A stretch of DNA of 64,000 bases from Ensifer adhaerens. Its GTDB lineage: Bacteria; Pseudomonadota; Alphaproteobacteria; Rhizobiales; Rhizobiaceae. The notes under the pieces were generated by a model that saw only the letters and a list, made by a program, of their open reading frames with translations, had not been told where the DNA came from and ran no database searches. The translations under genes and the position numbers were made by a program. The stretch covers positions 1 to 64,000 of the forward strand of contig NZ_CP083350.1 in the NCBI RefSeq assembly GCF_020035535.1. The letters are read 5' to 3'. Of the stretch, positions 1-64,000 are shown piece after piece. The stretch's first letter is position 1. Every line of letters starts with the position of its first letter.

Positions 1-306
1 TGTGGTCCTGCGCGCCGTAGAAAATTGCCGCGACAACGATTGCGCGGCTATGTTCCACCGGTAGAAACCAAATAGCCGCCTTGTCCCGCCGTAGAAGCCG
101 AATCCCGGGATGAATATCGGGGCGCATCCCGATATAGGGCGTATCGACGAGACGATCGACCTCGACATGCAATTTGCGGATCCGTTTAGCAGTACGCTCC
201 ACCGCCTGTCAGGCGCATCCCCAAGTTCGACATAGGCGTCGAACAGATGATCGAAGATCAGCTCGAAATCGCGTTCGGCATCCTCAGAATATTCAAGAGT
301 CCACAC
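1..306 (-). pseudogene. RelE/ParE-family toxin, frameshifted and cut by the window edge
   Basis: Downstream partner of the ParD-like antitoxin at 293-568. A GTG start at 306 overlaps the antitoxin stop by 14 nt, the usual arrangement for parDE operons. The first frame begins VWTLEYSEDAERDFELIFDH. Near 206-210 the frame is lost, and the reading continues one frame over with the typical ParE end (RLVDTPYIGMRPDIHPGIR, then AIWFLPVEHSRAIVVAAIFY). One missing base in the run between codons for APD and AVERT explains the shift, so the toxin is probably inactive unless this is a sequencing error. The last residues lie outside the window. ParE toxins inhibit DNA gyrase. That role is family knowledge and not visible here. 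Confidence 0.7.
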
Positions 307-568
307 GAACAACCCGTCGCTTCCGCTCGATCATTGCCGCGACGCGGCTTTCTATTTCCGTCGCAGAAATCATTGGCCCGTTCAATCGCTGCTGGACCAA
401 TTCGCGGAGCGCTGCGGTTTCGACGGCCTCAGATTCGGTCTTTTGGCGTAGCAGTTCCAGGCCATGTTGAAGAACGGAACTCATGCTGGGATACCGGCCG
501 CTCTCCACCAGCGAACGGGCAAACGCATCCTGCTGGTCCGTCAGCGAAATCGAGGATTTCACGCTCAT
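293..568 (-). CDS. ParD-like antitoxin (ribbon-helix-helix)
   Basis: A 91-residue protein of the length and pattern expected for type II antitoxins of the ParD/CC2985 family. The N-terminal part (SISLTDQQDAFARSLVESGR, then YPSMSSVLQHGLELL) is the ribbon-helix-helix DNA-binding and dimerisation half. The charged C-terminal part (REL, RVAAMIERKRR) is the toxin-binding half. It would autorepress its operon and neutralise the toxin encoded directly downstream. The downstream toxin frame is broken, so this antitoxin may now be free-standing. Confidence 0.85.
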   Translation of the reverse strand: MSVKSSISLTDQQDAFARSLVESGRYPSMSSVLQHGLELLRQKTESEAVETAALRELVQQRLNGPMISATEIESRVAAMIERKRRVVRVDS

Positions 569-938
569 CCGCTTAACTCCCTTGAGCCTTGCTACTCAGT
601 AGCATATTTTTCAAATCTGATGAGATGACCGTCAGGGCGGCAGTGCCAAGGACGTCGGCCCGGATCGTTTTTAATGATCAGCAGGTGGCGCACTTAGTCG
701 AGCGATCAGCGATTGCCGCCGTCGCGGGTGGCGACCCTGCCGAGCTTGAGAAAAGGCTTACATTCCCCGGTCACTCGCTTATGCACGGGTCTAGCGTCTT
801 CGGCGCAGATCGACGAGCGCTAGGTGCAAAGCAATTGGGGCACGCTCCGGACGAAGTGATTTGCAAATGCTGCCGCGGCCGCTTCGATCCCTATTCCCGC
901 CCAGGCGTCGCGGCTTCGTGCGCCCCTCCTCATCTACC
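569..938. other. Gap without a recognisable gene
   Basis: Upstream side of the 293-568 antitoxin, so its promoter should lie in the first 100 bases. No frame here has a convincing protein. The right part leads into the recombinase fragment at 939. Confidence 0.5.
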
Positions 939-1071
939 CGTCGATCCGCCTCGGCCGCGCCAAGACGACCACGAGAGACGATGGCGCCCATGGCCGGCCG
1001 GTGTTGGCCTTGAAGCAGTGGCTGGCGGACGCGAGTATGTACTCCGAGATTACACTGAGCGAAGTTTAATC
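939..1071 (+). pseudogene. Fragment of a tyrosine recombinase (phage-type integrase)
   Basis: This short open stretch reads SIRLGRAKTTTRDDGAHGRP followed by VLALKQWLADAS. It resembles the middle of rhizobial plasmid/phage integrases, where a strand with R-L-G-R-x-K-T-T precedes G-R-P-V-x-A-L-x-x-W-L. Neither the N-terminal core-binding domain nor the catalytic R-H-R-Y part is present. The N-terminal part of a very similar protein lies further right (2090-2830), so the two pieces are either two dead copies or one rearranged gene. Identification is by motif memory only. Confidence 0.5.
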
Positions 1072-1132
1072 TAACGCGGCGTCTGCGTGAAAAGCGCGGT
1101 CGCACGGACAGCCCTGACAGGCAGCCGGGATG

Positions 1133-1450
1133 TCACTCGTCGATGTCGGCCGAGGAAAACAGCTCATCGATGTCGCGGTGTCCCTCGATGATGTTGACTA
1201 CCTCAAAACGGTCATCGACGTAGCGGAAGAAGATGACATATCCCTTATGCGCCGAACTGCGGATATCGGCCCGCAATTCCGGTCGCGATCGGCCGAGTGT
1301 GCCAGGGAGGTCGGCAAGTGTGCGGCACTTTTGCCGAAGTTCCCCCACAAAACGGCGGCCCGCGACCAAGCTGCCGCTTTGGCGGGTGATGTATTCGAGG
1401 ATATTGACCAGATCAGCGAGCGCCGAAGGCAGCATACGAAGCTGCGGCAC
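1133..1450 (-). CDS. RelE/ParE-family toxin
   Basis: A 105-residue protein beginning MPQLRMLPSALADLVNILEY, the usual ParE opening (charged helix after a short strand). It has the conserved central R-R-F (GRRFVGELRQ) and the closing strands GYVIFFRYVDDRFEVVNII and EGHRDIDEL. Full length and apparently intact. The start lies 2 nt after the upstream antitoxin stop, so the two genes are cotranscribed. ParE proteins poison DNA gyrase; some relatives cleave mRNA. The exact target cannot be told from sequence. Confidence 0.88.
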   Translation of the reverse strand: MPQLRMLPSALADLVNILEYITRQSGSLVAGRRFVGELRQKCRTLADLPGTLGRSRPELRADIRSSAHKGYVIFFRYVDDRFEVVNIIEGHRDIDELFSSADIDE

Positions 1451-1452
1451 GC

Positions 1453-1698
1453 TTAGAAGCCTTCCTTGGTCAGCTGTGCGGCTTTGGCCTCCAGCGCCGC
1501 GTCAATATCAGCATCGGACACTTCACCGCCCTCGGCAATCGACTTGTTGAGGAGGCTGCTCAGCGCCCTCAGCTTCTGTTCGCGTTCCTCGACCAGACGC
1601 AGGCCTTCGCGCACCACTTCGCTGGCGGAGCCGTAACGGCCGTCCTTCACGATGTTAGATACAAAAGCTTCCCAGCGGTCACCAATGGAAACGTTCAT
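1453..1698 (-). CDS. ParD-like antitoxin
   Basis: An 81-residue type II antitoxin. The N-terminal ribbon-helix-helix begins MNVSIGDRWEAFVSNIVKDG, followed by the family signature GRYGSASEVVREGLRLVEER. The acidic C-terminal helix is the expected toxin-binding segment. A good ribosome-binding sequence (GGAGG in the reverse complement of 1703-1709) precedes the ATG. It is first in an operon with the toxin at 1133-1450 and should autorepress from the short region upstream of 1698. This is the intact toxin-antitoxin locus of the left end. Confidence 0.88.
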   Translation of the reverse strand: MNVSIGDRWEAFVSNIVKDGRYGSASEVVREGLRLVEEREQKLRALSSLLNKSIAEGGEVSDADIDAALEAKAAQLTKEGF

Positions 1699-2089
1699 GC
1701 CACACCTCCGGATTCGTCACAGCATGCCACAATAGCAATCCTTGCGCAATTATTGACACAGTCGCCACGTCTCACAGGTGAACGCCCGAACTCGATTTCA
1801 AGAGGCTTGAGCCTCGGTGACTGCCGTATCAACGCCAAACAGCGGTCATCGAAGACCTCGTTCCTGACCAGGGCGCGAAGGGAATTCCGGTTCAGGAGGG
1901 TGACCGTTGATCGTTACATACCGACGACAGCAACTTATTTGAAGTGACGAAAAATCCGCCGAACCTGGTAGAGTCCGCCGATCTTCGCCGGTGCCAAATC
2001 GTCAAAAACATTGCGAACCGGTGATCCTGGAAAACCGACAGCCTAGAATCCGGCAAGGCCACAGCCGCTGAGCTGCGAAAATGGCGAAA
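1699..2089. other. Intergenic region, promoter side of the ParDE-like operon
   Basis: No coding frame is convincing. The first 60 bases must carry the promoter and operator of the leftward antitoxin gene. The rest is featureless to the eye and leads into the integrase pseudogene. Confidence 0.45.
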
Positions 2090-2830
2090 ACCGCTCCTTC
2101 TGACGCCATCCACCGCCGCGCCGAAGAGCTCGCCCTTCGATCCGCGCGACCAGCTCGCTGCGCTCCTCACCGACGACGACGTCGCTACGCTCAAACCTCT
2201 CGCTGGCGAAGGCATAGGCGACAATACGCTGTGCGCACTCGCCTCCAATCTCGGCTACGCTCGAGGCCTGGTGTCAGCTTGCCACCGGCAGCCCCCTCCC
2301 CAGACCGGCGCCGGAAAGCTTGCCGCTGAAATTCGTTTCCATCATCTTTGGGGTCCCATCAAGCGTGCAGAGTCGAGTCCGGCTTGCGGGATACCGCCTG
2401 CTTCGCGCGAAATGCCCCCATGCCCCTGATACGGTACGTCGACGTCTGAGCAGTTGGTCAAATCCTCACCCGCTGGCGCGGGCTCACCGGTACCTTCAAC
2501 AGCCCCTCGCTCAAATCCTCCTTGCGCCTTGCGTGCGCGTGAGCGCCCGACCGCGACAGCGCAAGCAAGAAGGCCGTCACCGCCGACATTCTCGCATTAC
2601 TGCTGCAGGTCTGCGCCGGCGAGCGCCTGGTCGATCTGCGCGACCGGGCGCTACTTCTGATCACGTTTGCCTCCGGCGGCGGCGGCGGTCGGAAATTGCG
2701 GGACTGCAAGTTGCGGATCTTGTCGACGAAGAATCCATTCGTGACGATCCGAACGACGCGAATTCCCCTTCCCTTCCCGCAGCGCGAAATCGCCATATCC
2801 GGTTCGGCCTCGGCTCAGCGGCAAAAGTCG
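2090..2830 (+). pseudogene. Tyrosine recombinase pseudogene, N-terminal part with several frameshifts
   Basis: Pieces of one protein appear in different frames in the right order: FDPRDQLAALLTDDDVATLK, then GDNTLCALASNLGYARGLVS, then APDTVRRRLSSW, then VCAGERLVDLRDRALLLITF followed by ASGGGGGRKLRDCKLRIL. They match the core-binding domain and the start of the catalytic domain of a site-specific integrase common on rhizobial plasmids. At least three frame changes are needed, and the R-H-R-Y active-site part is missing. It marks an old integration event and is almost certainly inactive. Confidence 0.6.
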
Positions 2831-2939
2831 TTCATTTAAAGACGACAAAAATGTATCCAAACCTTTCCTTTAATCCCTCCGTTCCAGATGTGAAATTGCT
2901 CCCGGTCGCATGACGTCGACAATTTCACGGAGAACGGTG

Positions 2940-4016
2940 ATGGAGAGCACACCCAGATACATTTCACTTGCGGAAATGAAGCGCCTCGGCGTCCGTCTCG
3001 AGGCATCCGCGCTCCTCGATGCCGCCAGGGCAGCTTGGTCTGACATCCGCCTGGGCCAGGCCCATGGCCTGAAATCTGTCTTGTCCTTTCCCGAAGCCAC
3101 CTTGTGGAACCAACCCCAGTTTGAAGCTTACCGGGATACGTTGCAAGGCGAGCGGTTGGGCTGGAAGCTCTCTGCGCTCTCCAGTGTCGGGGCCAGATAC
3201 GCCGCCGTGAAGGTGGTTGGTGCCAATGCGATAAATCGGCGGCTCGGTCAGCCGCGTTCGACATCGACGATCCTGCTGCTCGACAACTTCACGCTGCGCC
3301 CGCTTTGCGTGATGGACGGAACCGATATCTCTGCCGCAAGAACGGCAACCTATGCGTCAATGGCGCTTGAACTTTTCTTCCCCAAAACAGAAGAACTGTC
3401 TGTTTTCCTCTTTGGAGCGGGTCCCATTGCCGAGCAGATCATCAGAGTGCTCGATCATTTCGGACCCGGCATCATCTCGAAAATATACGTGCGCAGTCGC
3501 TCAGGCACTTCCGCGCACCGACTCGTAAAAAGGCAGAGACAGTCACTTGGAATTCGGCTCGAAGCTGTCGCGGATAATCAGAGGCTGCGCGATTGCCGGT
3601 TCGTCATCACCGCTTCCAATGCCAGCGCACCGGTTTTTGAGAGCGCAGAAATCTGCCCAAATGCCGTTGTCCTGCATCTCGGTGGAGACGAGACGCCGTC
3701 CGGCCATATCCAAAAAGTTCTTCGGTCGGGCCTGGCGCTCTGTGATGACATTTCCATGGTGTCGCGGCGAAATTCGCAAAGCCTGGCGCTCCACTTCTCA
3801 CGCAAGGGATCGACATTGGAGCGGCTTGGCCCAGTGCTCGGTGTCTTGAACTTAAAGGATTTCGGTGACGCGGGCGGGGGATCGGAATTCCCGATCCTCA
3901 TTACATGCGTCGGCCTACCCATGCTGGACCTTTACGTCGCCGCTCATGTTTACGAAACCTGGTTCTCGCCGGACGGGGGCACGGCGTCATCCGTCCACTC
4001 ATCTGTCACGAACTGA
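2940..4016 (+). CDS. Ornithine cyclodeaminase / mu-crystallin family protein
   Basis: About 358 residues from an ATG at 2940 with GGAGAA just upstream; an in-frame ATG at 2910 has no such site. Family marks are AAVKVVGANAINRRLG, the substrate-side lysine loop, and CVMDGTDISAARTAT, the catalytic Asp/Arg region. FLFGAGPIAEQ is the NAD(P)-binding turn, with Pro-Ile in place of the more usual Gly-x-Gln. The family includes ornithine cyclodeaminase, SbnB-type dehydrogenases, alanine dehydrogenases and ketimine reductases, so the substrate is open. It is 32 nt upstream of the MmgE/PrpD gene on the same strand, which suggests one operon that uses or makes an unusual amino acid. Confidence 0.85.
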   Translation: MESTPRYISLAEMKRLGVRLEASALLDAARAAWSDIRLGQAHGLKSVLSFPEATLWNQPQFEAYRDTLQGERLGWKLSALSSVGARYAAVKVVGANAINRRLGQPRSTSTILLLDNFTLRPLCVMDGTDISAARTATYASMALELFFPKTEELSVFLFGAGPIAEQIIRVLDHFGPGIISKIYVRSRSGTSAHRLVKRQRQSLGIRLEAVADNQRLRDCRFVITASNASAPVFESAEICPNAVVLHLGGDETPSGHIQKVLRSGLALCDDISMVSRRNSQSLALHFSRKGSTLERLGPVLGVLNLKDFGDAGGGSEFPILITCVGLPMLDLYVAAHVYETWFSPDGGTASSVHSSVTN

Positions 4017-4048
4017 CGCCCGGCAGCCCAAGCACTAAGGAGGGGCGG

Positions 4049-5398
4049 ATGTATGTCACAGAAATCCTCGCAGAGTATCTGGCGAACTATCCTTCCGATG
4101 CTCTGCCGCCCGACCTGAGGTTAAGTGCCACCTGCTGTATCGTGGATGCGGTCACCGCCTACGTTGTCGGCTGTGATGTACCGAGTGCGCGCGCAGCCCG
4201 CGCGGTCGCCCGGGACGATTTTGGAAGCGGCCGGGCTTCGGTCTGGTTTACGGGTGAATGTCTCGGGGTCACTGCTGCGGCAGTCTGTAACGCTGCGTCA
4301 GCATCCGCGCTCGATTTCGACGACGGCCATCGCGCCGCGCGCGGTCATCCTGGTGCGGCTGTGATACCCGTGGCACTCTCCGTGGCATCTGCGATTGGTT
4401 CATCCGCCGATGATCTCCTGACCGCAATCGCTCTCGGATACGAGATCGGAATTCGCATCGCCGTGGCGCAGAACCCGCAGGCGATCAAAAGCCGACAATC
4501 GGGACGTTGGACCGGCTATGCTGCCGTGGCCGCGGCCGGCCGCCTCTACAGAACCGATCCCCCGGCACTCGCGCACGCACTCGCTGTAGCCGGAGTGCTC
4601 GCACCAAATCAGGAGGCGAGCGGCAGCTCTGGCTATGCCAACCTCACCGGGAACGACGTCAAGGAGGGTATTCCCTGGAGTGTCGTGACGGGCTTGACCG
4701 CATTGCGCCTCGCAGAGCGGGGATTTACCGGGCCGCAGGATTTGCTCGATCATGAGTCGCACTTCGACCGGCCGAGCATCATCGCGAACTTGGTTGATCC
4801 GGCTGAGATCTCGAGGGTCTATTTCAAACCTTATTCCTGCTGCCGCTACATCCATCCCGCTCTTGATGCCTTTGCCGCGCTTTCGGAAGTCGCGGACATC
4901 AGGACCGAACAAATCGCATCAATTGAAGTTCAGACCTTTCAATGGGCTCTGCGACTTTCAAACACCTTGTCTCCCAGTACATTGACGGAGATCCAATACA
5001 GTCTGCCTTATTGCATGGCGATTGCTGTTGTCGATGGAGCTGCGGCGCTGGCGCCGGTCGGTAGTGCTCAGTTGGGCAGGCCGGACCTCATCGAATTCGC
5101 CCGCAAGGTTCGTCTCTCGGTCAATCCTGAGATCGACGCCCGTTTTCCGACTGAGACCCTTGCCCAGGTACGCCTGCAAATGATCGACGGCAGATTGATC
5201 ACCTCCAAGATGACCTCGCCGCGCGGGGACAAGGCGCGCCCCTTAGACTGGGAGGATCTCATCGATAAGTTTTCGGCAGCGACGCGGTGCAAGCTTTCTC
5301 CCAGGGCGCAAAATACTGTCTTGGAGGCTTTTGAGGCACTGAAAAAAGGTGATGCGGTCCCTCTCCTCCAGCGCCTGAGGATGCGATTGATCGACTGA
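4049..5398 (+). CDS. MmgE/PrpD family protein
   Basis: A 449-residue protein starting at the ATG at 4049, which follows a strong AAGGAGGGG site. The MmgE/PrpD family contains 2-methylcitrate dehydratase, cis-aconitate decarboxylase and iminodisuccinate epimerase. Visible family features are the helical start with DAVTAYVVG, the SALDFDDGHRAARGHPGAAV segment (residues about 90-110, with the D-D-x-H and G-H-P catalytic signature), and FKPYSCCRYIHPALDA near residue 265. No methylcitrate genes are nearby, so a propionate role is unlikely. Pairing with an ornithine-cyclodeaminase-family gene suggests metabolism of an amino-dicarboxylate or similar acid. The gene converges with the amidohydrolase at 5516. 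Confidence 0.88.
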   Translation: MYVTEILAEYLANYPSDALPPDLRLSATCCIVDAVTAYVVGCDVPSARAARAVARDDFGSGRASVWFTGECLGVTAAAVCNAASASALDFDDGHRAARGHPGAAVIPVALSVASAIGSSADDLLTAIALGYEIGIRIAVAQNPQAIKSRQSGRWTGYAAVAAAGRLYRTDPPALAHALAVAGVLAPNQEASGSSGYANLTGNDVKEGIPWSVVTGLTALRLAERGFTGPQDLLDHESHFDRPSIIANLVDPAEISRVYFKPYSCCRYIHPALDAFAALSEVADIRTEQIASIEVQTFQWALRLSNTLSPSTLTEIQYSLPYCMAIAVVDGAAALAPVGSAQLGRPDLIEFARKVRLSVNPEIDARFPTETLAQVRLQMIDGRLITSKMTSPRGDKARPLDWEDLIDKFSAATRCKLSPRAQNTVLEAFEALKKGDAVPLLQRLRMRLID

Positions 5399-5515
5399 AA
5401 CCTCGATCTCCGCCCTTTGTGTCATTCGGATCATATCCGTCGCCGACATCTCGCAACTGCCGCCGCGGGCAAACACTGTCGGAGTCGACGCGAGAGCCAT
5501 CTCCGGCTGGCGCCG

Positions 5516-6868
5516 TCAGATAAGCCGGCCGTTCCTGACGACTATACGGCCTGCGATCACGACATGCCTGACCCGGCTCAGATTAACGTGGTCGACAACG
5601 ATCAGGTCTGCGCGCTTGCCTTTTTCAATCAGTCCGCGGTCACCGGCCATTTGAGTGAAGACACGCGCGACATTCCCGGAAGCAAGGGCCACCGCTTCGG
5701 CCGCAGACAATTGCTTCTTCCTGACCATTCGCTGGATCGCTTCAAGAATTCCATCCCAATGCCCGCCGGCAAAATCGGTCGAAATCGTATCGACACAGCC
5801 CGCATCGATCAGTGCGTCAAGGTTGGATGGATCGTTGCGCCAGCGCGTCCCTATACAATCCAGTGTCGAAACATCGATGATGGCCCCTTTCCCTCTCAGG
5901 TTCTGGGCAATCGAGACTGCCTCCTCCGGGTGAAAGCTCGGGTGATTGCTATGACCGGCGACGAGATGTGCTTTCGGGTGCTTCTCGACCGCGGCAATCA
6001 GACGCTTCGCAGATGGTGCCGCATTGTGGAAGATCGCGGGAAATCCTGACCGCTTGGCTTCGCGTGCGATTTCATCGAATCCGGCCAGCGAGAGGGCAAC
6101 CGAAGGCATCACCGATCGCGTGATGATATCGCGAACGCGATCCGCATCGGCGAGCCCGGAAAGACCGCAACACTCCAACTCGTCGGTCAGTTTTAAGTTC
6201 GACAGGCCGTCTGCCGGATCGAGATAGCGGCCAATAACCGCGTTCTTCAATCGCCTCGCGGCTGCGGGTGTCACTTCGACCCCGAACTCGTGCAGGAAGG
6301 CTTGCGGGATGAACCTGTACTCTTGCGCACCACCACCCAGTGTCTGCCCACCACCTGCCTCGCCAAGGGCGACCGCGCCGCAGGCCAACAGTTCATCTGT
6401 CGTCGCGGTCAGGTGTCGTGCTGAAAGTCCCTTTCCGTCGACCACAAGCGCCGCCTCGATGTTTTTCGGAGTGTGAGCCGTGGAAACGCGGATATCCATG
6501 GCATGAGGTTCTGCGTCGTCGACATCTATTTCGTCGGCCATGGCCAGGCCGCAGACGTTCAAAAGGGTCGTTGTTCCCTGAAGAAGATGACGGTTCCGGA
6601 AATAGGCAACATCCTCGCCTGCAAATGGCTTCGAGCCGCTCGGCATGGAAGGCCCCCGAATACATCCATGCGCATGTGCATTGATGAGGCCTGGCATAAC
6701 GATGCCGCCGGTCGCATCGATGGTTTCTCGCGCGGCGGCCGCGATTTCAGCGCCTGCGGCGACGTCGACACCTATGATCCGTCCCTTCTGGACATATACG
6801 GCAGCCCGCTTGTGAAACGTCTTGCCGTCGCCGGTGATGAGACCTCCATTTCGGATTACCAGATCCAT
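5516..6868 (-). CDS. Amidohydrolase family protein
   Basis: About 450 residues from the ATG at 6868, chosen because AAAGGAAC precedes it; the frame is open further upstream. The N-terminal small beta-domain (MDLVIRNGGLITGDGKTFHK) leads into the metal-binding NAHAHG motif (about residue 65). AGHSNHPSFHPEE and STDFAGGHWD follow as the downstream His and Asp ligands, and KRADLIVVD closes the fold as in dihydroorotase- and adenine-deaminase-type enzymes. The substrate is unknown. It lies 34 nt after the OmpR-type regulator and is probably the last gene of the AHL synthase - regulator unit. An N-acyl or lactone substrate is possible but untested. Confidence 0.85.
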   Translation of the reverse strand: MDLVIRNGGLITGDGKTFHKRAAVYVQKGRIIGVDVAAGAEIAAAARETIDATGGIVMPGLINAHAHGCIRGPSMPSGSKPFAGEDVAYFRNRHLLQGTTTLLNVCGLAMADEIDVDDAEPHAMDIRVSTAHTPKNIEAALVVDGKGLSARHLTATTDELLACGAVALGEAGGGQTLGGGAQEYRFIPQAFLHEFGVEVTPAAARRLKNAVIGRYLDPADGLSNLKLTDELECCGLSGLADADRVRDIITRSVMPSVALSLAGFDEIAREAKRSGFPAIFHNAAPSAKRLIAAVEKHPKAHLVAGHSNHPSFHPEEAVSIAQNLRGKGAIIDVSTLDCIGTRWRNDPSNLDALIDAGCVDTISTDFAGGHWDGILEAIQRMVRKKQLSAAEAVALASGNVARVFTQMAGDRGLIEKGKRADLIVVDHVNLSRVRHVVIAGRIVVRNGRLI

Positions 6869-6902
6869 GACAGCTGTTCCTTTCATCAACCGGGGTGCGG
6901 TT

Positions 6903-7664
6903 CTAGTCGCCAGTCCCTTGGCCCGGCCGAGCCGGGTTGTACTGCGATCGTTCCTGACCGGAACCATCGAGAATGTAGCCGGACGATCGAACCGTGCGGA
7001 TGAGATCAGGGCCGCCGGTCACGCTCAGCGCCTTGCGCAGTCGACCGATATGAACATTCACCGTCTTGACGTCGACGAAACGGCGCTCGGGCCAACCAGC
7101 TTCAATGAGTTGTGCGCGACTGCACGCCTGCTCGTGGTTCTCCATCAGAAACTGCAGCAACCGGAATTCGATCGGTCCCAAGTGGACGTTGATGCCGAGA
7201 CGCCTGACGCTATGCCTGTTGGTATTCAGTTCAATTCCTGCATAGACGAGGATATGACCGTCGCTCGCCATCGGACCCGACACTCGCGGAAGGAGGATAC
7301 GGTCGCGTAGGAAGCTGAGCAGCTTGGAGGGGGTGATCGGTCTGACGAAATTCTCGTCAATCCCGGCCTTCAGCAGATCGATAAATCGACTTTCCGCACC
7401 AGGGCCAATCAACCCGACGGTCGTAATCCCGAATGTCCGCGGCTCCTGCTTCAGCTTTACACAGGCTGCGGGAGCCCAATTTTCTCCCGATCGACAATCA
7501 AGAAGAATGGCTCCGACATCGTACTCGCCTGCAAAATGGACGATCTCCTCGACCCCGGAACCAAGAATGACCTGATATCCCTCGGATTCCAGGATGTGGA
7601 CGAGTAGCAGATAGTAATCCGCATCGGTCGAACCGATCAGGATCTGCGGTCGCGCGGAATTCAA
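6903..7664 (-). CDS. OmpR/PhoB-type response regulator
   Basis: A 253-residue protein. Residues 1-120 form a receiver-like domain (PQILIGSTDADYYLLLVHIL; AILLDCRSG with a candidate phospho-Asp). The usual switch lysine is replaced in FVRPITPSKLL (normally K-P), so phosphorylation is uncertain. Residues 140-235 are a winged helix-turn-helix (VHLGPIEFRLLQFLMENHEQ, then TVNVHIGRLRKAL, and RTVRSSGYIL). The gene starts 24 nt after the AHL synthase stop, with no sensor kinase next to it. An AHL synthase partnered by an OmpR-type protein instead of a LuxR-type receptor is unusual. It may control synthase expression or be a downstream output. Confidence 0.88.
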   Translation of the reverse strand: MNSARPQILIGSTDADYYLLLVHILESEGYQVILGSGVEEIVHFAGEYDVGAILLDCRSGENWAPAACVKLKQEPRTFGITTVGLIGPGAESRFIDLLKAGIDENFVRPITPSKLLSFLRDRILLPRVSGPMASDGHILVYAGIELNTNRHSVRRLGINVHLGPIEFRLLQFLMENHEQACSRAQLIEAGWPERRFVDVKTVNVHIGRLRKALSVTGGPDLIRTVRSSGYILDGSGQERSQYNPARPGQGTGD

Positions 7665-7688
7665 AGACCTCTCCTCTATTGCGCAGCG

Positions 7689-8423
7689 TCAGTTGTGATC
7701 TGATCCCTCGTGAGGACCTGCATCGTCCTCTGTGGGCGGTGTGGCCGCTTGCGATAAATCGGCAGAAGGCGCTGTTCCACGCCGTGCCACCTCAAGCAGC
7801 GAAGTTGTGGTGCACATGTGTTCCTGGCGACAGGCAGCAGCGTGAACCCGATTAAGGCTCGCGGCGTCGGCAGGAAGCACGCCTGCTACGGCCATCGTGC
7901 TGCCGATGGGACACGGCCGACCAAGACGTTGCATCGGCCAGCCGGCGCGTTTCAAAATGCGCTCGAACCGCAGGTCCGTTGCCGTGACGATTTCATAATA
8001 GCCGTTCGCCATCGACCACTCGATGATGCCGGCAAACATCTCAAGCGTCGTCCCATGGAGAACTGCCCCCGTCCTGCCCTCGTCGAGCGCCGTGTCGACG
8101 CAAAAGCGCGAGCTTTCGACCATGCCTGGATGGGCTTCGAGCCGTCGCGATGAGAGGAGCTGCGGAAATGTATTGGCGAGCATCGTCGGCCCAGTAGCCG
8201 GGAGGAGCCTCGCGCAGCCCGCCACTGCACCTGTGGTAGAAACGGCCAGGATATAGGTGGGATTGAATTGATCGTAAGCATCGGCCTCACGATCGTCCCT
8301 TATGTCTACATCCCAGTCCAGTCTGTCGCCAAAGACTCGCGCACGCAACCGATGCATCGAGTCGATCAAGTCAGCAAATTCTCCGCGCGCTGCGGCCGGG
8401 ACAGCTAGTATCTCCATCTCCAT
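7689..8423 (-). CDS. Acyl-homoserine-lactone synthase (LuxI family)
   Basis: About 244 residues from the ATG at 8423 (MEMEILAVP), preceded by CGGAGA; the frame is open to an ATG at 8519. LuxI invariant features are present: RARVFGDRLDWDV (Arg, Phe, Trp), ADAYDQFNPTYILA (the Asp-Tyr region), GCARLLPATGPTMLANTFPQ and MVESSRFCVD (Glu, Ser-Arg-Phe). The enzyme joins an acyl chain to S-adenosylmethionine to make an AHL signal. The C-terminal 50 residues after ACRQEHMCTTT are extra and low in structure. No LuxR-type receptor is adjacent. The transfer gene traA follows 0.8 kb away, so control of conjugation by this signal is plausible but not shown. Confidence 0.93.
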   Translation of the reverse strand: MEMEILAVPAAARGEFADLIDSMHRLRARVFGDRLDWDVDIRDDREADAYDQFNPTYILAVSTTGAVAGCARLLPATGPTMLANTFPQLLSSRRLEAHPGMVESSRFCVDTALDEGRTGAVLHGTTLEMFAGIIEWSMANGYYEIVTATDLRFERILKRAGWPMQRLGRPCPIGSTMAVAGVLPADAASLNRVHAAACRQEHMCTTTSLLEVARRGTAPSADLSQAATPPTEDDAGPHEGSDHN

Positions 8424-8477
8424 TCTCCGAAGAAAACCTGCTTCAGACCACTGGACACGAGTTTCCGCGCTTAGGCG

Positions 8478-8492
8478 ACTAATAGAATTAGT
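8478..8492. promoter_or_regulatory. Palindrome upstream of the AHL synthase
   Basis: ACTAATAGAATTAGT is a perfect 6+3+6 inverted repeat centred 62 bp before the chosen synthase start. It lies between the divergent synthase and the gene at 8662, as an operator for a dimeric regulator would. It does not match the classical tra box. If the synthase began at 8519 instead, this site would lie inside its coding region. Confidence 0.4.
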
Positions 8493-8661
8493 AGTCGAGC
8501 GCTCGTCCAAAGCGTGCATGAATATCGCACGTATGAGTTGTCATACATCAGCGGTCTGTATCGAAAAACCGTGCACGAGCGTGCAGAGCCAAGGTGGCGA
8601 AGCCGCCGAGAGCCGAAATTGATAATTCAATGCGCGCGAGGATTTGCAGCAAGGAGTGCCG

Positions 8662-8988
8662 ATGTACAAGCATACCGCAGAAGCCTTCGTACCAGTCCAG
8701 AATGCGGAACAGGGCGTAAGCGAGGTCTTCGCCCGTTACCGCGAATACTGGAGCCCGATCGGCGCCACGGGGGTCGATCGGTCGCTGGACTTCGGTGACG
8801 CACGCGTGACGCTAAGGCCGACGGACGAGGGCTTGCATTTTCGGATAGACGCGCAGGACACCCTCGCCTTTTACGGTATCTGGACGCTTTTGCAGGTGGC
8901 CTTGGCCGCGCTACCGGAATTTACAGGTAAAGACGTTGGGTGGCACCCGGCCGGCCGGTTCCCGTGTCTGTCAAAGGTTTTTCCGTAG
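8662..8988 (+). CDS. Small protein resembling DUF2218
   Basis: A 108-residue protein with a clear AAGGAG site before the ATG at 8662; the in-frame ATG at 8644 lacks one. The pattern (helix with REYWSPIG, strands LDFGDARVTLRPTDEGLHFR, then IDAQDTLAFYGIWTLLQVAL) is like DUF2218 proteins, which bind no known ligand. The last 20 residues (GKDVGWHPAGRFPCLSKVFP) look unlike the family, so the original end may have been replaced. It is divergent from the AHL synthase and may share its control region. The family call is tentative. Confidence 0.5.
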   Translation: MYKHTAEAFVPVQNAEQGVSEVFARYREYWSPIGATGVDRSLDFGDARVTLRPTDEGLHFRIDAQDTLAFYGIWTLLQVALAALPEFTGKDVGWHPAGRFPCLSKVFP

Positions 8989-9265
8989 AATTCTATCACC
9001 TGATTCATAAACCGGAGCGTGATAAAAGTCTAAAGCTGGTGACGATGTCGCTGCGGAAATAATCGCGCTGCAGTCGCAGCCTGTGGCAACAAGGCAACAG
9101 AAATATTTCGTTGTGTCGAAGAGCCAGTGGGCTGCAATGACGCTTTCAATTATTACCGCCTCGCGCGACGAACTGCCGCGACTCTTTGAGGGATGTTGAT
9201 GCCGCGCCAGGCGGCAAGGACCGGCTGCCGAGACACCTGAGTGGATGAAGCTCTTTGAATTGCCT

Positions 9266-12200
9266 CTACCGCTCGACACCACGACCCCGATTGACCGCCT
9301 GTCGTTGGCGCTCGGAAACGATCTTCTGGCCGCGATCTGCCCGCACGATCTGCTGAAGAACCTTCAACTTCTCCTGCATTGCCTCGACTGCATTCCGTTG
9401 CGCTGTCGACACAAAGTTGAAAACGTCTTTGTTCCCACGCAGGAACGCGTTGCGGCCGAAGCGCTCGTCGAGCGCCCGGCTGACGGCGACGAATTCTTGG
9501 GCGACGCGCGGATCGGTCAGACCCGCAGCAACGTCGAGCCCCCGATTCTTCTTCCTCATTCTTGCCGTCAACTGCCGCAGCGTATCCTCAGCCTTCCGCG
9601 ATAGACCGGGAATGGCGACCGCCATATGCCGGCGCTCTGCGGCGATAGCCTTGGTCTCGACCTCAAACGCCGCGGCATAGGACGCTCCGAGAGAACGGAT
9701 ACAGCTTGCTACTTCCGACACAGCCTGAAGCGCGGCCCTCCGCTCCCGGCCGGCAGCAAGCAACTTGTCCACTGTGCGACCGGAGCCACGTAACGCTCCG
9801 TAAGCGGCCGGATCGTTGATGACGGCTGCGGCAATCCGCTCGCCGGCAAAACCCTTTTCGACAAGCTCCTCGATCTTGCCGACCGCGCCGGCCGGATCGC
9901 GCCAGATGCGTGTCGCCGCGTCCATGAACGCGGCGCGATGATGATTGTAATGGGGAACGGCAAGCGCCCTATCCCGCGCTTCATCGGCGACGGATGTCTT
10001 GAACTCCGTGACGGCGGCAAGCATGGGCAACACGTGCACTGCTTCATTTCCGAACTCGATGCTTGCGCCGGCAACGATTTTCGAGCGATCCTGCTTTTCT
10101 GCGAGATGCTGCTCGTCGCTAAAACGCCTGATCACCTCGAACAGACGCACCAGTTTTTCACGGTGGTCAGGCGCGAGATTTTCCGGCATTCGCTCGGCAA
10201 CATTTCGCTCGGCGATCGGATCGGCCCTCGCGGTGAAGGCAGACCAGCCAAAGCGTGAGGTCAACGCCTCGTTGACGGCCTTGACCTCTTGCACCAGCAA
10301 ACGGTCCTCAACGGCATAGGCGAAGGCCGTCTTGTAGGCATCGACCCCGCCGCGCTCCCGGACCGTCTCGACTTCGACGAGACGCGCCATCGCCTGTTTC
10401 GAAAGAGCGGGAATGGACAATGACATATCAGCGCGCCGCTGCTGCTCTCGGCTGGCGAAGCGCTCCGCCTGCCTGCGGAACTCGGTTGCATGCGCGCGCG
10501 CCAAAGGGAGCAGCTCCGATAAAGTGGCCATGGCCGCGTTGCGCTCGTTTCGAGCGGCGCGACCATCGACCATGAGGTCAGAGCCGCGCAATCGGCCAAG
10601 GCGTTCGGGCGCAAGGCCAAGATCTTCGGCGATCTTGCGCGGCTCGACGCCTGCGCCTGACGCCAGAGCGTTGAGCGCCGACAGCGCGCCGTCGGGGTCG
10701 CGATAGATTTTCTGCAGCAATGGCCGGAGTATTTCCTCCCGCTCCTTCCACCGTTCCGAGGAGAGCTGCGCGAGACGCGCATCCTCTTCAACGCTGCGGG
10801 GGAATTCGGTGGCGGGCGGGATCAAATAGCTTCCACCCAACGGGTTGCCGGCAGCGAAAGATACTCTGCGTTCCTCGCTGTACGAGACGCTCCGTTCCCG
10901 TTCGATCGCGAAATCAAGCGCCATGCTCGCCCGCTCCCAGAGCTTCGCCAGCTGCGACCGCTTCTCCGCAAGCCACGCCGACCATCGCGCCGCGCCCTCC
11001 TCCAATTCCGCAATGACCCGGGCAAGCGTGTCGATACCGCGCCGCTGGGCAAAATCAAGGGCATGCCCCCGATAGCCTTCCTCGCTTTCGAAATCGAGCG
11101 TCGTCGTCTTGGCGCCAGATCGCCCAAGGCGCTCAACAAGCTGTTTGAACACATGCGGCCGATGGCTTTCCTGCTCGATCCTAACTTTGCGCGCATCGGC
11201 AGTTTCAACTTGGGTTCCAGTCCAGACGTTACGCTCGACCTGACGTTCCTCGAGGCGCTTCTTGCCGGTCTTTTCATCAGTAATGGGCACCCTCACCGTG
11301 ACTGTTTCGACGCCATCCTTGCGTAGCGTCACAGTATCGCCTGTCGAGATACCACCCTCCTCAAGTGCCTTCGGCAGGCTCACGCCCCAAAGTCGATGAA
11401 CGATTCCGTCGTCCGTCCTCACATCGGCGTAGGGGCTTTCCTTGGCATCATCATCTTGCGGCCCGAACTTGGCCAACCCTGTGACCACCAATTCACCGGT
11501 GACGCCGGCTGCATGGTCGACACGGGGCCTGCGCCGCCATTGCGGCTTCGGTGCAAAGTTCTCGCGCGCCACGTAGAGATCGGCGCGGTTACGATGCCTG
11601 GTCATCGCCACATAGGTCAGATGCTGATCCATCATTCCGGTGGCGAGCACGAAGGTCCGGTCGATGGTCGAGCCTTGAGATTTGTGGATTGTCGCGGCGT
11701 AGCCGTGATCGACATTGCTGTAGCTATCCTCGCTGATCACGACGTCCCGGCCATTGTCGAGATGTACCGTCAGCAGCGCGTCTGCGCGTTTGTCGCCGGA
11801 TGAAACGACCGTGCCAAGCATGCCGTTCTTTACATATTGGGGACCAACCCGCTTTGCCCGTGGTTCAAGGAAGCGGGCGTTTTCGAGGAAGATGATCCGG
11901 TCGCCCGCGGCAAACTCACGAAGCCCACGTGCCGTTCGGAATTGGCGCGCACCTGTCAGCGCGCCCTCGTCGTTCATGACCCTGCGCAGGGCCTCGTTCA
12001 GCGTCCGAACGTCATCGTTGGTGTGGGCAAGCACAAGCAGTTCGTCGCCGCGAAGACGTCCCGGATACTCGCCCACGGCAGATTTCTGAAGCAGGTCACG
12101 GCGGGCATCGGCCCAATCGGCAACGATGCGGTCGATGATCTCGGCCTTGGTTTCGGTCTCGACAATGCGGCCCCTTTGCGCATAGGCATCGAGGCCCTCT

Positions 12201-13885
12201 TCAACCTTGCCGCGCGCGAACAGACGGGATGCATCGCGCGCCCACGCATCAAGCTGCCGCCGCACGCCGGCAAGTTCCGCAAAGCCGATCCGTTCAGTGA
12301 TTGCCCGGAACGCCGCACCCGCCTGGATCGGCTGCAACTGCATCGCGTCACCCACGATCACGACCTTCGCCCCCGCGTCCTCGGCTGCCTTCAGGACGCT
12401 CGCCATCTGCTGCGAGGGGATCATGCCGGCCTCATCGATCACCAGCACATCACCGCGGTCGAGCTGCTCGCGCCCGCCGGCCCAAGCTAATTCCCACGAC
12501 GCCAGCGTGCGCGACATGATGCCGGAGCTGTTCTCCAGCCCTTCGGCAGCCTTGCCGGCAAGGGCCGCGCCGATCACCCGTCGACCGTCGCTTTCCCATG
12601 CGACGCGGGCCGCCGAAAGCAGCGTCGACTTCCCGGCGCCGGCAAGCCCGACGACCGCCGCGATGGCATTATCGCGCGTGACATGACGGACCGCATCGAC
12701 CTGTTCCGCATCGAGCCTGAAGGACTTTTCCGGATCGGCCGTTTCGACGCTTCGGACGGCGGCGGCGGCCTTGGCACCGGAGACGCCGAAGCCCTTTCGC
12801 ATCGACAGAACCTCGGCTGACTCCGCCATGTCATATTCGATGCGCAGGATCTCCCGCGTTGTGAACACCGCCGGCTCTGTCGCATTGCCCATTTGGGTGT
12901 CGACCTGCTGCGCCTTCAGCAGTACCAGGTCGTCCGAAGCCATGAGCCGCGCGCGGATATTGGCGAAGTCCACTGGATCATCGACATAGCGGTGCAGCGC
13001 CTTGGCGATATCGCGCTCGTCAAAGGTGGAACGCTCGTTGCGGAGCTGCTTGAGGAGAAGCTCCGGATCGGCAAGCAGCCGGTCGGCCATCTCCTGCCGC
13101 CGCGCGAGATCGGCCGGCGCGAAATACATCTCGGCACCCTTGCGCGCGAGCGCCGCCTTCTCCGGACCAAGGTGTTTCTGCGCGATCCCACCGAGCCCTT
13201 GCTCAGCATAGGAGCGGCCGTCGAGACGGATCTCATGGCCGGCAAGGGCCAGGTGCCGGTTGACGGTTTCAGCCCAGGCGACCTTCCACGCCATCATGGT
13301 TTCCTTGTCGCCTGCCCAAAGCTTGTAGACAATTTTGCCATTCGGCCGGTCCGGCGTGACGACACGCAAAGGCTCGCCGTCTTCGCCCAGCACCGCCACC
13401 TTCTTCGGCCCAAACCCCTCCTCCGTCAGTGGCCTCAGCGTCGTCATCAGATGGATGTGCGGATTGCCGTCCTTGTCGTGAAACACCCAGTCGGCGATCA
13501 TTCCCTTCGATGTGAAATTATCCCGGACGAACTCGCGCACCAGCGCGATGTTCTCCGCCCGCGTCAGCTCTTCCGGCAAGGCGATGATCAACTCCCGCGC
13601 AAGCTGTGCGTCCGCCCGCGTTTCGAACGCATCCACTGCATTCCAGAGCGCCTCGCTTGCCTCGGCAACAGATTGCCCGTCCATCGCCGCCCGAAGCCAG
13701 CCCGGGATATCGTCCGGCAGCGCCAGTTCCTCATGCACCAGCTCGGAGGCTCCGCCGCGATAGCTGAAGGAAGACCCGGCCTGCTCGTCCATCATCCGGA
13801 CACGGTGGCGATAGGCGGCAGCCGAGATGACGCTGCGTCCTGCACCCCTGCTGATCACCTGCGCTCTGACGAACATGATCGCCAC
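9266..13885 (-). CDS. traA: Ti-type conjugative relaxase TraA
   Basis: About 1,539 residues from a GTG at 13885 (VAIMFVRAQVISRGAGRS) with GGAGG 7 nt upstream. The first 250 residues are a MobA/MobL relaxase: the metal-binding DKDGNPHIHLMTTLR lies near residue 140. A RecD-like helicase follows, with Walker A VVGLAGAGKSTLL (about 415), DVLVIDEAGM (about 480) and HKSQGSTIDRTF. A long charged C-terminal region completes the protein, matching the longer TraA of symbiotic plasmids. It nicks and unwinds plasmid DNA at oriT. The gene reads away from the oriT just upstream of its start, divergent from traCDG, as in pTi and pSym. Confidence 0.95.
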   Translation of the reverse strand: MAIMFVRAQVISRGAGRSVISAAAYRHRVRMMDEQAGSSFSYRGGASELVHEELALPDDIPGWLRAAMDGQSVAEASEALWNAVDAFETRADAQLARELIIALPEELTRAENIALVREFVRDNFTSKGMIADWVFHDKDGNPHIHLMTTLRPLTEEGFGPKKVAVLGEDGEPLRVVTPDRPNGKIVYKLWAGDKETMMAWKVAWAETVNRHLALAGHEIRLDGRSYAEQGLGGIAQKHLGPEKAALARKGAEMYFAPADLARRQEMADRLLADPELLLKQLRNERSTFDERDIAKALHRYVDDPVDFANIRARLMASDDLVLLKAQQVDTQMGNATEPAVFTTREILRIEYDMAESAEVLSMRKGFGVSGAKAAAAVRSVETADPEKSFRLDAEQVDAVRHVTRDNAIAAVVGLAGAGKSTLLSAARVAWESDGRRVIGAALAGKAAEGLENSSGIMSRTLASWELAWAGGREQLDRGDVLVIDEAGMIPSQQMASVLKAAEDAGAKVVIVGDAMQLQPIQAGAAFRAITERIGFAELAGVRRQLDAWARDASRLFARGKVEEGLDAYAQRGRIVETETKAEIIDRIVADWADARRDLLQKSAVGEYPGRLRGDELLVLAHTNDDVRTLNEALRRVMNDEGALTGARQFRTARGLREFAAGDRIIFLENARFLEPRAKRVGPQYVKNGMLGTVVSSGDKRADALLTVHLDNGRDVVISEDSYSNVDHGYAATIHKSQGSTIDRTFVLATGMMDQHLTYVAMTRHRNRADLYVARENFAPKPQWRRRPRVDHAAGVTGELVVTGLAKFGPQDDDAKESPYADVRTDDGIVHRLWGVSLPKALEEGGISTGDTVTLRKDGVETVTVRVPITDEKTGKKRLEERQVERNVWTGTQVETADARKVRIEQESHRPHVFKQLVERLGRSGAKTTTLDFESEEGYRGHALDFAQRRGIDTLARVIAELEEGAARWSAWLAEKRSQLAKLWERASMALDFAIERERSVSYSEERRVSFAAGNPLGGSYLIPPATEFPRSVEEDARLAQLSSERWKEREEILRPLLQKIYRDPDGALSALNALASGAGVEPRKIAEDLGLAPERLGRLRGSDLMVDGRAARNERNAAMATLSELLPLARAHATEFRRQAERFASREQQRRADMSLSIPALSKQAMARLVEVETVRERGGVDAYKTAFAYAVEDRLLVQEVKAVNEALTSRFGWSAFTARADPIAERNVAERMPENLAPDHREKLVRLFEVIRRFSDEQHLAEKQDRSKIVAGASIEFGNEAVHVLPMLAAVTEFKTSVADEARDRALAVPHYNHHRAAFMDAATRIWRDPAGAVGKIEELVEKGFAGERIAAAVINDPAAYGALRGSGRTVDKLLAAGRERRAALQAVSEVASCIRSLGASYAAAFEVETKAIAAERRHMAVAIPGLSRKAEDTLRQLTARMRKKNRGLDVAAGLTDPRVAQEFVAVSRALDERFGRNAFLRGNKDVFNFVSTAQRNAVEAMQEKLKVLQQIVRADRGQKIVSERQRQAVNRGRGVER

Positions 13886-13902
13886 GACTGCCTCCGAACC
13901 TC

Positions 13903-13945
13903 TCAAGCACGTCGCGCCAGCGACGTATATTGCGCCCTCAAACCA
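13903..13945. other. oriT: Origin of transfer (oriT), RSF1010/pTi type
   Basis: On the minus strand this reads GAGGGCGCAATATACGTCGC followed by TGGCGCGACGTG. It resembles the pTi-type nic region (GGGCGCAATTATACGTCGCT in memory of pTiC58). The perfect inverted repeat ACGTCGC-GCCA-GCGACGT spans 13909-13926 and would sit next to the nick. The position between divergent traA and traC is the position known for rhizobial oriT sites. The exact nick base cannot be set from sequence. Confidence 0.8.
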
Positions 13946-14040
13946 GTCGGACCGAAGGACCGGTGCCGCTTCTCCGGAAGGCGGCCGACGATCGGAATTC
14001 CGGCTGCGACGTTTTCGGGATGGAGCACACTAACCTGATT

Positions 14041-14062
14041 TACTATCAGATTATAGATAGTA
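14041..14062. promoter_or_regulatory. Inverted repeat before traCDG
   Basis: TACTATC-AGATTATA-GATAGTA, 7-bp arms and an 8-bp AT-rich spacer, ends 45 bp upstream of the traC start. It lies in a local AT-rich patch in otherwise GC-rich DNA, as expected for the traC promoter/operator. No known tra box is recognised. Confidence 0.45.
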
Positions 14063-14106
14063 TAATCGGCGCCGGTCAGATTTCTCAAACAGGAAAGGAC
14101 ACCGGT

Positions 14107-14394
14107 ATGGCCACAAAATCATCGATTTCCGATATCGACGCCCAGATCGAAAAGCTGCGCGAGCGTAGACGAACTCTGATAGTAAAATCCGCTGAGCGGT
14201 TTGCGCGCGCAGCCACGAAATCGGGTCTGGCGGAAATCGAGATCACTGACGAGGAACTTGACGCGGTCTTCGGGGAAATCGCTACTCGATTTCGCGAAGG
14301 AGAGAAGGAAGGCGCCTTTGGCTCAACTGCTTCACCGCGTCGACAGGCAAGTGGTGGGTCTGGAACGACGGCGGAGGTTTCTCATGACGAGTGA
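14107..14394 (+). CDS. traC: Conjugal transfer protein TraC
   Basis: A 95-residue protein from the ATG at 14107 with AGGAAAGGA upstream. The N-terminal SISDIDAQIEKLRERRRTLI is a charged helix or coiled coil typical of Ti-type TraC, followed by KSAERFARAATKSGLAEIEI. TraC is an accessory relaxosome protein of the oriT complex. It is the first gene of the traCDG operon: its stop overlaps the traD start by 11 nt. The order TraC-TraD-TraG agrees with pTi and pSymA. Confidence 0.9.
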   Translation: MATKSSISDIDAQIEKLRERRRTLIVKSAERFARAATKSGLAEIEITDEELDAVFGEIATRFREGEKEGAFGSTASPRRQASGGSGTTAEVSHDE

Positions 14395-14623
14395 ACGAAA
14401 GCGCGAGTCCCGAGAGAAATTCCTGCTCGGTGGCATTGTCGCGAGAGCGGGTCTCACGAAGGCCGACCGGGCTTTTCTACTCGGCGGTCTCATCGAACTT
14501 GCAAGCGTCGCGCCGGGCAGCGCCGAGCATCGGCGCCTGCGCGATATCGGCGAGGAAGCATTCAAGGCTCCCGCGTCAGAGGGCGGATCACCTCGTATCG
14601 TGGAGACGTCGGAATGGCACTGA
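14384..14623 (+). CDS. traD: Conjugal transfer protein TraD
   Basis: 79 residues from the ATG at 14384 with GGAGG upstream, beginning MTSERKRESREKFLLGGIVA and continuing RAGLTKADRAFLLGGLIELA. This is the characteristic small Ti-type TraD, unrelated to F-plasmid TraD. It overlaps traC at its start and traG at its end, indicating translational coupling. Its biochemical role in the relaxosome is poorly defined. The C-terminus (RIVETSEWH) overlaps the traG start by 10 nt. Confidence 0.88.
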   Translation: MTSERKRESREKFLLGGIVARAGLTKADRAFLLGGLIELASVAPGSAEHRRLRDIGEEAFKAPASEGGSPRIVETSEWH

Positions 14624-16527
14624 AGTCAAAACCGCATCCGAGCCTTTTGCTCATTCTCTTGCCCGTCGCTGTCACCGCCTTTGCGGTCTATGTCGTGGGC
14701 TGGCGCTGGTCGGTGCTCGCCGCCGGACTGTCCGGGAAGGCGGCATACTGGTTTCTACGAGCCTCACCGCTACCACCGTTATTGCTCGGGCCGCTCGCAG
14801 GCCTGTTGACCGTGTGGGCCTTGCCGTTGCATCGGCGAATGCCGGTAGCCATGGCGAGTCTCGTATGTTTTTTGACAGTCGCCAGCCTCTACGCGCTGCG
14901 TGAATTCGGCCGACTGTCCCCATCCGTGGAAAGCGGCGCGCTATCATGGGAGCGCGCGCTGTCCTATCTCGACATGGTCGCTGTCGTCAGCGCAGTCGTT
15001 GGCTTCATGGCCGTGGCTGTGGCCGCGCGCGTTTCCACCGTGGTCCCCGAACCGGTAAAGCGCGCCAGGCGCGGAGCCTTCGGGGACGCGGACTGGCTGC
15101 CGATGTCGGCAGCGGGAAGACTGTTTCCGCCGGACGGCGAGATCGTCGTCGGCGAGCGCTATCGCGTCGACAAGGACATCGTCCATGAACTGCCCTTCGA
15201 TCCAAACGATCCGGCCACATGGGGGAAAGGCGGCAAGGCGCCGCTACTGACTTACAAGCAGGATTTCGATTCCACTCATATGCTCTTCTTCGCCGGGTCG
15301 GGTGGATACAAGACCACAAGCAATGTCGTGCCGACGGCGCTGCGTTATACCGGGCCGCTGATCTGCCTCGACCCTTCCACCGAGCTCGCGCCCATGGTGA
15401 TCCAGCACCGAACCCGCGTCCTCGACCGCGAGGTGATGGTGCTTGATCCGACGAACCCGACCATGGGCTTCAACGTACTCGACGGGATCGAGAACTCGCA
15501 ACGAAAGGAAGAAGACATCGTCGGCATTGCCCACATGCTCTTGTCGGAGAGCGTGCGTTTCGAAAGCTCGAGCGGTTCCTACTTCCAGAACCAAGCACAC
15601 AATCTCCTGACCGGCCTGCTCGCGCACGTGATGCTGTCGCCGGAATATGAAGGGCGGCGAACCTTACGCAGTCTTCGGCAGATCGTCTCCGAGCCGGAGC
15701 CCTCGGTGCTGACGATGCTACGTGACATTCAGGAGCATTCCGCGTCCGCCTTCATCCGTGAAACGCTCGGCGTTTTCACCAACATGACCGAGCAGACGTT
15801 TTCAGGCGTCTACTCGACAGCATCGAAGGACTGCCAGTGGCTGTCGCTCGACAGCTACGCCGCACTCGTCTGTGGCAATGCTTTCAAATCGAGTGACATC
15901 GTCTCGGGCAAGAAGGACGTTTTCCTCAACATCCCAGCATCGATCCTGCGCTCCTATCCGAGCATCGGCCGCGTGATCATCGGCTCACTGATCAATGCCA
16001 TGATCCACGCCGATGGCGGCTTCAAGCGCCGGGCGTTGTTCATGCTCGATGAGGTCGATCTTCTCGGATACATGCGCGTTATGGAAGAGGCGCGCGACCG
16101 CGGCCGAAAGTACGGCATCTCAATGATGCTGATGTACCAATCGGTCGGCCAGCTGGAGCGGCATTTCGGGAGGGATGGCGCGACGTCGTGGATGGACGGC
16201 TGCGCCTTCACGAGCTATGCCGCGATCAAAGCGCTGGACACAGCGCGCAACGTCTCCGCCCAATGCGGTGAGATGACGGTGGAGGTAAACAGGAGTTCCC
16301 GTAACGTTGGCTGGGACACAAAAACCGCCGGGGCCCGCCAATCCGAAAGCGTTAATTTCCAGCGCCGGTCGCTGATCATGCCACACGAGATCACCCAGTC
16401 GATGCGCAAAGACGAGCAGATCATTATCGTGCAAGGTCATAGCCCGATCCGTTGCGGGCGCGCGATCTATTTTCGGCGGAAGGATATGGATCAGGCAGCT
16501 AAGCCAAACCGCTTTGTCCGGGTTTAA
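14614..16527 (+). CDS. traG: Type IV coupling protein TraG (VirD4 family)
   Basis: A 637-residue protein of normal TraG length. Two or three N-terminal membrane segments (LLLILLPVAVTAFAVYVVGW, PLLLGPLAGLLTVW, MVAVVSAVVGFMAVAVAA) anchor it. The cytosolic ATPase has Walker A FFAGSGGYKTTS (about residue 230) and Walker B LFMLDEVDLLG (about 477). TraG brings the relaxase-DNA complex to the mating channel. No trb channel genes are in the window, so transfer would depend on genes elsewhere on the replicon or on a helper. Start and operon order are secure. Confidence 0.95.
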   Translation: MALKSKPHPSLLLILLPVAVTAFAVYVVGWRWSVLAAGLSGKAAYWFLRASPLPPLLLGPLAGLLTVWALPLHRRMPVAMASLVCFLTVASLYALREFGRLSPSVESGALSWERALSYLDMVAVVSAVVGFMAVAVAARVSTVVPEPVKRARRGAFGDADWLPMSAAGRLFPPDGEIVVGERYRVDKDIVHELPFDPNDPATWGKGGKAPLLTYKQDFDSTHMLFFAGSGGYKTTSNVVPTALRYTGPLICLDPSTELAPMVIQHRTRVLDREVMVLDPTNPTMGFNVLDGIENSQRKEEDIVGIAHMLLSESVRFESSSGSYFQNQAHNLLTGLLAHVMLSPEYEGRRTLRSLRQIVSEPEPSVLTMLRDIQEHSASAFIRETLGVFTNMTEQTFSGVYSTASKDCQWLSLDSYAALVCGNAFKSSDIVSGKKDVFLNIPASILRSYPSIGRVIIGSLINAMIHADGGFKRRALFMLDEVDLLGYMRVMEEARDRGRKYGISMMLMYQSVGQLERHFGRDGATSWMDGCAFTSYAAIKALDTARNVSAQCGEMTVEVNRSSRNVGWDTKTAGARQSESVNFQRRSLIMPHEITQSMRKDEQIIIVQGHSPIRCGRAIYFRRKDMDQAAKPNRFVRV

Positions 16528-17174
16528 CGTTCCACGCCAAGCCGTACTCATGCTTATTGCGCCGGCCGAACACGGGCGCATCGAGGCTGGGAAGGAAACC
16601 CGTTCGAACAGAGATGTGCATGACCGTCGACGACAGTGAATGGGTCTACGACGAAGTAACCCCGTGAGTGGCATCCGGCTTGAAAGACGGCAGCGCCAGC
16701 CGATGCGCGCCAAGTTATGTTAGAGATGCGAGCGGCAATGTCCTTGCCTACGGCAATTCCGTCGCCCTTAGCAAGGACCTCAAGGGGAGCGAACCAGGTC
16801 CCCATCTGGGAGTGTTCACCTAGGCTCAGGACTTCGGTAACGGGGCCGTCCCAGTCAAGCAAAAAGTGACGACCGCAGCAGCGCCGTCATGCTGCCAGGG
16901 CGGTAAATAATCCCTACAGATTCCCTTTCGCCGATGCCTGGCTTGCTTCGCCCTTCGTTTGAGGTCACCCCGGGTTCATGCTTCGGTCCGTGGTCAGCGC
17001 GATGGCTGCCAACATGATGCTGGTCCAGTGCGGTAATTCCGATGTGCCCATCTCATTGGCGTGCTCGACCGAGGCCTGCGACAGTCCTGACCACGGCATC
17101 ATCGGAACCGCGTCCCGGTTGGGACCTCGAAGGTCTGCGCTCAGGCAGACGGCAACGATATGGTTTTAATGTGA
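16528..17174. other. Gap after traG with possible decayed coding sequence
   Basis: No intact gene. On the plus strand one frame reads MTVDDSEWVYDEVTP, a stop at about 16666, then CAPSYVRDASGNVLAYGNSV, which has a coding-like texture. It may be a broken gene I cannot name. Otherwise nothing is recognised before the IS110 element. Confidence 0.35.
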
Positions 17175-18316
17175 ACGCTCAGGCCGACTTGGCGATCAAC
17201 GGGACTGTCGGGGAGAATTCCGTGCCATCCTTCCACATCCGGTGAAGGATGGTGCCGATGCGCCTTGCCAAAGCCACCATCGCGCGCTTTGCACCTCGGC
17301 GTTTGGCAACCTGTGCAGCCCAGCTTCTCCGCCATGTCGAGCGACCTCGATGGATCATGACGGTAGCCGCTTGGCACAAGGCTCTTCGCAGATTGGCGTC
17401 GCCGGCTCGCGTAATGCCGCCGATCACGTCGCGCTCCCCGGACTGGTTGCGCGATGGTGTAAGGCCAACCCATGGACCAACTTTCTTGGACGATGAGAAC
17501 CGCGCGGGATCATCGACAGCGGATCGGAAAGTTAAGGCGACGACCGCCCCGATGCCTGGCATCGTCATCAACAGCCGGCACACCGCGTCGTCCTTCGCAA
17601 GCAGGCGGACCTGACGTTCGAGCCCTGCCAGTTCATGGCGCAGGCTGGTGCGTGCACGTAACATCGGCCCGGACGCTGCTTGCAACATGGAATTGCCTTC
17701 CACCAATTGCCTGATCCGGGCGTCGAACTGGCCGCGTGAGATGGCGCCGACCTTCAGGCCAAAGTTTCTCAGCAGTCCGCGCAATGACAGCTCCAGCGCG
17801 ATCATGCCCTGCTGAATCGCCTTGCGGGCGGCCAGAAGCGCGCGAACCTCCTGTGCCGACACGGACTTGCAATGTACCGGCCTGAACCAGCCCAGATGAA
17901 GCAGTCGGGCGATCCCTTCCGCGTCACGCCGATCCGTTTTGATCGGCATTGCCTTCAGTGCGCCCTTCACCTGTCGGGTTTCCATCAGAACGACATCCAG
18001 CCGGGCATCAGTCAAACCGCGATGCAGCCACTGGGACAGCGGTCCGGCTTCCAGCCCTATGATGGCGACCGCTCCCTCCAGGGTGTTTGCAAAGTCTGCG
18101 ATCGCCTGGGGATCACTGGGAACCTGCGCTTCTTTTACGATCTTGCCATGCTCGTTGATCACACAGACCGCGGTCTTCGCCAGTGATACATCCAGTCCGA
18201 TAAAAAGTTTAATCCCGTATTCCTCCGATTGAGACTGATACGGGAACAGCGACAGCTTGCCGTGGGCAATTGCGAGATGAGTGAGCTGGTGGTGCACGGC
18301 GCAGGCCCCGTTACAG
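17175..18316 (-). mobile_element. IS110-family insertion sequence (ends approximate)
   Basis: The element is defined by its DEDD transposase at 17179-18213. IS110 elements lack clear terminal inverted repeats and target duplications, so the ends are estimates. The right end is placed where the neighbouring IS5 element loses its expected terminal repeat, just after its transposase stop. Confidence 0.6.
17179..18213 (-). CDS. IS110-family transposase (DEDD type)
   Basis: About 344 residues. The N-terminal DEDD RuvC-like domain starts KLFIGLDVSLAKTAVCVI, and the family block PIKTDRRDAEGIARLL lies near residue 90. The C-terminal transposase_20 domain has MTMPGIGAVVALTFRSAV, then SKKVGPWVGLTPSRNQSGE with the catalytic Ser region near LTPSRNQSG. 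The natural start is unusual: GGAGG stands 8 nt before an ATT codon at 18213, where relatives have ATG. An in-frame ATG exists only far upstream at 18324. Either ATT is used or a point change has lowered expression. Confidence 0.9.
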   Translation of the reverse strand: MKLFIGLDVSLAKTAVCVINEHGKIVKEAQVPSDPQAIADFANTLEGAVAIIGLEAGPLSQWLHRGLTDARLDVVLMETRQVKGALKAMPIKTDRRDAEGIARLLHLGWFRPVHCKSVSAQEVRALLAARKAIQQGMIALELSLRGLLRNFGLKVGAISRGQFDARIRQLVEGNSMLQAASGPMLRARTSLRHELAGLERQVRLLAKDDAVCRLLMTMPGIGAVVALTFRSAVDDPARFSSSKKVGPWVGLTPSRNQSGERDVIGGITRAGDANLRRALCQAATVMIHRGRSTWRRSWAAQVAKRRGAKRAMVALARRIGTILHRMWKDGTEFSPTVPLIAKSA

Positions 18317-19140
18317 CATCTCATTGATCAAAGCCAGAAGATGACGGTTGCTGCGATGCAGACGGCGGAGAAGAAGGTGTGTGCGCATCGATCGTAGCGG
18401 GTGGCGATGCGCCGCCAGTCCTTGAGCTTGGCGAAGAGCTTCTCGACCTTGTGGCGCTGACGGTAGAGGCTCTTGTCGTAGGGATAAGGTATCTTTCGGC
18501 TGCGGCTTGAGGGAATGCAGGGCTCAATGCCCTTTTCTTTTAGTGCCTCTCGGAACTGCGTGCTGTCATAACCCCGGTCGGCAATCAGCGTCTTGGCTGG
18601 CGGCAAGGCGTCAAGCACAAGACGTGCGCCCTTGTGATCGCTCATCTGCCCTTCGCTGAGTATCATGATGATCGGACGGCCTTCACCGTCACAAACGGTA
18701 TACAGCTTGGAGTTCAGTCCGCCTTTGGTTCGCCCGATACGACGGGGAACATCCCCTTTTTGAGCAGGCTCGCCGCCGTCCGGTGTGCCTTCAGATGCGT
18801 CGCGTCGATCATGATGCGCTCGGGCTTCGGGCCTTCGGCCGCCAGCGCTGCGAAGATGCGGTCGAAGACGCCGAGCCGGCTCCAGCGAATGAAACGGTTG
18901 TAGAGCGTTTTATGCGGCCCGTAATCCTTCGGCGCGTCCTTCCATTGCAGGCCATGCTTGATAACGTAGACGATGCCGCTGATCACTCTGCGATCATCGA
19001 CGCGCGGTACGCCATGCGCCAGCGGGAAATAGGGTTCAATCCGCGCCATCTGGCGCTCGCTCAGCAAAAACAAATCACCCATCACGGTCTCCTTCCGGAA
19101 CCGTGAATCACATCTCAAACCAAATTAATAGGTCCTGACC
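18317..19140 (-). mobile_element. IS5-family (IS427-like) element, one end lost
   Basis: The right end ends in GGTCCTGACC at 19131-19140, the usual IS427-group terminus. The left end should carry a matching repeat just after the transposase stop, but the sequence departs after TCTCATTGATCA at about 18317. This fits truncation by the adjacent IS110. The element can probably no longer move by itself. Confidence 0.65.
18328..19082 (-). CDS. IS5-family transposase made by -1 frameshifting
   Basis: Two overlapping frames form one transposase. The first runs from the ATG at 19082 (AAGGAG upstream): MGDLFLLSERQMARIEPYFP, then DDRRVISGIVYVIKHGLQWK, up to SLLKKG. A -1 shift at the slippery run C-AAA-AAG-GGG (complement of about 18754-18763) gives GDVPRRIGRTKGGLNSKLYT, and the second frame continues with TLIADRGYDSTQFREAL to a stop at 18328. 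DDE residues are IMIDATHLK, IADRGYD and RQRHKVEKLFAKLK. This two-frame layout is normal for the IS427 group and is not a mutation. Confidence 0.88.
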
Positions 19141-20106
19141 CTAGGTGTTTAGTCCCGGCATCTGATGGATCGGATTCAGGGTGAATCTCTCTGGCTCGGA
19201 AGTCCATATCTCGCATATGAATTCATAGGGCGTGAGGCCCCTGAGCGTCTTGAGCCGGCGGGAGAAGTTGTATGCCGAGACGAAATCGCCGACGTGTCTG
19301 CGCAGTTGGTCGTGGCTGTCGTGGTGATAGCGTTTGACGGTTGCCTCCTTGAGTGTCCGGTTCATCCGCTCGACCTGGCCATTTGTCCAAGGATGCTTGG
19401 GTTTGGTCAGCCGATGCTCGATGCCGTGTCGCCCGCATACCCAATCGAACGGGTGTCCCCGGAACCGTGCGGTTGGTCCGTTGCGGTTCTTCGGGATGTC
19501 GGCGAACTGGATGCCGTTGTCGGTCAGCACCGTGTGGATGTCGTAGGGCACGGCTGCAACCAGTGCCTCCAGGAAGTCTGACGCCGTTCGGATGGTGGCG
19601 CGCTCGACCAGTTGGACGAAGGCGAACTTGGAGGTCCTGTCGATCGCGACATAGAGGTAGAGTTTGCCTTCGGCGGTCTGCACCTCAGTCAGGTCGATGT
19701 GAAAATAGCCGATTGCGTAGACCTTGAACTTCTTCCTCGACGGCTTGTCGCCATCCACTTCTGCCAGTCTCGAAATTCCATGGCGTTGCAGGCATCGATG
19801 CAATGACGAAAGCGTCAGATGCGGGATTGTTGCCTGAAGAGCGTAGAGACAATCGTCGAGCGCCAGCAGCGTGTGCCGCCGGAACGCGATGATGATCGCC
19901 TCCTCCTCTTCACTGAGAACGGTTGAACGCGGCTCCTTCGGTCCGGTCTTGAGGTCCTCGACCGTTGCCCGCTTGCGCCACTTCAGAACGGTCTTCGGAT
20001 TGATCCCGTAGCTCCGGCTCAACTCCGCGGCCGAAGCTTGCGATCGCTGTATTGCAGCTCGGACCGCGTACGTGGTCGTGGCGCTGCCGTGGCGTATTTG
20101 GCCCAT
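19141..20106 (-). CDS. IS481-family transposase
   Basis: About 321 residues from the ATG at 20106 with GGAAGGA upstream. The N-terminal helix-turn-helix is AAELSRSYGINPKTVLKWRK. The DDE integrase core shows FHIDLTEVQTAEGKLYLYVA, VLTDNGIQFAD and NGQVERMNRTLKEATVKRY, in the D-D-E order of the family. The reading frame runs through the left terminal repeat, and its TAG stop at 19141-19143 lies in the duplicated target CTAG, not in the element itself. Confidence 0.92.
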   Translation of the reverse strand: MGQIRHGSATTTYAVRAAIQRSQASAAELSRSYGINPKTVLKWRKRATVEDLKTGPKEPRSTVLSEEEEAIIIAFRRHTLLALDDCLYALQATIPHLTLSSLHRCLQRHGISRLAEVDGDKPSRKKFKVYAIGYFHIDLTEVQTAEGKLYLYVAIDRTSKFAFVQLVERATIRTASDFLEALVAAVPYDIHTVLTDNGIQFADIPKNRNGPTARFRGHPFDWVCGRHGIEHRLTKPKHPWTNGQVERMNRTLKEATVKRYHHDSHDQLRRHVGDFVSAYNFSRRLKTLRGLTPYEFICEIWTSEPERFTLNPIHQMPGLNT

Positions 20107-20163
20107 AGTGCTTCCTTCCATTTGGCGGAAAAGATCGCACCATCAAATTCTGGGATCAAACAC
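19145..20163 (-). mobile_element. IS481-family insertion sequence, complete, with CTAG target duplication
   Basis: 1,019 bp between CTAG at 19141-19144 and CTAG at 20164-20167. The ends are inverted repeats: GTGTTTAGTCCCGGCATCTG on the left, and on the other strand GTGTTTGATCCCAGAATTTG on the right, each followed by ATGG; 19 of 24 positions match. IS481 elements are known to choose CTAG targets. The left CTAG overlaps the outer edge of the IS5 element, so it landed at the IS5 border. Confidence 0.88.
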
Positions 20164-20167
20164 CTAG

Positions 20168-20440
20168 TCGAAAAATGATCGAGCGCGGCGGAAAGATCGA
20201 ACGGGAACTTGGTTTAGAGCGATTGCGGTCACGTGTCCTGCGGTTGAAATATGTGTGAAATGTGCGCAAATTGCATCAATCATAACCAACGTCCTGCCGT
20301 TTCCTGAAGAGCTGACCATCCGCAAGACCGCGCAATTTGCCTGCACCGAACTATTCAGACCTCAACGAGCCCCGTCCGATCGTTCGACAGGATGCAGACT
20401 ATCCCAAAGCGCGCCGTCAGCGGTCTACACATGGCTAATG
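20168..20440. other. Gap right of the IS cluster
   Basis: A short frame beginning MIERGGKIERELGLERLRSR starts near 20176 but soon stops. It may be the tail of something interrupted by the insertions. Nothing else is recognised. Confidence 0.35.
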
Positions 20441-20460
20441 GCCTCCCTTAGAAGGGAGGC
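20441..20460 (-). terminator. Hairpin over the stop codon of the 55-residue gene
   Basis: GCCTCCCTTAGAAGGGAGGC has 9-bp perfect arms with a 2-nt centre. The TAA stop of the gene at 20448-20616 lies in the middle of it. There is no clear T-tract, so it may act as an mRNA 3' stabiliser as much as a terminator. Confidence 0.5.
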
Positions 20461-20616
20461 TTGGCATCGATGCGGCCCTTCTGTTCGGCGATTACAACTT
20501 CCAATTCCGCCTGTGCCAGTTCGAGCTCCTCTGCGATCTGAGCGCGCTCTGCCGCGTCGCAGCAGTTCAGCTCGCGGCGCAGTTCCTCGATGTGGTCCTC
20601 CAGTGCAACCGTCATT
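20448..20616 (-). CDS. Small coiled-coil protein of unknown function
   Basis: 55 residues from the ATG at 20616, with AAGGAG 8 nt upstream; another ATG at 20625 sits directly on that site. The sequence MTVALEDHIEELRRELNCCD, then AAERAQIAEELELAQAELEV, is a regular heptad helix rich in Glu and Leu. Small proteins of this kind are frequent beside DUF736 genes on rhizobial plasmids. Function unknown; a structural or partner-binding helix is all that can be said. Confidence 0.7.
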
Positions 20617-20835
20617 GCCGTCATCTCCTTGGATAATGTGAAAGATGGCGCCGGTGGTCGCGAGGATCGGGCTGGGTCAAGGATCGCGGGACGCGACCGG
20701 CGGAGCCGGCGAGTGGGGGAGCCGAAATGCGTGAGCATTTTGGGGGTAACCGCTCGTCCTTGAGGCGGCACGATTGCTCATGACAGACTTGGCACCCTGA
20801 GCAGATAGTTTTTGATCTCGTGTGGCAGGGGTAGC

Positions 20836-20870
20836 GGACCCGGTGCGGGCTCGATGCCCGCACCGGGTCC
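20836..20870. terminator. Very stable 15-bp hairpin
   Basis: GGACCCGGTGCGGGC and GCCCGCACCGGGTCC form a perfect 15-bp stem around TCGAT. It lies downstream of the leftward DUF736 gene. Lacking a T-tract, it may be a factor-dependent terminator, an mRNA end protector or a protein-binding site. Confidence 0.6.
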
Positions 20871-20916
20871 TATCGACCATGAACAGTCCGCTTGGGCACC
20901 GAACGCGTTCAGGGCG

Positions 20917-20940
20917 CCGGTCCCGATTGGTCGGGACCGG
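20917..20940 (-). terminator. 10-bp hairpin just after the DUF736 gene
   Basis: CCGGTCCCGA-TTGG-TCGGGACCGG is a perfect 10-bp stem with a 4-nt loop, starting 10 bp past the DUF736 stop on the minus strand. It is the likeliest end of that transcript. Confidence 0.6.
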
Positions 20941-20950
20941 CGTTGGCGGA

Positions 20951-21274
20951 TCAGTTCGGGTTATTCCAGAGGATCACCTTGCGGTTCGGATCACCGCCCG
21001 GCGCCTGCGCAAGGTTGCCGAAGATCACCCCGATCTCCGGAGCTTCCAGCTTCACCGAGAGGTACTCCTCTCCGGTCTGGCGCGCGACACGGTTCCAGGC
21101 CGCGCCGATTTCAAAGCCAGTCTTGCGGTGGATGACGCGGTAGTCGGGGGCTTCTTCGCTTGCCTTGTTGGCGTTGGGGATGATGGCGATAGGGGCGTTG
21201 ACCCGGATCGTGGCGAAGACGCCCTCGAGAGTGCCGTCGGTCTTCTGCGTCAGAGCTGCGATCGTGGTTGCCAT
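20951..21274 (-). CDS. DUF736 family protein
   Basis: 107 residues with GAAGGAGA upstream. The sequence MATTIAALTQKTDGTLEGVF, then the strand-rich middle with DYRVIHRKTGFEIGAAWNRV and EYLSVKLEAPEIGVIFGNLA, is typical of DUF736. This family is very common on alphaproteobacterial conjugative plasmids, near transfer and partition genes. No biochemical role is established. Two strong hairpins follow the gene, so it is probably a single-gene transcript. Confidence 0.9.
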   Translation of the reverse strand: MATTIAALTQKTDGTLEGVFATIRVNAPIAIIPNANKASEEAPDYRVIHRKTGFEIGAAWNRVARQTGEEYLSVKLEAPEIGVIFGNLAQAPGGDPNRKVILWNNPN

Positions 21275-22246
21275 GGTATTGTCTCCTTCGGTTGCTCGGG
21301 ACCATTCCCGATGACGCGCGAAGAGACGGCCGATCTGCTGCGGTCATCTCGCACGAAAATTCTGGGAAATTCTATTTTCCGAAAAAAGGCGGGCGCGCTT
21401 CGTTCCGCTTGCCGGAAGAAGTGCAAGAAGCCCGCATGAAGAACCCAAATCGAATTTTGCTGAATTTTCGTGCGAGACGTACCCCTTTTAGGGGTTGACC
21501 GCGAAAGCAGGCGGTCGACTAAAGGGCGATGTAGAAACGGGAATGGTCTTGTTGCAGCCGAAGCCGGTGACAGACCGTTCAGGCAACCTAGATTGGCACT
21601 GCTTAAGACCGCCGGCACATTGCAACGTGGGCACATCACAACGGTTTGCGCTACGCCCCCTCGCCCATCTCTGCCAATCGAAAGCAGCAAGGAGCGTCGA
21701 CTGCCGCCACATCTCTCGGGTGCAAGTTGAGACGACCGCGGTGGACCATATTGCCAGAAAGCCGTACTGCAATATCTCGAGACGCTCGGCCCCGCCGAGA
21801 TCGACCAAGTCGATCTTCGACAATCTTGCCCGCCGTCCGGTCTCGACACGAGTACAGTCCCCGACAGACACCCGTCTGCTCCGATCAGTCGGTCCTGAGC
21901 AATCGGGGCTGGCATCGCTTGACGATATCCGGGGTCGCCGACCTGCCTGATCGCCGAGGGCCCGACGCTGCCATGGTATCTCCGTCGGAAAAACACAATG
22001 AACGGATCGCCGCGGCGATCGGCTGCGAACGGCGAGGGCTATAACGCCGAGCAGTGAAGCTCCTGCCCCCGGGAACTCACCGAACGCAAGGGATCGTCAC
22101 GTCGTCAAGGCGCGGCGCAGGCTTCGTGCAGCCGAGCCGGCGAATCCGCGCCCGCTCGGGCAGATCGCCGGATGAGAGTGACCTGTCTTGAACTGAGCGT
22201 CAAAAAGCCGTATATACGCCTCCGTAGATACACAAGGGAGGCGACC
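21275..22246. other. 970-bp region without a recognised gene
   Basis: It contains the inverted repeat at 21347-21477. Long frames exist on both strands between 21490 and 22000 but show no family motif or consistent coding texture. The last 80 bases hold the promoter of vapBC (TATATACGCC just before the ribosome site). Confidence 0.4.
21347..21477. repeat. 131-bp segment bounded by a perfect 16-bp inverted repeat
   Basis: TCTCGCACGAAAATTC at 21347-21362 is matched exactly by its reverse complement at 21462-21477. The interior carries further AT-rich near-repeats (GAAATTCTATTTTCCG and CGAATTTTGCTG). The size and ends resemble a small non-autonomous mobile element or a regulatory element of the DUF736 promoter. 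The source is unknown. Confidence 0.6.
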
Positions 22247-22507
22247 ATGCCCCATCTTGCACGCGTATTCCAGTCCGGAAACTCGCAGGCCGTCCGCCTG
22301 CCGAAGGAATTCCGCTTCAACGTCGAGCGCGTGGAGATCACGCAGGAGGGCGATGCTCTCATTCTCCGTCCGCATGTCGAGGCGGGCGAGCCGTGGTCGT
22401 CGCTGAAGGCAGCGCTGGCCCGCGGCATGACTGACGACTTCATGGAGAGCGGGCGCGAGCAGCCGGAACAGCAGGATCGACCGGAACTTGACGCGGTGTT
22501 TCAGTGA
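22247..22507 (+). CDS. vapB: VapB-type antitoxin (AbrB fold)
   Basis: 86 residues from the ATG at 22247, preceded by GGGAGG. The swapped-hairpin SpoVT/AbrB domain (ARVFQSGNSQAVRLPKEFRF) is at the N-terminus. The acidic C-terminus (DDFMESGREQPEQQDRPELD) would wrap the toxin. It should bind its own promoter just upstream. Its stop overlaps the toxin start by 4 nt (GTGA). Confidence 0.92.
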   Translation: MPHLARVFQSGNSQAVRLPKEFRFNVERVEITQEGDALILRPHVEAGEPWSSLKAALARGMTDDFMESGREQPEQQDRPELDAVFQ

Positions 22508-22908
22508 TCTCGCACCTTCTCGATACCAACGCTGTCATTGCCTTGATCGGCCGAAAATCGGATAGATTGGTCAGCCGTGTTCTCCACAGCCCTCAGGGCA
22601 GTCTCGGCCTACCCTCGGTCGTCGCGTATGAACTCTATTTTGGAGCGCAAAAAAGCGCAAAGGTCCAACACAACCTGGAAACCTTGCGTTTGTTGATGGC
22701 GGATTTTTCGATCCTCGATTTTGACCAGAATGACGCCTTTGTCGCGGGCGAGATCCGGGCGGCCCTTGCCGCTAAGGGGACGCCCATTGGCCCCTATGAC
22801 GTGCTGATCGCAGGGCAGGCGAAAGCCCGTGGATTGACCCTCGTCACTAACAATGTCGGCGAGTTCAACCGGGTTGAGAACTTGCATGTGGAGGATTGGT
22901 CGGTGTGA
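22504..22908 (+). CDS. vapC: VapC-type toxin (PIN-domain ribonuclease)
   Basis: 134 residues from a GTG at 22504 that overlaps the antitoxin stop. PIN-domain acidic residues are in HLLDTNAVIALI (Asp 7), VAYELYFG (Glu), GPYDVLIAGQA (Asp) and LVTNNVGEFNRV, where an Asn stands at the usual fourth position. VapC toxins cut tRNA or rRNA and are held in check by VapB. The pair is complete and probably stabilises the replicon. Confidence 0.92.
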   Translation: MISHLLDTNAVIALIGRKSDRLVSRVLHSPQGSLGLPSVVAYELYFGAQKSAKVQHNLETLRLLMADFSILDFDQNDAFVAGEIRAALAAKGTPIGPYDVLIAGQAKARGLTLVTNNVGEFNRVENLHVEDWSV

Positions 22909-23296
22909 GCCTCGACAGGTTCAGGGCCGCGCACGCGAGGCCGCGACATCGTCGTGGTTGAGTGCCAACGACGAGATGACCAACCGCCGTGAAGGCAACA
23001 CGCTGTGCTGTCTTCGGTTCACTGCGCTTCAGCTGTGACAGATGCGGCCGACGCACCGTTTGGTTTAAGCGTATTCGCATCGTCTCTGTCCGACATGATT
23101 CACGCAAAGCTCTCGTAGCCGGCGTGTTTCCGCCGACATCTTCGGACGCGTGCTTTCGCAGAAAAACATCTTCCTCCACCGCTGCTGCACGGGCGCCCAC
23201 CTTATACCATCGCATTTCTGATAGTCTAAACGACAGATCCGTGCTACATCGTCACCGTCCCTTACAGGCCCCTTGGATTGGCGGCGGAGATGCAAT
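22909..23296. other. Gap between vapC and the DUF1173 gene
   Basis: No convincing frame or clear repeat. The promoter for the gene at 23297 must be here. Confidence 0.45.
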
Positions 23297-24487
23297 GTGC
23301 GACGGTTTCTGATTGGCGACAGGTCGTTCGAAGAGGAATCGAACGAATTCCAGGCTATTCTTCCACGTGCTTACGAACAGGGGCTCCGTCCACATTGTCA
23401 GTGCAAGGAACCGCCGGTTCCGATGTATATCGCGCAACTCGAGGGGCAGCATTTCGTCAAACGCATGCCGCTTTCGGGGCGCGATCACGACCCGGCTTGC
23501 CCCTCCTACGACCCCCCTTACGAGTTGTCCGGCCTCGGTCCTTTAATCGGCAATGCCATCCAGGTCGATGCGAACGGCAGGGCAAACTTGAAGATTGATT
23601 TTTCGATGACGAAGAAAGGTCCGCGAGCGGCCGCACCTCAATCGGCGGGTGCGTCAGAGCGCGCCATTCGCAATGAGCCACAGAAGCTATCATTGCGCGC
23701 GATGTTGCACTACCTGTGGGAAATGGGTGAATTGACCGAATGGCGTTCCTCCTGGGCCGGAAAGCGCGGCTGGGGTCGGGTCCGCACGAGCCTAATGAAC
23801 GCCGCGTCGCAAATGACGACTCGCGGCGGTCTGCTCAGCGACATGCTGTTTGTGCCGGAGACTTTCCGTCAGAAGGACAAGGAAGCAATTGCCGCGCGCC
23901 GAGCGACCGCACTTGCCGGTGCGCAAGCGTCCGGGACAGGACCGCGCAAACTGATGATTATGGTGGCGGAAGTGAAGGAGTTCATACCCGCGCGCGTGGG
24001 GCATCGGATCACGCTTCGGCATCTGCCCTTTCCACTCATGCTTGAACACGAAACATGGAAGCGGCTCAACGCCAAATACGAAACGGAACTGGAGTTATGG
24101 CGTTCGAACGATGAGCTGCATCTCGTTATGATTGCGACATTTGGGATTTCGGCATCCGGGGTCGCTGCCGTCGCAGAACTCGCGATGATGGTGGTGAACG
24201 GCAACTGGATCCCATTCGAAAACGTCCACGAACGTCATCTTCTGGAGAGACTGGGTGCGCTGCGACGCAAGTCCGTCAAAGGGCTACGCTTCAATCTCCC
24301 ACAGGAGCAACCAATCGTGTCGGTCACCTTACCGGAAGAGCGGCCCTCCCCGGTCGCGATGTTCATCATCCCGGCCGGTGCAAGTGGGGACTACCAGCTG
24401 GCATTGGCGGAAATGATCGAGGCGAGACCAGAGATGACACCTTGGATTTGGTGCATCGCCGAGGGCGACATGCCGAAATTGCCGTGA
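23297..24487 (+). CDS. DUF1173 family protein
   Basis: 396 residues from a GTG at 23297 (VRRFLIGDRSFEEES), with GGAGA 7 nt upstream. Family marks are the cysteine pair HCQCKEPPVPMYIA, the VKRMPLSGRDHDPACPSY motif with a further Cys, and YELSGLGPLIGNAIQ. The middle has LHYLWEMGELTEWRSSWAGK and the end WIWCIAEGDMPKLP. These cysteines and histidines near residues 35-75 could bind zinc. DUF1173 proteins are found mainly on plasmids and integrative elements; their function is unknown. Confidence 0.88.
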   Translation: MRRFLIGDRSFEEESNEFQAILPRAYEQGLRPHCQCKEPPVPMYIAQLEGQHFVKRMPLSGRDHDPACPSYDPPYELSGLGPLIGNAIQVDANGRANLKIDFSMTKKGPRAAAPQSAGASERAIRNEPQKLSLRAMLHYLWEMGELTEWRSSWAGKRGWGRVRTSLMNAASQMTTRGGLLSDMLFVPETFRQKDKEAIAARRATALAGAQASGTGPRKLMIMVAEVKEFIPARVGHRITLRHLPFPLMLEHETWKRLNAKYETELELWRSNDELHLVMIATFGISASGVAAVAELAMMVVNGNWIPFENVHERHLLERLGALRRKSVKGLRFNLPQEQPIVSVTLPEERPSPVAMFIIPAGASGDYQLALAEMIEARPEMTPWIWCIAEGDMPKLP

Positions 24488-24885
24488 TCGCCAGAGTGCA
24501 GGAGGGATGGTTATTGTCTTTGCTGAGAGCAAGCTCGTTAGATGGTGAAGGAAGCAGCAAATGAAGGCATTCGTATCGTAAAGTTCAAGAACAGGCGCAG
24601 CCTTTCCGGCAGCGCCGCTCAATCTGGTAGAAATCAATCTCAGTCAAACGATAGATGCAGATTCTACGGACAGAGAAAGCGCACGGCGCCACGAGCCACA
24701 GCCCATTGCATCCTCGGCAACTTCTTTTCCGCTAAAGGCTGCCAGACAGCAGAGATGCCGTCATGCGGCGAGCCGATATAACTCGCTTTGCCGACGTCCT
24801 TTCTTCAGAGTTGGCCGATTGCCGCGATGTCGTCAATCGGCAATTTCAAGCACCGCGTCCTAGCGCCGCGGTCGGCGCTCCCAAG
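24488..24885. other. Gap after the DUF1173 gene
   Basis: Nothing with coding character. The DUF1173 and ArdC genes converge here. Confidence 0.45.
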
Positions 24886-24920
24886 CATTACCTCGCAAGT
24901 TTTTCGCTCGCGAGGTAATG
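24886..24920 (-). terminator. Hairpin downstream of the ArdC gene
   Basis: CATTACCTCGC and GCGAGGTAATG form a perfect 11-bp stem around a 13-nt loop with a T run, 30 bp past the ArdC stop. It can serve both convergent genes. Confidence 0.6.
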
Positions 24921-24950
24921 ATCCTTGGCGTTTGCTCTTGTAAGGGACGC

Positions 24951-25868
24951 CTATTCGGCGCCCCAAGCCTCATCTTGCTCGTCCTGTTGTGCATGCATCC
25001 AGTCAGCGATTTCCTGTGCTTTGCTGGAAGCAGTGAAGATGGCGCGCTTGTCGGAATTCATCACGTCGAGCCACGACCGAATGTAGCGGGCATGGTCCGG
25101 CCGCGGCTCGACACTGAGACCCAGATCGGCGCAAATCATAGCACTCAGGAGCTCGACCGTGCATTCCTCCATCGCATAGGCTGCCGTGCCGAAGCGTCCG
25201 GAAAGATCGCGGTCGAGGCGGTGGCTGGCGCCAGATGCGTGACCGCATTCATGGAGCAGCACGGCATAGTAGGCGACCGCATCGCGGAAACACGCGAACC
25301 TTGGGATCTGCACCTGGTCCGTAGCCGGGCGATAATAGGCTTGCGAGCCGCCGTGGCAGATGTCAATGCCCAGAGCCGCGCAGAACCGTTCTGCCCTATC
25401 GATCCGCTTTGCCTCTGGCAACACCGGGATCTCGGGCGGTGTGTAGCCGTCGACCTGGGCGCAGTTAAAAACCGAGTAGCCGCGAGCGAACATGGAGCGG
25501 GCGGGTTCGTCACGATTTCCATCGCAGGCCTGGTCATCGGTTTTGTCGCGATCGTGGGTCTTCCAAAACACGACAAGGTGGCCGTGCTCGCCCTTACGAA
25601 CCTGAGCGCCGAGCGCTTGCCATTGGTGGTAAGTGCCCCAGATCCCGGTGGGATAGCCGGCCGCGTGCGCCGCAGCCCAGAGTGAGAGGATGTTGACGCC
25701 GCGATAAGTCTTGCTTGAGGCGATGTTGACGGGCGTGGTGATGGCCGATCCGTCGTGATGCCAGGGCATCCGGTAGTCACCGGCGCCGGCCTCGATGGCC
25801 GCGATAATCTGGTTGGTGACGCGCTCGTAGATATCGACTTGTGTTTGGCGTCTGCGATCTGTGGTCAT
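24951..25868 (-). CDS. ardC: ArdC-like antirestriction protein
   Basis: 305 residues from the ATG at 25868 with AAGGAGG upstream. The N-terminal ssDNA-binding domain (QVDIYERVTNQIIAAIEAGA, WHHDGSAITTPVNIASSKTY, then RGVNILSLWAAA) is followed by a zincin-like peptidase domain with LLHECGHASGASHRLDRDL as the H-E-x-x-H site. ArdC proteins protect incoming plasmid DNA from restriction and are carried in the leading region of conjugative plasmids. The zinc site appears intact. It fits a transfer-associated block with DUF736, DUF1173 and VapBC. Confidence 0.92.
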   Translation of the reverse strand: MTTDRRRQTQVDIYERVTNQIIAAIEAGAGDYRMPWHHDGSAITTPVNIASSKTYRGVNILSLWAAAHAAGYPTGIWGTYHQWQALGAQVRKGEHGHLVVFWKTHDRDKTDDQACDGNRDEPARSMFARGYSVFNCAQVDGYTPPEIPVLPEAKRIDRAERFCAALGIDICHGGSQAYYRPATDQVQIPRFACFRDAVAYYAVLLHECGHASGASHRLDRDLSGRFGTAAYAMEECTVELLSAMICADLGLSVEPRPDHARYIRSWLDVMNSDKRAIFTASSKAQEIADWMHAQQDEQDEAWGAE

Positions 25869-26042
25869 TGGTGCCTCCTTCAGCTCGCCCTCTCCGTCGA
25901 GGGCGAGGCGGCAGGGGCAGACGCGGGAGGCCGGCCCGTCACACCCTGTTCTCGGTGCTGGTGCGGAACAGGGTTGATGGGCTGGCAGCGTGTGCCACAA
26001 CCGAGCCATGTCTCGACGGGCGGGCTGAAGGAGAGACCGATC

Positions 26043-26339
26043 ATGATCGGCGCCCGAAGAGTCCGGGATCTTGCGCCACTCTCAACCGGCCTCGTCTCGC
26101 GAAGAGCGCTTGAAGAGACACCCTTGGCGACGAGATCAGGCCAGGCCTGTCGGAAGTTCCTCGGTGACGATAGCGTCTACGGCGAGCTCCAACGTCAGCA
26201 CATGGATGTGTTTACAAGCGTTCGGTGGAGCCACATTTTCGATCGCCTTGGCACGGTGCGGGGGCGACGGTGGCTCGGCTTCGAAGGCACTGATGCACTC
26301 TCTAAGGGCTCTCCGGAAGGACCGCCGGTACCGCACTAA
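26043..26339 (+). CDS. Possible small ORF of unknown function
   Basis: 98 residues with a good AAGGAGAGA site before the ATG at 26043. No motif is recognised (begins MIGARRVRDLAPLSTGLVSR). It may be a real short gene or the start of a decayed one. Support is only the ribosome-binding site. Confidence 0.25.
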   Translation: MIGARRVRDLAPLSTGLVSRRALEETPLATRSGQACRKFLGDDSVYGELQRQHMDVFTSVRWSHIFDRLGTVRGRRWLGFEGTDALSKGSPEGPPVPH

Positions 26340-26461
26340 GGCAGCCTCGAGATGTGGCCGCCCCCTTCACCGCACCGTTCGCCATCACCCGGTTGACACC
26401 GACCTCGTCTGCATGACGGCGGCCGGCGCGCGGTTCGTTTTGACGGTAGTCGAGGGGTGCG

Positions 26462-26829
26462 ATGGCCACCCGCAACACCGTGTCGCTCTCCGGCTAGAGC
26501 GCGCTCATCACGCCCATCAGCGCTACTGATGAACCGGTGTTTGCGCCGCTTGTCGCGCACAATGGCATCGCGCATTCATTGGCGTCGGTCGATCGAACAG
26601 GGGCCTTCATCCTCAGCGACTGAGAAACGCCATAGCTCGCGGGGCGATTGGTCAGGCTATCGGCCGACGGTTAGAACATGTGATCTCGGAAACGGGAATG
26701 AACCTGCTTAATGATCCGGCACCATCGGGTATTCAGACGGCGTTCATTGTCGCCAGCGTGGTCGCCAACGGAGAGGCATCGGTGGCAGACAAGGTGTCCG
26801 GCGTTGGAAATCAGCCACCGCAAGGCTGA
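26462..26829 (+). pseudogene. Decayed gene, family unknown
   Basis: A protein-like reading appears in pieces. It starts MATRNTVSLSG, then an in-frame TAG, then SALITPISATDEPVFAPLVA followed by HNGIAHSLASVDRTGAFILS. After another stop and a frame change it continues ARGAIGQAIGRRLEHVISET, then NDPAPSGIQTAFIVASVVAN, ending near 26829. The texture is coding, but at least one frameshift and two stops destroy it. I do not recognise the family. Confidence 0.4.
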
Positions 26830-27100
26830 CGTTGGAGGGACACAGCGCGCTGTTTTTTATACGGGCTCAATCCGGCAGATTGATCTGCTGTATTTTCATT
26901 TAACCTAAGGGCGGGCAAGGCGTAGAGCCCGCGCACCCCTTCAGATGGCGTTCGTCGGAGACGGCAGAATGAGGCGGTAGAACTGGGACGGCGATTAGAT
27001 TTCTGATTTGCTTAAATTGCAATCGAGGGCTACATTGAAAACATAGGTCACACTTTGCCGTTGACCACGGATGTACTGGCATCGGCATGGTGCGATCACG

Positions 27101-27125
27101 AAAGGTCGGGTTTAGCCCGGCCTTT
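27101..27125 (+). terminator. Rho-independent terminator without an obvious gene
   Basis: AAAGGTCGGG-TTTAG-CCCGGCCTTT, with one G-T type pair, followed by a T run to 27127. It has the classical form for the plus strand. The decayed gene ending near 26829 is the only candidate coding partner. Confidence 0.75.
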
Positions 27126-27238
27126 TTTGTGGGATGACGCTTTTCGTGGTCCTGTGCCCGCCGCCAATTTGCTTCGCGGAGCCGTTTCAAAGCAAAACCA
27201 CCGCTCCCCGTCGAGAGGTTGCTTTCGATAAGAATAAA

Positions 27239-27260
27239 CCCGGCGGACATTCCCGCCGGG
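27239..27260 (-). terminator. Terminator of the DUF475 gene
   Basis: CCCGGCGG-ACATTC-CCGCCGGG, an 8-bp stem, followed on the minus strand by TTTATTCTT. It lies 26 bp past the DUF475 stop. Confidence 0.75.
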
Positions 27261-27285
27261 CTCTTTATCACATCAAGAGATCTTA

Positions 27286-28386
27286 TCAGGCTCGCAGTTG
27301 CTCATGCGAATCCCGCGTTTCCACCTCTTCCATTTCGCGTTCCCGCTTGTTGTAGCGGATCGAAGACCAAAGCGAGATGCCGATGAGCGCAGCCCCACCG
27401 AGGCCGGTGATCACTTCCGGTATGTGGATCAGGGTCTGGAAGTACATGACCACCGAGAGGATCAGGATCGCGTAGAATGCGCCGTGCTCCAGATAGCGGT
27501 ATTCGCTGAGCGTCCCCTTTTCGACGAGCATGATCGTCATCGAGCGCACATACATAGCGCCGATACCGAGGCCGATCGCGATGATGAAGAGGTTCTGCGT
27601 CAGCGCGAAGGCGCCGATAACGCCGTCGAACGAGAAGCTGGCATCGAGAACTTCGAGATAGAGGAAGGCACCGAAGCCGCCCTTTGCTGCAGCACTCATG
27701 GTTTCCTGCTGCGCATCGAGCAGGCCACCGACCACCTCGACCACGAGGAAGGTCAGAAGACCGTAGATCGCCGAATAGACGAAGGTGTGCACGTCTGCAG
27801 GCTCAAGCAGCGTCGAGAAGCCAAGGATCAGAGCAAGGACGAATGCGATCTCGACGCCCTTGATGGTCGCAAAACGTGCCATCTTGGTTTCGACCCACTT
27901 GATCCAGTGCACGTCCTTCTCATGGTCGAAGAAGTAGCTGAGACCGACCATCATCAGGAAGGTGCCGCCGAAGGCCGCGATCGGCAGATGCGCGTCGTTC
28001 ATGATGCGCGCATATTCCTCGGGCTTGCTTGCCGCCAGAACGATCGCTTCAATCGGTCCGATCTTCGCTGCGATAACGACGATCAGGAGCGGGAAGACGA
28101 TACGCATGCCGAAGACGGCGATGAGGATGCCCCAGGTCAGGAAGCGATGCTGCCACTCGGGCGTCATGTCCTTGAGCTTGTTGGCATTGACGATGGCATT
28201 ATCGAAGGACAGGGAGATTTCGAGCACCGCAAGCACGGTGCAGATGAAGAAGACGGAGGCCATGCCACCGATGGTTCCGGTCGATTGCCAGCCGAGCCAA
28301 GCGCCGAGCACAAGGCCCACCGCTGTGACAATGAAGGCCCAGGTGAAATAGCCGAGCGCGCTCGAATGCGATTGAGGCTGGTTCAT
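27286..28386 (-). CDS. DUF475 integral membrane protein (TerC superfamily)
   Basis: 366 residues with about eight or nine membrane segments. The N-terminus has YFTWAFIVTAVGLVLGAWLG, then VLAVLEISLSFDNAIVNANK. The E-x-x-L-S-x-D-N-A motif is the TerC-superfamily signature and recurs in the second half as LEVLDASFSFDGVIGA. Such paired acidic motifs suggest ion (possibly manganese or other metal) transport. The C-terminal tail is charged and cytosolic. GAAGGAGG precedes the ATG. A long structured leader (28387-28625) stands upstream, and TerC-like genes are often under metal-sensing RNA control. Confidence 0.88.
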   Translation of the reverse strand: MNQPQSHSSALGYFTWAFIVTAVGLVLGAWLGWQSTGTIGGMASVFFICTVLAVLEISLSFDNAIVNANKLKDMTPEWQHRFLTWGILIAVFGMRIVFPLLIVVIAAKIGPIEAIVLAASKPEEYARIMNDAHLPIAAFGGTFLMMVGLSYFFDHEKDVHWIKWVETKMARFATIKGVEIAFVLALILGFSTLLEPADVHTFVYSAIYGLLTFLVVEVVGGLLDAQQETMSAAAKGGFGAFLYLEVLDASFSFDGVIGAFALTQNLFIIAIGLGIGAMYVRSMTIMLVEKGTLSEYRYLEHGAFYAILILSVVMYFQTLIHIPEVITGLGGAALIGISLWSSIRYNKREREMEEVETRDSHEQLRA

Positions 28387-28898
28387 CGACGGACCTCCTT
28401 CGCGCGGACGACGCCGGATTCAGTGAAAAGATGGGGTTTCAAAACAGAAATGCGCACGACCGAAGGGGCACATGCGTGAGGCATGAGATCAGTTTTCATG
28501 AGAGCTAATCCGCCGGCTAATTTGCTGGCGGTACCGACATCACGAGAGCGCCGTAAAAACTCTCGCCAGAGGGGCCCGGCACCAGTGTTCATCCCGCGGT
28601 CCGATGTCTGGAGACGGGAGCACTTTTCTAATTAGCAGCGTCCGGTGGAAGGTCAAGGGGGCACCGGCGCCCGGGCGCCCTTCTCCCATTTGGAGAAGCC
28701 GGCTGCAGCGGCGCCGTGCCCCCTCCGTCGGCCGGAGGCAGGGAATTGGAGCAAACCAAACGAGCCCGGCTGCGGCTCTATGCATCTGTTGAACAGATAC
28801 TCCGATTCATTCGCAAAACTTATGGTTCCATATGCAGACAGCAATGGATCGACTGGGCGGAATGTGGCATGGCGTGCGCAACTTTCTGAAGGCCGGAT
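28387..28898. other. 512-bp region between divergent DUF475 and EamA genes
   Basis: It carries the DUF475 leader. On the minus strand there is a stem near 28510-28531 (CCGCCAGC / GCCGGCGG with one mismatch) and a 6-bp CGAGAG/CTCTCG repeat at 28543-28565. A 14-bp perfect palindrome GGCGCCCGGGCGCC is at 28666-28679. No gene is seen. Confidence 0.5.
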
Positions 28899-29807
28899 AT
28901 GACTGCTATCACCACCCCCCTTACCGTCCCGAACGCCGCCCGAACAGGCGTCCTCATCATGCTGCTCGGCATGTTGATGTTTTCGCTGAACGACGTGATG
29001 GGTAAATGGCTGGTCGCGACCTATTCCGTCAGCCAGTTGATGGTGATCCGCAGCATCGCGGCGCTCCTGTTCCTCTCGCCCTTCATTCTGAGGCGCGGCC
29101 TGCGCTCGATGTTTCAGGTCGAGCGGCCTGGCCTCCAGGCGCTCCGCTCGCTGCTCTTTGCGATCGATGCCTCCGCTTTCTACTTCGCCGTCGCCTACAT
29201 GCCGCTTGCCGATACCATGACCTACTGGCTAGCCGCGCCGATCTATGTGGCGGCAGCCTCGCCGTTTCTGCTCGGCGAGAAGGTCGGCTGGCGGCGCTGG
29301 ACGGCGATCCTCATCGGCTTTGCCGGCGTGTTGATCGCGCTCGAACCCTCCAAGGAAAGCTTCAGCCTGCCGGCACTGATCGCGCTTGCGGGCAGCGCCG
29401 CCTTCGCCTTCGCACTGATGCTCGGTCGTACCCTGCGTTCGACACCGGACACGACGCTGGTTTTCTGGCAGATCGTCGGCGCACTGATCTTCTCGCTCGT
29501 CGGCGTTGCGGCCAACCCTTCCGGCTGGGCACCGGTCGACGGCGAGGCCTTGATGCAACTCGGCATGCTCGGCATCGTCGCGATGCTGGCGCACATCTTG
29601 GTCAACCGCTCCCTCAAGCTTGCCGACGCGGCCACCGTCGTACCCTTGCAATACACGCTGCTTTTCTGGGCCGTTTTCTTCGGTTGGTTCTTCTTCGGCG
29701 ACACACCCCGCCCAACGGTGCTGGTTGGCGCCGCCTTGATTGTCGCCTCGGGCCTCTTCATCTTCTTCCGCGAACAGCAATTGAAGAAGCGGCAGGCCAA
29801 GGCCTGA
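28899..29807 (+). CDS. DMT-superfamily (EamA) transporter
   Basis: 302 residues with ten hydrophobic segments in two EamA repeats. The first begins GVLIMLLGMLMFSLNDVMGK and the second follows ALIALAGSAAFAFALMLGRT. The end LLFWAVFFGWFFFGDTPRPT, then a basic tail, is typical of RhaT/YddG-type exporters. The substrate is unknown; amino acids or small metabolites are common. The next gene, a glyoxalase I-like enzyme, begins 77 nt later and may be cotranscribed. Confidence 0.88.
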   Translation: MTAITTPLTVPNAARTGVLIMLLGMLMFSLNDVMGKWLVATYSVSQLMVIRSIAALLFLSPFILRRGLRSMFQVERPGLQALRSLLFAIDASAFYFAVAYMPLADTMTYWLAAPIYVAAASPFLLGEKVGWRRWTAILIGFAGVLIALEPSKESFSLPALIALAGSAAFAFALMLGRTLRSTPDTTLVFWQIVGALIFSLVGVAANPSGWAPVDGEALMQLGMLGIVAMLAHILVNRSLKLADAATVVPLQYTLLFWAVFFGWFFFGDTPRPTVLVGAALIVASGLFIFFREQQLKKRQAKA

Positions 29808-29884
29808 GATTGGTCCATCCAAGGGGTTTCGTTGGGCATCGCTCTCTGCTACTCCGCCTGCATTCAACGCTGAAGGAGACACAG

Positions 29885-30280
29885 ATGGCCAAGGCGATCC
29901 ATTCGATGATCCGCGTCCTCGACGAAACGAAGTCGGTCGACTTCTATCGCCTGGCCCTCGGGCTCAAGGTCGCCGAAAGGCTCGATTTTGAGACCTTTAC
30001 GCTGGTCTATCTCAGCAATGAGGCGAGCGAGTTCGAGCTCGAGCTGACGATCAACAAGGATCGGAGCGAGCCCTATGCGCTCGGTGACGGCTATGGTCAT
30101 CTGGCGCTTTCGGTCGACGATCTCGACGCCGAGCATCAGCGCGTGGCAGATGCGGGCCTCGCCCCCGGCAAGATCGTTGCCTTCAATCGCGATGGCGCCC
30201 TGCTTGCCCGCTTCTTCTTCCTGGTCGATCCCGACGGCTACAAGATCGAAGTCCTTCAGCGTCACGGTCGCTACAAGTGA
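29885..30280 (+). CDS. Glyoxalase I-like VOC family protein
   Basis: 131 residues from the ATG at 29885 with GAAGGAGA upstream. Two VOC modules give the metal ligands seen in E. coli GloA: His in KAIHSMIRVLD, Glu in FELELTIN, His in GYGHLALSVDD and Glu in DGYKIEVLQRH. The sequence and length match lactoylglutathione lyase, which isomerises the methylglyoxal-glutathione adduct. The region around FNRDGALLARFFFLVDPDG is close to the family. A role in detoxification is likely. Confidence 0.87.
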   Translation: MAKAIHSMIRVLDETKSVDFYRLALGLKVAERLDFETFTLVYLSNEASEFELELTINKDRSEPYALGDGYGHLALSVDDLDAEHQRVADAGLAPGKIVAFNRDGALLARFFFLVDPDGYKIEVLQRHGRYK

Positions 30281-30407
30281 CATCCGACTGACGCCGACAA
30301 TCAACCAAAACAATACCGGTTATCGCGCCTATCTATTTCGCTTATAGGCCAGAGCGACATAGTCTTCTCCGGAAGCATCAAGAATGATGCAAACAAGGGG
30401 AACGCGA

Positions 30408-31187
30408 ATGAAGAAGCAGATTGCAGCAGCCATGCTAGCCATCATGGCAGCAACCGCCTCATCGGCTCAGGCAGCGGAAAAAATCAAGATCGGCACGGAG
30501 GGTGCCTATCCTCCCTTCAACTTCATCGATCCCGCCGGCAAGATCGGCGGCTTCGATGTAGATATCGGCCTCGCGCTCTGCGAGCGCATGAAGGTCGAGT
30601 GCGAGGTGGTTGCCCAGGACTGGGACGGCATCATTCCCGGTTTGCTTGCCAAGAAATATGACCTGATCATCGCCTCGATGTTCATCACCGAGGAACGCAA
30701 GAAGCAGGTCGCCTTCACCAATCCCTATTACCTCGCTGCCATGACGCATGCGGCGCCAAAGGGCTCCGGCATCACCGAATTCACCAATGAGGCCCTCAAG
30801 GGCAAGGTGATAGGGGCGCAATCCGGAACCACCCAGGCCGAATACATCACCGCCACCTACCCCGATGCGGAGATCAAGCTCTATCCGACCCAGGACGAGG
30901 CCAATCTCGATATGGTCAACGGCCGGCTTGATCTGCAGGTTGGCGACATGCTGCCGCTGCTCGACTGGGTGACGAAGAACGATGATGGCAAGAATTGCTG
31001 CGAACTCATCGGCGAGCCGATTACCGACAAGAAGTTTGTCGGCGAAGGTGTCGGTATCGCCGTCCGCCAGGACGACAACGACTTCCGCGAGAAACTCAAC
31101 AAGGCGCTCGACGAAATCCGTGCCGATGGCACCTACAAGAAGATCAACGACAAGTATTTCTCGATCGACGTCTACACGATGAAGTGA
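30408..31187 (+). CDS. Periplasmic amino-acid binding protein (Lys/Arg/Orn type)
   Basis: 259 residues from the ATG at 30408 (AAGGGG upstream). A cleaved Sec signal peptide is clear: MKKQIAAAMLAIMAATASSA, then QAAEK. The family 3 solute-binding domain begins IKIGTEGAYPPFNFIDPAGK and has FDVDIGLALCERMK and FVGEGVGIAVRQDD. Two cysteines (CERMKVEC) are spaced as in the lysine/arginine/ornithine and octopine/nopaline binding proteins. No permease or ATPase gene is beside it, so it must share a transporter encoded elsewhere. A hairpin terminator follows. Confidence 0.9.
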   Translation: MKKQIAAAMLAIMAATASSAQAAEKIKIGTEGAYPPFNFIDPAGKIGGFDVDIGLALCERMKVECEVVAQDWDGIIPGLLAKKYDLIIASMFITEERKKQVAFTNPYYLAAMTHAAPKGSGITEFTNEALKGKVIGAQSGTTQAEYITATYPDAEIKLYPTQDEANLDMVNGRLDLQVGDMLPLLDWVTKNDDGKNCCELIGEPITDKKFVGEGVGIAVRQDDNDFREKLNKALDEIRADGTYKKINDKYFSIDVYTMK

Positions 31188-31213
31188 GGCGCTCAGCACT
31201 CCTTAAGAGGTCC

Positions 31214-31238
31214 GGCCGCGCCCGTCATGGGCGCGGTC
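31214..31238 (+). terminator. Hairpin after the binding-protein gene
   Basis: GGCCGCGCCC-GTCAT-GGGCGCGGTC, about 9 bp paired, 26 bp after the stop. A T-rich stretch follows 20 bp later. It is also placed to end the convergent fragment at 31247. Confidence 0.6.
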
Positions 31239-31246
31239 GGCCATTC

Positions 31247-31480
31247 TCAATCGTTTCTTGCTGCGCGCTCCGCGCGACGAAGGCCTCCGAATTCGGGATC
31301 GTTGATGAGCGACGCCAAGGCCCAATAGCCTTCGAGCCATTCGGCCTCGCCCTCCCAGCCGCCATCGACGAGCCGTCTAAGATTTTCGAGCGAGCGCTGG
31401 CGTTCACCGACCAGAGCCCAGGCACCAGTTGCCTGGAACCGATACCAGGCGATGTGCTCGCTCACCGCTCCAGATGAACA
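31247..31480 (-). pseudogene. C-terminal remnant of a TPR-type protein
   Basis: The reading AWYRFQATGAWALVGERQRS, then LENLRRLVDGGWEGEAEWLE and ALASLINDPEFGGLRRAE, matches the last TPR unit of adenylate-cyclase/winged-helix TPR proteins, which end in a similar L-x-D-P-x-F pattern. Everything upstream of about 31480 is missing. A frame stays open to an ATG at 31531, but that part looks unrelated. Probably a leftover from a deletion. Confidence 0.45.
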
Positions 31481-31632
31481 CCCAACTCCTGGCTCCAAGC
31501 GCCCCGGCCGGTCATGCCAACGCGCTGGCATACCTGATCCGAGGTTGGCGGAAAGGAGGACAGGCGCTAAACCTCCTTCGTGAAGATTTGAGATGGCTTC
31601 GATCAGGAAACAACGGGCATCAGGGGGCCGGC

Positions 31633-32350
31633 ATGTTCGATCTCAGCGGAAAGACGGCGCTGGTCACAGGCGGAGGCCGCGGGCTTGGCCTTGAAATGGC
31701 GAAGGCCCTGGCGACAGCCGGCGCTGCGGTGGCGATCAATGGCCGCAACCGCGAGGCGCTTGAGGCTGTGCGTCGGCAGTTCGCCGAAGATGGCATCGTG
31801 CTGGAAATCGCACCGGGCGATGTGGCGACGGATGCCGCACAGATTGTCGATGCGGCAGCAGCGGGTACCGGGCAGCTCGATATCCTGATCCATGCGGTCG
31901 GCGAGCGCGACCGGCGTGGCACCGATGCCATGGATACTGCCTCCTTTGCGGCGCTGGTCAACGCGGATCTGACGGCGGCCTATGGGATGGCGAAGACCGC
32001 GCTTCCCTACCTGCGCCGCTCGGCTTCCGGGCGGCTGATCTTCGTCACCTCCATTGCCGCCTTTGCTGCACGAGCAGGCGACCCGGCCTACACGGCCGCA
32101 AAAGGTGGCCTCGACGCACTCACCCGCTCGCTTGCGGTCGAGCTCGGTTCCGACACGCTGACGGTCAACGCGATCGCGCCCGGCTGCCGATCCGACGCTC
32201 CAGGCTTTCGTCGACGTTCGCATTCCCCTGAAGCGCTGGGGCCGACCGGAAGAGATCGCGCCGGCGGCGGTTTTCCTGGCTTCGCCCGCTGCAAGCTTCG
32301 TCAACGGCATTACACTGACAGTTGATGGCGGCATGACGGTGCAGATGTAA
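31633..32350 (+). pseudogene. Short-chain dehydrogenase/reductase with internal deletion and frameshift
   Basis: From the ATG at 31633 the frame reads a classical SDR: KTALVTGGGRGLGLEMAKAL (cofactor site), VTSIAAFAARAGDPAYTAAK (catalytic Ser, Tyr and Lys), TVNAIAPG. Just after APG the frame is lost, and it resumes one step over as [20 protein letters not shown], then [20 protein letters not shown], ending GGMTVQM at 32350. Relatives have about a dozen more residues at the join. A deletion of roughly 30-40 bp not divisible by three explains both effects. The product would lack its substrate loop and is likely inactive. Confidence 0.82.
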
Positions 32351-32372
32351 CCGCCACGGATCTCGAACAGCG

Positions 32373-33230
32373 TCACAGTCTCTCGTTCGGCAATTCTTCG
32401 GCGAGAAGCGCCGCGAGACTGGAGGCCGCCTTTCCCGCTTTCCGCTTGAGCCGCAGGCTGAACTCAGCGTTCGGCAACGCCGGCAGAGAGAGAGCCTGGG
32501 GCGCGACCGCGACCCCCTCGCCTACAAATCGCGCAGTCCGCGCCGTGATCGCGATGCCGCTGCGGACTGCCGCACGCAATCCGGAAAGGCTCGGACTGGT
32601 CGCCGCGATGCGATAGGCGATACCCGCCTGATCGAGCGCACGGGTGGCCGCCGAGCGAAACCCGCATGGCGGGTCCAGTACCGCGACCGGCAACTCGCTA
32701 CTGGGGGGAACCGGATCGGTGGATGCGGACAACCACAACATCGGCTCGGTCAGCACCGCAATCTCGTCCGGTTGCACACCCTCGCGCATGACGATCAGGA
32801 CATCGATCGCCCCTTGATCGTAATTGGTCGTCAGTTCCCGCGAACGACCGACCCGGAGATCGAGCCGCACGCGCGGATGGGTTCGGGCAAAGACGCGCAG
32901 GAGATCAGGCAAATTGCTGTCGGCGAAGTCCTGGGTGCAGCCAAGAGCCAGACGTCCATCGGCCTTTGCACCCTTGAGGCTCAGCCACGCATCGCGATGG
33001 ACTTCGAGGATCCGTTGGGCGTGAACGAGCAGTTCCTCTCCGGCCGGCGTGAGGACACGCCCTCTTCCCGATTGAGCCAGAAGCGGCTCTCCCACCATTG
33101 CCTCCAATCGCTGCATCTGCGCGGTAACCGCGGAAGCGGTGCGGCCTACCGCGGCAGCCGCGTGAGCGAGCGAGCCGCCTTCGGCAAAGGCGAGGAACGT
33201 TCGGAGCAGGTCAGGATCGAAGGCTTGCAT
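32373..33230 (-). CDS. LysR-family transcriptional regulator
   Basis: 285 residues. The N-terminal winged helix (DLLRTFLAFAEGGSLAHAAA, AVGRTASAVTAQMQRLE, GRVLTPAGEELLVHAQRIL) is standard. The effector domain has LALGCTQDFADSNLPDLLRV and a GIAITARTAR segment. It is divergent from the tautomerase gene, with a 106-bp intergenic region holding AT-rich inverted repeats, the normal layout for LysR proteins that control themselves and the neighbour. The effector is unknown. Confidence 0.92.
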   Translation of the reverse strand: MQAFDPDLLRTFLAFAEGGSLAHAAAAVGRTASAVTAQMQRLEAMVGEPLLAQSGRGRVLTPAGEELLVHAQRILEVHRDAWLSLKGAKADGRLALGCTQDFADSNLPDLLRVFARTHPRVRLDLRVGRSRELTTNYDQGAIDVLIVMREGVQPDEIAVLTEPMLWLSASTDPVPPSSELPVAVLDPPCGFRSAATRALDQAGIAYRIAATSPSLSGLRAAVRSGIAITARTARFVGEGVAVAPQALSLPALPNAEFSLRLKRKAGKAASSLAALLAEELPNERL

Positions 33231-33237
33231 AGCTTCA

Positions 33238-33275
33238 ATATAATCGAATTATAAATACCAAACAATTCGATTTTT
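33238..33275. promoter_or_regulatory. AT-rich inverted repeats between LysR and tautomerase genes
   Basis: ATAATCGAATTAT is a perfect 5+3+5 palindrome starting at 33240. CGAATT followed by AATTCG, 13 bp apart, forms a second repeat pair. Their position fits a LysR operator and the -35/-10 region of both genes. Confidence 0.5.
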
Positions 33276-33336
33276 CTTTACTGAGAGCGATGGCAGATTG
33301 AGCTCAACAGCGCATAATCCTCAAAAGGAGCCTTCA

Positions 33337-33747
33337 ATGCCTATCCTCAACGTCACCGTCAGCGGCAAGGCCGACGCAGCTCTCTCCTCTCGTATCGCAG
33401 CGGCGGTCAGCGAACTAACGGCCACCCACCTGCGCAAGGACCCGACGATTACCGCAATCGTCGTGTCCTACATCGATCCGACCCACTGGTTCGCCGGCGG
33501 CAAATCACTGGCCGAACAGGACCTGAACAGCTTCTGGCTGGACATCAAGGTCGTAGACGGGACAAACACCAAGCCGGAAATGGCCGCCTATCTGGAAGCG
33601 GTATACGGTCGCTTCGAGCAACTGCTCGGCAGGCTGCATTCGGAGAGCTACATCCTCGTTCACGAGGTTCCTGCCGCCGCTTACGGCTATGGTGGAAAGA
33701 CCCAGGAGTTTCGCTACATCAGCGGCAAGCTCAAGGCCACGGTATAG
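33337..33747 (+). CDS. Tautomerase-superfamily protein
   Basis: 136 residues from the ATG at 33337 with AAAGGAG upstream, beginning MPILNVTVSGKADAALSSRI. The N-terminal Pro directly after Met is the catalytic base of the 4-oxalocrotonate tautomerase superfamily. VSYIDPTHWFAGGKSLAEQ and SYILVHEVPAAAYGYGG follow. It is longer than single-unit tautomerases, as in the fused or MIF-like groups. It probably tautomerises or dehalogenates a small organic acid under control of the divergent LysR gene. Confidence 0.85.
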   Translation: MPILNVTVSGKADAALSSRIAAAVSELTATHLRKDPTITAIVVSYIDPTHWFAGGKSLAEQDLNSFWLDIKVVDGTNTKPEMAAYLEAVYGRFEQLLGRLHSESYILVHEVPAAAYGYGGKTQEFRYISGKLKATV

Positions 33748-33798
33748 CTAAGGACACTCTGCTCAATTCGACACACGCCTCCGCGCAGTCCGAATTGC

Positions 33799-34905
33799 TT
33801 GGAGCGCCTGCTCTTCGGCGGCGCGGCGGATAACGACCCAAGCGGAATCGCCACCTACAGCCAGGTTGGCGCGCAATTCAGCTTCGCGATCGGCTGGACG
33901 GTTCTGATCTTCTATCCGTTCCTTGTCGGCGTGCAGGGGCTAAGCGCCCGGATTGGTGCCGTGCCGGACCAGGGTCTCGCGCGGAACCTGAGGCCGCATT
34001 ACCCAGCATCATTGGCGCGCGTGGCGACGTTGATGTTGTTGATTGCAAACGCCATCAACATTGGCGCCCATCTTGCCGCCATGGGTGCTGCCCTGCAGCT
34101 CCTCGCCGGTGGCCTCCAGCTGGTCTATGCGGTGGTCTTTGGCATTGCTGCGTGTTGCTCGAGATTTTCGTGCGTTACCGCCGCTATGCGGACATTCGTA
34201 AAATGGCTGACGCTTTCACGCTTTGCCTATGTCGCGGTCGTCTTCGCCGTCGATGTTTCGTGGATGGAAGCGGCGCGGGGTGTTTTCGTTCCATCATTCA
34301 CCTTTGGCGGCGAACAGGCAACGGCGCTCGTCGCCGTGCTTGGAACGACGACGATCAGCCCCTATCTGCTTTTCTGGCAGGCAGGCCAAGAAGTCGAAGA
34401 ACTCGAGCGGCGACATCGCCCGAGACTGGGCACGTCCCCGCAGGCGGCGGGCCGGAGCTCATTCGTATCGAGAGCGACACCATCGTCGGCATGGCGCTAT
34501 CCGATGTCGACGCCCTGTCGATCATGATCGCGACCGCCGCAACGCTCCACGCAAACGGAACACATTGAAACTTCGGCACAGGTCGCCGAGGCTCTGCGGC
34601 CGGTCGCCGGAAATGTAGCTTTCGCGTTTTTCGCCGCCGGCATCATTGGGACGGGCATATTGGGCAGTCCTGTGCTTGCGGATTGGTCGGGGTAGATCCG
34701 TTCCTATTGCTCTGTTGGAGCGCCGTGATCAACGGTGTGCTCGCCGGTCCCGTCATCGCCATCATGACGATCATGGCCGCCAACCGCCGCATCATGGGCC
34801 AACCCAGGGCGCCCTGGTGGATGTTGACGCTCGGCGGCGCGCCCGCCCTGGCGATGCTGTCAACAGTTGGATTGTTCTTGCTTTGGCAACACCGCCGAGA
34901 GAACA
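33799..34905 (+). pseudogene. Nramp-like metal transporter, multiply frameshifted
   Basis: Consecutive pieces of one Nramp-family protein occur in changing frames. GGAADNDPSGIATYSQVGAQ carries the D-P-G/S-type metal motif of helix 1. AINIGAHLAAMGAALQLLAG, then GTTTISPYLLFWQAGQEVEE follow, and after shifts MALSDVDALSIMIATAATLH, FAFFAAGIIGTGILGSPVLA, WSAVINGVLAGPVIAIMTIM and AANRRIMGQPRAPWWML. At least three frameshifts are needed, and the first helix lacks a start. The gene is dead. Nramp proteins import manganese or iron; the D-P-S form is close to the MntH-like group of unknown specificity. Confidence 0.8.
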
Positions 34906-35150
34906 GCCCCGCTCCTACCGGAAACCCCCAGAGGCGCGAGTGGCTTGCCGGGTGTGCCATGAATACTGACTCCAGCTCCTCGATCCGGCACCTTCCCTCA
35001 GCTCCTTCTTCGGTTTGGTTTCTTCCAACGGCATGCCCAAGGCTCGGCGCTGATACCCTCTGGGGACTGCCCGTGTGGAAGGAGGAACATAAAGGCCAAC
35101 CGCGCATTGTTAAAAGAGCAACCATCCTATCCCGAAAGGCAGTTTTCCCC

Positions 35151-35669
35151 ATGCCTTCCACCCTTATGAAGGAAGAGCAAACGCAGCCGCTGGAAACTCA
35201 GGTCGTTGATCTCATTCCAGCATTGCGAGCGTTTGCACGCACGTTTGTCACCTCTAACTTCGAGGCGGATGATCTTCTGCAGGAAACACTTTTCCGGGCG
35301 CTGCGCGGTATTGATGGGTTCGCGCCCGGCACAAATCTGAAGTCGTGGCTCTTCACCATCATGCACAATGCCTTCCGCACTCAGTACAAATTGCGTCGAC
35401 GTGAAGCGCCAGGCGTCATCAACTGCGCCGAATTGCCAATACCAATGGCACCGCCGCAGGAGTGGTGTGTGTTGAACGGCGAATTGCGCACGGCGCTGGA
35501 AACGTTGGCCCCCGTCCATAGGGAGGTTCTTGTCCTCGTCGCCGGCTATGGCCTGAGCTACAAGGAGGCAGCTGACATCTGCGACTGCGCCGTTGGAACC
35601 ATCAAGAGCAGGCTAAGCCGGGCTCGTGACGAGCTCGCCTACCGCATGAACGGTGTGCGGGTTGAATGA
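35151..35669 (+). CDS. ECF-family RNA polymerase sigma factor
   Basis: 172 residues from the ATG at 35151; an ATG at 35166 is also possible. Sigma region 2 is ALRAFARTFVTSNFEADDLL, then QETLFRALRGIDGF and NLKSWLFTIMHNAFRTQYK. Region 4 is LETLAPVHREVLVLVAGYGL, then SYKEAADICDCAVGTIKSRL. It resembles the EcfG/RpoE-like stress sigma factors of rhizobia. No anti-sigma gene is adjacent on the same strand. A NepR-like small gene and a sigma-like response regulator lie 2.4 kb further, so a shared stress circuit is possible. Confidence 0.92.
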   Translation: MPSTLMKEEQTQPLETQVVDLIPALRAFARTFVTSNFEADDLLQETLFRALRGIDGFAPGTNLKSWLFTIMHNAFRTQYKLRRREAPGVINCAELPIPMAPPQEWCVLNGELRTALETLAPVHREVLVLVAGYGLSYKEAADICDCAVGTIKSRLSRARDELAYRMNGVRVE

Positions 35670-35684
35670 ACCGGCACTGTCGTA

Positions 35685-36347
35685 TCACTGCAGGAACATA
35701 AGGTAGACGGCGCCGACGATCGTCAGGCCAAAGAGAACGACGAAAGTTCGTTTCGCGACGCGATCGGTGTTCTGGCCACGAACCGCGCGGCGAGCGATGT
35801 CGGCGCGGGCAAGCCCCGCCTCGCTCAGATCAGCGTCGCCGGACCCAAGGCCCGCAGCAGCGTCTTCATGATCCGCGCCACTGACGACCTCCTCAAGCAG
35901 GTGCAGCCTGCGCCTGTATTCGGCGCCACTTTTGCCCTGGCGCTCAAGTTGGGCAAGGTTGTCGCCAAGATCTGCCCGCTTCACCTCAAGGGTTAGCTCA
36001 TTGGCAGCGGCGCGGATCGTCAGTGCGTCCTTCGTTTCACCTGGTCGCCGTGTCAGACATTCAACGGCAGCCACGACCTCGGGCGAAAAGCCGGAATCCA
36101 ACAGCCTTCCAGCTGTCCATCCCGGCGCTTTTTCGAGGATGTCGTGCAGGAAGGCAACCGTCTTGGCCTTGTCACCGTGAACGGCATCGGCAACGCGCTG
36201 GCAATGCCTGACGTAGGGTTCACCTGCCTTGTCGCGCTGGCCAGCATGGGCGTGCACGGCGACTTCGCGCGCCCAGGCACGTTCTTCCGGCGCGGACAGC
36301 AGCACTGGGGAGCGCCATAGCGAGCGCCTGTCGCGGGTGTCAGGCAT
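35685..36347 (-). CDS. HD-domain protein with C-terminal membrane anchor
   Basis: 220 residues. The N-terminal HD domain has HAHAGQRDKAGEPYVRHCQR (first His) and AFLHDILEKAPGW (the His-Asp pair), then VKRADLGDNLAQ as the distal Asp site, similar to the hydrolase half of RelA/SpoT or small MESH1-like proteins. The last 20 residues (TFVVLFGLTIVGAVYLMFLQ) are one membrane helix. The active-site residues look complete, so a nucleotide phosphohydrolase activity is likely. The CBS-domain gene starts on the same strand and ends only 2 nt before it. Confidence 0.8.
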   Translation of the reverse strand: MPDTRDRRSLWRSPVLLSAPEERAWAREVAVHAHAGQRDKAGEPYVRHCQRVADAVHGDKAKTVAFLHDILEKAPGWTAGRLLDSGFSPEVVAAVECLTRRPGETKDALTIRAAANELTLEVKRADLGDNLAQLERQGKSGAEYRRRLHLLEEVVSGADHEDAAAGLGSGDADLSEAGLARADIARRAVRGQNTDRVAKRTFVVLFGLTIVGAVYLMFLQ

Positions 36348-36349
36348 CG

Positions 36350-36781
36350 TCAGGGCCGTTGGTTGTGGGCACCACCGGGAGCGGTCACGCCCTTGAGGCC
36401 AATGCCTGCAAGCGCAGGATCGCGACGCGCCGCATCCGCCAGCGATACGATGCCGACGAGCCGCTTGTTGCGATCGACCACCGGCAAGCGGCGCACCTGC
36501 ACATCACCCATGTTGCGGGCGACTTCGGACACGTCTTCGTCGTCAAAGCAGTATTTCACGTCGGCAGTCATGATATCGCTGACGCGCGTCTTGCCATCGC
36601 GACCGTCTGCGACGCAGCGTACGACAATATCGCGGTCGGTGATCATGCCAACCAGGCGATCGCTTTCGCGCACCGGCAGAAAGCCGATATCGTTTGCGGC
36701 CATTTCGCGCGCCACCGTCGAGATCATATCGTCAGGGCTCGCAACGTGAACGTCCCTTGTCATGATGTCAGCAATTCGCAT
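36350..36781 (-). CDS. CBS-domain pair protein
   Basis: 143 residues from the ATG at 36781 with GAGGAG upstream. Two CBS motifs are seen: IADIMTRDVHVASPDDMIST with DIGFLPVRESDRLVGMITDR, and VSDIMTADVKYCFDDEDVSE with VRRLPVVDRNKRLVGIVSLA. Stand-alone CBS pairs bind adenine nucleotides and act as energy or stress sensors. The gene is tightly followed by the HD gene, so nucleotide sensing and hydrolysis may be linked. The DUF2934 gene precedes it on the same strand. Confidence 0.9.
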   Translation of the reverse strand: MRIADIMTRDVHVASPDDMISTVAREMAANDIGFLPVRESDRLVGMITDRDIVVRCVADGRDGKTRVSDIMTADVKYCFDDEDVSEVARNMGDVQVRRLPVVDRNKRLVGIVSLADAARRDPALAGIGLKGVTAPGGAHNQRP

Positions 36782-36815
36782 GTGAAGTCTCCTCTCTTGT
36801 CCAAGCTTCTCTTGT

Positions 36816-37040
36816 TCAGGCGTCATCAGCGGCGCGACCGGCTTTTCCTCGGGGAGCGGTTGACGGCGCAACGAGGGTTCCGGTTTCGTCGTCGGCTCCG
36901 CCAGTCGGATGGGGATGCTCACGCTCGGCAAACTCACGGCGGGCCTGTTCCCAATGGCGCTGGTCCTTGCCTTCAGGCCGTCCCTCGCTTTCCCAGATCG
37001 CATAGGCGCGCCGGCGAATGACTTCCTCCCTGTCATCCAT
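36816..37040 (-). CDS. DUF2934 family protein
   Basis: 74 residues. The short conserved helix EEVIRRRAYAIWESEGRPEG, then KDQRHWEQARREF, is the DUF2934 mark. The tail is basic and disordered. DUF2934 genes are frequent in stress blocks of rhizobia; function unknown. It lies 34 nt upstream of the CBS gene. Confidence 0.88.
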   Translation of the reverse strand: MDDREEVIRRRAYAIWESEGRPEGKDQRHWEQARREFAEREHPHPTGGADDETGTLVAPSTAPRGKAGRAADDA

Positions 37041-37230
37041 GAGAGATGACCCTCCTCAAGTGTTGCGTTCTGCAAACTCTGAGGCGATGGATTTGTTCCG
37101 GTTCCACCTCGGCAGCCCCCTGCACCGGTGAATTGCCGACACCTCGGACGTACCGTGCGCAACGATCCCCAAAACTTCACGGAACTATGCCGGAAAACGT
37201 TGGTTCTTCATGGGAGACGAGGAAAGAGGA

Positions 37231-37455
37231 ATGAGCCCGAGCCCACATAGACCCGGCGAGCCACAGCCGCCCGTTCCACAGCCGACCCGGACACCGCCCC
37301 CGATCGAGGAACCAGAACCCGAAGATCTGCCGGATGAAAAGCGGACGCCGAACCCGGACGAAGTCCGAGAACCACCCATTCACACCCTACGGTACCTGTC
37401 ATTCGGGCAACCGGGGAATCGCTATCAGTTCGGCCCGAATGGGCTTTCGCTGTAA
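37231..37455 (+). CDS. Small proline-rich protein
   Basis: About 74 residues from the ATG at 37231 after GAGGAAAG. The sequence MSPSPHRPGEPQPPVPQPTR continues proline- and acid-rich to EEPEPEDLPDEKRTPNPDEV and is surely unfolded. Similar short proline-rich proteins are common hypothetical genes in rhizobia. Its 3' end overlaps the convergent response-regulator gene by 31 nt. No function can be given. Confidence 0.65.
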   Translation: MSPSPHRPGEPQPPVPQPTRTPPPIEEPEPEDLPDEKRTPNPDEVREPPIHTLRYLSFGQPGNRYQFGPNGLSL

Positions 37456-38049
37456 ATGGTCGACATCAACTCTTGCAGCCACGCATCGAGCGGCTGCTCT
37501 CGCTCTCTTGTGGCCGCCAAGACGATCGCGCGTTCGAGCGTGCGCTCTACGAGGGAGTCCGCGGCCTTGACGCTCGACATCAGCACCCTGGCCCTGAGGC
37601 GCAGGCCGGCGATGAGATCTGTCACGAGTTGATCGGGCAAGCCCGCGCGGAGCGGGGCAAGGGTCGACATGTTCAGGAAATAGTGCTCGAAAACCGGACT
37701 CACTAGGTCAGACGAACCGGCGCATTTGCTAAGGCGCGCCACCGACCTGAACCGCTCAGGAACACTCAAATCGTGGTAGCCGCTGAAGAAGATCAAGGGC
37801 ACCGATCGGCGTGCTAGCTCGTCCGCTACGGGAAAGACCAACTCTCCGTTCAGGTTGATGTCGAGGACAGCGACCTGAATGTCGTCCGCGGTCGACAGGC
37901 TTTTCAAGGCTTCTTGCACCGTTTTGCACCGTTGGGATGGGGCCGATGATGGTCGCTCCAGCTCTTTCGAGCCACAGGGCGATGTCATTTGCGAGATAGA
38001 ACTCATCCTCCGCCACCAGCACCCGCAAATGCTGCAGGTCCGGCATCAT
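37425..38049 (-). pseudogene. Response regulator with C-terminal sigma-region-2-like domain, frameshifted by a 10-bp duplication
   Basis: The first frame (ATG at 38049, GAGGA upstream) is a receiver start: LRVLVAEDEFYLANDIALWL, then ERAGATIIGPIPTVQ. The frame then breaks, and the rest continues one frame over: EALKSLSTADDIQVAVLDIN (phospho-Asp), VPLIFFSGYHDLSVP, KCAGSSDLVSP. Residues about 140-200 (LIAGLRLRARVLMSSVKAAD, SLVERTLERAIVLA, PLDAWLQELMSTIY) line up with ECF sigma region 2 (the A-D-D-L-V-Q-E-T-L-x-R-A and A-W-L-F-T-I-M patterns). The break is an exact tandem copy of TTGCACCGTT at 37914-37933. Removing one copy restores the frame. This domain order is the reverse of PhyR. Confidence 0.75.
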
Positions 38050-38076
38050 GTTGCGTCCTCGATCTTTCTTTCCACC

Positions 38077-38280
38077 TTAGTTCGCTTGGCGTTGCGCGCG
38101 CTCGGTGGCCGATGCTGCGGCTCGCTGGGAATCGAGAGCCCTCTGCAGCCTGTTGGCGAGTATCAACAGCCGATCCGGGATGTCGTCGACCCGCCCCGTG
38201 ACCGCGTTGAACGAGTGGGGAGCCGGATCACCCATCAGCAAGTGATTGTTCTTACCGTCTGTCTTCTTGCCCGAAGCCAT
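38077..38280 (-). CDS. Small protein with a NepR-like helix (tentative)
   Basis: About 67 residues from the ATG at 38280; an ATG at 38298 is also in frame. The middle, FNAVTGRVDDIPDRLLILAN, then RLQRALDSQ, resembles the P-D-R-F-L-D-L-L helix of NepR anti-sigma factors, but the match is short. It ends 27 nt before the response regulator and is the first gene of that unit, as nepR is next to phyR in general stress loci. It may be an anti-sigma factor for the ECF sigma at 35151, or an unrelated helix. Confidence 0.5.
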   Translation of the reverse strand: MASGKKTDGKNNHLLMGDPAPHSFNAVTGRVDDIPDRLLILANRLQRALDSQRAAASATERAQRQAN

Positions 38281-38450
38281 CGCTTCTACCCTAGTCATCC
38301 ATTAAATTGCTTTGTCGGGCATGCTCGCCGCCGATAGTCGCGAAACCGATGGCAGGATACCCCCTCCGGGCGAAGAAGCCAAGCTTTCCGGGTCTCTGGC
38401 TGCGGTGGCGTCGCTCTGGAACAAAAGGCGACGTCGCCTGTTTGGCCCGT

Positions 38451-38810
38451 ATGAAATCCGCAGCACCGATCAGATACGCGCGCATCTTTGGCCGAAATAG
38501 ATCGTCGGCCAGCGTGGTAGGTACCGCCACATTCGCCGCCCTGACTACCCTGCTGGCAGCCGGAGCGACATTTTCCCAGCCGGACGATGGGACACCACCT
38601 GCTGATTGCCAAACCGGCCCGGCCGACCCGCAAGGCGAGCAGCCCGACACGTGGGTGCAAAAACTGGAAAAATGTGGCGGGGTTCTCATCCCGCCCCGGA
38701 CCGGTGATCACGAAATGGTCGAACCCGCCCCGCCAACCGGGAAAACGCGCATTATTAAACCCCGCGAACTGGCGCCCGATCAAGGCCCTGGTCAAGACAC
38801 TCAGCAATGA
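38451..38810 (+). CDS. Secreted or membrane-anchored protein, unknown function
   Basis: 119 residues from the ATG at 38451. A basic start (MKSAAPIRYARIFGRNRSSA) and hydrophobic stretch (SVVGTATFAALTTLLAAGAT) form a signal peptide or anchor. The mature part has WVQKLEKCGGVLIPPRTGDH, then PAPPTGKTRIIKPRELAPDQ, a pattern I recall from short rhizobial hypothetical proteins. The two cysteines (DCQTG, EKCGG) could be bonded in the periplasm. Nothing more specific can be said. Confidence 0.6.
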   Translation: MKSAAPIRYARIFGRNRSSASVVGTATFAALTTLLAAGATFSQPDDGTPPADCQTGPADPQGEQPDTWVQKLEKCGGVLIPPRTGDHEMVEPAPPTGKTRIIKPRELAPDQGPGQDTQQ

Positions 38811-38869
38811 TCCTCTGAACATCGGGGCCTCCATCTCAGCGCGGTCATGTCGATTGGCTAATGGCAGCA

Positions 38870-39121
38870 CTACCGGCCTGCGCTCGAGGTAACATGCTCT
38901 ACCGACGTCTTGGCACTGAAGACCTGGCGTCGGCCCTCTGTGATCTCCAATTCACGAATAGCCGACTTCGCCGCATCGAGTTTCGCTTCGACCTGCACAA
39001 TCCTCTTATACATGGTGAGGATCGCTGCCGAGACCACGAGAATATCGGCGATCACGATGACGACCGCCCCGGTAACGCCTTCAATGCCAAACAGGAGCAG
39101 CGTGACAGCGCCGACAAGCAC
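38870..39121 (-). CDS. Possible small membrane protein
   Basis: From a GTG at 39121 the frame reads VLVGAVTLLLFGIEGVTGAV, then VIVIADILVVSAAILTMYKR, two membrane helices, followed by a charged helix VQVEAKLDAAKSAIRELEIT. The frame is open to an ATG at 39277, but that part is antisense to the kinase remnant. The true start is uncertain, and the 5' part of the gene may have been lost. Confidence 0.4.
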   Translation of the reverse strand: MLVGAVTLLLFGIEGVTGAVVIVIADILVVSAAILTMYKRIVQVEAKLDAAKSAIRELEITEGRRQVFSAKTSVEHVTSSAGR

Positions 39122-39660
39122 CGCAATCGCGCTATGGCATATCTGGAGTACCGACCTTTGTCGCGCTATAGCGAGGCCGTCAGAAGACTGCGCCTGAGTC
39201 TGGGCGATATACCCGACACGGATCGTACGCAATCGATCACGCTCGTCGGCTATGCCGGGCGAAGGCAAGACTGGCACTCAGCCTTGCTTACTCTGCTGCC
39301 GCAGACGGCGAACGCGCCCTGGTCATCGATGCCGATCTCAGGGTTTCGGCTACCACCGCCTTCTTTGGCATGACGGAGAAGTCGATCTTCTCACGCTCCC
39401 GATCGATCCGGCCAAGGCAATCCACCTGGATGAGCGCTTGGCATTCACGTTCTGCCAGCTGGCGCAAAAGCAGTGAACCCTCCCGCCCTTCTCGCATCGG
39501 CGCGCATGCGATCGCTCGTCAACGAGTTCCGGGCCACCTATGACACCGCGATCATCGATGCGCCGCCGGTCGGCCCGGTGGCAGACGCCTCCATTCTTGC
39601 CGGCCATTCCGACAAGGCCGTCTTCGTCGTGAAGTGGCGTGACACGTCGTGCGAGCATCA
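39110..39660 (+). pseudogene. Remains of a bacterial tyrosine kinase / ExoP-like chain-length protein
   Basis: Pieces of the cytosolic kinase domain lie in different frames: YLEYRPLSRYSEAVRRLRLS and TQSITLVGYAG, a Walker A-type MPGEGKTG near 39252, then NPPALLASARMRSLVNEFRA followed by TYDTAIIDAPPVGPVADASI and GHSDKAVFVVKWRDT. The last is the Walker B region (D-A-P-P-V) of BY-kinases used in exopolysaccharide export. The membrane part is absent and several frameshifts occur. Confidence 0.7.
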
Positions 39661-39950
39661 TCCATGGCGTGCACATCCTGCCTTTCGTGCATATCGTCAC
39701 CGCCCAGAAGCTCAACATTCCTTGCAGCCGAGCGTCTGACCGCCCGGTTCACGCGCGCCTTCATCGACGATTTCCCACCATATCGGCAGCCCCGCGCAGC
39801 ACTCTCGTTCATTCGGGTTTCGACCTGACGCGCTTCTCCGAGGCCAATTGGCCGAATGAGGCGCCGCGGCTTCTCGGCATTGCGCCAGGCGCGCCCAAGC
39901 CACCGGTCGTGTTGATGCTGGCGGCGCTTGAGGAGCCTCAATGGCGAAAA
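39660..39950 (+). pseudogene. Fragment of a family 4 glycosyltransferase
   Basis: One frame reads ERLTARFTRAFIDDFPPYRQ. A second, from 39801, reads TLVHSGFDLTRFSEANWPNE, then APKPPVVLMLAALEEPQ. The H-S-G-F-D-x-x-R-F and V-L-M-L-A-A-L-E-P sequences are typical of the hinge of GT4 enzymes that build polysaccharides. The rest is missing. It is another piece of the lost polysaccharide locus. Confidence 0.55.
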
Positions 39951-39964
39951 GGCCGTCGCCGCAC

Positions 39965-40659
39965 TCATTCATGGCCGGAATGTCGATTTTGTCCCTCACC
40001 GTCGGCGACAACGTCTATGCGGCCCCGGGGCGTAATGCAGTCTTTGCCGGCCACGAACACAACTACTACCGAGAAATCCGGGACGATAATGGAGACGGAC
40101 TGCAGCTCCCCTACACGACAACCGGTCTCGGCGGCGCGGGCCGCGATGTCCACAATGTCGGCGCCAGCCTTTTGACGATCACCGATCAGCGCATGCTAAT
40201 CGAGTTCTACACCGTCACGAGTTCAACGGGACGACCACGACCAGTTCCCTCACGGACTCCTTCTTCATCGCAACGGCAGGCCGTGTGCCGACCATCGCCA
40301 ATGCGGCTATGTGCTGAACGGCACCACAGGCGACGACTATCTCTGGGGACTTGGAAGCAATGCAACGCTAACGGGCGGACGCGGCAGATACGCTGGTCGG
40401 CGGCAAGAACAACAATTTGTTCGTTTTCCAGGTCGGCGACGGCAACGACACGATCCTGAACTTCCGCGCCGGCGCTGCAACGGGCGATCTCCTCAATCTG
40501 CGGGCGTTCGGCATCGACAGCGGCAGCGAGTTCCGCCAGGTGGCAGCGATCCAAGGCGCGAACGTGGTCGCCAACCTCAGCAGTACGGACCCCCTGACAT
40601 TGTTCGGCGTGCGTGCCGAACAGCTCCACGACGACAACTGGTCAGGCCTGCTTGTCTGA
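39965..40659 (+). pseudogene. Secreted metallophosphoesterase with RTX tail, frameshifted
   Basis: The N-terminal piece has VFAGHEHNYYREIRDDNGDG, then LQLPYTTTGLGGAGRDVHNV, the G-H-x-H metal site of calcineurin-like phosphoesterases. A frame change near 40220 gives TTTTSSLTDSFFIATAGRVP. The next frame has NGTTGDDYLWGLGSNATLTG, and a last one ADTLVGGKNNNLFVFQVGDG, then NDTILNFRAGAATGDLLNLR to a stop at 40659. The glycine-aspartate repeats are calcium-binding RTX motifs of type I secreted proteins. Three frameshifts and a missing start make it a pseudogene. A strong terminator follows. Confidence 0.7.
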
Positions 40660-40700
40660 ATGAACTGCCCCGCGTGCTGCTTGCCCAAGCAATGATGACA

Positions 40701-40735
40701 AAAGCCGGTGCCCTGACAGACAGGGCGCCGGCTTT
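40701..40735 (+). terminator. Rho-independent terminator after the RTX pseudogene
   Basis: AAAGCCGGTGCCCTG-ACAGA-CAGGGCGCCGGCTTT has a 15-bp stem with one mismatch, followed by GTTTTTTT. Confidence 0.88.
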
Positions 40736-40762
40736 GTTTTTTTCCAGAGCTTTAAAAGCAAG

Positions 40763-40784
40763 AAGCCGGCATTTCTGCCGGCTT
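40763..40784 (-). terminator. Terminator for the leftward precursor/NTase/kinase unit
   Basis: AAGCCGGCA-TTTC-TGCCGGCTT is a perfect 9-bp stem. On the minus strand it is followed by CTTGCTTTT. It lies about 50 bp after the stop at 40837. Confidence 0.75.
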
Positions 40785-40836
40785 TGCTTTAACGACATGC
40801 CTGCGTCCTAACGCGGACGCCCTCTCTCATTGGGGA

Positions 40837-41142
40837 TCATTTTTTGTGTTTCCAAAAATCGAGCTCCAGGTTCACGAATTTCTTCAGCTGCCCCGGCGGT
40901 CCGTAGTGAACGTGGTTTTTGTCGCCCCACCCGTTTCCCGGCTTCGGGTTGTATTTCGGGTGAGATCCACTGGATTTGGCAATGGCGCGCGAACTCAGGC
41001 TGGTGCCAAGCAACAATGTGATGGCCGGAGGGGTTACGGCAGCAAATTTTCCCGCCTTCATGAGAAAATTCCGGCGCGCTTCCGCTTCCGTATTAAGTCT
41101 TTCTGGCGATTTGTCTACGCCTTTGTGAGTATCTATCGACAT
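40837..41142 (-). CDS. Small protein with twin-arginine-like leader, candidate substrate of the adjacent modifying genes
   Basis: 101 residues from the ATG at 41142 with AGGAAG 6 nt upstream. After a polar start (about 22 residues) comes EARRNFLMKAGKFAAVTPPA, then ITLLLGTSLSSRAIA: an R-R-x-F-L motif and a hydrophobic stretch ending in a possible cleavage site. The remaining 45 residues (KSSGSHPKYNPKPGNGWGDK, NHVHYGPPGQLKKF, ending FWKHKK) are rich in Gly, His, Pro, Lys and aromatic residues, with no Cys. It is the last gene of a unit with a nucleotidyltransferase and a PqqD-HPr-kinase fusion. It is probably exported or membrane-held and may be the modified product. Confidence 0.75.
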   Translation of the reverse strand: MSIDTHKGVDKSPERLNTEAEARRNFLMKAGKFAAVTPPAITLLLGTSLSSRAIAKSSGSHPKYNPKPGNGWGDKNHVHYGPPGQLKKFVNLELDFWKHKK

Positions 41143-41236
41143 GACACTTCCTTTTTTTTGCGCGGACTTTGACTGTTAGAAGATTTTATCATTTCGTACA
41201 TTAGAATTCAATCGACGATTTAGGCGCATAAATACT

Positions 41237-42238
41237 TTAAATCTTCGAGCGAAGATCTTTGTTCAGGAGAACCGTCGTTATTCTGCGGGCCAGATGGATT
41301 GGATCCCGTCGGGCCAGGTCGTGGACGCGTGAAAACCGCCTTGCGCCCCAGTACAGGTTGCCGGCCAGGCGCAAGGGCGCACCGAGGATTGGATGACTTG
41401 AGGCAAAGACACGTCTCCAATGTTGGAACCTGATCGTCGGGCTCGCGCCAAAGCCAAGCGGAATGCTCGTCCCGAAGAAGCGGTTCAGGGTCAACAACTG
41501 CGTCTCGATGGCATTGCGTGCGCTTTTGCCCTGAAGCGCCCCACGAAGCGCAGCCCAGTCGACGGGTTCGCTCTCGGCCAGTTGCGCCAGATCATACAGA
41601 TGCCTGAGGTCAATCCTTCCGCGCCAGTAGTCCCCTTCCTTGAGGAGGTCGTGCACGATCCAGTGCAGGGCACGCGACTGTGGAGAAGCGATTTTCACCA
41701 GGAGCTCACCCCGCTGCACGAGCTTCGGGCGTCCAAAGCCATCCGCACGATACGGTCGCAACTCCAGCACCCCCACGTCCTGGTCGCGCACCATCCCGCG
41801 ACCGTCGGAGAGGCAGACATAGCCCAGCTCTTCCAGACAGGCTTGAGCCAACGGTTCGTCGCGCGCTGCAACAGCCAGGTCGATGTCGCTGGTTATTCGG
41901 TCCGGAACGGTTTGGGAAAGAAACAATGGAATCGCCCCCTTCAAGAGAACCGGAGCAACGCCCATAGCGTTCAGAGCGGCGATGGCTTCGTTCAGCTGCG
42001 ACCGCAGGCGCATGTTGCGTTCTCGATTGCAGTCGCGAATGAAGTGGAGGTACTCCCGTACGTCATTCGGAACGTGCTCAATGGCACCGGCCTGTTCGAG
42101 TGATGCAAACAGGGCAGGCGTGAGCAACGTTTGGTTCGCCAGTGCCATCACCGCCGGCCAGTCCAGCCGGTCAGCGACGCGGCCGTGTAGCCCCGTGATC
42201 AGGGCGTCGAGTGGGTTTTTGGCGGACTTCATGCGCAT
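41237..42238 (-). CDS. Nucleotidyltransferase-fold protein (PF14907 type)
   Basis: 333 residues. The helical N-terminal half leads to the nucleotidyltransferase core: LNAMGVAPVLLKGAIPLFLS, then DRITSDIDLAVAA, with the D-x-D metal site near residue 116. A C-terminal helical region (HWIVHDLLKEGDYWRGRIDL, RHLYDLAQLAE) follows, as in the uncharacterised nucleotidyltransferase family linked to lasso-peptide and HPr-kinase-related clusters. It probably transfers a nucleotide or phosphate-containing group to a peptide, protein or sugar. The start overlaps the end of the upstream kinase fusion by 10 nt. The small leader protein follows 94 nt later. Confidence 0.8.
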   Translation of the reverse strand: MRMKSAKNPLDALITGLHGRVADRLDWPAVMALANQTLLTPALFASLEQAGAIEHVPNDVREYLHFIRDCNRERNMRLRSQLNEAIAALNAMGVAPVLLKGAIPLFLSQTVPDRITSDIDLAVAARDEPLAQACLEELGYVCLSDGRGMVRDQDVGVLELRPYRADGFGRPKLVQRGELLVKIASPQSRALHWIVHDLLKEGDYWRGRIDLRHLYDLAQLAESEPVDWAALRGALQGKSARNAIETQLLTLNRFFGTSIPLGFGASPTIRFQHWRRVFASSHPILGAPLRLAGNLYWGARRFSRVHDLARRDPIHLARRITTVLLNKDLRSKI

Positions 42239-43338
42239 GCCCGCTCAATCAGCGCGACTGCCTCATCCAGGTCGGAATAGGTCAGACGGTAGGCTTTCAC
42301 CGACCCTATGACGCCAGCGAGCACATCGAAGCTGGTGTCGCCCAACTCACCGCCAGGCGCAAACGCCCCACCAAGCAGGCCCCGCAGAACATCCACCGGG
42401 TCGATCTTGTCCAGGCTCGGCTTCGCGACGCGATCCCGATGGAGGAGGACGACAGAGCCTACCTGCCACGCTTTTGCGGTCGCCGCGTTGGCCATCCTTG
42501 GTACGGGGTAGCGCACACGACGCTTGTCCGGACGGCGGAAGATCGGCGTTGCATCGAGGTCGGGGAAGCGCTCCGCGAGCAAGGGCCATGCGCCCGATTT
42601 GACCGCGGGCGCGAACGGAAGACCGACACAGCGCCCGTCGGCTTTCAGCAGTGTTACGTCATCCGATGCGAAGCCGAACCCGGCATGGGCCAACGCCAGC
42701 GTCAAGGTCGTCTTGCCCGCCCCCGGGTCGCCGCAGAGAAGGACAAGGCGCTCATTTTTCAACAGCGCGGCCGCATGAAGAGCCAGTTCGTAAGTGCCGG
42801 AGCCGAGGATATCGCTCAGCATTTCCCCTTTCAATATTGTCGCCATTTCGTCCGGAGCCGACGCCAGCAGCCAGTCGCCATTGCGAAACAAATGGAGCCG
42901 GTCACCCTGCTCCACGAACTGGAACACGATGTCGGGAGTGCCCTCCCCGATTTCGAGATGCCTGAAGATGGCCATCGTCGGAAAGGCGTGAGCGATCGGA
43001 TAGAGGATACTGATACGGCGCCCGGCAACGCTCAGCATCTGGCTCACATGCCCTTGAGCGGAACTGTCGAGCGGTGAGATGCGCGGCCGGATCAAGCCCA
43101 GGCGCTGCCAGTCCTTTATCGCCGCTTCGACTTGTCCATGCACATCCCGGGCGTTGAGTCTGGCATGCGCGCCGGCTTCCGCCTGCTTTCCCTGCTCCAA
43201 CAGGCGCCAGATGTCAGCGGCCGTGTCGTTCAGGGTAAAGATCGCGTGCTGCGACGCACTGAATAGAATATTCTGCCCCCTGATCCGCACAAGTCGCGCC
43301 TGAGTGACGAAACGCGGGGACGTACCGTCGCCGCGCAT
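42229..43338 (-). CDS. PqqD-like domain fused to an HPr-kinase-like domain
   Basis: About 369 residues from the ATG at 43338 (MRGDGTSPRFVTQARLVRIR); the frame is open to 43434. Residues 10-90 match a PqqD-type peptide-binding domain: FSASQHAIFTLNDTAADIWR, then LLEQGK. Residues 130-365 match HPr serine kinase-like proteins: ALLKNERLVLLCGDPGAGKT with Walker A near residue 200, then FGFASDDVTLLKADGRCVGL. Such kinases occur in lasso-peptide and HprK-rel-A clusters, where they phosphorylate a peptide or partner. Fusion of the recognition and kinase parts suggests it binds the substrate leader itself. It heads the unit with the nucleotidyltransferase and small protein. Confidence 0.82.
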   Translation of the reverse strand: MRGDGTSPRFVTQARLVRIRGQNILFSASQHAIFTLNDTAADIWRLLEQGKQAEAGAHARLNARDVHGQVEAAIKDWQRLGLIRPRISPLDSSAQGHVSQMLSVAGRRISILYPIAHAFPTMAIFRHLEIGEGTPDIVFQFVEQGDRLHLFRNGDWLLASAPDEMATILKGEMLSDILGSGTYELALHAAALLKNERLVLLCGDPGAGKTTLTLALAHAGFGFASDDVTLLKADGRCVGLPFAPAVKSGAWPLLAERFPDLDATPIFRRPDKRRVRYPVPRMANAATAKAWQVGSVVLLHRDRVAKPSLDKIDPVDVLRGLLGGAFAPGGELGDTSFDVLAGVIGSVKAYRLTYSDLDEAVALIERACA

Positions 43339-43402
43339 TCCTAAATAAGCTCCCACCGCCGTATACCCCTCCCTATTGCGCGGCGCCGGCGGCCACGCAC
43401 TC

Positions 43403-44659
43403 TTACTCGGCCGGCGTTCCTGCCAATCCGGCAAAGACCTTGGGATTGCGCACGAGCCGCCAACACAGCCACGGGCCTGTGGCGAACGAGGTCAGGATCG
43501 AGGCAAGTACAAGGGCCGTGAACATGCGGCCGTCGATGATGCCAGCCGTGAGCGCCACGCTGGCGAGCACGATGCCCGGACCGCCTCGCGTGTTCATGGA
43601 GATGCCGTAGTCGAGCGCCCTCGCCCAGTCGCAGTCGGCGGCTCTTGCGGCCAGCGTACAACTCACAAGCTTGATGGTCGTGGTCATGCCGATGAACAGA
43701 ACTGTCAGCCCGACATCGAACTCCTGTGCGAGATTGAGCCGTTGCCCCACGAGCGCGAAGTAGATCGGCACAAAGAACCAGATCGCGATATCGGCGATGT
43801 GCTGTTTGACCGGAGCGAGATGCCGCGAAGGAAACCGCGCCATGACGAGACCGGCAACGAGCGCTGCGAAAACGATGTTCACGTTCAAAAGGCTCGCCCC
43901 GGCGACGAAGATCAGACACAGCAGCATGGTGTAGCCGGTGAAGGGCGCCTCGCTGAATTTGCCGATGATCCATCGCCGAAGCGCCCTGACGACTGTAGGC
44001 GCGAAAAACAGCGAGGCGAGCACAAAACCGAGCGTGATGGCGACCACGCGGCCGATGCCGGCAGCGCTTGCCGCCTCGCCATGCTGGACAGCAGTGGCGA
44101 CGGCAAGGATCGTCCAGAGGATGAGATCCTGTATCGTCGCCGCACCGATAACGTTGAGCGCGAAGGGTGTCCCCATCAGGCCCAGATCGAGAAACAAGCG
44201 CGAGATGACCGGGATCGACGTGACGGCGGCGGCGATGCCCATCACCAGTTTGAACGCGAAGGGATCGCCAAGCTAGGTGTCGGCAAAAAAAGAGGCACTC
44301 GCATAACCGAGCGCGAACGGGATCATCAGCGCACCGACCACCAACGCCAGTACGATCCGGCCCGCAGCCCCGCCTCCTGCTGCCTGAACCTTGAAGCCCG
44401 CCGTGAACATCAAAAGAACGAGGCCGAACCAATAGAAGGCTTTCAAGAGGGCGGCCTGCGCCGGGAAGGCAGCAAACAGCGACTGATGTGCCTCGGGCGA
44501 AATCGCGCCGAGCACCGATGGGCCAAGGACGATGCCACCGGCGATCTCGCCGATGACCCGCGGCATCTTCAACCGTTCGAACAACTGACCGCCGGCCAGC
44601 GCCGCAATGAGCAGCAGTACCAGCGACAGGAAGAACTGGGCGGTTTCGGAATCGCTCAT
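43403..44659 (-). pseudogene. CPA2-type cation/proton antiporter with one in-frame TAG
   Basis: The first segment starts MSDSETAQFFLSLVLLLIAA, then LAGGQLFERLKMPRVIGEIA and GPSVLGAISPEA, the usual Kef/CPA2 opening. After FFADT there is a TAG at 44273-44275. The same frame then continues LGDPFAFKLVMGIAAAVTSI, then PVISRLFLDLGLMGTPFALN to the end at 43403, with all later helices intact. A change from TGG or CAG to TAG would explain this. The gene is probably inactive unless the codon is read through. It follows the APS kinase on the same strand. Confidence 0.85.
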
Positions 44660-44712
44660 GACGCAGCCTCGAAAATCGGCGAGACCGGGCAGCGACCCTG
44701 CGGCTACGGATG

Positions 44713-45291
44713 TTACGCACGTCCGTCAATCCGGGTGTAGGTGGCAACGACACGGGCTGCGAGTTCGTCAAGCGAATAGATTCCCGTGTCAAGGATGAAG
44801 TCGGGGTTTGCCGGTGGCCGGTAGGTGCTGTTGTAGCCGATGAGGGTATCGATCTCGCCGCGTAAAACCGTGCCGTAAAGCCCCTTTGGATCTCTTTCCG
44901 CGCAGCCTTGGATCGAGCTGGCAACGTAACCGGTCGTCAGGTTTATGACGTTCTTGCGCACATAGGCACGGGCATCCTCGCCGGCTGTCAGTGCGGCGAC
45001 GACCACATGAAGGCCGGCCTCCGCCGCCTTGTTCGCCAGATGCGCGAGAATGGAAACGACTTGCAGCCGGCTTTCCGGACCAAAGCCAAGCTGCGTGCCA
45101 AAGAAGCCCCGGACTTCGTCGCCATCGAAGACGATGGCGGGAATCCCGGCCGTCCTCAGATCGGCGACGACACGCGTCGCAAGCGTCGTCTTGCCCGCCG
45201 ACGTGGGGCCAAGCAGCCACAGTACTGTTCCAGCCTGTATCGAAACGCGATGGTGGCGCGTCCCGGACTGTAGATGTGTCCTTCCCTGCAT
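44713..45291 (-). CDS. cysC: Adenylyl-sulfate kinase (CysC-like)
   Basis: About 192 residues from the ATG at 45291 with GGGAGG upstream. Walker A is LWLLGPTSAGKTTLATRVVA, with Pro-Thr-Ser in place of the usual G-L-S-G-S-G. The DGDEVRGFFGTQLGFGPESR motif is the APS-binding signature, and VASSIQGCAERDPKGLYGTV follows. The enzyme makes PAPS, the sulfate donor for sulfated polysaccharides or signals. The ATP sulfurylase gene directly upstream is ruined, so APS must come from another locus. The nearby polysaccharide remnants suggest a former sulfation system. Confidence 0.85.
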   Translation of the reverse strand: MQGRTHLQSGTRHHRVSIQAGTVLWLLGPTSAGKTTLATRVVADLRTAGIPAIVFDGDEVRGFFGTQLGFGPESRLQVVSILAHLANKAAEAGLHVVVAALTAGEDARAYVRKNVINLTTGYVASSIQGCAERDPKGLYGTVLRGEIDTLIGYNSTYRPPANPDFILDTGIYSLDELAARVVATYTRIDGRA

Positions 45292-45329
45292 GGTCTGTCC
45301 TCCCCTGTCTTGCCTGGAACAGTGCACGT

Positions 45330-45815
45330 TTCATCATCAACTCGGCCCGAACGACGTCTTGTACCTCGGAGCGCATCATCCAATCGGTAGCGCTTCGCCG
45401 GCCCTGAGGCGCGTCGGATTTCCGTCCCGCTGATCGGGCTGGCCGTTCCCAGGCGCTCAGGTCGACATAGCGTTCGGACTGGTGTCGTAGCCGACGGCAC
45501 CGAAGAAGATTGGCTCGATGCCGATGTCACCGAGTTCGCCTTGACGCTGTAGAAGTCACCGACACCGGAATGATCGCGCCCGACATGATATGGCTGCAAC
45601 CCATGTTCTTGCGGCATATCGCGGTAAACACCGCCTCACGGGGCCGGCAAATCGCGGACAGGTGGTGAAGCTCGCCAGCACTACCTTTCCGGCGGGGTAG
45701 ATGCCGTAGTCCAGCATCGCCTGATAGCCGTCGAGGATCACATGCGGCAGAAAATCGTCGCGCTTGGTATGCCCGACGATTGGGTTCACCAAGAGGCCGT
45801 CGGCATAGGTTCATT
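45330..45815 (-). pseudogene. sat: ATP sulfurylase (sat), C-terminal part, frameshifted
   Basis: Pieces in three frames restore one sequence: NPIVGHTKRDDFLPHVILDG, then YQAMLDYGIYPAGKVVLASF, then EAVFTAICRKNMGCSH, then GRDHSGVGDFYS, and GDIGIEPIFFGAVGYD. G-R-D-H with the N-P-x-V-G-H-T-K loop is the hallmark of sulfate adenylyltransferase. The N-terminal two thirds is absent and replaced by the beta-helix remnant, and at least two frameshifts occur. It stood directly before the APS kinase, as in sat-cysC operons. The 3' limit is approximate. Confidence 0.78.
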
Positions 45816-46483
45816 CCAGGACCTCCAGCTGAATCCTCTCATGACCGCGAGGTCATAGCGCCTGCAGGGCAAGAGCCACGGCTTGGCCAGGAAGGCCTGC
45901 ATCCGGATCAAGGAGCGTTCAATCGCAACGACTTGGTCGCTCCAGTCACGATCATTCGAACCAGGGTCGAGACTTATTCCCGAGAAGCAGCCATCAAACA
46001 GGCAATCCTCGATGGTACCCCCGCGCAGGTAGTCATCCTCCACCGCACCGTCCCGGATCTCGCTCAGCCAGCAGCCTTTGAGGAGGAAGCCGTTCGCCTG
46101 GGCTGTGAGACGGATGCCATCCCAGCACCGGCACGCCCGCACACCTTCGATTGTTGGCCGCGTCGTTCCCTCTTTGACGAGCAGGCCGGCACTGTTTGCG
46201 TAGGTGTTCGCCCAGTCCGACTGAAGCGGCACTTCACCATTGACGCGCCCGCCGACGAAATGAACGCTGGGCAATTGCGAGGAACGATCGGATAGGGATT
46301 GACCGGCCGCATACCGATGTCGCAGCCGAGGACTGCGTTCGGAGCGGTGTTTCGGCTGTTGGCAACAGTGAAGAGCGCCCGTATGGCATCGACCGCGCCG
46401 GCAATCCGTGGAGCGCCCGGAAACCAGATCGACGCAATCAGCAGGAGAAGTGAGATTTGAAGCAAAGGTCGCTTGGTCGACAA
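45816..46483 (-). pseudogene. Secreted parallel beta-helix protein, frameshifted
   Basis: From the ATG at 46483 a signal peptide is clear: MSTKRPLLQISLLLLIASIW. Near 46280 the frame is lost and the protein continues in another: VHFVGGRVNGEVPLQSDWAN, GLLVKEGTTRPTIEGVRACR, CWDGIRLTAQANGFLLKGCW and GGTIEDCLFDGCFSGISLDP. The short turns with Gly, Asn and Asp are those of right-handed beta-helix proteins (pectate-lyase or polysaccharide-lyase-like). The 3' end runs into the sat remnant. Its role was probably on extracellular polysaccharide. Confidence 0.6.
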
Positions 46484-46819
46484 AAGCGCACGGTTCTATC
46501 AAGCAGGATGCTTTGGGCGGGCATTGCCTTCCGGGAAGAGATCGCTTGCAGGCGCAGATTTTCGCAACCGCCGACGGCTCACGGCAGGGTGTGAGCCAGA
46601 CTGATCTAAGAATGATATTGAAAGGGAATTTTTAATATGCTGCCGCACTGCAGGTGAATATTGCCTGCATTTCCAGTGCGTTTTTCGCATTCAGCGCCGG
46701 TTGGATACCGTCTGCATCCTTACCCGCACGCGCAGAATTACATATACGCCTATAGTAGACGGAAGCCTTTGCTTATGCAAGCGATGTGCTTCCGGACCCG
46801 CGTTGCGGCAACTCTAAAC
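46484..46819. other. Gap between the beta-helix remnant and the LuxR terminator
   Basis: No gene is seen. AT-rich parts (46600-46640) may be the former promoter of the beta-helix gene. Confidence 0.4.
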
Positions 46820-46854
46820 GCAGGAGACCATAGACTTTCGTTTTGGTCTCCTGC
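46820..46854 (-). terminator. Hairpin after the LuxR-type gene
   Basis: GCAGGAGACC and GGTCTCCTGC form a perfect 10-bp stem with a 15-nt loop, 29 bp past the stop of the gene at 46883. Confidence 0.65.
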
Positions 46855-46882
46855 GAAGCTTGACACCCCACCACACATCTCT

Positions 46883-47674
46883 TCAGCGCTGTCGTTGGCT
46901 GAAGCCGTCTGCCGAAGGATCACCGGGGAAGAGATCGTTTATCTTGTAGGCAACTTCGGTTCTGTTCGTTGCCTTGATCTTCTTCATGATATTGCGGATA
47001 TGAACCTTGACGGTGCTTTCACGCAGGTTGAGTTCATACGCGATGATCTTGTTGGCCTTTCCACGTCGCAGAGCTTCAACCACTTCCGCCTGGCGAGCCG
47101 TGAACATGCCGGCAAGCGGCCGCGCGGCCGTATTGCTTGTCTCCAGCAACTGACGCATGGCGAATACACTGCTGGCCGGCACGAAAATGCCGCCGGCCAA
47201 GGCAAGGTAGACAGCCTCAATGCACACATCAACGCTGACGGAGGAAGGGATGTAGCCCTTCGCGCCACATTCAAGCGCCTTCATGATTGGGCCAAGCTCT
47301 TCCGTGTCTGCCAGGACAATGACCGGCGCCGGCTCGAATTCCGACGACAATCTGCGAATTTCTTCGGCGACGGTTGGTTCAGATGCCTTTCTGCCGCCGA
47401 TGTTCAAGAGGATCGCAGATAGTTTTGGCCAATGACTGTGTCGCTGTCGCCATTCCTCGATCGATCCAAGGGCCAGCACTCGGATCTCCGCCTTGTGGGC
47501 GACGATGCTTTGTGCCAAGCATTGCCGGTCAAGCGCACGACCATCGATGATAACCAGCAAGTGTTCCTGCTGTGCTGATGCCTCTTGGGGCACCCCGGCA
47601 GTTTCGAAATGTTCGCCGGACAATTGCACGGTATCGCTAGACAATTGCTTTCCATTCGATTTTTTTAAGATCAT
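46883..47674 (-). CDS. LuxR/NarL-type regulator with degenerate receiver
   Basis: 263 residues. Residues 40-165 fold like a receiver (LLVIIDGRALDRQCLAQSIV, then APVIVLADTEELGPIMKALE and CGAKGYIPSSVSVDVCIEAV). At the phosphoryl site the sequence is AILLNIGG, Asn instead of Asp, and the switch Lys is absent. Residues 190-255 are the LuxR helix-turn-helix: FTARQAEVVEALRRGKANKI, then IAYELNLRESTVKVHIRNIM. Such proteins act without phosphorylation and often control exopolysaccharide genes in rhizobia. The neighbouring polysaccharide genes are decayed, so present targets are unknown. Confidence 0.88.
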   Translation of the reverse strand: MILKKSNGKQLSSDTVQLSGEHFETAGVPQEASAQQEHLLVIIDGRALDRQCLAQSIVAHKAEIRVLALGSIEEWRQRHSHWPKLSAILLNIGGRKASEPTVAEEIRRLSSEFEPAPVIVLADTEELGPIMKALECGAKGYIPSSVSVDVCIEAVYLALAGGIFVPASSVFAMRQLLETSNTAARPLAGMFTARQAEVVEALRRGKANKIIAYELNLRESTVKVHIRNIMKKIKATNRTEVAYKINDLFPGDPSADGFSQRQR

Positions 47675-48080
47675 AATTACATTACTCCCCGACCAGTAAA
47701 TATTCAGGCCATGCGCAGCGACAATTCCCTCAGGGTTGCGCTACCAGACCCGAAAACTACTTCGGTAAATACTTGGAGAGCTTACCGACGCATTAACTTT
47801 ACGGAGACTCTCCGCTAAAAATCGTCGAAAACACGCTTACACTACAGCAATCAATACATTAGAGACTACCACAAAGGGCGGCTGCGGAATACGATCAAAT
47901 TAGGGTGTTGCGGATGAAAAAGGAAGTACGCCTCTGGTGTCGGCTGCTTTGAAATAGGTATCAGTCCTCGTACGTAAGTACTATGCGCTGGTTTGCCAGC
48001 CGTTCCATCCAAGGCTCGCGACGCGATTACCGTTGGCGCGTGCCGTTATGAAAGCTCGTTTGCAAGCAAGTATGGCGAGT
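47675..48080. other. Upstream region of the LuxR-type gene
   Basis: About 400 bp, more AT-rich than its surroundings from 47690 to 47960 and without a credible frame. It should contain a long promoter region for the leftward regulator. Confidence 0.45.
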
Positions 48081-48317
48081 TCAGTGCCGCGTATTGCTTT
48101 TCGGAGCGAATTTCGTCATGGCGGGTGGTGAGGGCGTGCGCATCGCCGCGACATACTCATCGGTCAATTCGAGCAAGGCCACGGCTATTTCGTCCCAGGA
48201 CCAACCAGCATGCTCGGCAAACTCCGTCAGAATCCGGAATTGATCGCTCATTGCCAACTGACACTCGAAATCGCGTTCGGCACCGCCGACGACATTGGTC
48301 TCGATCGTTTTCACCAT
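48081..48317 (-). CDS. Small protein of unknown function
   Basis: 78 residues with AGGAGG 5 nt before the ATG at 48317. The sequence MVKTIETNVVGGAERDFECQ, then ILTEFAEHAGWSWDEIAVAL and LELTDEYVAAM is mostly helical and acidic. The start signal and texture support a real gene. The family is not recognised. Confidence 0.6.
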   Translation of the reverse strand: MVKTIETNVVGGAERDFECQLAMSDQFRILTEFAEHAGWSWDEIAVALLELTDEYVAAMRTPSPPAMTKFAPKSNTRH

Positions 48318-48611
48318 TGTTCCTCCTGTTCGACAAAGTAAACTCTGAGGAACGACGCGGGTTCCGACGAAGTTGACAGCCTTGCCCGCAATCCGTCGAA
48401 TAAAAACTATGTTTCGTGTTCGGAAAAGCGAGACATTTCCGCCCGATACGCAGCCCGGCCGGAACCTCTAACAGAATCACCGCGGTGCCATTATGGCTTC
48501 GGTGATGTGGCACAGGTCGGGGACTCTACCACGCGCCCGGCGCCCGATCCTGCATTTCGGAACCATTCTCGCAATCGTCGGTTATGCCCCCACAAGTTAG
48601 GAGGCTTCATC
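48318..48611. other. Divergent promoter region
   Basis: Serves the small gene at 48081 (leftward) and the DUF1236 gene (rightward). No repeat of note. Confidence 0.4.
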
Positions 48612-48896
48612 ATGAAAAAAATCATCCTGGCAAGTGTATTCGCGGGCCTGTCCTTCGGCGGTATCGCTATGGCGCAGACAACCGTCGTCGTGCCCGGTGA
48701 AGTCAAGACCTATGTCCTTGAGCAGAGCGGCCCTTCCATCGTCTACCAGGGCGACATCGTTGTGGGCACGCGCCTTCCAGATAGCGTCGAGGTCCACACC
48801 ATCCCGGATCAACCTACCTACGGCTACGTGGTTCTCAACGACCAGAGAGTGTTGATCAATCCGCAGACCCGCGAGGTCATCGAGGTCCTGAAGTGA
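48612..48896 (+). CDS. DUF1236 family periplasmic protein
   Basis: 94 residues from the ATG at 48612 with TTAGGAGG upstream. A signal peptide MKKIILASVFAGLSFGGIAM precedes AQTTVVVPGEVKTYVLEQSG. The pattern VGTRLPDSVEVHTIPDQPTY, then GYVVLNDQRVLINPQTREVI is the DUF1236 domain, short strands found in periplasmic proteins of rhizobia. Function unknown. The DUF3309 gene starts 38 nt later, so the two are likely cotranscribed. Confidence 0.88.
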   Translation: MKKIILASVFAGLSFGGIAMAQTTVVVPGEVKTYVLEQSGPSIVYQGDIVVGTRLPDSVEVHTIPDQPTYGYVVLNDQRVLINPQTREVIEVLK

Positions 48897-48934
48897 TCCT
48901 CAGCTCAAAACACAATTAGCGGAAGGACAGTAAG

Positions 48935-49090
48935 ATGCTTGGAACCGTACTGCTGATCATCCTAATCCTGCTGCTGGTCGGCGCAATTCCCGCATGGCCC
49001 TATTCTTCGAATTGGGGCTACGGGCCATCCGGCCTCTTGGGCGTTCTGGTCGTCGTACTTTTGATCCTCTTGTTGATGGGGCGGATCTGA
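48935..49090 (+). CDS. DUF3309 small membrane protein
   Basis: 51 residues from the ATG at 48935 with GGAAGGA upstream: MLGTVLLIILILLLVGAIPA, then WPYSSNWGYGPSGLLGVLVV and VLLILLLMGRI. Two leucine-rich membrane helices flank a W-G-Y-G-P-S-G turn, the DUF3309 signature. These tiny proteins are common in proteobacterial stress regions. The stop is immediately followed by the TTG start of the topoisomerase gene. Confidence 0.88.
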   Translation: MLGTVLLIILILLLVGAIPAWPYSSNWGYGPSGLLGVLVVVLLILLLMGRI

Positions 49091-50119
49091 TTGGAAACAG
49101 ACCGGAACGCACTGGCTGAGCCCGACCTTGTCTACGTTTCAGACAAAGAACCGGGCTACAGCCGGCAGCGTGTACACGGTGGCTTTTGCTATCGCCGTCC
49201 GAACGGCGCCATATTGAAGGATCCTAGGATCATCGCGCGCATCGAAGCGCTCGGATTGCCCCCAGCCTATGAGCGGGTCTGGATCTGCCTGAACAAGAAC
49301 GGCCACCTTCAGGCGACAGGCTACGATTCGCGCGGGCGAAAACAATATCGCTACCACGAGGCGTGGCAGAACTTGCGAAGTATCGCCAAGTTCGAGCAGC
49401 TTCAAGCCTTTGCCAAAGTGCTGCCAAGGATGCGTCGAATTGTGCGCAGACACATGAATGGACCGATAAACGACCCCACCACAGTTCTCGCGACACTCGC
49501 TGCCCTGCTGGACCAGGCGCCTCTTCGTATCGGGAATCCGAGCTACGTCCAACAGAACGGCAGCTACGGCGCCGCCACGCTTCTCAAACGACATCTCAGC
49601 ATCCGCGACGACCGTATCGAACTGAACTTCAAGGGCAAGGGCGGGCAGCGGATCCGCAGGCGGCTGCGCAGTCCCCGACTGCAACGGATGCTGGAAGAGA
49701 TTGCCGAGCTTCCCGGACGTCAGCTCTTCGTGTCGGTTGGGCCTGACGGTAAGGCGCAGCCGATCGAGTCCGGCCGATTCAACCGTTACCTTGCCGATAT
49801 TTCCGGCGCGCCGATTTCGGCCAAGACCTTCAGAACCTGGGCAGGAAGCGTCGCCGCCTTTGCGGTCGCGCGAGCAGCCCTGCAGGAAGGCCTGCGCCCG
49901 ACAGTCAAGCAAATGTGCGAAGCGGCGGCGGACGTCCTTCACAATACGCCCGCCGTTTGCCGCAAGAGCTATGTCCATCCGGCCATTCTCGCCCTTTCCC
50001 AACCGGGGGGAGCAATTCCGCGTAACAGCCATAAGGTAAAGGCGCCGAAGGGGCTTCGCGCCGACGAAGCCGAGCTTGCCCGCTTTCTCAAAAGACGCTG
50101 GCCAAAGCCTCCTCGATAA
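49091..50119 (+). CDS. DNA topoisomerase IB
   Basis: 342 residues from a TTG at 49091 directly after the DUF3309 stop. The N-terminal domain has GYSRQRVHGGFCYRRPNGAI, then LPPAYERVWICLNKNGHLQA, and YDSRGRKQYRYHEAW. The catalytic domain has ATLLKRHLSIRDDRIELNFK, ISAKTFRTWAGSVAAFAVAR and the active-site tyrosine in VCRKSYVHPAIL (near residue 300). Length and order match poxvirus-like bacterial topoisomerase IB, which relaxes supercoils through a 3'-phosphotyrosine. In rhizobia it is often encoded on plasmids among stress genes. Confidence 0.92.
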   Translation: METDRNALAEPDLVYVSDKEPGYSRQRVHGGFCYRRPNGAILKDPRIIARIEALGLPPAYERVWICLNKNGHLQATGYDSRGRKQYRYHEAWQNLRSIAKFEQLQAFAKVLPRMRRIVRRHMNGPINDPTTVLATLAALLDQAPLRIGNPSYVQQNGSYGAATLLKRHLSIRDDRIELNFKGKGGQRIRRRLRSPRLQRMLEEIAELPGRQLFVSVGPDGKAQPIESGRFNRYLADISGAPISAKTFRTWAGSVAAFAVARAALQEGLRPTVKQMCEAAADVLHNTPAVCRKSYVHPAILALSQPGGAIPRNSHKVKAPKGLRADEAELARFLKRRWPKPPR

Positions 50120-50341
50120 GGCCGAGACGGCTACATGCATCCCTTCGTTGGCGCCCAACCGTTGGCTAGGCAACGTTGCATGAAACGGGAATCCTCAACG
50201 CAACGCCCCCCGCGACCGGGACGCGGCGTCGCCTGACGGCCGACAGCTCCCCGTCCTGGCCCGCCCTTCGATACCCGTTATCCGGAGTGGAACAAAATCA
50301 CGGAGTGCGCGTTGGAGGACGCTTTTCTCCAGGAGAAACCG

Positions 50342-50542
50342 ATGCACACCAACGGGCAAGATAGAAACGCAGCGATACGCCCGCAGGAAATGGCGATGCT
50401 GCAGGACGTGCTTAACCAACTGTTGAGAGAGAAGAACGTCTCGCCCACGGACACGCGGGCGGAAACACTTGCGGCGCGCATCATCGTTCTGTTCCGATCG
50501 GGCGTCCGCGATCCGGAGGCTCTCAAGCTGATGGCCGGCTAA
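50342..50542 (+). CDS. Small conserved-type helical protein
   Basis: 66 residues from the ATG at 50342 with CAGGAGA upstream. The sequence AIRPQEMAMLQDVLNQLLRE, then KNVSPTDTRAETLAARIIVL and GVRDPEALKLMAG is helical. Similar short proteins are frequent in rhizobia, but no function is known to me. The gene stands alone between the topoisomerase and the next small gene. Confidence 0.65.
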   Translation: MHTNGQDRNAAIRPQEMAMLQDVLNQLLREKNVSPTDTRAETLAARIIVLFRSGVRDPEALKLMAG

Positions 50543-50646
50543 ACAATGAAGCCCAGCAGCATGCCAACTGCGCGCTGGTCCGGTGAATCAAATACCGGGA
50601 ACCACTGGCGCGCTAGCCGGTTTGGTTGACGGAGGAGTGCACGGTG

Positions 50647-50946
50647 ATGCGTAAGGAAACGGCAGCGCGTGAGGATCCATACAACTCGCCTCATAGCCTT
50701 TCTGCTACGGACAATCATCCGCTCGAAGGCCAATTGGCAACGTTGCGGCAAATGACGAGAGAACTCGAGCACGAGATCGACGACATCCTTGCGGATGCGT
50801 GTGAAGTTGTTGGCTCAACCCCCGGCATGAACCGTGCAAACGTGATCAAGGCGCTCGTTGCCGACAAACGGAAGAAGCTTCTTCGCCTGCAAACTTACCT
50901 GGTGATGCTTGAGGAACGCGTGAACCGCGAAGCGGTCGGCTCCTGA
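50647..50946 (+). CDS. Small helical protein
   Basis: 99 residues from the ATG at 50647 (GGAGG at 10 nt; a GTG three bases earlier is also possible). A polar start is followed by HPLEGQLATLRQMTRELEHE, then IDDILADACEVVGSTPGMNR and KRKKLLRLQTYLVMLEERVN, probably a helical hairpin. Function unknown. Confidence 0.6.
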   Translation: MRKETAAREDPYNSPHSLSATDNHPLEGQLATLRQMTRELEHEIDDILADACEVVGSTPGMNRANVIKALVADKRKKLLRLQTYLVMLEERVNREAVGS

Positions 50947-51005
50947 ACAGCCGATTGCAACGACCTGTTGCCGAAGGCCCTCACCGCTCTTCCATGGAGG
51001 AGGAA

Positions 51006-51218
51006 ATGCCCAGGCTATTGCGTTTTCTTATTTGGCATCTGTCGTCAGGTTTCCTGATAGGAGCATTCACCGCTCTGGTGATTGCAGCTCAAAATCCCGA
51101 GATACTAGGCCACAGCGGCGCCATCGAGCCTGTCGCGCTTGCCATGCAGGTTTTCGCCTTTGGCGCCTCATTCGCCATGGGCAGTCTCGGCACGGCCTTG
51201 ATGGGCAAAATCGATTGA
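51006..51218 (+). CDS. Small inner-membrane protein
   Basis: 70 residues from the ATG at 51006 with GGAGGA upstream. Two membrane helices are visible: FLIWHLSSGFLIGAFTALVI and VALAMQVFAFGASFAMGSLG. A conserved rhizobial type by memory, but of unknown function. Confidence 0.7.
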   Translation: MPRLLRFLIWHLSSGFLIGAFTALVIAAQNPEILGHSGAIEPVALAMQVFAFGASFAMGSLGTALMGKID

Positions 51219-51412
51219 TCTCATCGAACTGTAGCCGCGTGCTTGCAATCGCTGGCGATGGAGATCAGTCCAAGCTCACTGGCAGCGATTAGGTGCCAAT
51301 GGCGTCAGTTCCGACAGGGAACAAAATGCGCTTCGGGCACTTGGGTACGCTTACGCAGTACACCGCGGATCGGCGTGGCCTGCGAAACATAACATGGCAT
51401 CAGGAGATCGAG

Positions 51413-51637
51413 ATGGCACAGCACCAGCCCGCTTCCTACGGGAACAAACCGCGCGAACCTGCCACACGAGGGCGGGCCCGGATCATCAATCCGACGGAGG
51501 CGGTTTATCACGGGCACTACGATCTTGCGGAATTTATCGCGATGTATGGTTTGACGCCGCTGGACGCGCGGGAGATCTTCGCGCGCATCGGGCCGGCCCG
51601 CAGCGACCTCGACAGATACATGAAAGCGCACCGGTGA
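51413..51637 (+). CDS. Small protein of unknown function
   Basis: 74 residues from the ATG at 51413 with CAGGAGA upstream. The second half is ordered: YHGHYDLAEFIAMYGLTPLD, then AREIFARIGPARSDLDRYMK. The first 25 residues are polar and basic. It resembles short regulators or DNA-associated proteins, but I cannot name a family. It converges with the histidine kinase. Confidence 0.65.
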   Translation: MAQHQPASYGNKPREPATRGRARIINPTEAVYHGHYDLAEFIAMYGLTPLDAREIFARIGPARSDLDRYMKAHR

Positions 51638-51656
51638 TTGCAAGAACCGCAGCGTG

Positions 51657-52736
51657 CTATGGCTCTTCGGTCGCCGCCGGTGCGCCGGCCGGATGATAGG
51701 GCTCCAGGAAGCGATCCGCCGGTCCTGCCAGCCGCCACCGTAGCATTCCATCGCCGCAGGCGACGTCGACCGTCGAGCTCAGCGCCTGCGCCGCGCTACG
51801 CCTCAGCACGACCGCGCCGAACCCGGATTGAGGAATGCTTGGACCTTCGGCTCCCGGCAGAACGCGCTCTTCCCAGGTAATCGAGAAGCCCCGGATGGGT
51901 CCGCGTTCGGCAAGGGTCCACCGCACGGAGATCGCCCCGGCTCCCTCTTTCAGCACGCCACCGCGCAACGAGTTCAGCGCCAGTTCGTGGATCGCCATGC
52001 CAAGGTTCTCGATTGCGACCGGCACCAGCGCCAGACAGGGCCCTCCGGCCTGGCATATGTCGCCCGGGTGAAACGGCGCCATCTGTGTCTCTACAAGGTC
52101 TCCGAGATCGGCGCCTTTCCAGTCGGCAGAGGCAATTAGATCGTGAGAGGCCGCCAGGGCCCAGATGCGTTCCTCGATACGCTTCTGGAACGTGGCGGCA
52201 TTGGAAGCCTCGCTGCGGCTCTGCCTGATCATTGCAAGGATAATGGCGTACTGGTTCCTGACCCGGTGGTTGACCTCGCGCAGGAGAAGGCGGATGCGTC
52301 GTTCCTTTTCTTTGGTCGATGTGATGTCGCGCGCAACCATTGATGCCCCGACGATCTTGCCTGCACCGTTGCGGATAGGCGAGACGGTCAGCGAAACGGT
52401 AACGTAGCTTCCGTCCTTGCGTTGGCGCACCGTCTCGAACGGCTCGATCCGCTCCCCTCGCCTGAGGCGCTCGAGCAGTTTCATCTCTTCTTCGTGAAGG
52501 TGCGGCGGGATAATCGTGAGGATAGGCTGCCCCATCATCTCATCGGCAAGGTAGCCGAAGAGGCGCTCCGCCGTCACGTTCCAGGTGCGGACCGTGCCGT
52601 CCAGATCCTTGCTGACAATAGCATCGAAAGACGATTCCACCATCGCAGCGAAACGCGCCCGAAGGACATCGTCGGCGACAGCGTCCTCATCAAATAGGCG
52701 TGACGGCATCGGTTCTGCTCGCTTCCGGCCGGACAT
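51657..52736 (-). CDS. PAS-domain HWE/HisKA_2-type histidine kinase
   Basis: About 359 residues from the ATG at 52736; an ATG at 52709 is also likely. Residues 20-140 form a PAS domain (MVESSFDAIVSKDLDGTVRT, then WNVTAERLFGYLADEMMGQP). The phospho-His box is LLREVNHRVRNQYAIILAMI near residue 155, the HWE/HisKA_2 pattern. The ATP domain begins NLGMAIHELALNSLRGGVLK, and the last glycine box is GFGAVVLRRSAAQAL. No membrane helices, so a cytosolic sensor. HWE kinases are typical partners of the general stress response regulator in alphaproteobacteria. No regulator is adjacent. Confidence 0.9.
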   Translation of the reverse strand: MSGRKRAEPMPSRLFDEDAVADDVLRARFAAMVESSFDAIVSKDLDGTVRTWNVTAERLFGYLADEMMGQPILTIIPPHLHEEEMKLLERLRRGERIEPFETVRQRKDGSYVTVSLTVSPIRNGAGKIVGASMVARDITSTKEKERRIRLLLREVNHRVRNQYAIILAMIRQSRSEASNAATFQKRIEERIWALAASHDLIASADWKGADLGDLVETQMAPFHPGDICQAGGPCLALVPVAIENLGMAIHELALNSLRGGVLKEGAGAISVRWTLAERGPIRGFSITWEERVLPGAEGPSIPQSGFGAVVLRRSAAQALSSTVDVACGDGMLRWRLAGPADRFLEPYHPAGAPAATEEP

Positions 52737-53462
52737 TCTTTGTGGGTCGTATTGCCTGGCCCAGCTACTACGTCCCAAACTCCCAAATTGTTCCGCTGAT
52801 GGGAGTTCAGTGCGTACTTTCATGGAGTTCACGCGCATCAGCGCGAACTGCGATCTTCTATCGAGCGGCGTCGGGCAGCCGCCTTTCTTAGGAGCAAACC
52901 CGCGCGCCCAACAATGACCGGCTGCTAACGGACTCTTGGCAACCCGGCCGCTTAGTAGGCGCCATGCAGCCCTCGGCCCTCATTCTCGACAGAAGGCTTG
53001 CCGCAGTCCGTTGGGCAGTGCATTCTTCCTGGGTCCGCATTTTTCAAATAGGACCTTAGTCCTATGGGGCTTGGCAAAGGTCTTACCTACTTGGCGCGCA
53101 CTCAAATCTCAGAATATCCTAATGCAACTATACGCAGTTGCGGTCCCTCGGTATTGGTGACTTCGGGACCATTTGTGCCATAGCACCAAATGGCCTCGCG
53201 AATGTATCAATGGGAGCACGTGAACCTGCACGCGCAGGTGCAATAAAGACGAAAGGCAACTGACAGGGTGCCATTGGCACAGGTGCCATTGCCCCAACAA
53301 TGAGAAGCTCTATCGCTCTTGCTTGAAGAGAGCGTGTGCAGGGCGGCAACGCCTAATTCGGGTCAATAGCCTTACATACCCAAACCATATGCGGCGCGTC
53401 CGGTAGCGAACCGGCCTATATATTTCATAGTTTTTTCTTTTTGCGGTTAGAAGCGAGTGAAG
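52737..53462. other. 700-bp intergenic region with inverted and direct repeats
   Basis: No convincing gene. It holds ATAGGAC-CTTA-GTCCTAT at 53048-53065, and GGTGCCATTG twice (53267-53276 and 53282-53291). A poorly paired hairpin surrounds CCATTTGTGCC. AT-rich DNA before 53463 suggests a promoter. Confidence 0.45.
53048..53065. promoter_or_regulatory. Perfect 7-bp inverted repeat
   Basis: ATAGGAC-CTTA-GTCCTAT, a symmetric site of the size bound by dimeric regulators. It is 400 bp from the nearest gene start, so its target is uncertain. Confidence 0.35.
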
Positions 53463-54578
53463 ATGAGCGAAATCCGTTCGCTTGAACGTGCGGACATTCC
53501 GGCGATTGCAGGCATGTTCCAGCGGGTATTCCGTAATGACCAGGGCCGACCACCGACGGCACTTGCCGATTACATGCAGCAGCTCTACCTCGACGCCCCC
53601 GGCTGCGATCACGAGATACGCCCGCTCGTGCACGTCAACGACAAGGGCGCCATCTCCGGCTTCGTCGGCGTCAACGTACTGCCCATGGTCCTGAATGGCC
53701 GCCGGTTGCGGGCAGCCATCTGCGGCTCGCTGATGGTCGAGGATCACGAGAACGATCCCTTGGCCGGGGCGCGCATCCTCAAGGCCTTTCTCGCCGGCCC
53801 GCAGGATCTCTCTTTCAGCGAGACCGCAAGCGACGTCTCGGCCCAGATGTGGACGCGCCTTCGGGGTGTCGTCCTGCCGCAATACAGTCTCGATTGGGTG
53901 CGCGTCATCCAGCCCGCATCCTTCAGCCTGAGCGTTGCGTCGAACCGCATCAAGCCGGCGCGGCTCGCAGCGCCCATTGCACGTGCCGTCGACGGCGCTT
54001 ACCGCAAGCGGATGGCGCCGGGCGAACAACGCTGGTCCGCCGTGTCAACCGCCGGCACAAGCCAGGCCGGCTTCACAGCTCAGGAAACCGATCGCAACGG
54101 CTTTGCCGCCGTGGTCGATCTCTTCATCGGACAGTTCCCGCTGCGCCCCGACTGGGCTGAAGGACAACTCGACTACATTCTCGGCGATGCGGAGCAAAAG
54201 CCCGAACACGGCACGCTTGTCTACGCGTTGGTCACGGCACGCACCGGCACACTCGTCGGTGCCTTCGCCTATTACGCTAGAGCCGGAGAAATCGGGCGGG
54301 TCCTGCAGGTGCTGGCGCTGCCCGGCCAGGCCGGACCGGTTATCGACTGCCTGGTCGGTCACGCCGCCAAACGCAACCTTCCGGGCCTCAGGGGCCGGAC
54401 GCAGCCAGTACTGATGGAAGCCATGCTCGGACGCCGGATTGCGTTTGTTCATGTCTACTCAACCGTACTCCACTCCCGTGATCCGGCCATCATCCAAGTA
54501 TGCCGGGAAGGACAAGGCTTCTTCAACGGCCTTGCCGGCGAACATTGGTGCCGCCTGATCGCCGGTACCTTCAGTTAA
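53463..54578 (+). CDS. GNAT-like acyltransferase
   Basis: About 371 residues from the ATG at 53463; a GTG six bases earlier is also in frame. The N-terminal half is GNAT-like: IRSLERADIPAIAGMFQRVF, then GAISGFVGVNVLPMVLNGRR and LRAAICGSLMVEDHENDPLA, with the usual core strand before a gap helix. The C-terminal half repeats a similar fold (TLVYALVTARTGTLVGAFAY). Such two-domain proteins are found in polysaccharide and peptidoglycan loci and may transfer acetyl or aminoacyl groups. The substrate is not known. It stands alone in its transcript. Confidence 0.7.
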   Translation: MSEIRSLERADIPAIAGMFQRVFRNDQGRPPTALADYMQQLYLDAPGCDHEIRPLVHVNDKGAISGFVGVNVLPMVLNGRRLRAAICGSLMVEDHENDPLAGARILKAFLAGPQDLSFSETASDVSAQMWTRLRGVVLPQYSLDWVRVIQPASFSLSVASNRIKPARLAAPIARAVDGAYRKRMAPGEQRWSAVSTAGTSQAGFTAQETDRNGFAAVVDLFIGQFPLRPDWAEGQLDYILGDAEQKPEHGTLVYALVTARTGTLVGAFAYYARAGEIGRVLQVLALPGQAGPVIDCLVGHAAKRNLPGLRGRTQPVLMEAMLGRRIAFVHVYSTVLHSRDPAIIQVCREGQGFFNGLAGEHWCRLIAGTFS

Positions 54579-55032
54579 TCTGGCACTGCGCCCCCGCTTG
54601 CTCCGAGTTCGACCGCTGTGCCGAACTCCATGGGGCAATTCCGTCACTGGTCAGTCTGGGCTCGGCTGAATATTCCAGCAGCGAGGCACCGGAAATGTAT
54701 ACGCAATCGGTATTCGTCAGCGCCTGCAACATTGATGCGGCATCGACCAAAGCGACGCTTTCTTGCTGCTTCGTCACAAGAACATTCGATGGAGGGGCTA
54801 GCGAAGAGCAACCCACCGTCACTGGCTTTATTCTATGAAGAGGTATAAATTGCTCGGCCGGTCGTGGCCCGAGAGGCGACGGCCGGGAATGACTGCATGG
54901 GAGGTTGGCGATTAAAGCCTGTCTCCCCCAAGAAGGTTCGCGGGTCGAGGCCGATATCGGCGATGTCCCGCGCGAAACTGAGAGCGTCAACTGGAAGATG
55001 GGCCGGAAATCGCGGCCTCCAGGGAGGGTTCA
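54579..55032. other. Gap with unclear coding content
   Basis: Open frames occur on both strands between 54590 and 54840, but none has a good start or known motif. No repeat is evident. Confidence 0.4.
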
Positions 55033-55302
55033 ATGCAGCGGGCAGTCAATGATATCAACGGCCAATGGAATTCAACCGAGCTTGAAATGCTCCAGCGAAC
55101 ATTCGACCGCGTCTGCCTGTGGCAGAACATCCCGCCCAACAGTCTGCGTGCAGGACGGCTGGTTCGTTATCTAAACGATCAGCTTCGTGGCGGCATCTGC
55201 GACGAGGGCACCCTGTTTGAAAACGCCATGTTGCTGGAGCGAGCGCGTTCCGAGGCGACGTCCTTCCCCCGGCGCGGCGCACCGATGCGTGTACTCAACT
55301 AG
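55033..55302 (+). CDS. Small protein of unknown function
   Basis: 89 residues with GGGAGGG before the ATG. The sequence WNSTELEMLQRTFDRVCLWQ, then NIPPNSLRAGRLVRYLNDQL and GICDEGTLFENAMLLERARS is helical with two cysteines. It looks like a genuine small protein. Family not recognised. Confidence 0.65.
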   Translation: MQRAVNDINGQWNSTELEMLQRTFDRVCLWQNIPPNSLRAGRLVRYLNDQLRGGICDEGTLFENAMLLERARSEATSFPRRGAPMRVLN

Positions 55303-55491
55303 CTCCACCCCATCGCAGGGAGCGTGAGACCTGCGATTTGCGGGGCAAATGTTTCCGCGCCGGCCAAGGGCCGGCGCAACAAGTTGCCATGACCTCAATC
55401 GGAATCGTCTCGGCTTGCCAGGACTTGAACCCGACTGGCGCAATATGTGATTGGGCGGGAACAAATCCGGCGCGCAGGCGATTGGGTGGTC

Positions 55492-56469
55492 ATGAAAAAA
55501 ATGATCCTGCCGACAGCGCTGTTGATGCTGTTTCCCGCCGGTCTGGCCATAGCCCAAGCCCTTCAGCCAGATGCGATCAACACTGCTTCGATCGCACCCA
55601 CTTCGTTGGCACCGAAAGCGGGCGCTTCGGACCAACCCGATCCCGCCATCGTTAGGCTTCAAGTTCTCCTCGACCGCGCGGGTGCATCACCGGGCGTGAT
55701 AGACGGTTTTGACGGTGAGAACGTTCGCAAGGCGATTGCAGCCTTCGAGGCCATGCAGGGTCTACCCACAGACGGCAAACTCGATCCCGATGTCATCAGG
55801 CGCCTTCCAGACGAGGCGCTCGCGGTGCAGCCCTACCTCGTTTCCGAAGCAGACACCAAGGGGCTCGTGGCCACGATCCCTGAAGACTATTCCGAACAGG
55901 CGAGAATGGATCAGCTCGGATTTACGAGTGTCGCGGAGAAGCTCGCCGAGCGCTTTCACATGGACATAGATCTCCTCAAGGCGCTCAATGCCGCCTCGAC
56001 GTTTTCGGTCGGCGACACGGTGTCCGTCGTGATCCCCGGGGCGCCGAGGCAAGGCACGGTCAAACGCATTGAAGCCCATCGGCGCTCGGGCCAACTCATG
56101 GCCTTTGCCGGGGACGGAAATCTGATCGCCGCCTATCCGGCCACAATCGGTAGCCGGGAGACCCCCTCGCCCTCCGGGACGCACAAGGTCAAGGGCGTCG
56201 CTCGCATGCCTCCCTACGTCTACAATCCGAAGATCAACTTCCGGCAGGGCGACAACCGCAAGACCCTGACCTTGCCCGGCGGCCCGAACGGCCCTGTTGG
56301 CAGCGTCTGGATCGATCTATCGAAGCCAACCTACGGTATCCACGGCACGCCGGAGCCATCGATGATCGACAAATCCGGATCGCACGGCTGCGTTCGCCTG
56401 ACGAACTGGGACGCGGAGGAATTGGCAGGGATGGTCAAACCCGGCGTGATCGTCAAGTTCGTAGACTAG
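55492..56469 (+). CDS. L,D-transpeptidase (YkuD) with peptidoglycan-binding and LysM-like parts
   Basis: 325 residues from the ATG at 55492. A signal peptide (MKKMILPTALLMLFPAGLAI) precedes a peptidoglycan-binding domain (RLQVLLDRAGASPGVIDGFD, then ENVRKAIAAFEAMQGLPTDG). A LysM-like segment (FTSVAEKLAERFHMDIDLLK, then FSVGDTVSVVIPG) follows. The catalytic domain ends YGIHGTPEPSMIDKSGSHGC followed by VRLTNWDAEEL, with His and Cys active residues in S-H-G-C-V-R. It crosslinks peptidoglycan or attaches proteins to it in the periplasm. Complete and typical of rhizobial L,D-transpeptidases. Confidence 0.93.
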   Translation: MKKMILPTALLMLFPAGLAIAQALQPDAINTASIAPTSLAPKAGASDQPDPAIVRLQVLLDRAGASPGVIDGFDGENVRKAIAAFEAMQGLPTDGKLDPDVIRRLPDEALAVQPYLVSEADTKGLVATIPEDYSEQARMDQLGFTSVAEKLAERFHMDIDLLKALNAASTFSVGDTVSVVIPGAPRQGTVKRIEAHRRSGQLMAFAGDGNLIAAYPATIGSRETPSPSGTHKVKGVARMPPYVYNPKINFRQGDNRKTLTLPGGPNGPVGSVWIDLSKPTYGIHGTPEPSMIDKSGSHGCVRLTNWDAEELAGMVKPGVIVKFVD

Positions 56470-56578
56470 TCCCACCGAGCGGGACCGCAACGACACGCCT
56501 GCGAATGAATAGATGAGAGGATGCAAGCCGCCCGAACGGGCGGTTCGACCGTGTCTGCCGTGAGTTCGTGTCGCGCAA

Positions 56579-56767
56579 TCAGCGTATGCGCGTGTGCGCG
56601 CGCACGATGTTCATCTGGAGCTCATGGCTCGTTGCGTATCTGCCGAGCACCTTGATGAGGCGCTGCTCTTCGGCCTTGTGAATGCCGGTGCGCCGGCAAT
56701 AGTCCGAAACGTCCCAGATGTGCCTGGCCTGGGAGTTGTCGACTGTTCGGATATCGGCGTGTTTCAT
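56579..56767 (-). CDS. Small conserved-type protein
   Basis: 62 residues from the ATG at 56767 with GGGGAGG 6 nt upstream. MKHADIRTVDNSQARHIWDV, then SDYCRRTGIHKAEEQRLIKV and LGRYATSHELQMNI is a helical small protein resembling DUF3606-type sequences. The start signal is strong. Its role is unknown. Confidence 0.7.
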   Translation of the reverse strand: MKHADIRTVDNSQARHIWDVSDYCRRTGIHKAEEQRLIKVLGRYATSHELQMNIVRAHTRIR

Positions 56768-56929
56768 CCTGTGCCTCCCCTTGCACTCGAGTAACGTTGG
56801 GAGATCGGTTTGGTTCCGCCCGAGGCGCTGAAATACAGGGCGCCGGCGGCATTTGTTGCCTTCAAGGGAACGTAGTTTTCGCCCGCTGGTTTGGGGCGCG
56901 AAATACCCCCGAAACAGGAGACAGATGCA

Positions 56930-57184
56930 ATGTTCAATAGACTTCTGATTGCGGCCGTCATGGCCTCTTCTCTCACCGGCGCCGCCATGGCCCAGACGGA
57001 CATGGCCTGCGATCAGGCCGGCATGACAAAACTGGAAACCGATGTGAACTCCATTACCGACGCAACCAAGAAGGCGATGGCCACCAAGGAGCTGGCCATG
57101 GCCAAGGAAGCCATGACGGCAAAGGATACGGCGAAGTGCAAGACCCACATGGAGAATGCCATGAAGGGTAAGGACGCCATGTAA
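56930..57184 (+). CDS. Small secreted protein
   Basis: 84 residues from the ATG at 56930 with ACAGGAGAC upstream. A signal peptide is clear (MFNRLLIAAVMASSLTGAAM, then AQTD). The mature 60 residues, MACDQAGMTKLETDVNSITD, then KKAMATKELAMAKEAMTAKD, are a helical repeat rich in Ala, Lys and Met with two cysteines. It is probably a small periplasmic helical protein. The methionines could bind metal, but this is a guess. Confidence 0.78.
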   Translation: MFNRLLIAAVMASSLTGAAMAQTDMACDQAGMTKLETDVNSITDATKKAMATKELAMAKEAMTAKDTAKCKTHMENAMKGKDAM

Positions 57185-57204
57185 TCCAGAGAAGCTGTCG
57201 GCTA

Positions 57205-57570
57205 GGGTGTTTCGCCGCTTTCCGTGTAGCTTGACACCCAGGCCGGTGGCTCCTGTTCCTTGCTGCCATCCACCTTGATGCCGCGTTCCCCGGCCCACCG
57301 ACAGCCCCACATAGGCCCGTGTTTGGCGGCAAATTCAGGGGATCGATCATAGGCACGGCGCATCTGAGCCTCATCCAGAGAGAAGAAGCGGTATCCCTCG
57401 CTTTCAAGATCGCCAGCAGCCGATCGATGACCGCGGCATTGATGCGATTGACGTGAAGAAGCATGATTGCCGGAGGCCCACATCCAAGAACCGTGCTGTT
57501 CAGTGCCGCATAGTAGGCGATCTCCTCGCGGCTGTGGTCGACATATGCATCCACGATCTTCCGCCTGAGG
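57205..57570 (-). pseudogene. C-terminal part of a polysaccharide deacetylase-like protein, frameshifted
   Basis: Two frames fit together: HSREEIAYYAALNSTVLGCG, then PPAIMLLHVNRINAAVIDRL, and after a shift near 57410 ESEGYRFFSLDEAQMRRAYD, then AAKHGPMWGCRWAGERGIKV. The L-L-H-V-N-R and G-Y-R-F-x-x-L-D-E-A pattern is the end of NodB-type deacetylases. The catalytic N-terminal part is missing beyond 57570. Not functional. Confidence 0.6.
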
Positions 57571-57677
57571 GCGGGTATTCGGGTTTCGTTGCCGCAACAT
57601 TACGCTGGCGGTGCCCGGCCACCTTGTGGCGTAAGAAACGCTGGCCTTTCGCGTCGTGATTTGAATGAAAGGGCGAT

Positions 57678-58520
57678 CTAGTCGATCTTCTGCAAGATGC
57701 GGCGGGCGCGCTCGACAATCGGCGCATCCACCATCCGGTCACCGACCAGGAAGGCGCCCTTGCCCTCGGCCGCAGCACCTGCCGCCGCGTCGAGCACGGT
57801 GCGCGCCCAGGCGACCTTTTCTTCACTCGGCGAGAATGCAGCATTCATGATCGGCACGGCAGAGGGATGAATGCAGGTTGCGCCGTCAAAGCCGTGGCGG
57901 CTCGCTTCGCGGGCTGCGGCTTCAAGGGCGTCGCGCTGCTGGTAGTCTGCAACGGTCGTGAGCGTCCCGAACGACAACTTGCCCTCCGCCTTGGCCGCGA
58001 GATGCACGAGCAACTTCGGCAGACGCAGAACCTCAGGCAGCGGCTCAGCCCCCATGCTGGTGGCGATATCCTCGCCACCAGCCACGAGGCCCAGCACGCG
58101 CTTGCAGGCGGCAATCGGTCTTGCGTCCAACACCGCGCCGGCATCCTCCAACAACGCGACGAAGGCGAGCGGGTCGCGCCCGAGTTCGCGCTCGGTCGCT
58201 CCCATGTGTTCGGCGAGCTCGCGCACCTGCTCCGGCGAACTTGCCTTGGCAATGAACAGGCCGAAGGCACCGGCGCGGCAAGCGGCCTCGGCATCCGACT
58301 TTTGCAGCTCTGGCTCGGCATTGACGCGCACGAACACCTTGGCGCCACCTCGTCCCGCCATGGATACGGACTGCGGAAGTCCTGCGCGTGCTGCCTGCTT
58401 TTCACTGTGGGCGACGGAATCTTCGAGATCGAGGACGATCGCGTCTGCACCCCGCTCATGCGCCTTGGCGATGAAGCGTTCGGACGAGGCCGGCACATAG
58501 AGAAGAGACCGCAGCCTCAT
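57678..58520 (-). CDS. CitE/HpcH-type aldolase-lyase
   Basis: 280 residues. MRLRSLLYVPASSERFIAKA, then ADAIVLDLEDSVAHSEK is the CitE opening. VFVRVNAEPE binds the substrate carboxylates. VALLEDAGAVLDARPIAACK and LVAGGEDIATSMGAE hold the metal ligands, and GFDGATCIHPSAVPIMNAAF closes the barrel. CoA-ester lyases such as malyl- or citramalyl-CoA lyase are of this type. It overlaps the CoA-transferase gene by 4 nt. The likely step is cleavage of a CoA ester formed by that enzyme. Confidence 0.9.
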   Translation of the reverse strand: MRLRSLLYVPASSERFIAKAHERGADAIVLDLEDSVAHSEKQAARAGLPQSVSMAGRGGAKVFVRVNAEPELQKSDAEAACRAGAFGLFIAKASSPEQVRELAEHMGATERELGRDPLAFVALLEDAGAVLDARPIAACKRVLGLVAGGEDIATSMGAEPLPEVLRLPKLLVHLAAKAEGKLSFGTLTTVADYQQRDALEAAAREASRHGFDGATCIHPSAVPIMNAAFSPSEEKVAWARTVLDAAAGAAAEGKGAFLVGDRMVDAPIVERARRILQKID

Positions 58521-59730
58521 GCCGCCTCTCCTGCCAGAACGAGGTCGATTGCGCCTTCATCCAGCCCGGCTTCAGCAAGGACTTCAGCCGTGTGCTCTCC
58601 AAGCGTCGGCGCGGGCCTGCGCCAGACGCCCGGCGTCTCGGAAAGCCGTGGTACGATGTTGTGCATCGGCAAGCTGCCGAACTCGGCATCCTCCACATCG
58701 ACGATGATCTCGCGTTCGGCGAAATGCGGGTCGGACGCAGCATCTGCAATGTTGTATATCGGCCCAACCGTCGCACCGGCATCGCGCATGATCTTCAACG
58801 CCTCGTCATGACCGTGCCGGGCAAACCAGCCGCCCACGGCCTCGTCGACCAGGTCCCGGTTTCTGACGCGTTCGGAGTTGGTTGCGAAGCGCGGATCCTG
58901 GTTCATGTCTGCGCGGCCGATGATCTCGAAAATCCGCCTTGCGACCTGGGGCGTCGAGCCTGATAGCGCCACGTATTTGCCGTCGCGGCAGCGGTAGACG
59001 TTGCGCGGCGCGGCCGTGTTGGAGGCACTCCCAACGCGCTCCTTGATCTTGCCGGTCGTCTGGTAGATCGCCGCCTCGGGGCCGAGTACGGAAAACATGG
59101 GCTCCAGCAGAGAAAGGTCGACCACCTGCCCTTTTGCGTAGCCGCGATCACGCGCGAGCAGCGCCGTCACAGTGGCCGAACTGCCGTATACGCCTGCGAT
59201 CATGTCGGCGAGCGCCAGCGGCGGCAGCACGGGCTCGCGGTCGGGGAACCCGGTGCGATAGGCAAATCCGCTCATGCCTTCGACGATCGTGCCGAAGCCG
59301 GGGAACTGCGCATAGGGACCTGTCTGACCGAAACCCGAGATGCGCACAATGATCAGGTTGGGGTTTCGGGCATGCAGCGCTTCCGGCGAGAGCCCCATGC
59401 GCTCCAGCGTTCCCGGCCGAAAATTCTCGATGAAGACATCGGCCGTATCGATCAGCGCCCAGAGCGCCGTCATCGCCGCCTCTTGCCTCAGGTTCAGAAC
59501 GACGGAGCGCTTGTTGCGGCTGTAGGTCTTCCAATAGAGCGAGTGGCCGTCGTCCTTCCAGTCCCGAAGCGGATCACCGGCCGGCGGTTCGATTTTGATG
59601 ACGTCGGCACCGGCATCGGCGAGCTGCAGCGACAGCATGTTGCCGGCGACAAGGCGTGAGAGATCCAGAACACGTGTACCAACAAGCGGCCCCTTGGCAG
59701 AGGCGTCGAACTGGCGCTTGGCAAACCCGC

Positions 59731-59734
<4 letters not shown>
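58517..59734 (-). CDS. CaiB/BaiF-type CoA-transferase
   Basis: 405 residues. The class III CoA-transferase start is GTRVLDLSRLVAGNMLSLQL, then ADAGADVIKIEPPAGDPLRD. NKRSVVLNLRQEAAMTALWA and NLIIVRISGFGQTGPYAQFP follow, with the catalytic Asp in LALADMIAGVYG. It moves CoA between carboxylic acids. It overlaps its neighbours by 4 nt on both sides, so translation is coupled with the lyase and the ABC ATPase. The acid substrate probably derives from the imported compound. Confidence 0.92.
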
Positions 59735-60780
<1,046 letters not shown>

Positions 60781-60810
60781 GTTTCCTCCCTTTCTTTCCG
60801 CCTCGCGCCG

Positions 60811-62910
60811 TTAGCGCTCGGCGACCTCGAGCCGACCGATCGACATGCGCCCGGCAGACGCCATGCGCAGGCCGGCCATGCCGTAACGCAGCGTCGCATC
60901 ATCCGCCTGAAGCACCCGCTCGCCGTCAATGGAGAGCGTCAGCTTGCCGTCCTCGACCGTGAGATCGACCGCATAGCTCCGACCGTATTCGATACGGAAC
61001 GGGCTGCGTGCAAGGACCTTCGTGCCGTGGTTTTCCAGAAGGATCACGGCTTCGCCGTTCTCAAAGCCGGCCGCATAGAAGCGGCTCGTGCCTTGAGCCC
61101 GCGCCACCACCAGGTGCGAGGCACCCGAGTGCGGCTGAAGCTCGGCCTTGACGCTGACGTCGCGCAGATAGGCATTGCCGGTCCAGGCGTCCGCGTCGGT
61201 TGCCGTATGGGCATGTATGCGGCCCTGCTGCAGGCTCCAATGGCCTCGGTTCCAGGTGAAACGGGTGATGCCGCCCCATTCATGCGCTTCCTTCGCCGGA
61301 TCGATGACAGCGCGGCCCTTGCCGGACACGGAGAAGTCCGCAAGGAACAGCCGGCCGAGGAACTTCAGGCGCCCGAAGTATTCGACCAGGATGCCGATCT
61401 CGTCGACCGCCTCGCCCCTGCCATCGGGGATGGTGAACTCATAGTCCTGCCAGCCGCTCGCCGAAGGAACATGCCAGGCGCCGGTTTCCTGGATGGTGCC
61501 GCTCATGGCGCGACGAACATAGGGCGCGACGCGCAGATTGCCGTCGCCATTCCACGGGTCGAGCCAGAGTTTGAACTTCACCGTCTGGCCGTCATCGGCA
61601 AGCGGGGTGAACATCGGGCGGTAGCGCTCGTCGTCGAAGTCGGAGCGGCGATAGAAGGGCTTCCAGAAAATGCGTCCGCCATGCCCGCGCTCAAGCCGGT
61701 CGAGCAGGATTTCCAGCGATCCCTTGGCATTCTCCGTATGGCGTTCCGCCGAAGCCTTGACGGCAATCTGGTTGAAGGGTTCGGTGCGGAAGCCATGGGT
61801 GGCGCCTGGTGCATCGAAATCAAAGCGAACGCCACGGCGCTCGAAATCCTCGACCCAGAGTGCCGGCGCTTCGCGCTCTTGCAGGCGGAGCGCCAGCACG
61901 GTCAGTTCGCGAGCGAAGGACGGAATATCGACGACGTTGATCGAACCGGTAACACCGGAAGCGACGACGAAGTCGTTGATCGGCTTGCGGTACTTGTCCC
62001 AGCTTGGGCGCACCTGCTGCAGGGTGCCGACGATCGCACCGGCATTGCCGGCGTTGCAGTCCGTATCCCAGCCGGCCATAGTGGCAATCTCGACGGTGCG
62101 CGGCAGGTCGCCCTGACCGTAGATCAGGCTCATGACGAGCACGCCGGCATTCGGAATGATGTGGCAGACACCCGGATAGCGGTCATAGCCCCATTCAGCG
62201 GTCAGCATGTCGCGGCAAGCGCGCCAGTCATTGGGGTTGCTGTCGTAGAAACGCAGCACCGCGCGCGAGACCTTGGCATAGAGCGAGTCGGCCGGGATTG
62301 TCGCGAGACCCGTCTCGATCACGTCCTCGATGCTCTTGGCAACGAAGGCCTGGGCGATCGCCGCGGCACAGAAGCGGGCGCCATGCAGGCCCTCGCCGTC
62401 ATGGGCGACACTTGCGGCACGCGCAGAGGCTTCCGCCGCTTTCTTCGGGTTGGCCGGATGCACCCAGCCCCAGCTGTCGATGAAGATCTGGCCGCCGATC
62501 TGTTCGGCAACCGTCGTGCCGTTCTGGGCGATCGAGCCGGATTGTGGCGCCGGGATGCCTGCACGCAGGTTCTGGTAGGCGGTGTGTTCGGTCGAGTTGC
62601 CGAAGCCGCCCCACCAGTACATGCCGTGTTCCTCGGCCGCATAGTTCAGCCAGGTCTTGCCGACCTCTTCGGCCGTGGCCCCGAGGCCGTAATCGCGCAG
62701 CGCCCGGATGAAATAGACCGGGCCGTTGGTGTCATCATCCGCTGCGAAATTCTTGAAATCGCGCAGATATTCCGTCACCTCGCCATAGGTGTCCCGGATG
62801 CGTTCATAGCTCCAGATCGTCGGCTCGACGGGTGCGCCCAAGCGCACGCCGATCGCCTTGCCGATGAAACCGGAATAGATACGCTCGAAGATTTCTGTGG
62901 TGCTGAGCAT
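60811..62910 (-). CDS. ADP-ribosylglycohydrolase family protein with C-terminal beta-sandwich
   Basis: 699 residues. The first 340 are an ADP-ribosylglycohydrolase fold: IYSGFIGKAIGVRLGAPVEP, then FAADDDTNGPVYFIRALRDY with the di-metal acidic triad, and MAGWDTDCNAGNAGAIVGTL. The last 300 residues (from about AFALRL-type helices to SIGRLEVAER) form beta-sandwich carbohydrate-binding-like parts: WQDYEFTIPDGRGEAVDEIG, RFTWNRGHWSLQQGRIHAHT. This family includes DraG, ARH proteins and enzymes acting on ribosylated small molecules. With an ABC importer, it may split an imported N-glycoside such as a nucleoside. Confidence 0.87.
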   Translation of the reverse strand: MLSTTEIFERIYSGFIGKAIGVRLGAPVEPTIWSYERIRDTYGEVTEYLRDFKNFAADDDTNGPVYFIRALRDYGLGATAEEVGKTWLNYAAEEHGMYWWGGFGNSTEHTAYQNLRAGIPAPQSGSIAQNGTTVAEQIGGQIFIDSWGWVHPANPKKAAEASARAASVAHDGEGLHGARFCAAAIAQAFVAKSIEDVIETGLATIPADSLYAKVSRAVLRFYDSNPNDWRACRDMLTAEWGYDRYPGVCHIIPNAGVLVMSLIYGQGDLPRTVEIATMAGWDTDCNAGNAGAIVGTLQQVRPSWDKYRKPINDFVVASGVTGSINVVDIPSFARELTVLALRLQEREAPALWVEDFERRGVRFDFDAPGATHGFRTEPFNQIAVKASAERHTENAKGSLEILLDRLERGHGGRIFWKPFYRRSDFDDERYRPMFTPLADDGQTVKFKLWLDPWNGDGNLRVAPYVRRAMSGTIQETGAWHVPSASGWQDYEFTIPDGRGEAVDEIGILVEYFGRLKFLGRLFLADFSVSGKGRAVIDPAKEAHEWGGITRFTWNRGHWSLQQGRIHAHTATDADAWTGNAYLRDVSVKAELQPHSGASHLVVARAQGTSRFYAAGFENGEAVILLENHGTKVLARSPFRIEYGRSYAVDLTVEDGKLTLSIDGERVLQADDATLRYGMAGLRMASAGRMSIGRLEVAER

Positions 62911-62926
62911 CGGATACTTTCGAATT

Positions 62927-64000
62927 CTAGAGACTGGAAACCTTGGTGAGTTCGGGAGCGGGAAAGAGCCCCGCGCGCGCCTGCGCCCGCGCTGTTTCGC
63001 GTGTGCGGTCCGCCGCCTGGATTGCCGTCACTGTTGCAGTAAAGGCATCGGCCGATCGGAAGAGATCGAGCCTGTTGACGCGGTCGAGCTGGGAGGCCAT
63101 CGCCCGGTCGATAATGCTTTCGCCGTACATGGCGCCAAGGATCGCACCCGCCATGACGCCGATGGAGTCCGTGTCGCGGCCGGAATTGATGCCGTCGACG
63201 ATCGTCTTGTAGAAATCGCCGTCATTGACCACGGCAAAGCCGAGCGCCAGCGGCAACTCCTCGATCGCGTGGAGGCGCGACGGCTGGTAGGCATCGGTGG
63301 CAATGCCTGCCTTCTGCGGCGTGTGCTGCACGTTGTCGCCCATGGGCGAATAGCGCGCGATGATGCGGTGGAATTCGGCGACGACAGTCGCATGATCCGC
63401 GCCCTTCAATGAGCGCGCAGCCTCGACGATAGCGACGATCGCATCGCGCGTGCCGTCCTTGGCGACGGCCAGCGTTTCTTCAATGACGGTATCGAGCGTG
63501 GTCCCCGGCACGAATGCGGCAGCGACTGCTGCTGCCAGTACGCCGGCAGCCTCCAGACCGAAGCTTTGCTGATGGCCGGAGGCAAAAGCGATCGCCTCGT
63601 CATAGGCTGCCTTCGGATCGCAGGCATTGGCAACGCCGATCGGCGCGATGTACATCGCAGCACCACAGTTCACCATGTTGCCGACACCGCCCTGGCGCGG
63701 ATCGCAGCCCGAAAGCTGATGACGCTGGAAGATCCACTTCTCCGGATAGAACAGACGCTCGATCAACATCGTTTCGCGCTGCAGTTCGGGCACCCAGCGT
63801 GGCGTCCAGGCAATCTCGCGCACCATGCCGGAAGCCATGTCCCAGGCATCGAGATGACGCTTCACGTCGTCATAGATCGACATGACGCAGAGCGTCATCA
63901 GCGTGTCGTCGGTGACGATCCCGCCACCGCGGACACGGCCGTTGCGGGCCGCCTCGCTCTGCTTCATGCGGTGCCACTCGGTATCGAGCGAAGCCACCCG
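62927..64000 (-). CDS. ADP-ribosylglycohydrolase family protein (5' end outside the window)
   Basis: More than 357 residues; the frame is open to the right edge, and the fold start (the G-x-x-x-G-D-A-L-G helix) is missing, so the start lies beyond the window. Visible motifs are GGIVTDDTLMTLCVMSIYDD (metal site) and SGRDTDSIGVMAGAILGAMY (second metal site), with QGGVGNMVNCGAAMYIAPIG between. It is 16 nt upstream of the second family member on the same strand. Two related but different copies suggest two steps or two substrates in one pathway. Confidence 0.88.
   Translation of the reverse strand, partial: RVASLDTEWHRMKQSEAARNGRVRGGGIVTDDTLMTLCVMSIYDDVKRHLDAWDMASGMVREIAWTPRWVPELQRETMLIERLFYPEKWIFQRHQLSGCDPRQGGVGNMVNCGAAMYIAPIGVANACDPKAAYDEAIAFASGHQQSFGLEAAGVLAAAVAAAFVPGTTLDTVIEETLAVAKDGTRDAIVAIVEAARSLKGADHATVVAEFHRIIARYSPMGDNVQHTPQKAGIATDAYQPSRLHAIEELPLALGFAVVNDGDFYKTIVDGINSGRDTDSIGVMAGAILGAMYGESIIDRAMASQLDRVNRLDLFRSADAFTATVTAIQAADRTRETARAQARAGLFPAPELTKVSSL

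What the first reader, a model, noticed from the sequence alone, without database searches (positions are those of the whole stretch)
40837..43338. Compact modification cassette: twin-arginine-like small protein, nucleotidyltransferase and PqqD-HPr-kinase fusion
Three leftward genes form one unit. The first encodes a PqqD-type recognition domain fused to an HPr-kinase-like domain (Walker A CGDPGAGKT). The second is a D-x-D nucleotidyltransferase overlapping it by 10 nt. The third is a 101-residue protein with R-R-x-F-L, a hydrophobic stretch and a Gly/His/Pro/aromatic tail. PqqD domains bind leader peptides of ribosomally made peptides, and HPr-like kinases and PF14907 nucleotidyltransferases occur in lasso-peptide and HprK-rel-A loci (established). 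Here there is no lasso cyclase or protease and the substrate has an export-like leader (seen). A phospho- or nucleotidyl-modified exported polypeptide is my inference.
Basis: partly seen in the sequence, partly recalled or inferred. Interest (0 to 1): 0.85.

Follow-up and report, generated by a model that had tools for sequence, protein, structure and literature searches.

The report
Export-tagged peptide with two modifying enzymes
Three neighbouring genes in a soil bacterium related to Ensifer look like a small kit that chemically tags a tiny peptide and then ships it out of the cell; the same kit, with quite different peptides, turns up in other bacteria, and we found no description of what it does.

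Summary
In detail: a PqqD–HPr-kinase-like fusion (42229-43338, minus strand), a PF14907 nucleotidyltransferase (41237-42238) and a 101-residue small protein (40837-41142), all under purifying selection. The small protein belongs to an unnamed family with a conserved twin-arginine-like leader, a predicted AxA cleavage site, a Ser two residues later and a variable core. Of 78 named loci carrying it, 41 have the fusion alongside, in several arrangements; 24 of 26 searched genomes with detached copies have a full-length fusion elsewhere. In two genome samples (397 and 336) precursor and fusion co-occur (pooled Fisher p about 1e-22), with exceptions. The kinase keeps the His-Lys-Asp-Asp motif of lasso-peptide kinases in 42 of 42 sequences. 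Related kinase loci in other Proteobacteria also tend to have a twin-arginine-like gene beside them. Best explanation: a RiPP-like pathway in which the PqqD domain holds the leader, the kinase phosphorylates the precursor, the nucleotidyltransferase-fold enzyme caps that phosphate, and the peptide is exported. No chemistry was shown. No lasso cyclase or protease was found, and the kinase misses the curated HPr-rel-A cut-off.

The parts
40837..41142 (-). candidate precursor, 101 aa: twin-arginine-like leader (residues 1-55), predicted signal-peptidase site AIA|KS after residue 55, 46-residue Gly/His/Pro-rich mature part
   Evidence: purifying selection
41237..42238 (-). PF14907 nucleotidyltransferase-fold enzyme, 333 aa; D118, D120, K100, H196, D197, D216 among the invariant residues
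42229..43338 (-). PqqD (RRE) domain fused to an HprK-rel-A-like kinase, 369 aa from the ATG at 43338; invariant H189, K210, D227, D228 in the numbering (subtract 1 to count from the ATG)
   Evidence: model pLDDT 88.4; fold searches
41183..41211 (-). promoter-like TTGAAT-17-TAAAAT with TG before the second hexamer, between NTase and precursor
   Evidence: consensus match only; 2 found in 3 kb against 0.7 expected
40763..40784 (-). terminator-like hairpin after the precursor
   Evidence: consensus match only; 4 found against 3.6 expected
43403..44659 (-). Na/H exchanger split over two frames (context gene; a single 418-483 aa frame in L017 and L030)
44713..45291 (-). adenylylsulfate (APS) kinase, context gene with an open frame
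45786..46274 (-). remnant of a beta-helix protein of the surface-polysaccharide locus
40417..40659 (+). C-terminal remnant of the giant cadherin/RTX-type protein that follows the precursor in relatives
   Evidence: 81% identity over 81 residues to the L017 gene; no Pfam hit of its own
46883..47674 (-). LuxR-type regulator whose relatives lie in the same locus elsewhere

Best explanation
A RiPP-like cassette. Shown from sequence: a conserved leader with a variable core, an RRE (PqqD) domain fused to a kinase with intact HprK-type catalytic residues, a nucleotidyltransferase-fold enzyme with intact D-x-D, and linkage of the three. Inferred steps: (1) the PqqD domain binds the twin-arginine-like leader in the cytoplasm; (2) the kinase phosphorylates the precursor, most likely at the conserved Ser two residues past the predicted AxA cleavage site (Ser57 here); (3) the nucleotidyltransferase-fold enzyme adds a group to that phosphate (a hexose, by analogy with PsmN of pseudomycoidin, or a nucleotidyl or sugar-phosphate group); (4) the finished precursor leaves by Tat and signal peptidase removes the leader, releasing a 46-residue Gly/His/Pro-rich peptide outside the inner membrane. 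In Ensifer and Mesorhizobium it probably serves the surface-polysaccharide/RTX locus in which it mostly sits. One cassette can serve several dispersed precursors.
For: Linkage in varying order: 41 of 78 loci with the fusion, 40 of 41 with the NTase; 36 kin-NTase-small (some with an extra precursor), 2 with the precursor divergent from kin-NTase, and one each of NTase-small-kin, small-kin-NTase and small-kin at a contig end. Detached copies: 24 of 26 searched genomes have a full-length fusion. Genome samples: of precursor-positive genomes, 10 of 10 (the window's own among them) and 3 of 6 have the fusion at E<1e-40. Leader: R23, R24, F26, G31, F33, A34, P38, P39, A53, A55, S57 invariant in 22 of 22 diverse rows while the core varies. 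AxAxS in 102 of 106 leaders; in 5 of the 102 mature parts (4 distinct) that Ser is the only Ser/Thr/Tyr. Kinase H-K-D-D invariant in 42 of 42, a motif reported essential in lasso kinases (passages of PMC9266682). PsmK/PsmN precedent for phosphate then hexose (passages of PMC9266682 and PMC8498205). RRE: PF05402 and lasso B1 proteins. Upstream element before 20 of 43 cassette-linked and 20 of 37 detached precursors, 42 matches in all in 2.89 Mb counting both strands. Twin-arginine-like neighbours of related kinases: 28 of 159 genes against 8 of 228 others, p 3.7e-6. TatC present in the genome.
Against: No modification, export or cleavage was observed. TIGR01409 does not hit the window protein and hit 2 of 10 relatives, below cut-off. 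Precursors without a full fusion: G748 has no match at all, G570 and G434 only partial matches to the kinase part, G439 and G578 fragments. Two order-sample genomes with the fusion had no precursor match (G045, G281; for G281 a different twin-arginine-led protein lies beside it). 15 of 39 kinase loci failed the mechanical twin-arginine rule, 5 of these rescued by eye. The proposed Ser is absent from two distant precursors, L115 and L122. The 78 loci are dominated by Mesorhizobium and Ensifer, so they are not independent. The upstream element may reflect duplication of precursor plus flank rather than regulation, and its pattern was drawn from the same sequences.
Confidence: 0.55

Rival explanations
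1. The two enzymes modify a sugar or lipid intermediate of the surface polysaccharide, and the small protein is only an exported helper or scaffold.
Against: 13 of 41 cassette loci show none of six such clusters in the stretch held, although some stretches are short; in the window that locus is cut down to remnants while the trio stays under purifying selection. A PqqD domain points to a peptide substrate.
Confidence: 0.15
2. The small protein is an unmodified twin-arginine-led or membrane-anchored peptide whose level or folding the fusion controls; the PqqD domain is a chaperone only.
For: PqqD-like B1 proteins are described as chaperones (passages of PMC8498205); TIGR01409 gives no support for a Tat signal.
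Against: Catalytic residues of both enzymes are invariant in the alignments; AxA and the +2 Ser are conserved in 102 of 106.
Confidence: 0.12
3. AbiEii-like toxin-antitoxin or defence unit.
Against: PF14907 scores far higher (87.4 bits); no PADLOC hit for any of the three; the small protein looks like an export precursor.
Confidence: 0.04
4. A PTS-type HPr kinase module.
For: HprK-like kinase domain.
Against: The genome has a separate HPr_kinase_C gene over cut-off, with HPr and EIIA-man genes beside it on contig C1; no HPr gene among the ten window neighbours scanned.
Confidence: 0.03
5. A lasso-peptide cluster.
For: HprK-type kinase, RRE and NTase also occur in lasso clusters.
Against: No cyclase or leader protease among the neighbours scanned or the recurrent neighbour families shown; the leader resembles a Tat signal.
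Confidence: 0.02

Closest known systems
HPr-rel-A system (NCBIfam TIGR04352 HprK_rel_A, TIGR04353 PqqD_rel_X)
   Same: PqqD + HprK-related kinase + a nucleotidyltransferase of the same kind; L250 is a clear member (395.6 and 66.5 bits) and also has a twin-arginine-like gene directly upstream
   Different: here PqqD and kinase are one protein, the kinase scores 77.5 against a cut-off of 200, and the companion is a 101-residue precursor with a tiny mature part rather than, as in L250, a 169-residue protein
Pseudomycoidin / paeninodin lasso kinases and PsmN (read as passages of PMC9266682 and PMC8498205)
   Same: HprK-type kinase with H-K-D-D plus a nucleotidyltransferase homologue; RRE-type leader binder
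   Different: no lasso cyclase or B2 protease found; kinase fused to the RRE; leader looks like a Tat signal; candidate Ser near the N-terminus of the mature part, not C-terminal
Bufferins and other MNIO RiPPs with signal-peptide leaders (passages of PMC12452194)
   Same: precursor leader doubles as an export signal, modification before export, RRE-type partner
   Different: Sec signals and mostly Cys chemistry by MNIO enzymes there; twin-arginine-like leader, kinase and NTase here; the words Tat and twin-arginine do not occur in that paper's main text

Membership tests
HPr-rel-A system | kinase above the curated TIGR04352 cut-off | tested here: not met
   77.5 bits against 200
HPr-rel-A system | PqqD_rel_X (TIGR04353) protein | tested here: inconclusive
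   not among the 25 of 31 families shown for the fusion; PF05402 met instead
RRE / PqqD domain | PF05402 above gathering score and similarity to leader-binding RREs | tested here: met
   27.3 against 23.4 bits; profile hits TbiB1 5v1u, positions 11-93, E 2.9e-4, and TfuB1 6jx3, E 0.004. The fold search did not test this domain
RRE / PqqD domain | binds the leader | not testable with these tools
   needs a binding assay or complex model
HprK-type kinase | P-loop plus His-Lys-Asp-Asp and HprK fold | tested here: met
   42 of 42; HPr kinase 3tqf by profile E 5.7e-5 and by Foldseek E 8.8e-5, PEPCK ranking higher at E 2.0e-8
PF14907 nucleotidyltransferase | profile score, D-x-D, nucleotidyltransferase fold | tested here: met
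Lasso peptide cluster | asparagine-synthetase-like cyclase and B2 protease | tested here: not met
   none in 10 window neighbours nor in 10 neighbours from L030/L038/L020; one search showed only 25 of 119 families
RiPP | precursor with conserved leader and variable core beside an RRE and enzymes | tested here: met
RiPP | post-translational modification of the core | not testable with these tools
   needs mass spectrometry
Tat substrate | twin arginine with following hydrophobic residues, uncharged stretch, AxA site | tested here: met
   RR and F invariant in 22 of 22; AxAxS in 102 of 106
Tat substrate | NCBIfam TIGR01409 model | tested here: not met
   no hit for the window protein at E<=1; 2 of 10 relatives, below cut-off. 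Hence 'twin-arginine-like' only
Tat substrate | export by Tat | not testable with these tools
   TatC is present in the genome

The most novel reading that the evidence does not exclude
Twin-arginine-led polypeptides are the unrecognised substrates of the whole HprK-rel-A/PqqD/PF14907 group across Proteobacteria: a RiPP-like class whose leader is at once the RRE recognition tag and the Tat export signal, whose cores carry a phospho- or phosphoglycosyl group installed before export, and of which the window's peptide is one of the smallest forms.
Probability: 0.4. Interest if true: 0.87.

Novelty: new variant of a known kind. Interest (0 to 1): 0.72.

Why it matters
It gives an uncharacterised but widespread kinase/nucleotidyltransferase system a concrete, testable substrate, and would add a peptide class that leaves by a Tat-like signal carrying phosphate-based decoration. 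A 2025 survey of MNIO RiPPs, read in passages, calls signal-peptide leaders highly unusual for bacterial RiPPs, discusses Sec and some lipoprotein ones, and does not contain the words Tat or twin-arginine (PMC12452194). The finding would also tie a peptide modification to rhizobial surface-polysaccharide loci. Sinorhizobium meliloti strain Ak57 carries an annotated cassette whose precursor is called 'hypothetical protein', so a genetic test is within reach.

Tried and rejected
PTS HPr kinase: rejected, a canonical HPr kinase gene with HPr and EIIA-man genes lies on another contig. Lasso cluster: rejected for want of cyclase and protease among the genes scanned. Defence or toxin-antitoxin: no PADLOC hit. 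Obligate polysaccharide role: disfavoured, 13 of 41 cassette loci show none of six polysaccharide-locus clusters and the window's own locus is decayed. A conserved extra partner (protease, transporter) near distant kinases: none found, no Pfam family in more than 3 of 99 neighbours (25 of 119 families shown). The core motif in other frames of the loci then held: one match only, a collagen-like protein in L042. A promoter shared by all precursors: the element found is before 40 of 80 upstream regions and was not seen before the window's gene. Fold searches tested the kinase part, not the PqqD part.

Literature: searches (HprK+PqqD+nucleotidyltransferase+peptide; PF14907; HPr-rel-A; HprK-related kinase) held no paper; others listed papers on lasso peptides, lantibiotics, MNIO RiPPs or unrelated topics (10 of 27 listed). 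I read passages of PMC9266682, PMC8498205 and PMC12452194; the primary pseudomycoidin and paeninodin papers were not held. The library lacks most subscription journals, so absence from print is not shown.

Full report
OBSERVATION. The fusion (369 residues from the ATG at 43338) has PF05402 PqqD above its gathering score and an HprK-rel-A-like kinase well below the curated TIGR04352 cut-off (77.5 against 200 bits); the next gene is PF14907. The small protein has no Pfam match at E<=1 and only a poor NCBIfam one (TIGR04117, E 0.26).

THE SMALL PROTEIN IS A FAMILY. A search of 5.8 billion proteins gave 245 homologues at E<=0.001; among the 120 listed, those with a name are called hypothetical or uncharacterised, mostly from Ensifer, Sinorhizobium and Mesorhizobium, some from Bradyrhizobium, Rhizobium and Pararhizobium. 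In 22 diverse rows R23, R24, F26, G31, F33, A34, P38, P39, A53, A55 and S57 are among the invariant columns while the core varies. Core types seen: P-G-x-G-W-G-D-K-N-H-x-H-x-G-P-P-G, G-N-N-G-x-G-N-G, His/Asp-rich tails, Pro/His/Lys repeats. Of 115 distinct sequences listed, 106 passed a leader pattern; 9 were dropped, including three false hits, L106-L108. Of the 106, 102 have A-x-A-x-S; of the four others one is masked by N, one keeps the Ser, two lack it. Median predicted mature length of the 102 is 32.5 residues. In five of them (four distinct mature parts) that Ser is the only Ser, Thr or Tyr.

LINKAGE. One scan of named genomes gave 78 loci (the best of 213 confirmed stretches). In 41 the fusion lies within the stretch held and in 40 of these the NTase too; the exception, L088, is cut by its contig end. 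Order: 36 kin-NTase-small, some with an extra precursor; 2 with the precursor divergent from kin-NTase (L090, L092); one NTase-small-kin (Microvirga, L082); one small-kin-NTase (Sphingomonas, L078); one small-kin at a contig end (L088). The set is dominated by Mesorhizobium and Ensifer. The other 37 loci hold detached small genes. Of 26 genomes with such genes that I searched, 24 have a full-length fusion elsewhere, G439 has a 51-residue N-terminal fragment and G434 only a partial match to the kinase part.

GENOME SAMPLES. In 397 genomes of the order, the 10 genomes with a strong precursor match (E<=2.6e-12, the window's own among them) all have the fusion at E<1e-40, as do two without (G045, G281); four weaker precursor matches (G303, G193, G336, G395; E 6e-5 to 7e-4) were left out, of which G303 does have the two genes side by side. 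In 336 further draws from the class, taking precursor E<=6e-7 and fusion E<1e-40, 3 have both, 3 the precursor only (G570, G578, G748) and 1 the fusion only (G767); three weaker precursor matches (G580, G631, G789) were left out. Searched again more fully, G578 holds fragments of the fusion, G570 a 42-residue match and G748 nothing. At least three genomes (G078, G118, G153) are in both samples. Pooled Fisher p is about 1e-22, not corrected for relatedness or for the thresholds chosen after seeing the lists. The window's genome has two cassettes and three precursors.

SHARED UPSTREAM ELEMENT. In Mesorhizobium and its kin AAGCCTTTTGGAGAACTA (up to 4 changes) lies before 20 of 43 cassette-linked and 20 of 37 detached precursors, with 42 matches in all in 2.89 Mb (both strands) of these loci. 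Either a common promoter or descent by duplication explains it; the pattern was drawn from these sequences. It was not seen upstream of the window's gene, which has a promoter-like site of its own.

WIDER SYSTEM. A phylum sample gave matches to the fusion profile at E<=1e-15 in 68 of 329 genomes, in the list shown mostly to the kinase part alone. I took 42 loci for a test: 20 and 20, picked by me from the hits, and two plasmid regions (L225, L226); 39 had a called kinase. A mechanical twin-arginine rule was met by a gene within two places of the cassette in 24 of 39, and by 28 of 159 such neighbours against 8 of 228 other genes (p 3.7e-6). By eye five more loci have one (L164, L166, L170, L226, L240). 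L250 is a canonical HPr-rel-A locus (TIGR04352 395.6 bits, TIGR04353 66.5 bits) with a 169-residue companion. None of five companions scanned with NCBIfam and none of nine scanned with Pfam has a family. This suggests, without proving it, that twin-arginine-led polypeptides are the general substrate.

CONTEXT. In 25 of 41 cassette loci the trio sits with both a Wzy_C and a beta-helix gene, in 25 with a cadherin/RTX-type gene (23 have all three), in 20 with Wzx, in 15 with a sulfotransferase, and in 10 each with a pyruvate-kinase/ATP-sulfurylase protein and APS kinase; 13 have none of the six clusters c3-c6, c8, c11, though some stretches are short. ABC-transporter (14) and HlyD-like (13) clusters also recur, the first of them mixed (HlyD named by eye). 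In the window this locus is reduced: internal deletions against L017, a split antiporter, remnants of the beta-helix and RTX genes, an open APS kinase frame, yet the trio is intact. The second cassette of the genome also lies near HlyB-, HlyD-, beta-helix-, Wzz- and Wza-like genes (names from my cluster labels).

READING. The best account is a RiPP-like pathway: leader bound by the PqqD domain, phosphorylation by the fused kinase, a second group added by the NTase-fold enzyme, then export with removal of the leader. What is shown is anatomy, conservation and linkage; substrate, chemistry, export and biological role are inferred. TIGR01409 did not support a Tat signal in the window protein, so export by Tat rests on motif conservation. 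It works like the lasso kinase/NTase pair and like HPr-rel-A, but is filed as neither: for the first no cyclase or protease was found, for the second the kinase cut-off is not met.

Noticed in passing
L042:17689-20139 (-): An 817-residue collagen-like (GATG-repeat) open frame near a detached precursor gene contains the GNNGHGNG motif otherwise seen in precursor cores.
   Followed up: no
window 28525-28587 (-) and 27001-27131 (+): Rfam matches above gathering score: terC RNA (RF03067) and alphaproteobacterial sRNA ar35 (RF02346).
   Followed up: no
window 39506-39739 (+): Remnant that matches a Wzz/tyrosine-kinase-type chain-length protein (66% identity over 50 residues to L054), probably part of the decayed surface-polysaccharide locus; no Pfam hit of its own.
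   Followed up: partly
L177, about 6076-12358 (-): A locus with two kinases and four twin-arginine-led frames sharing the leader D-R-R-Q-V-L-K: possible amplification of precursors.
   Followed up: no
L212 (genome G535; also seen as L220 and L223): Three tandem precursors with Cys-rich cores and the same type of leader, so the core chemistry may vary.
   Followed up: no
L056:9749-10198 (+): Precursor of Ensifer sp. Root278 with an exactly repeated leader segment.
   Followed up: no
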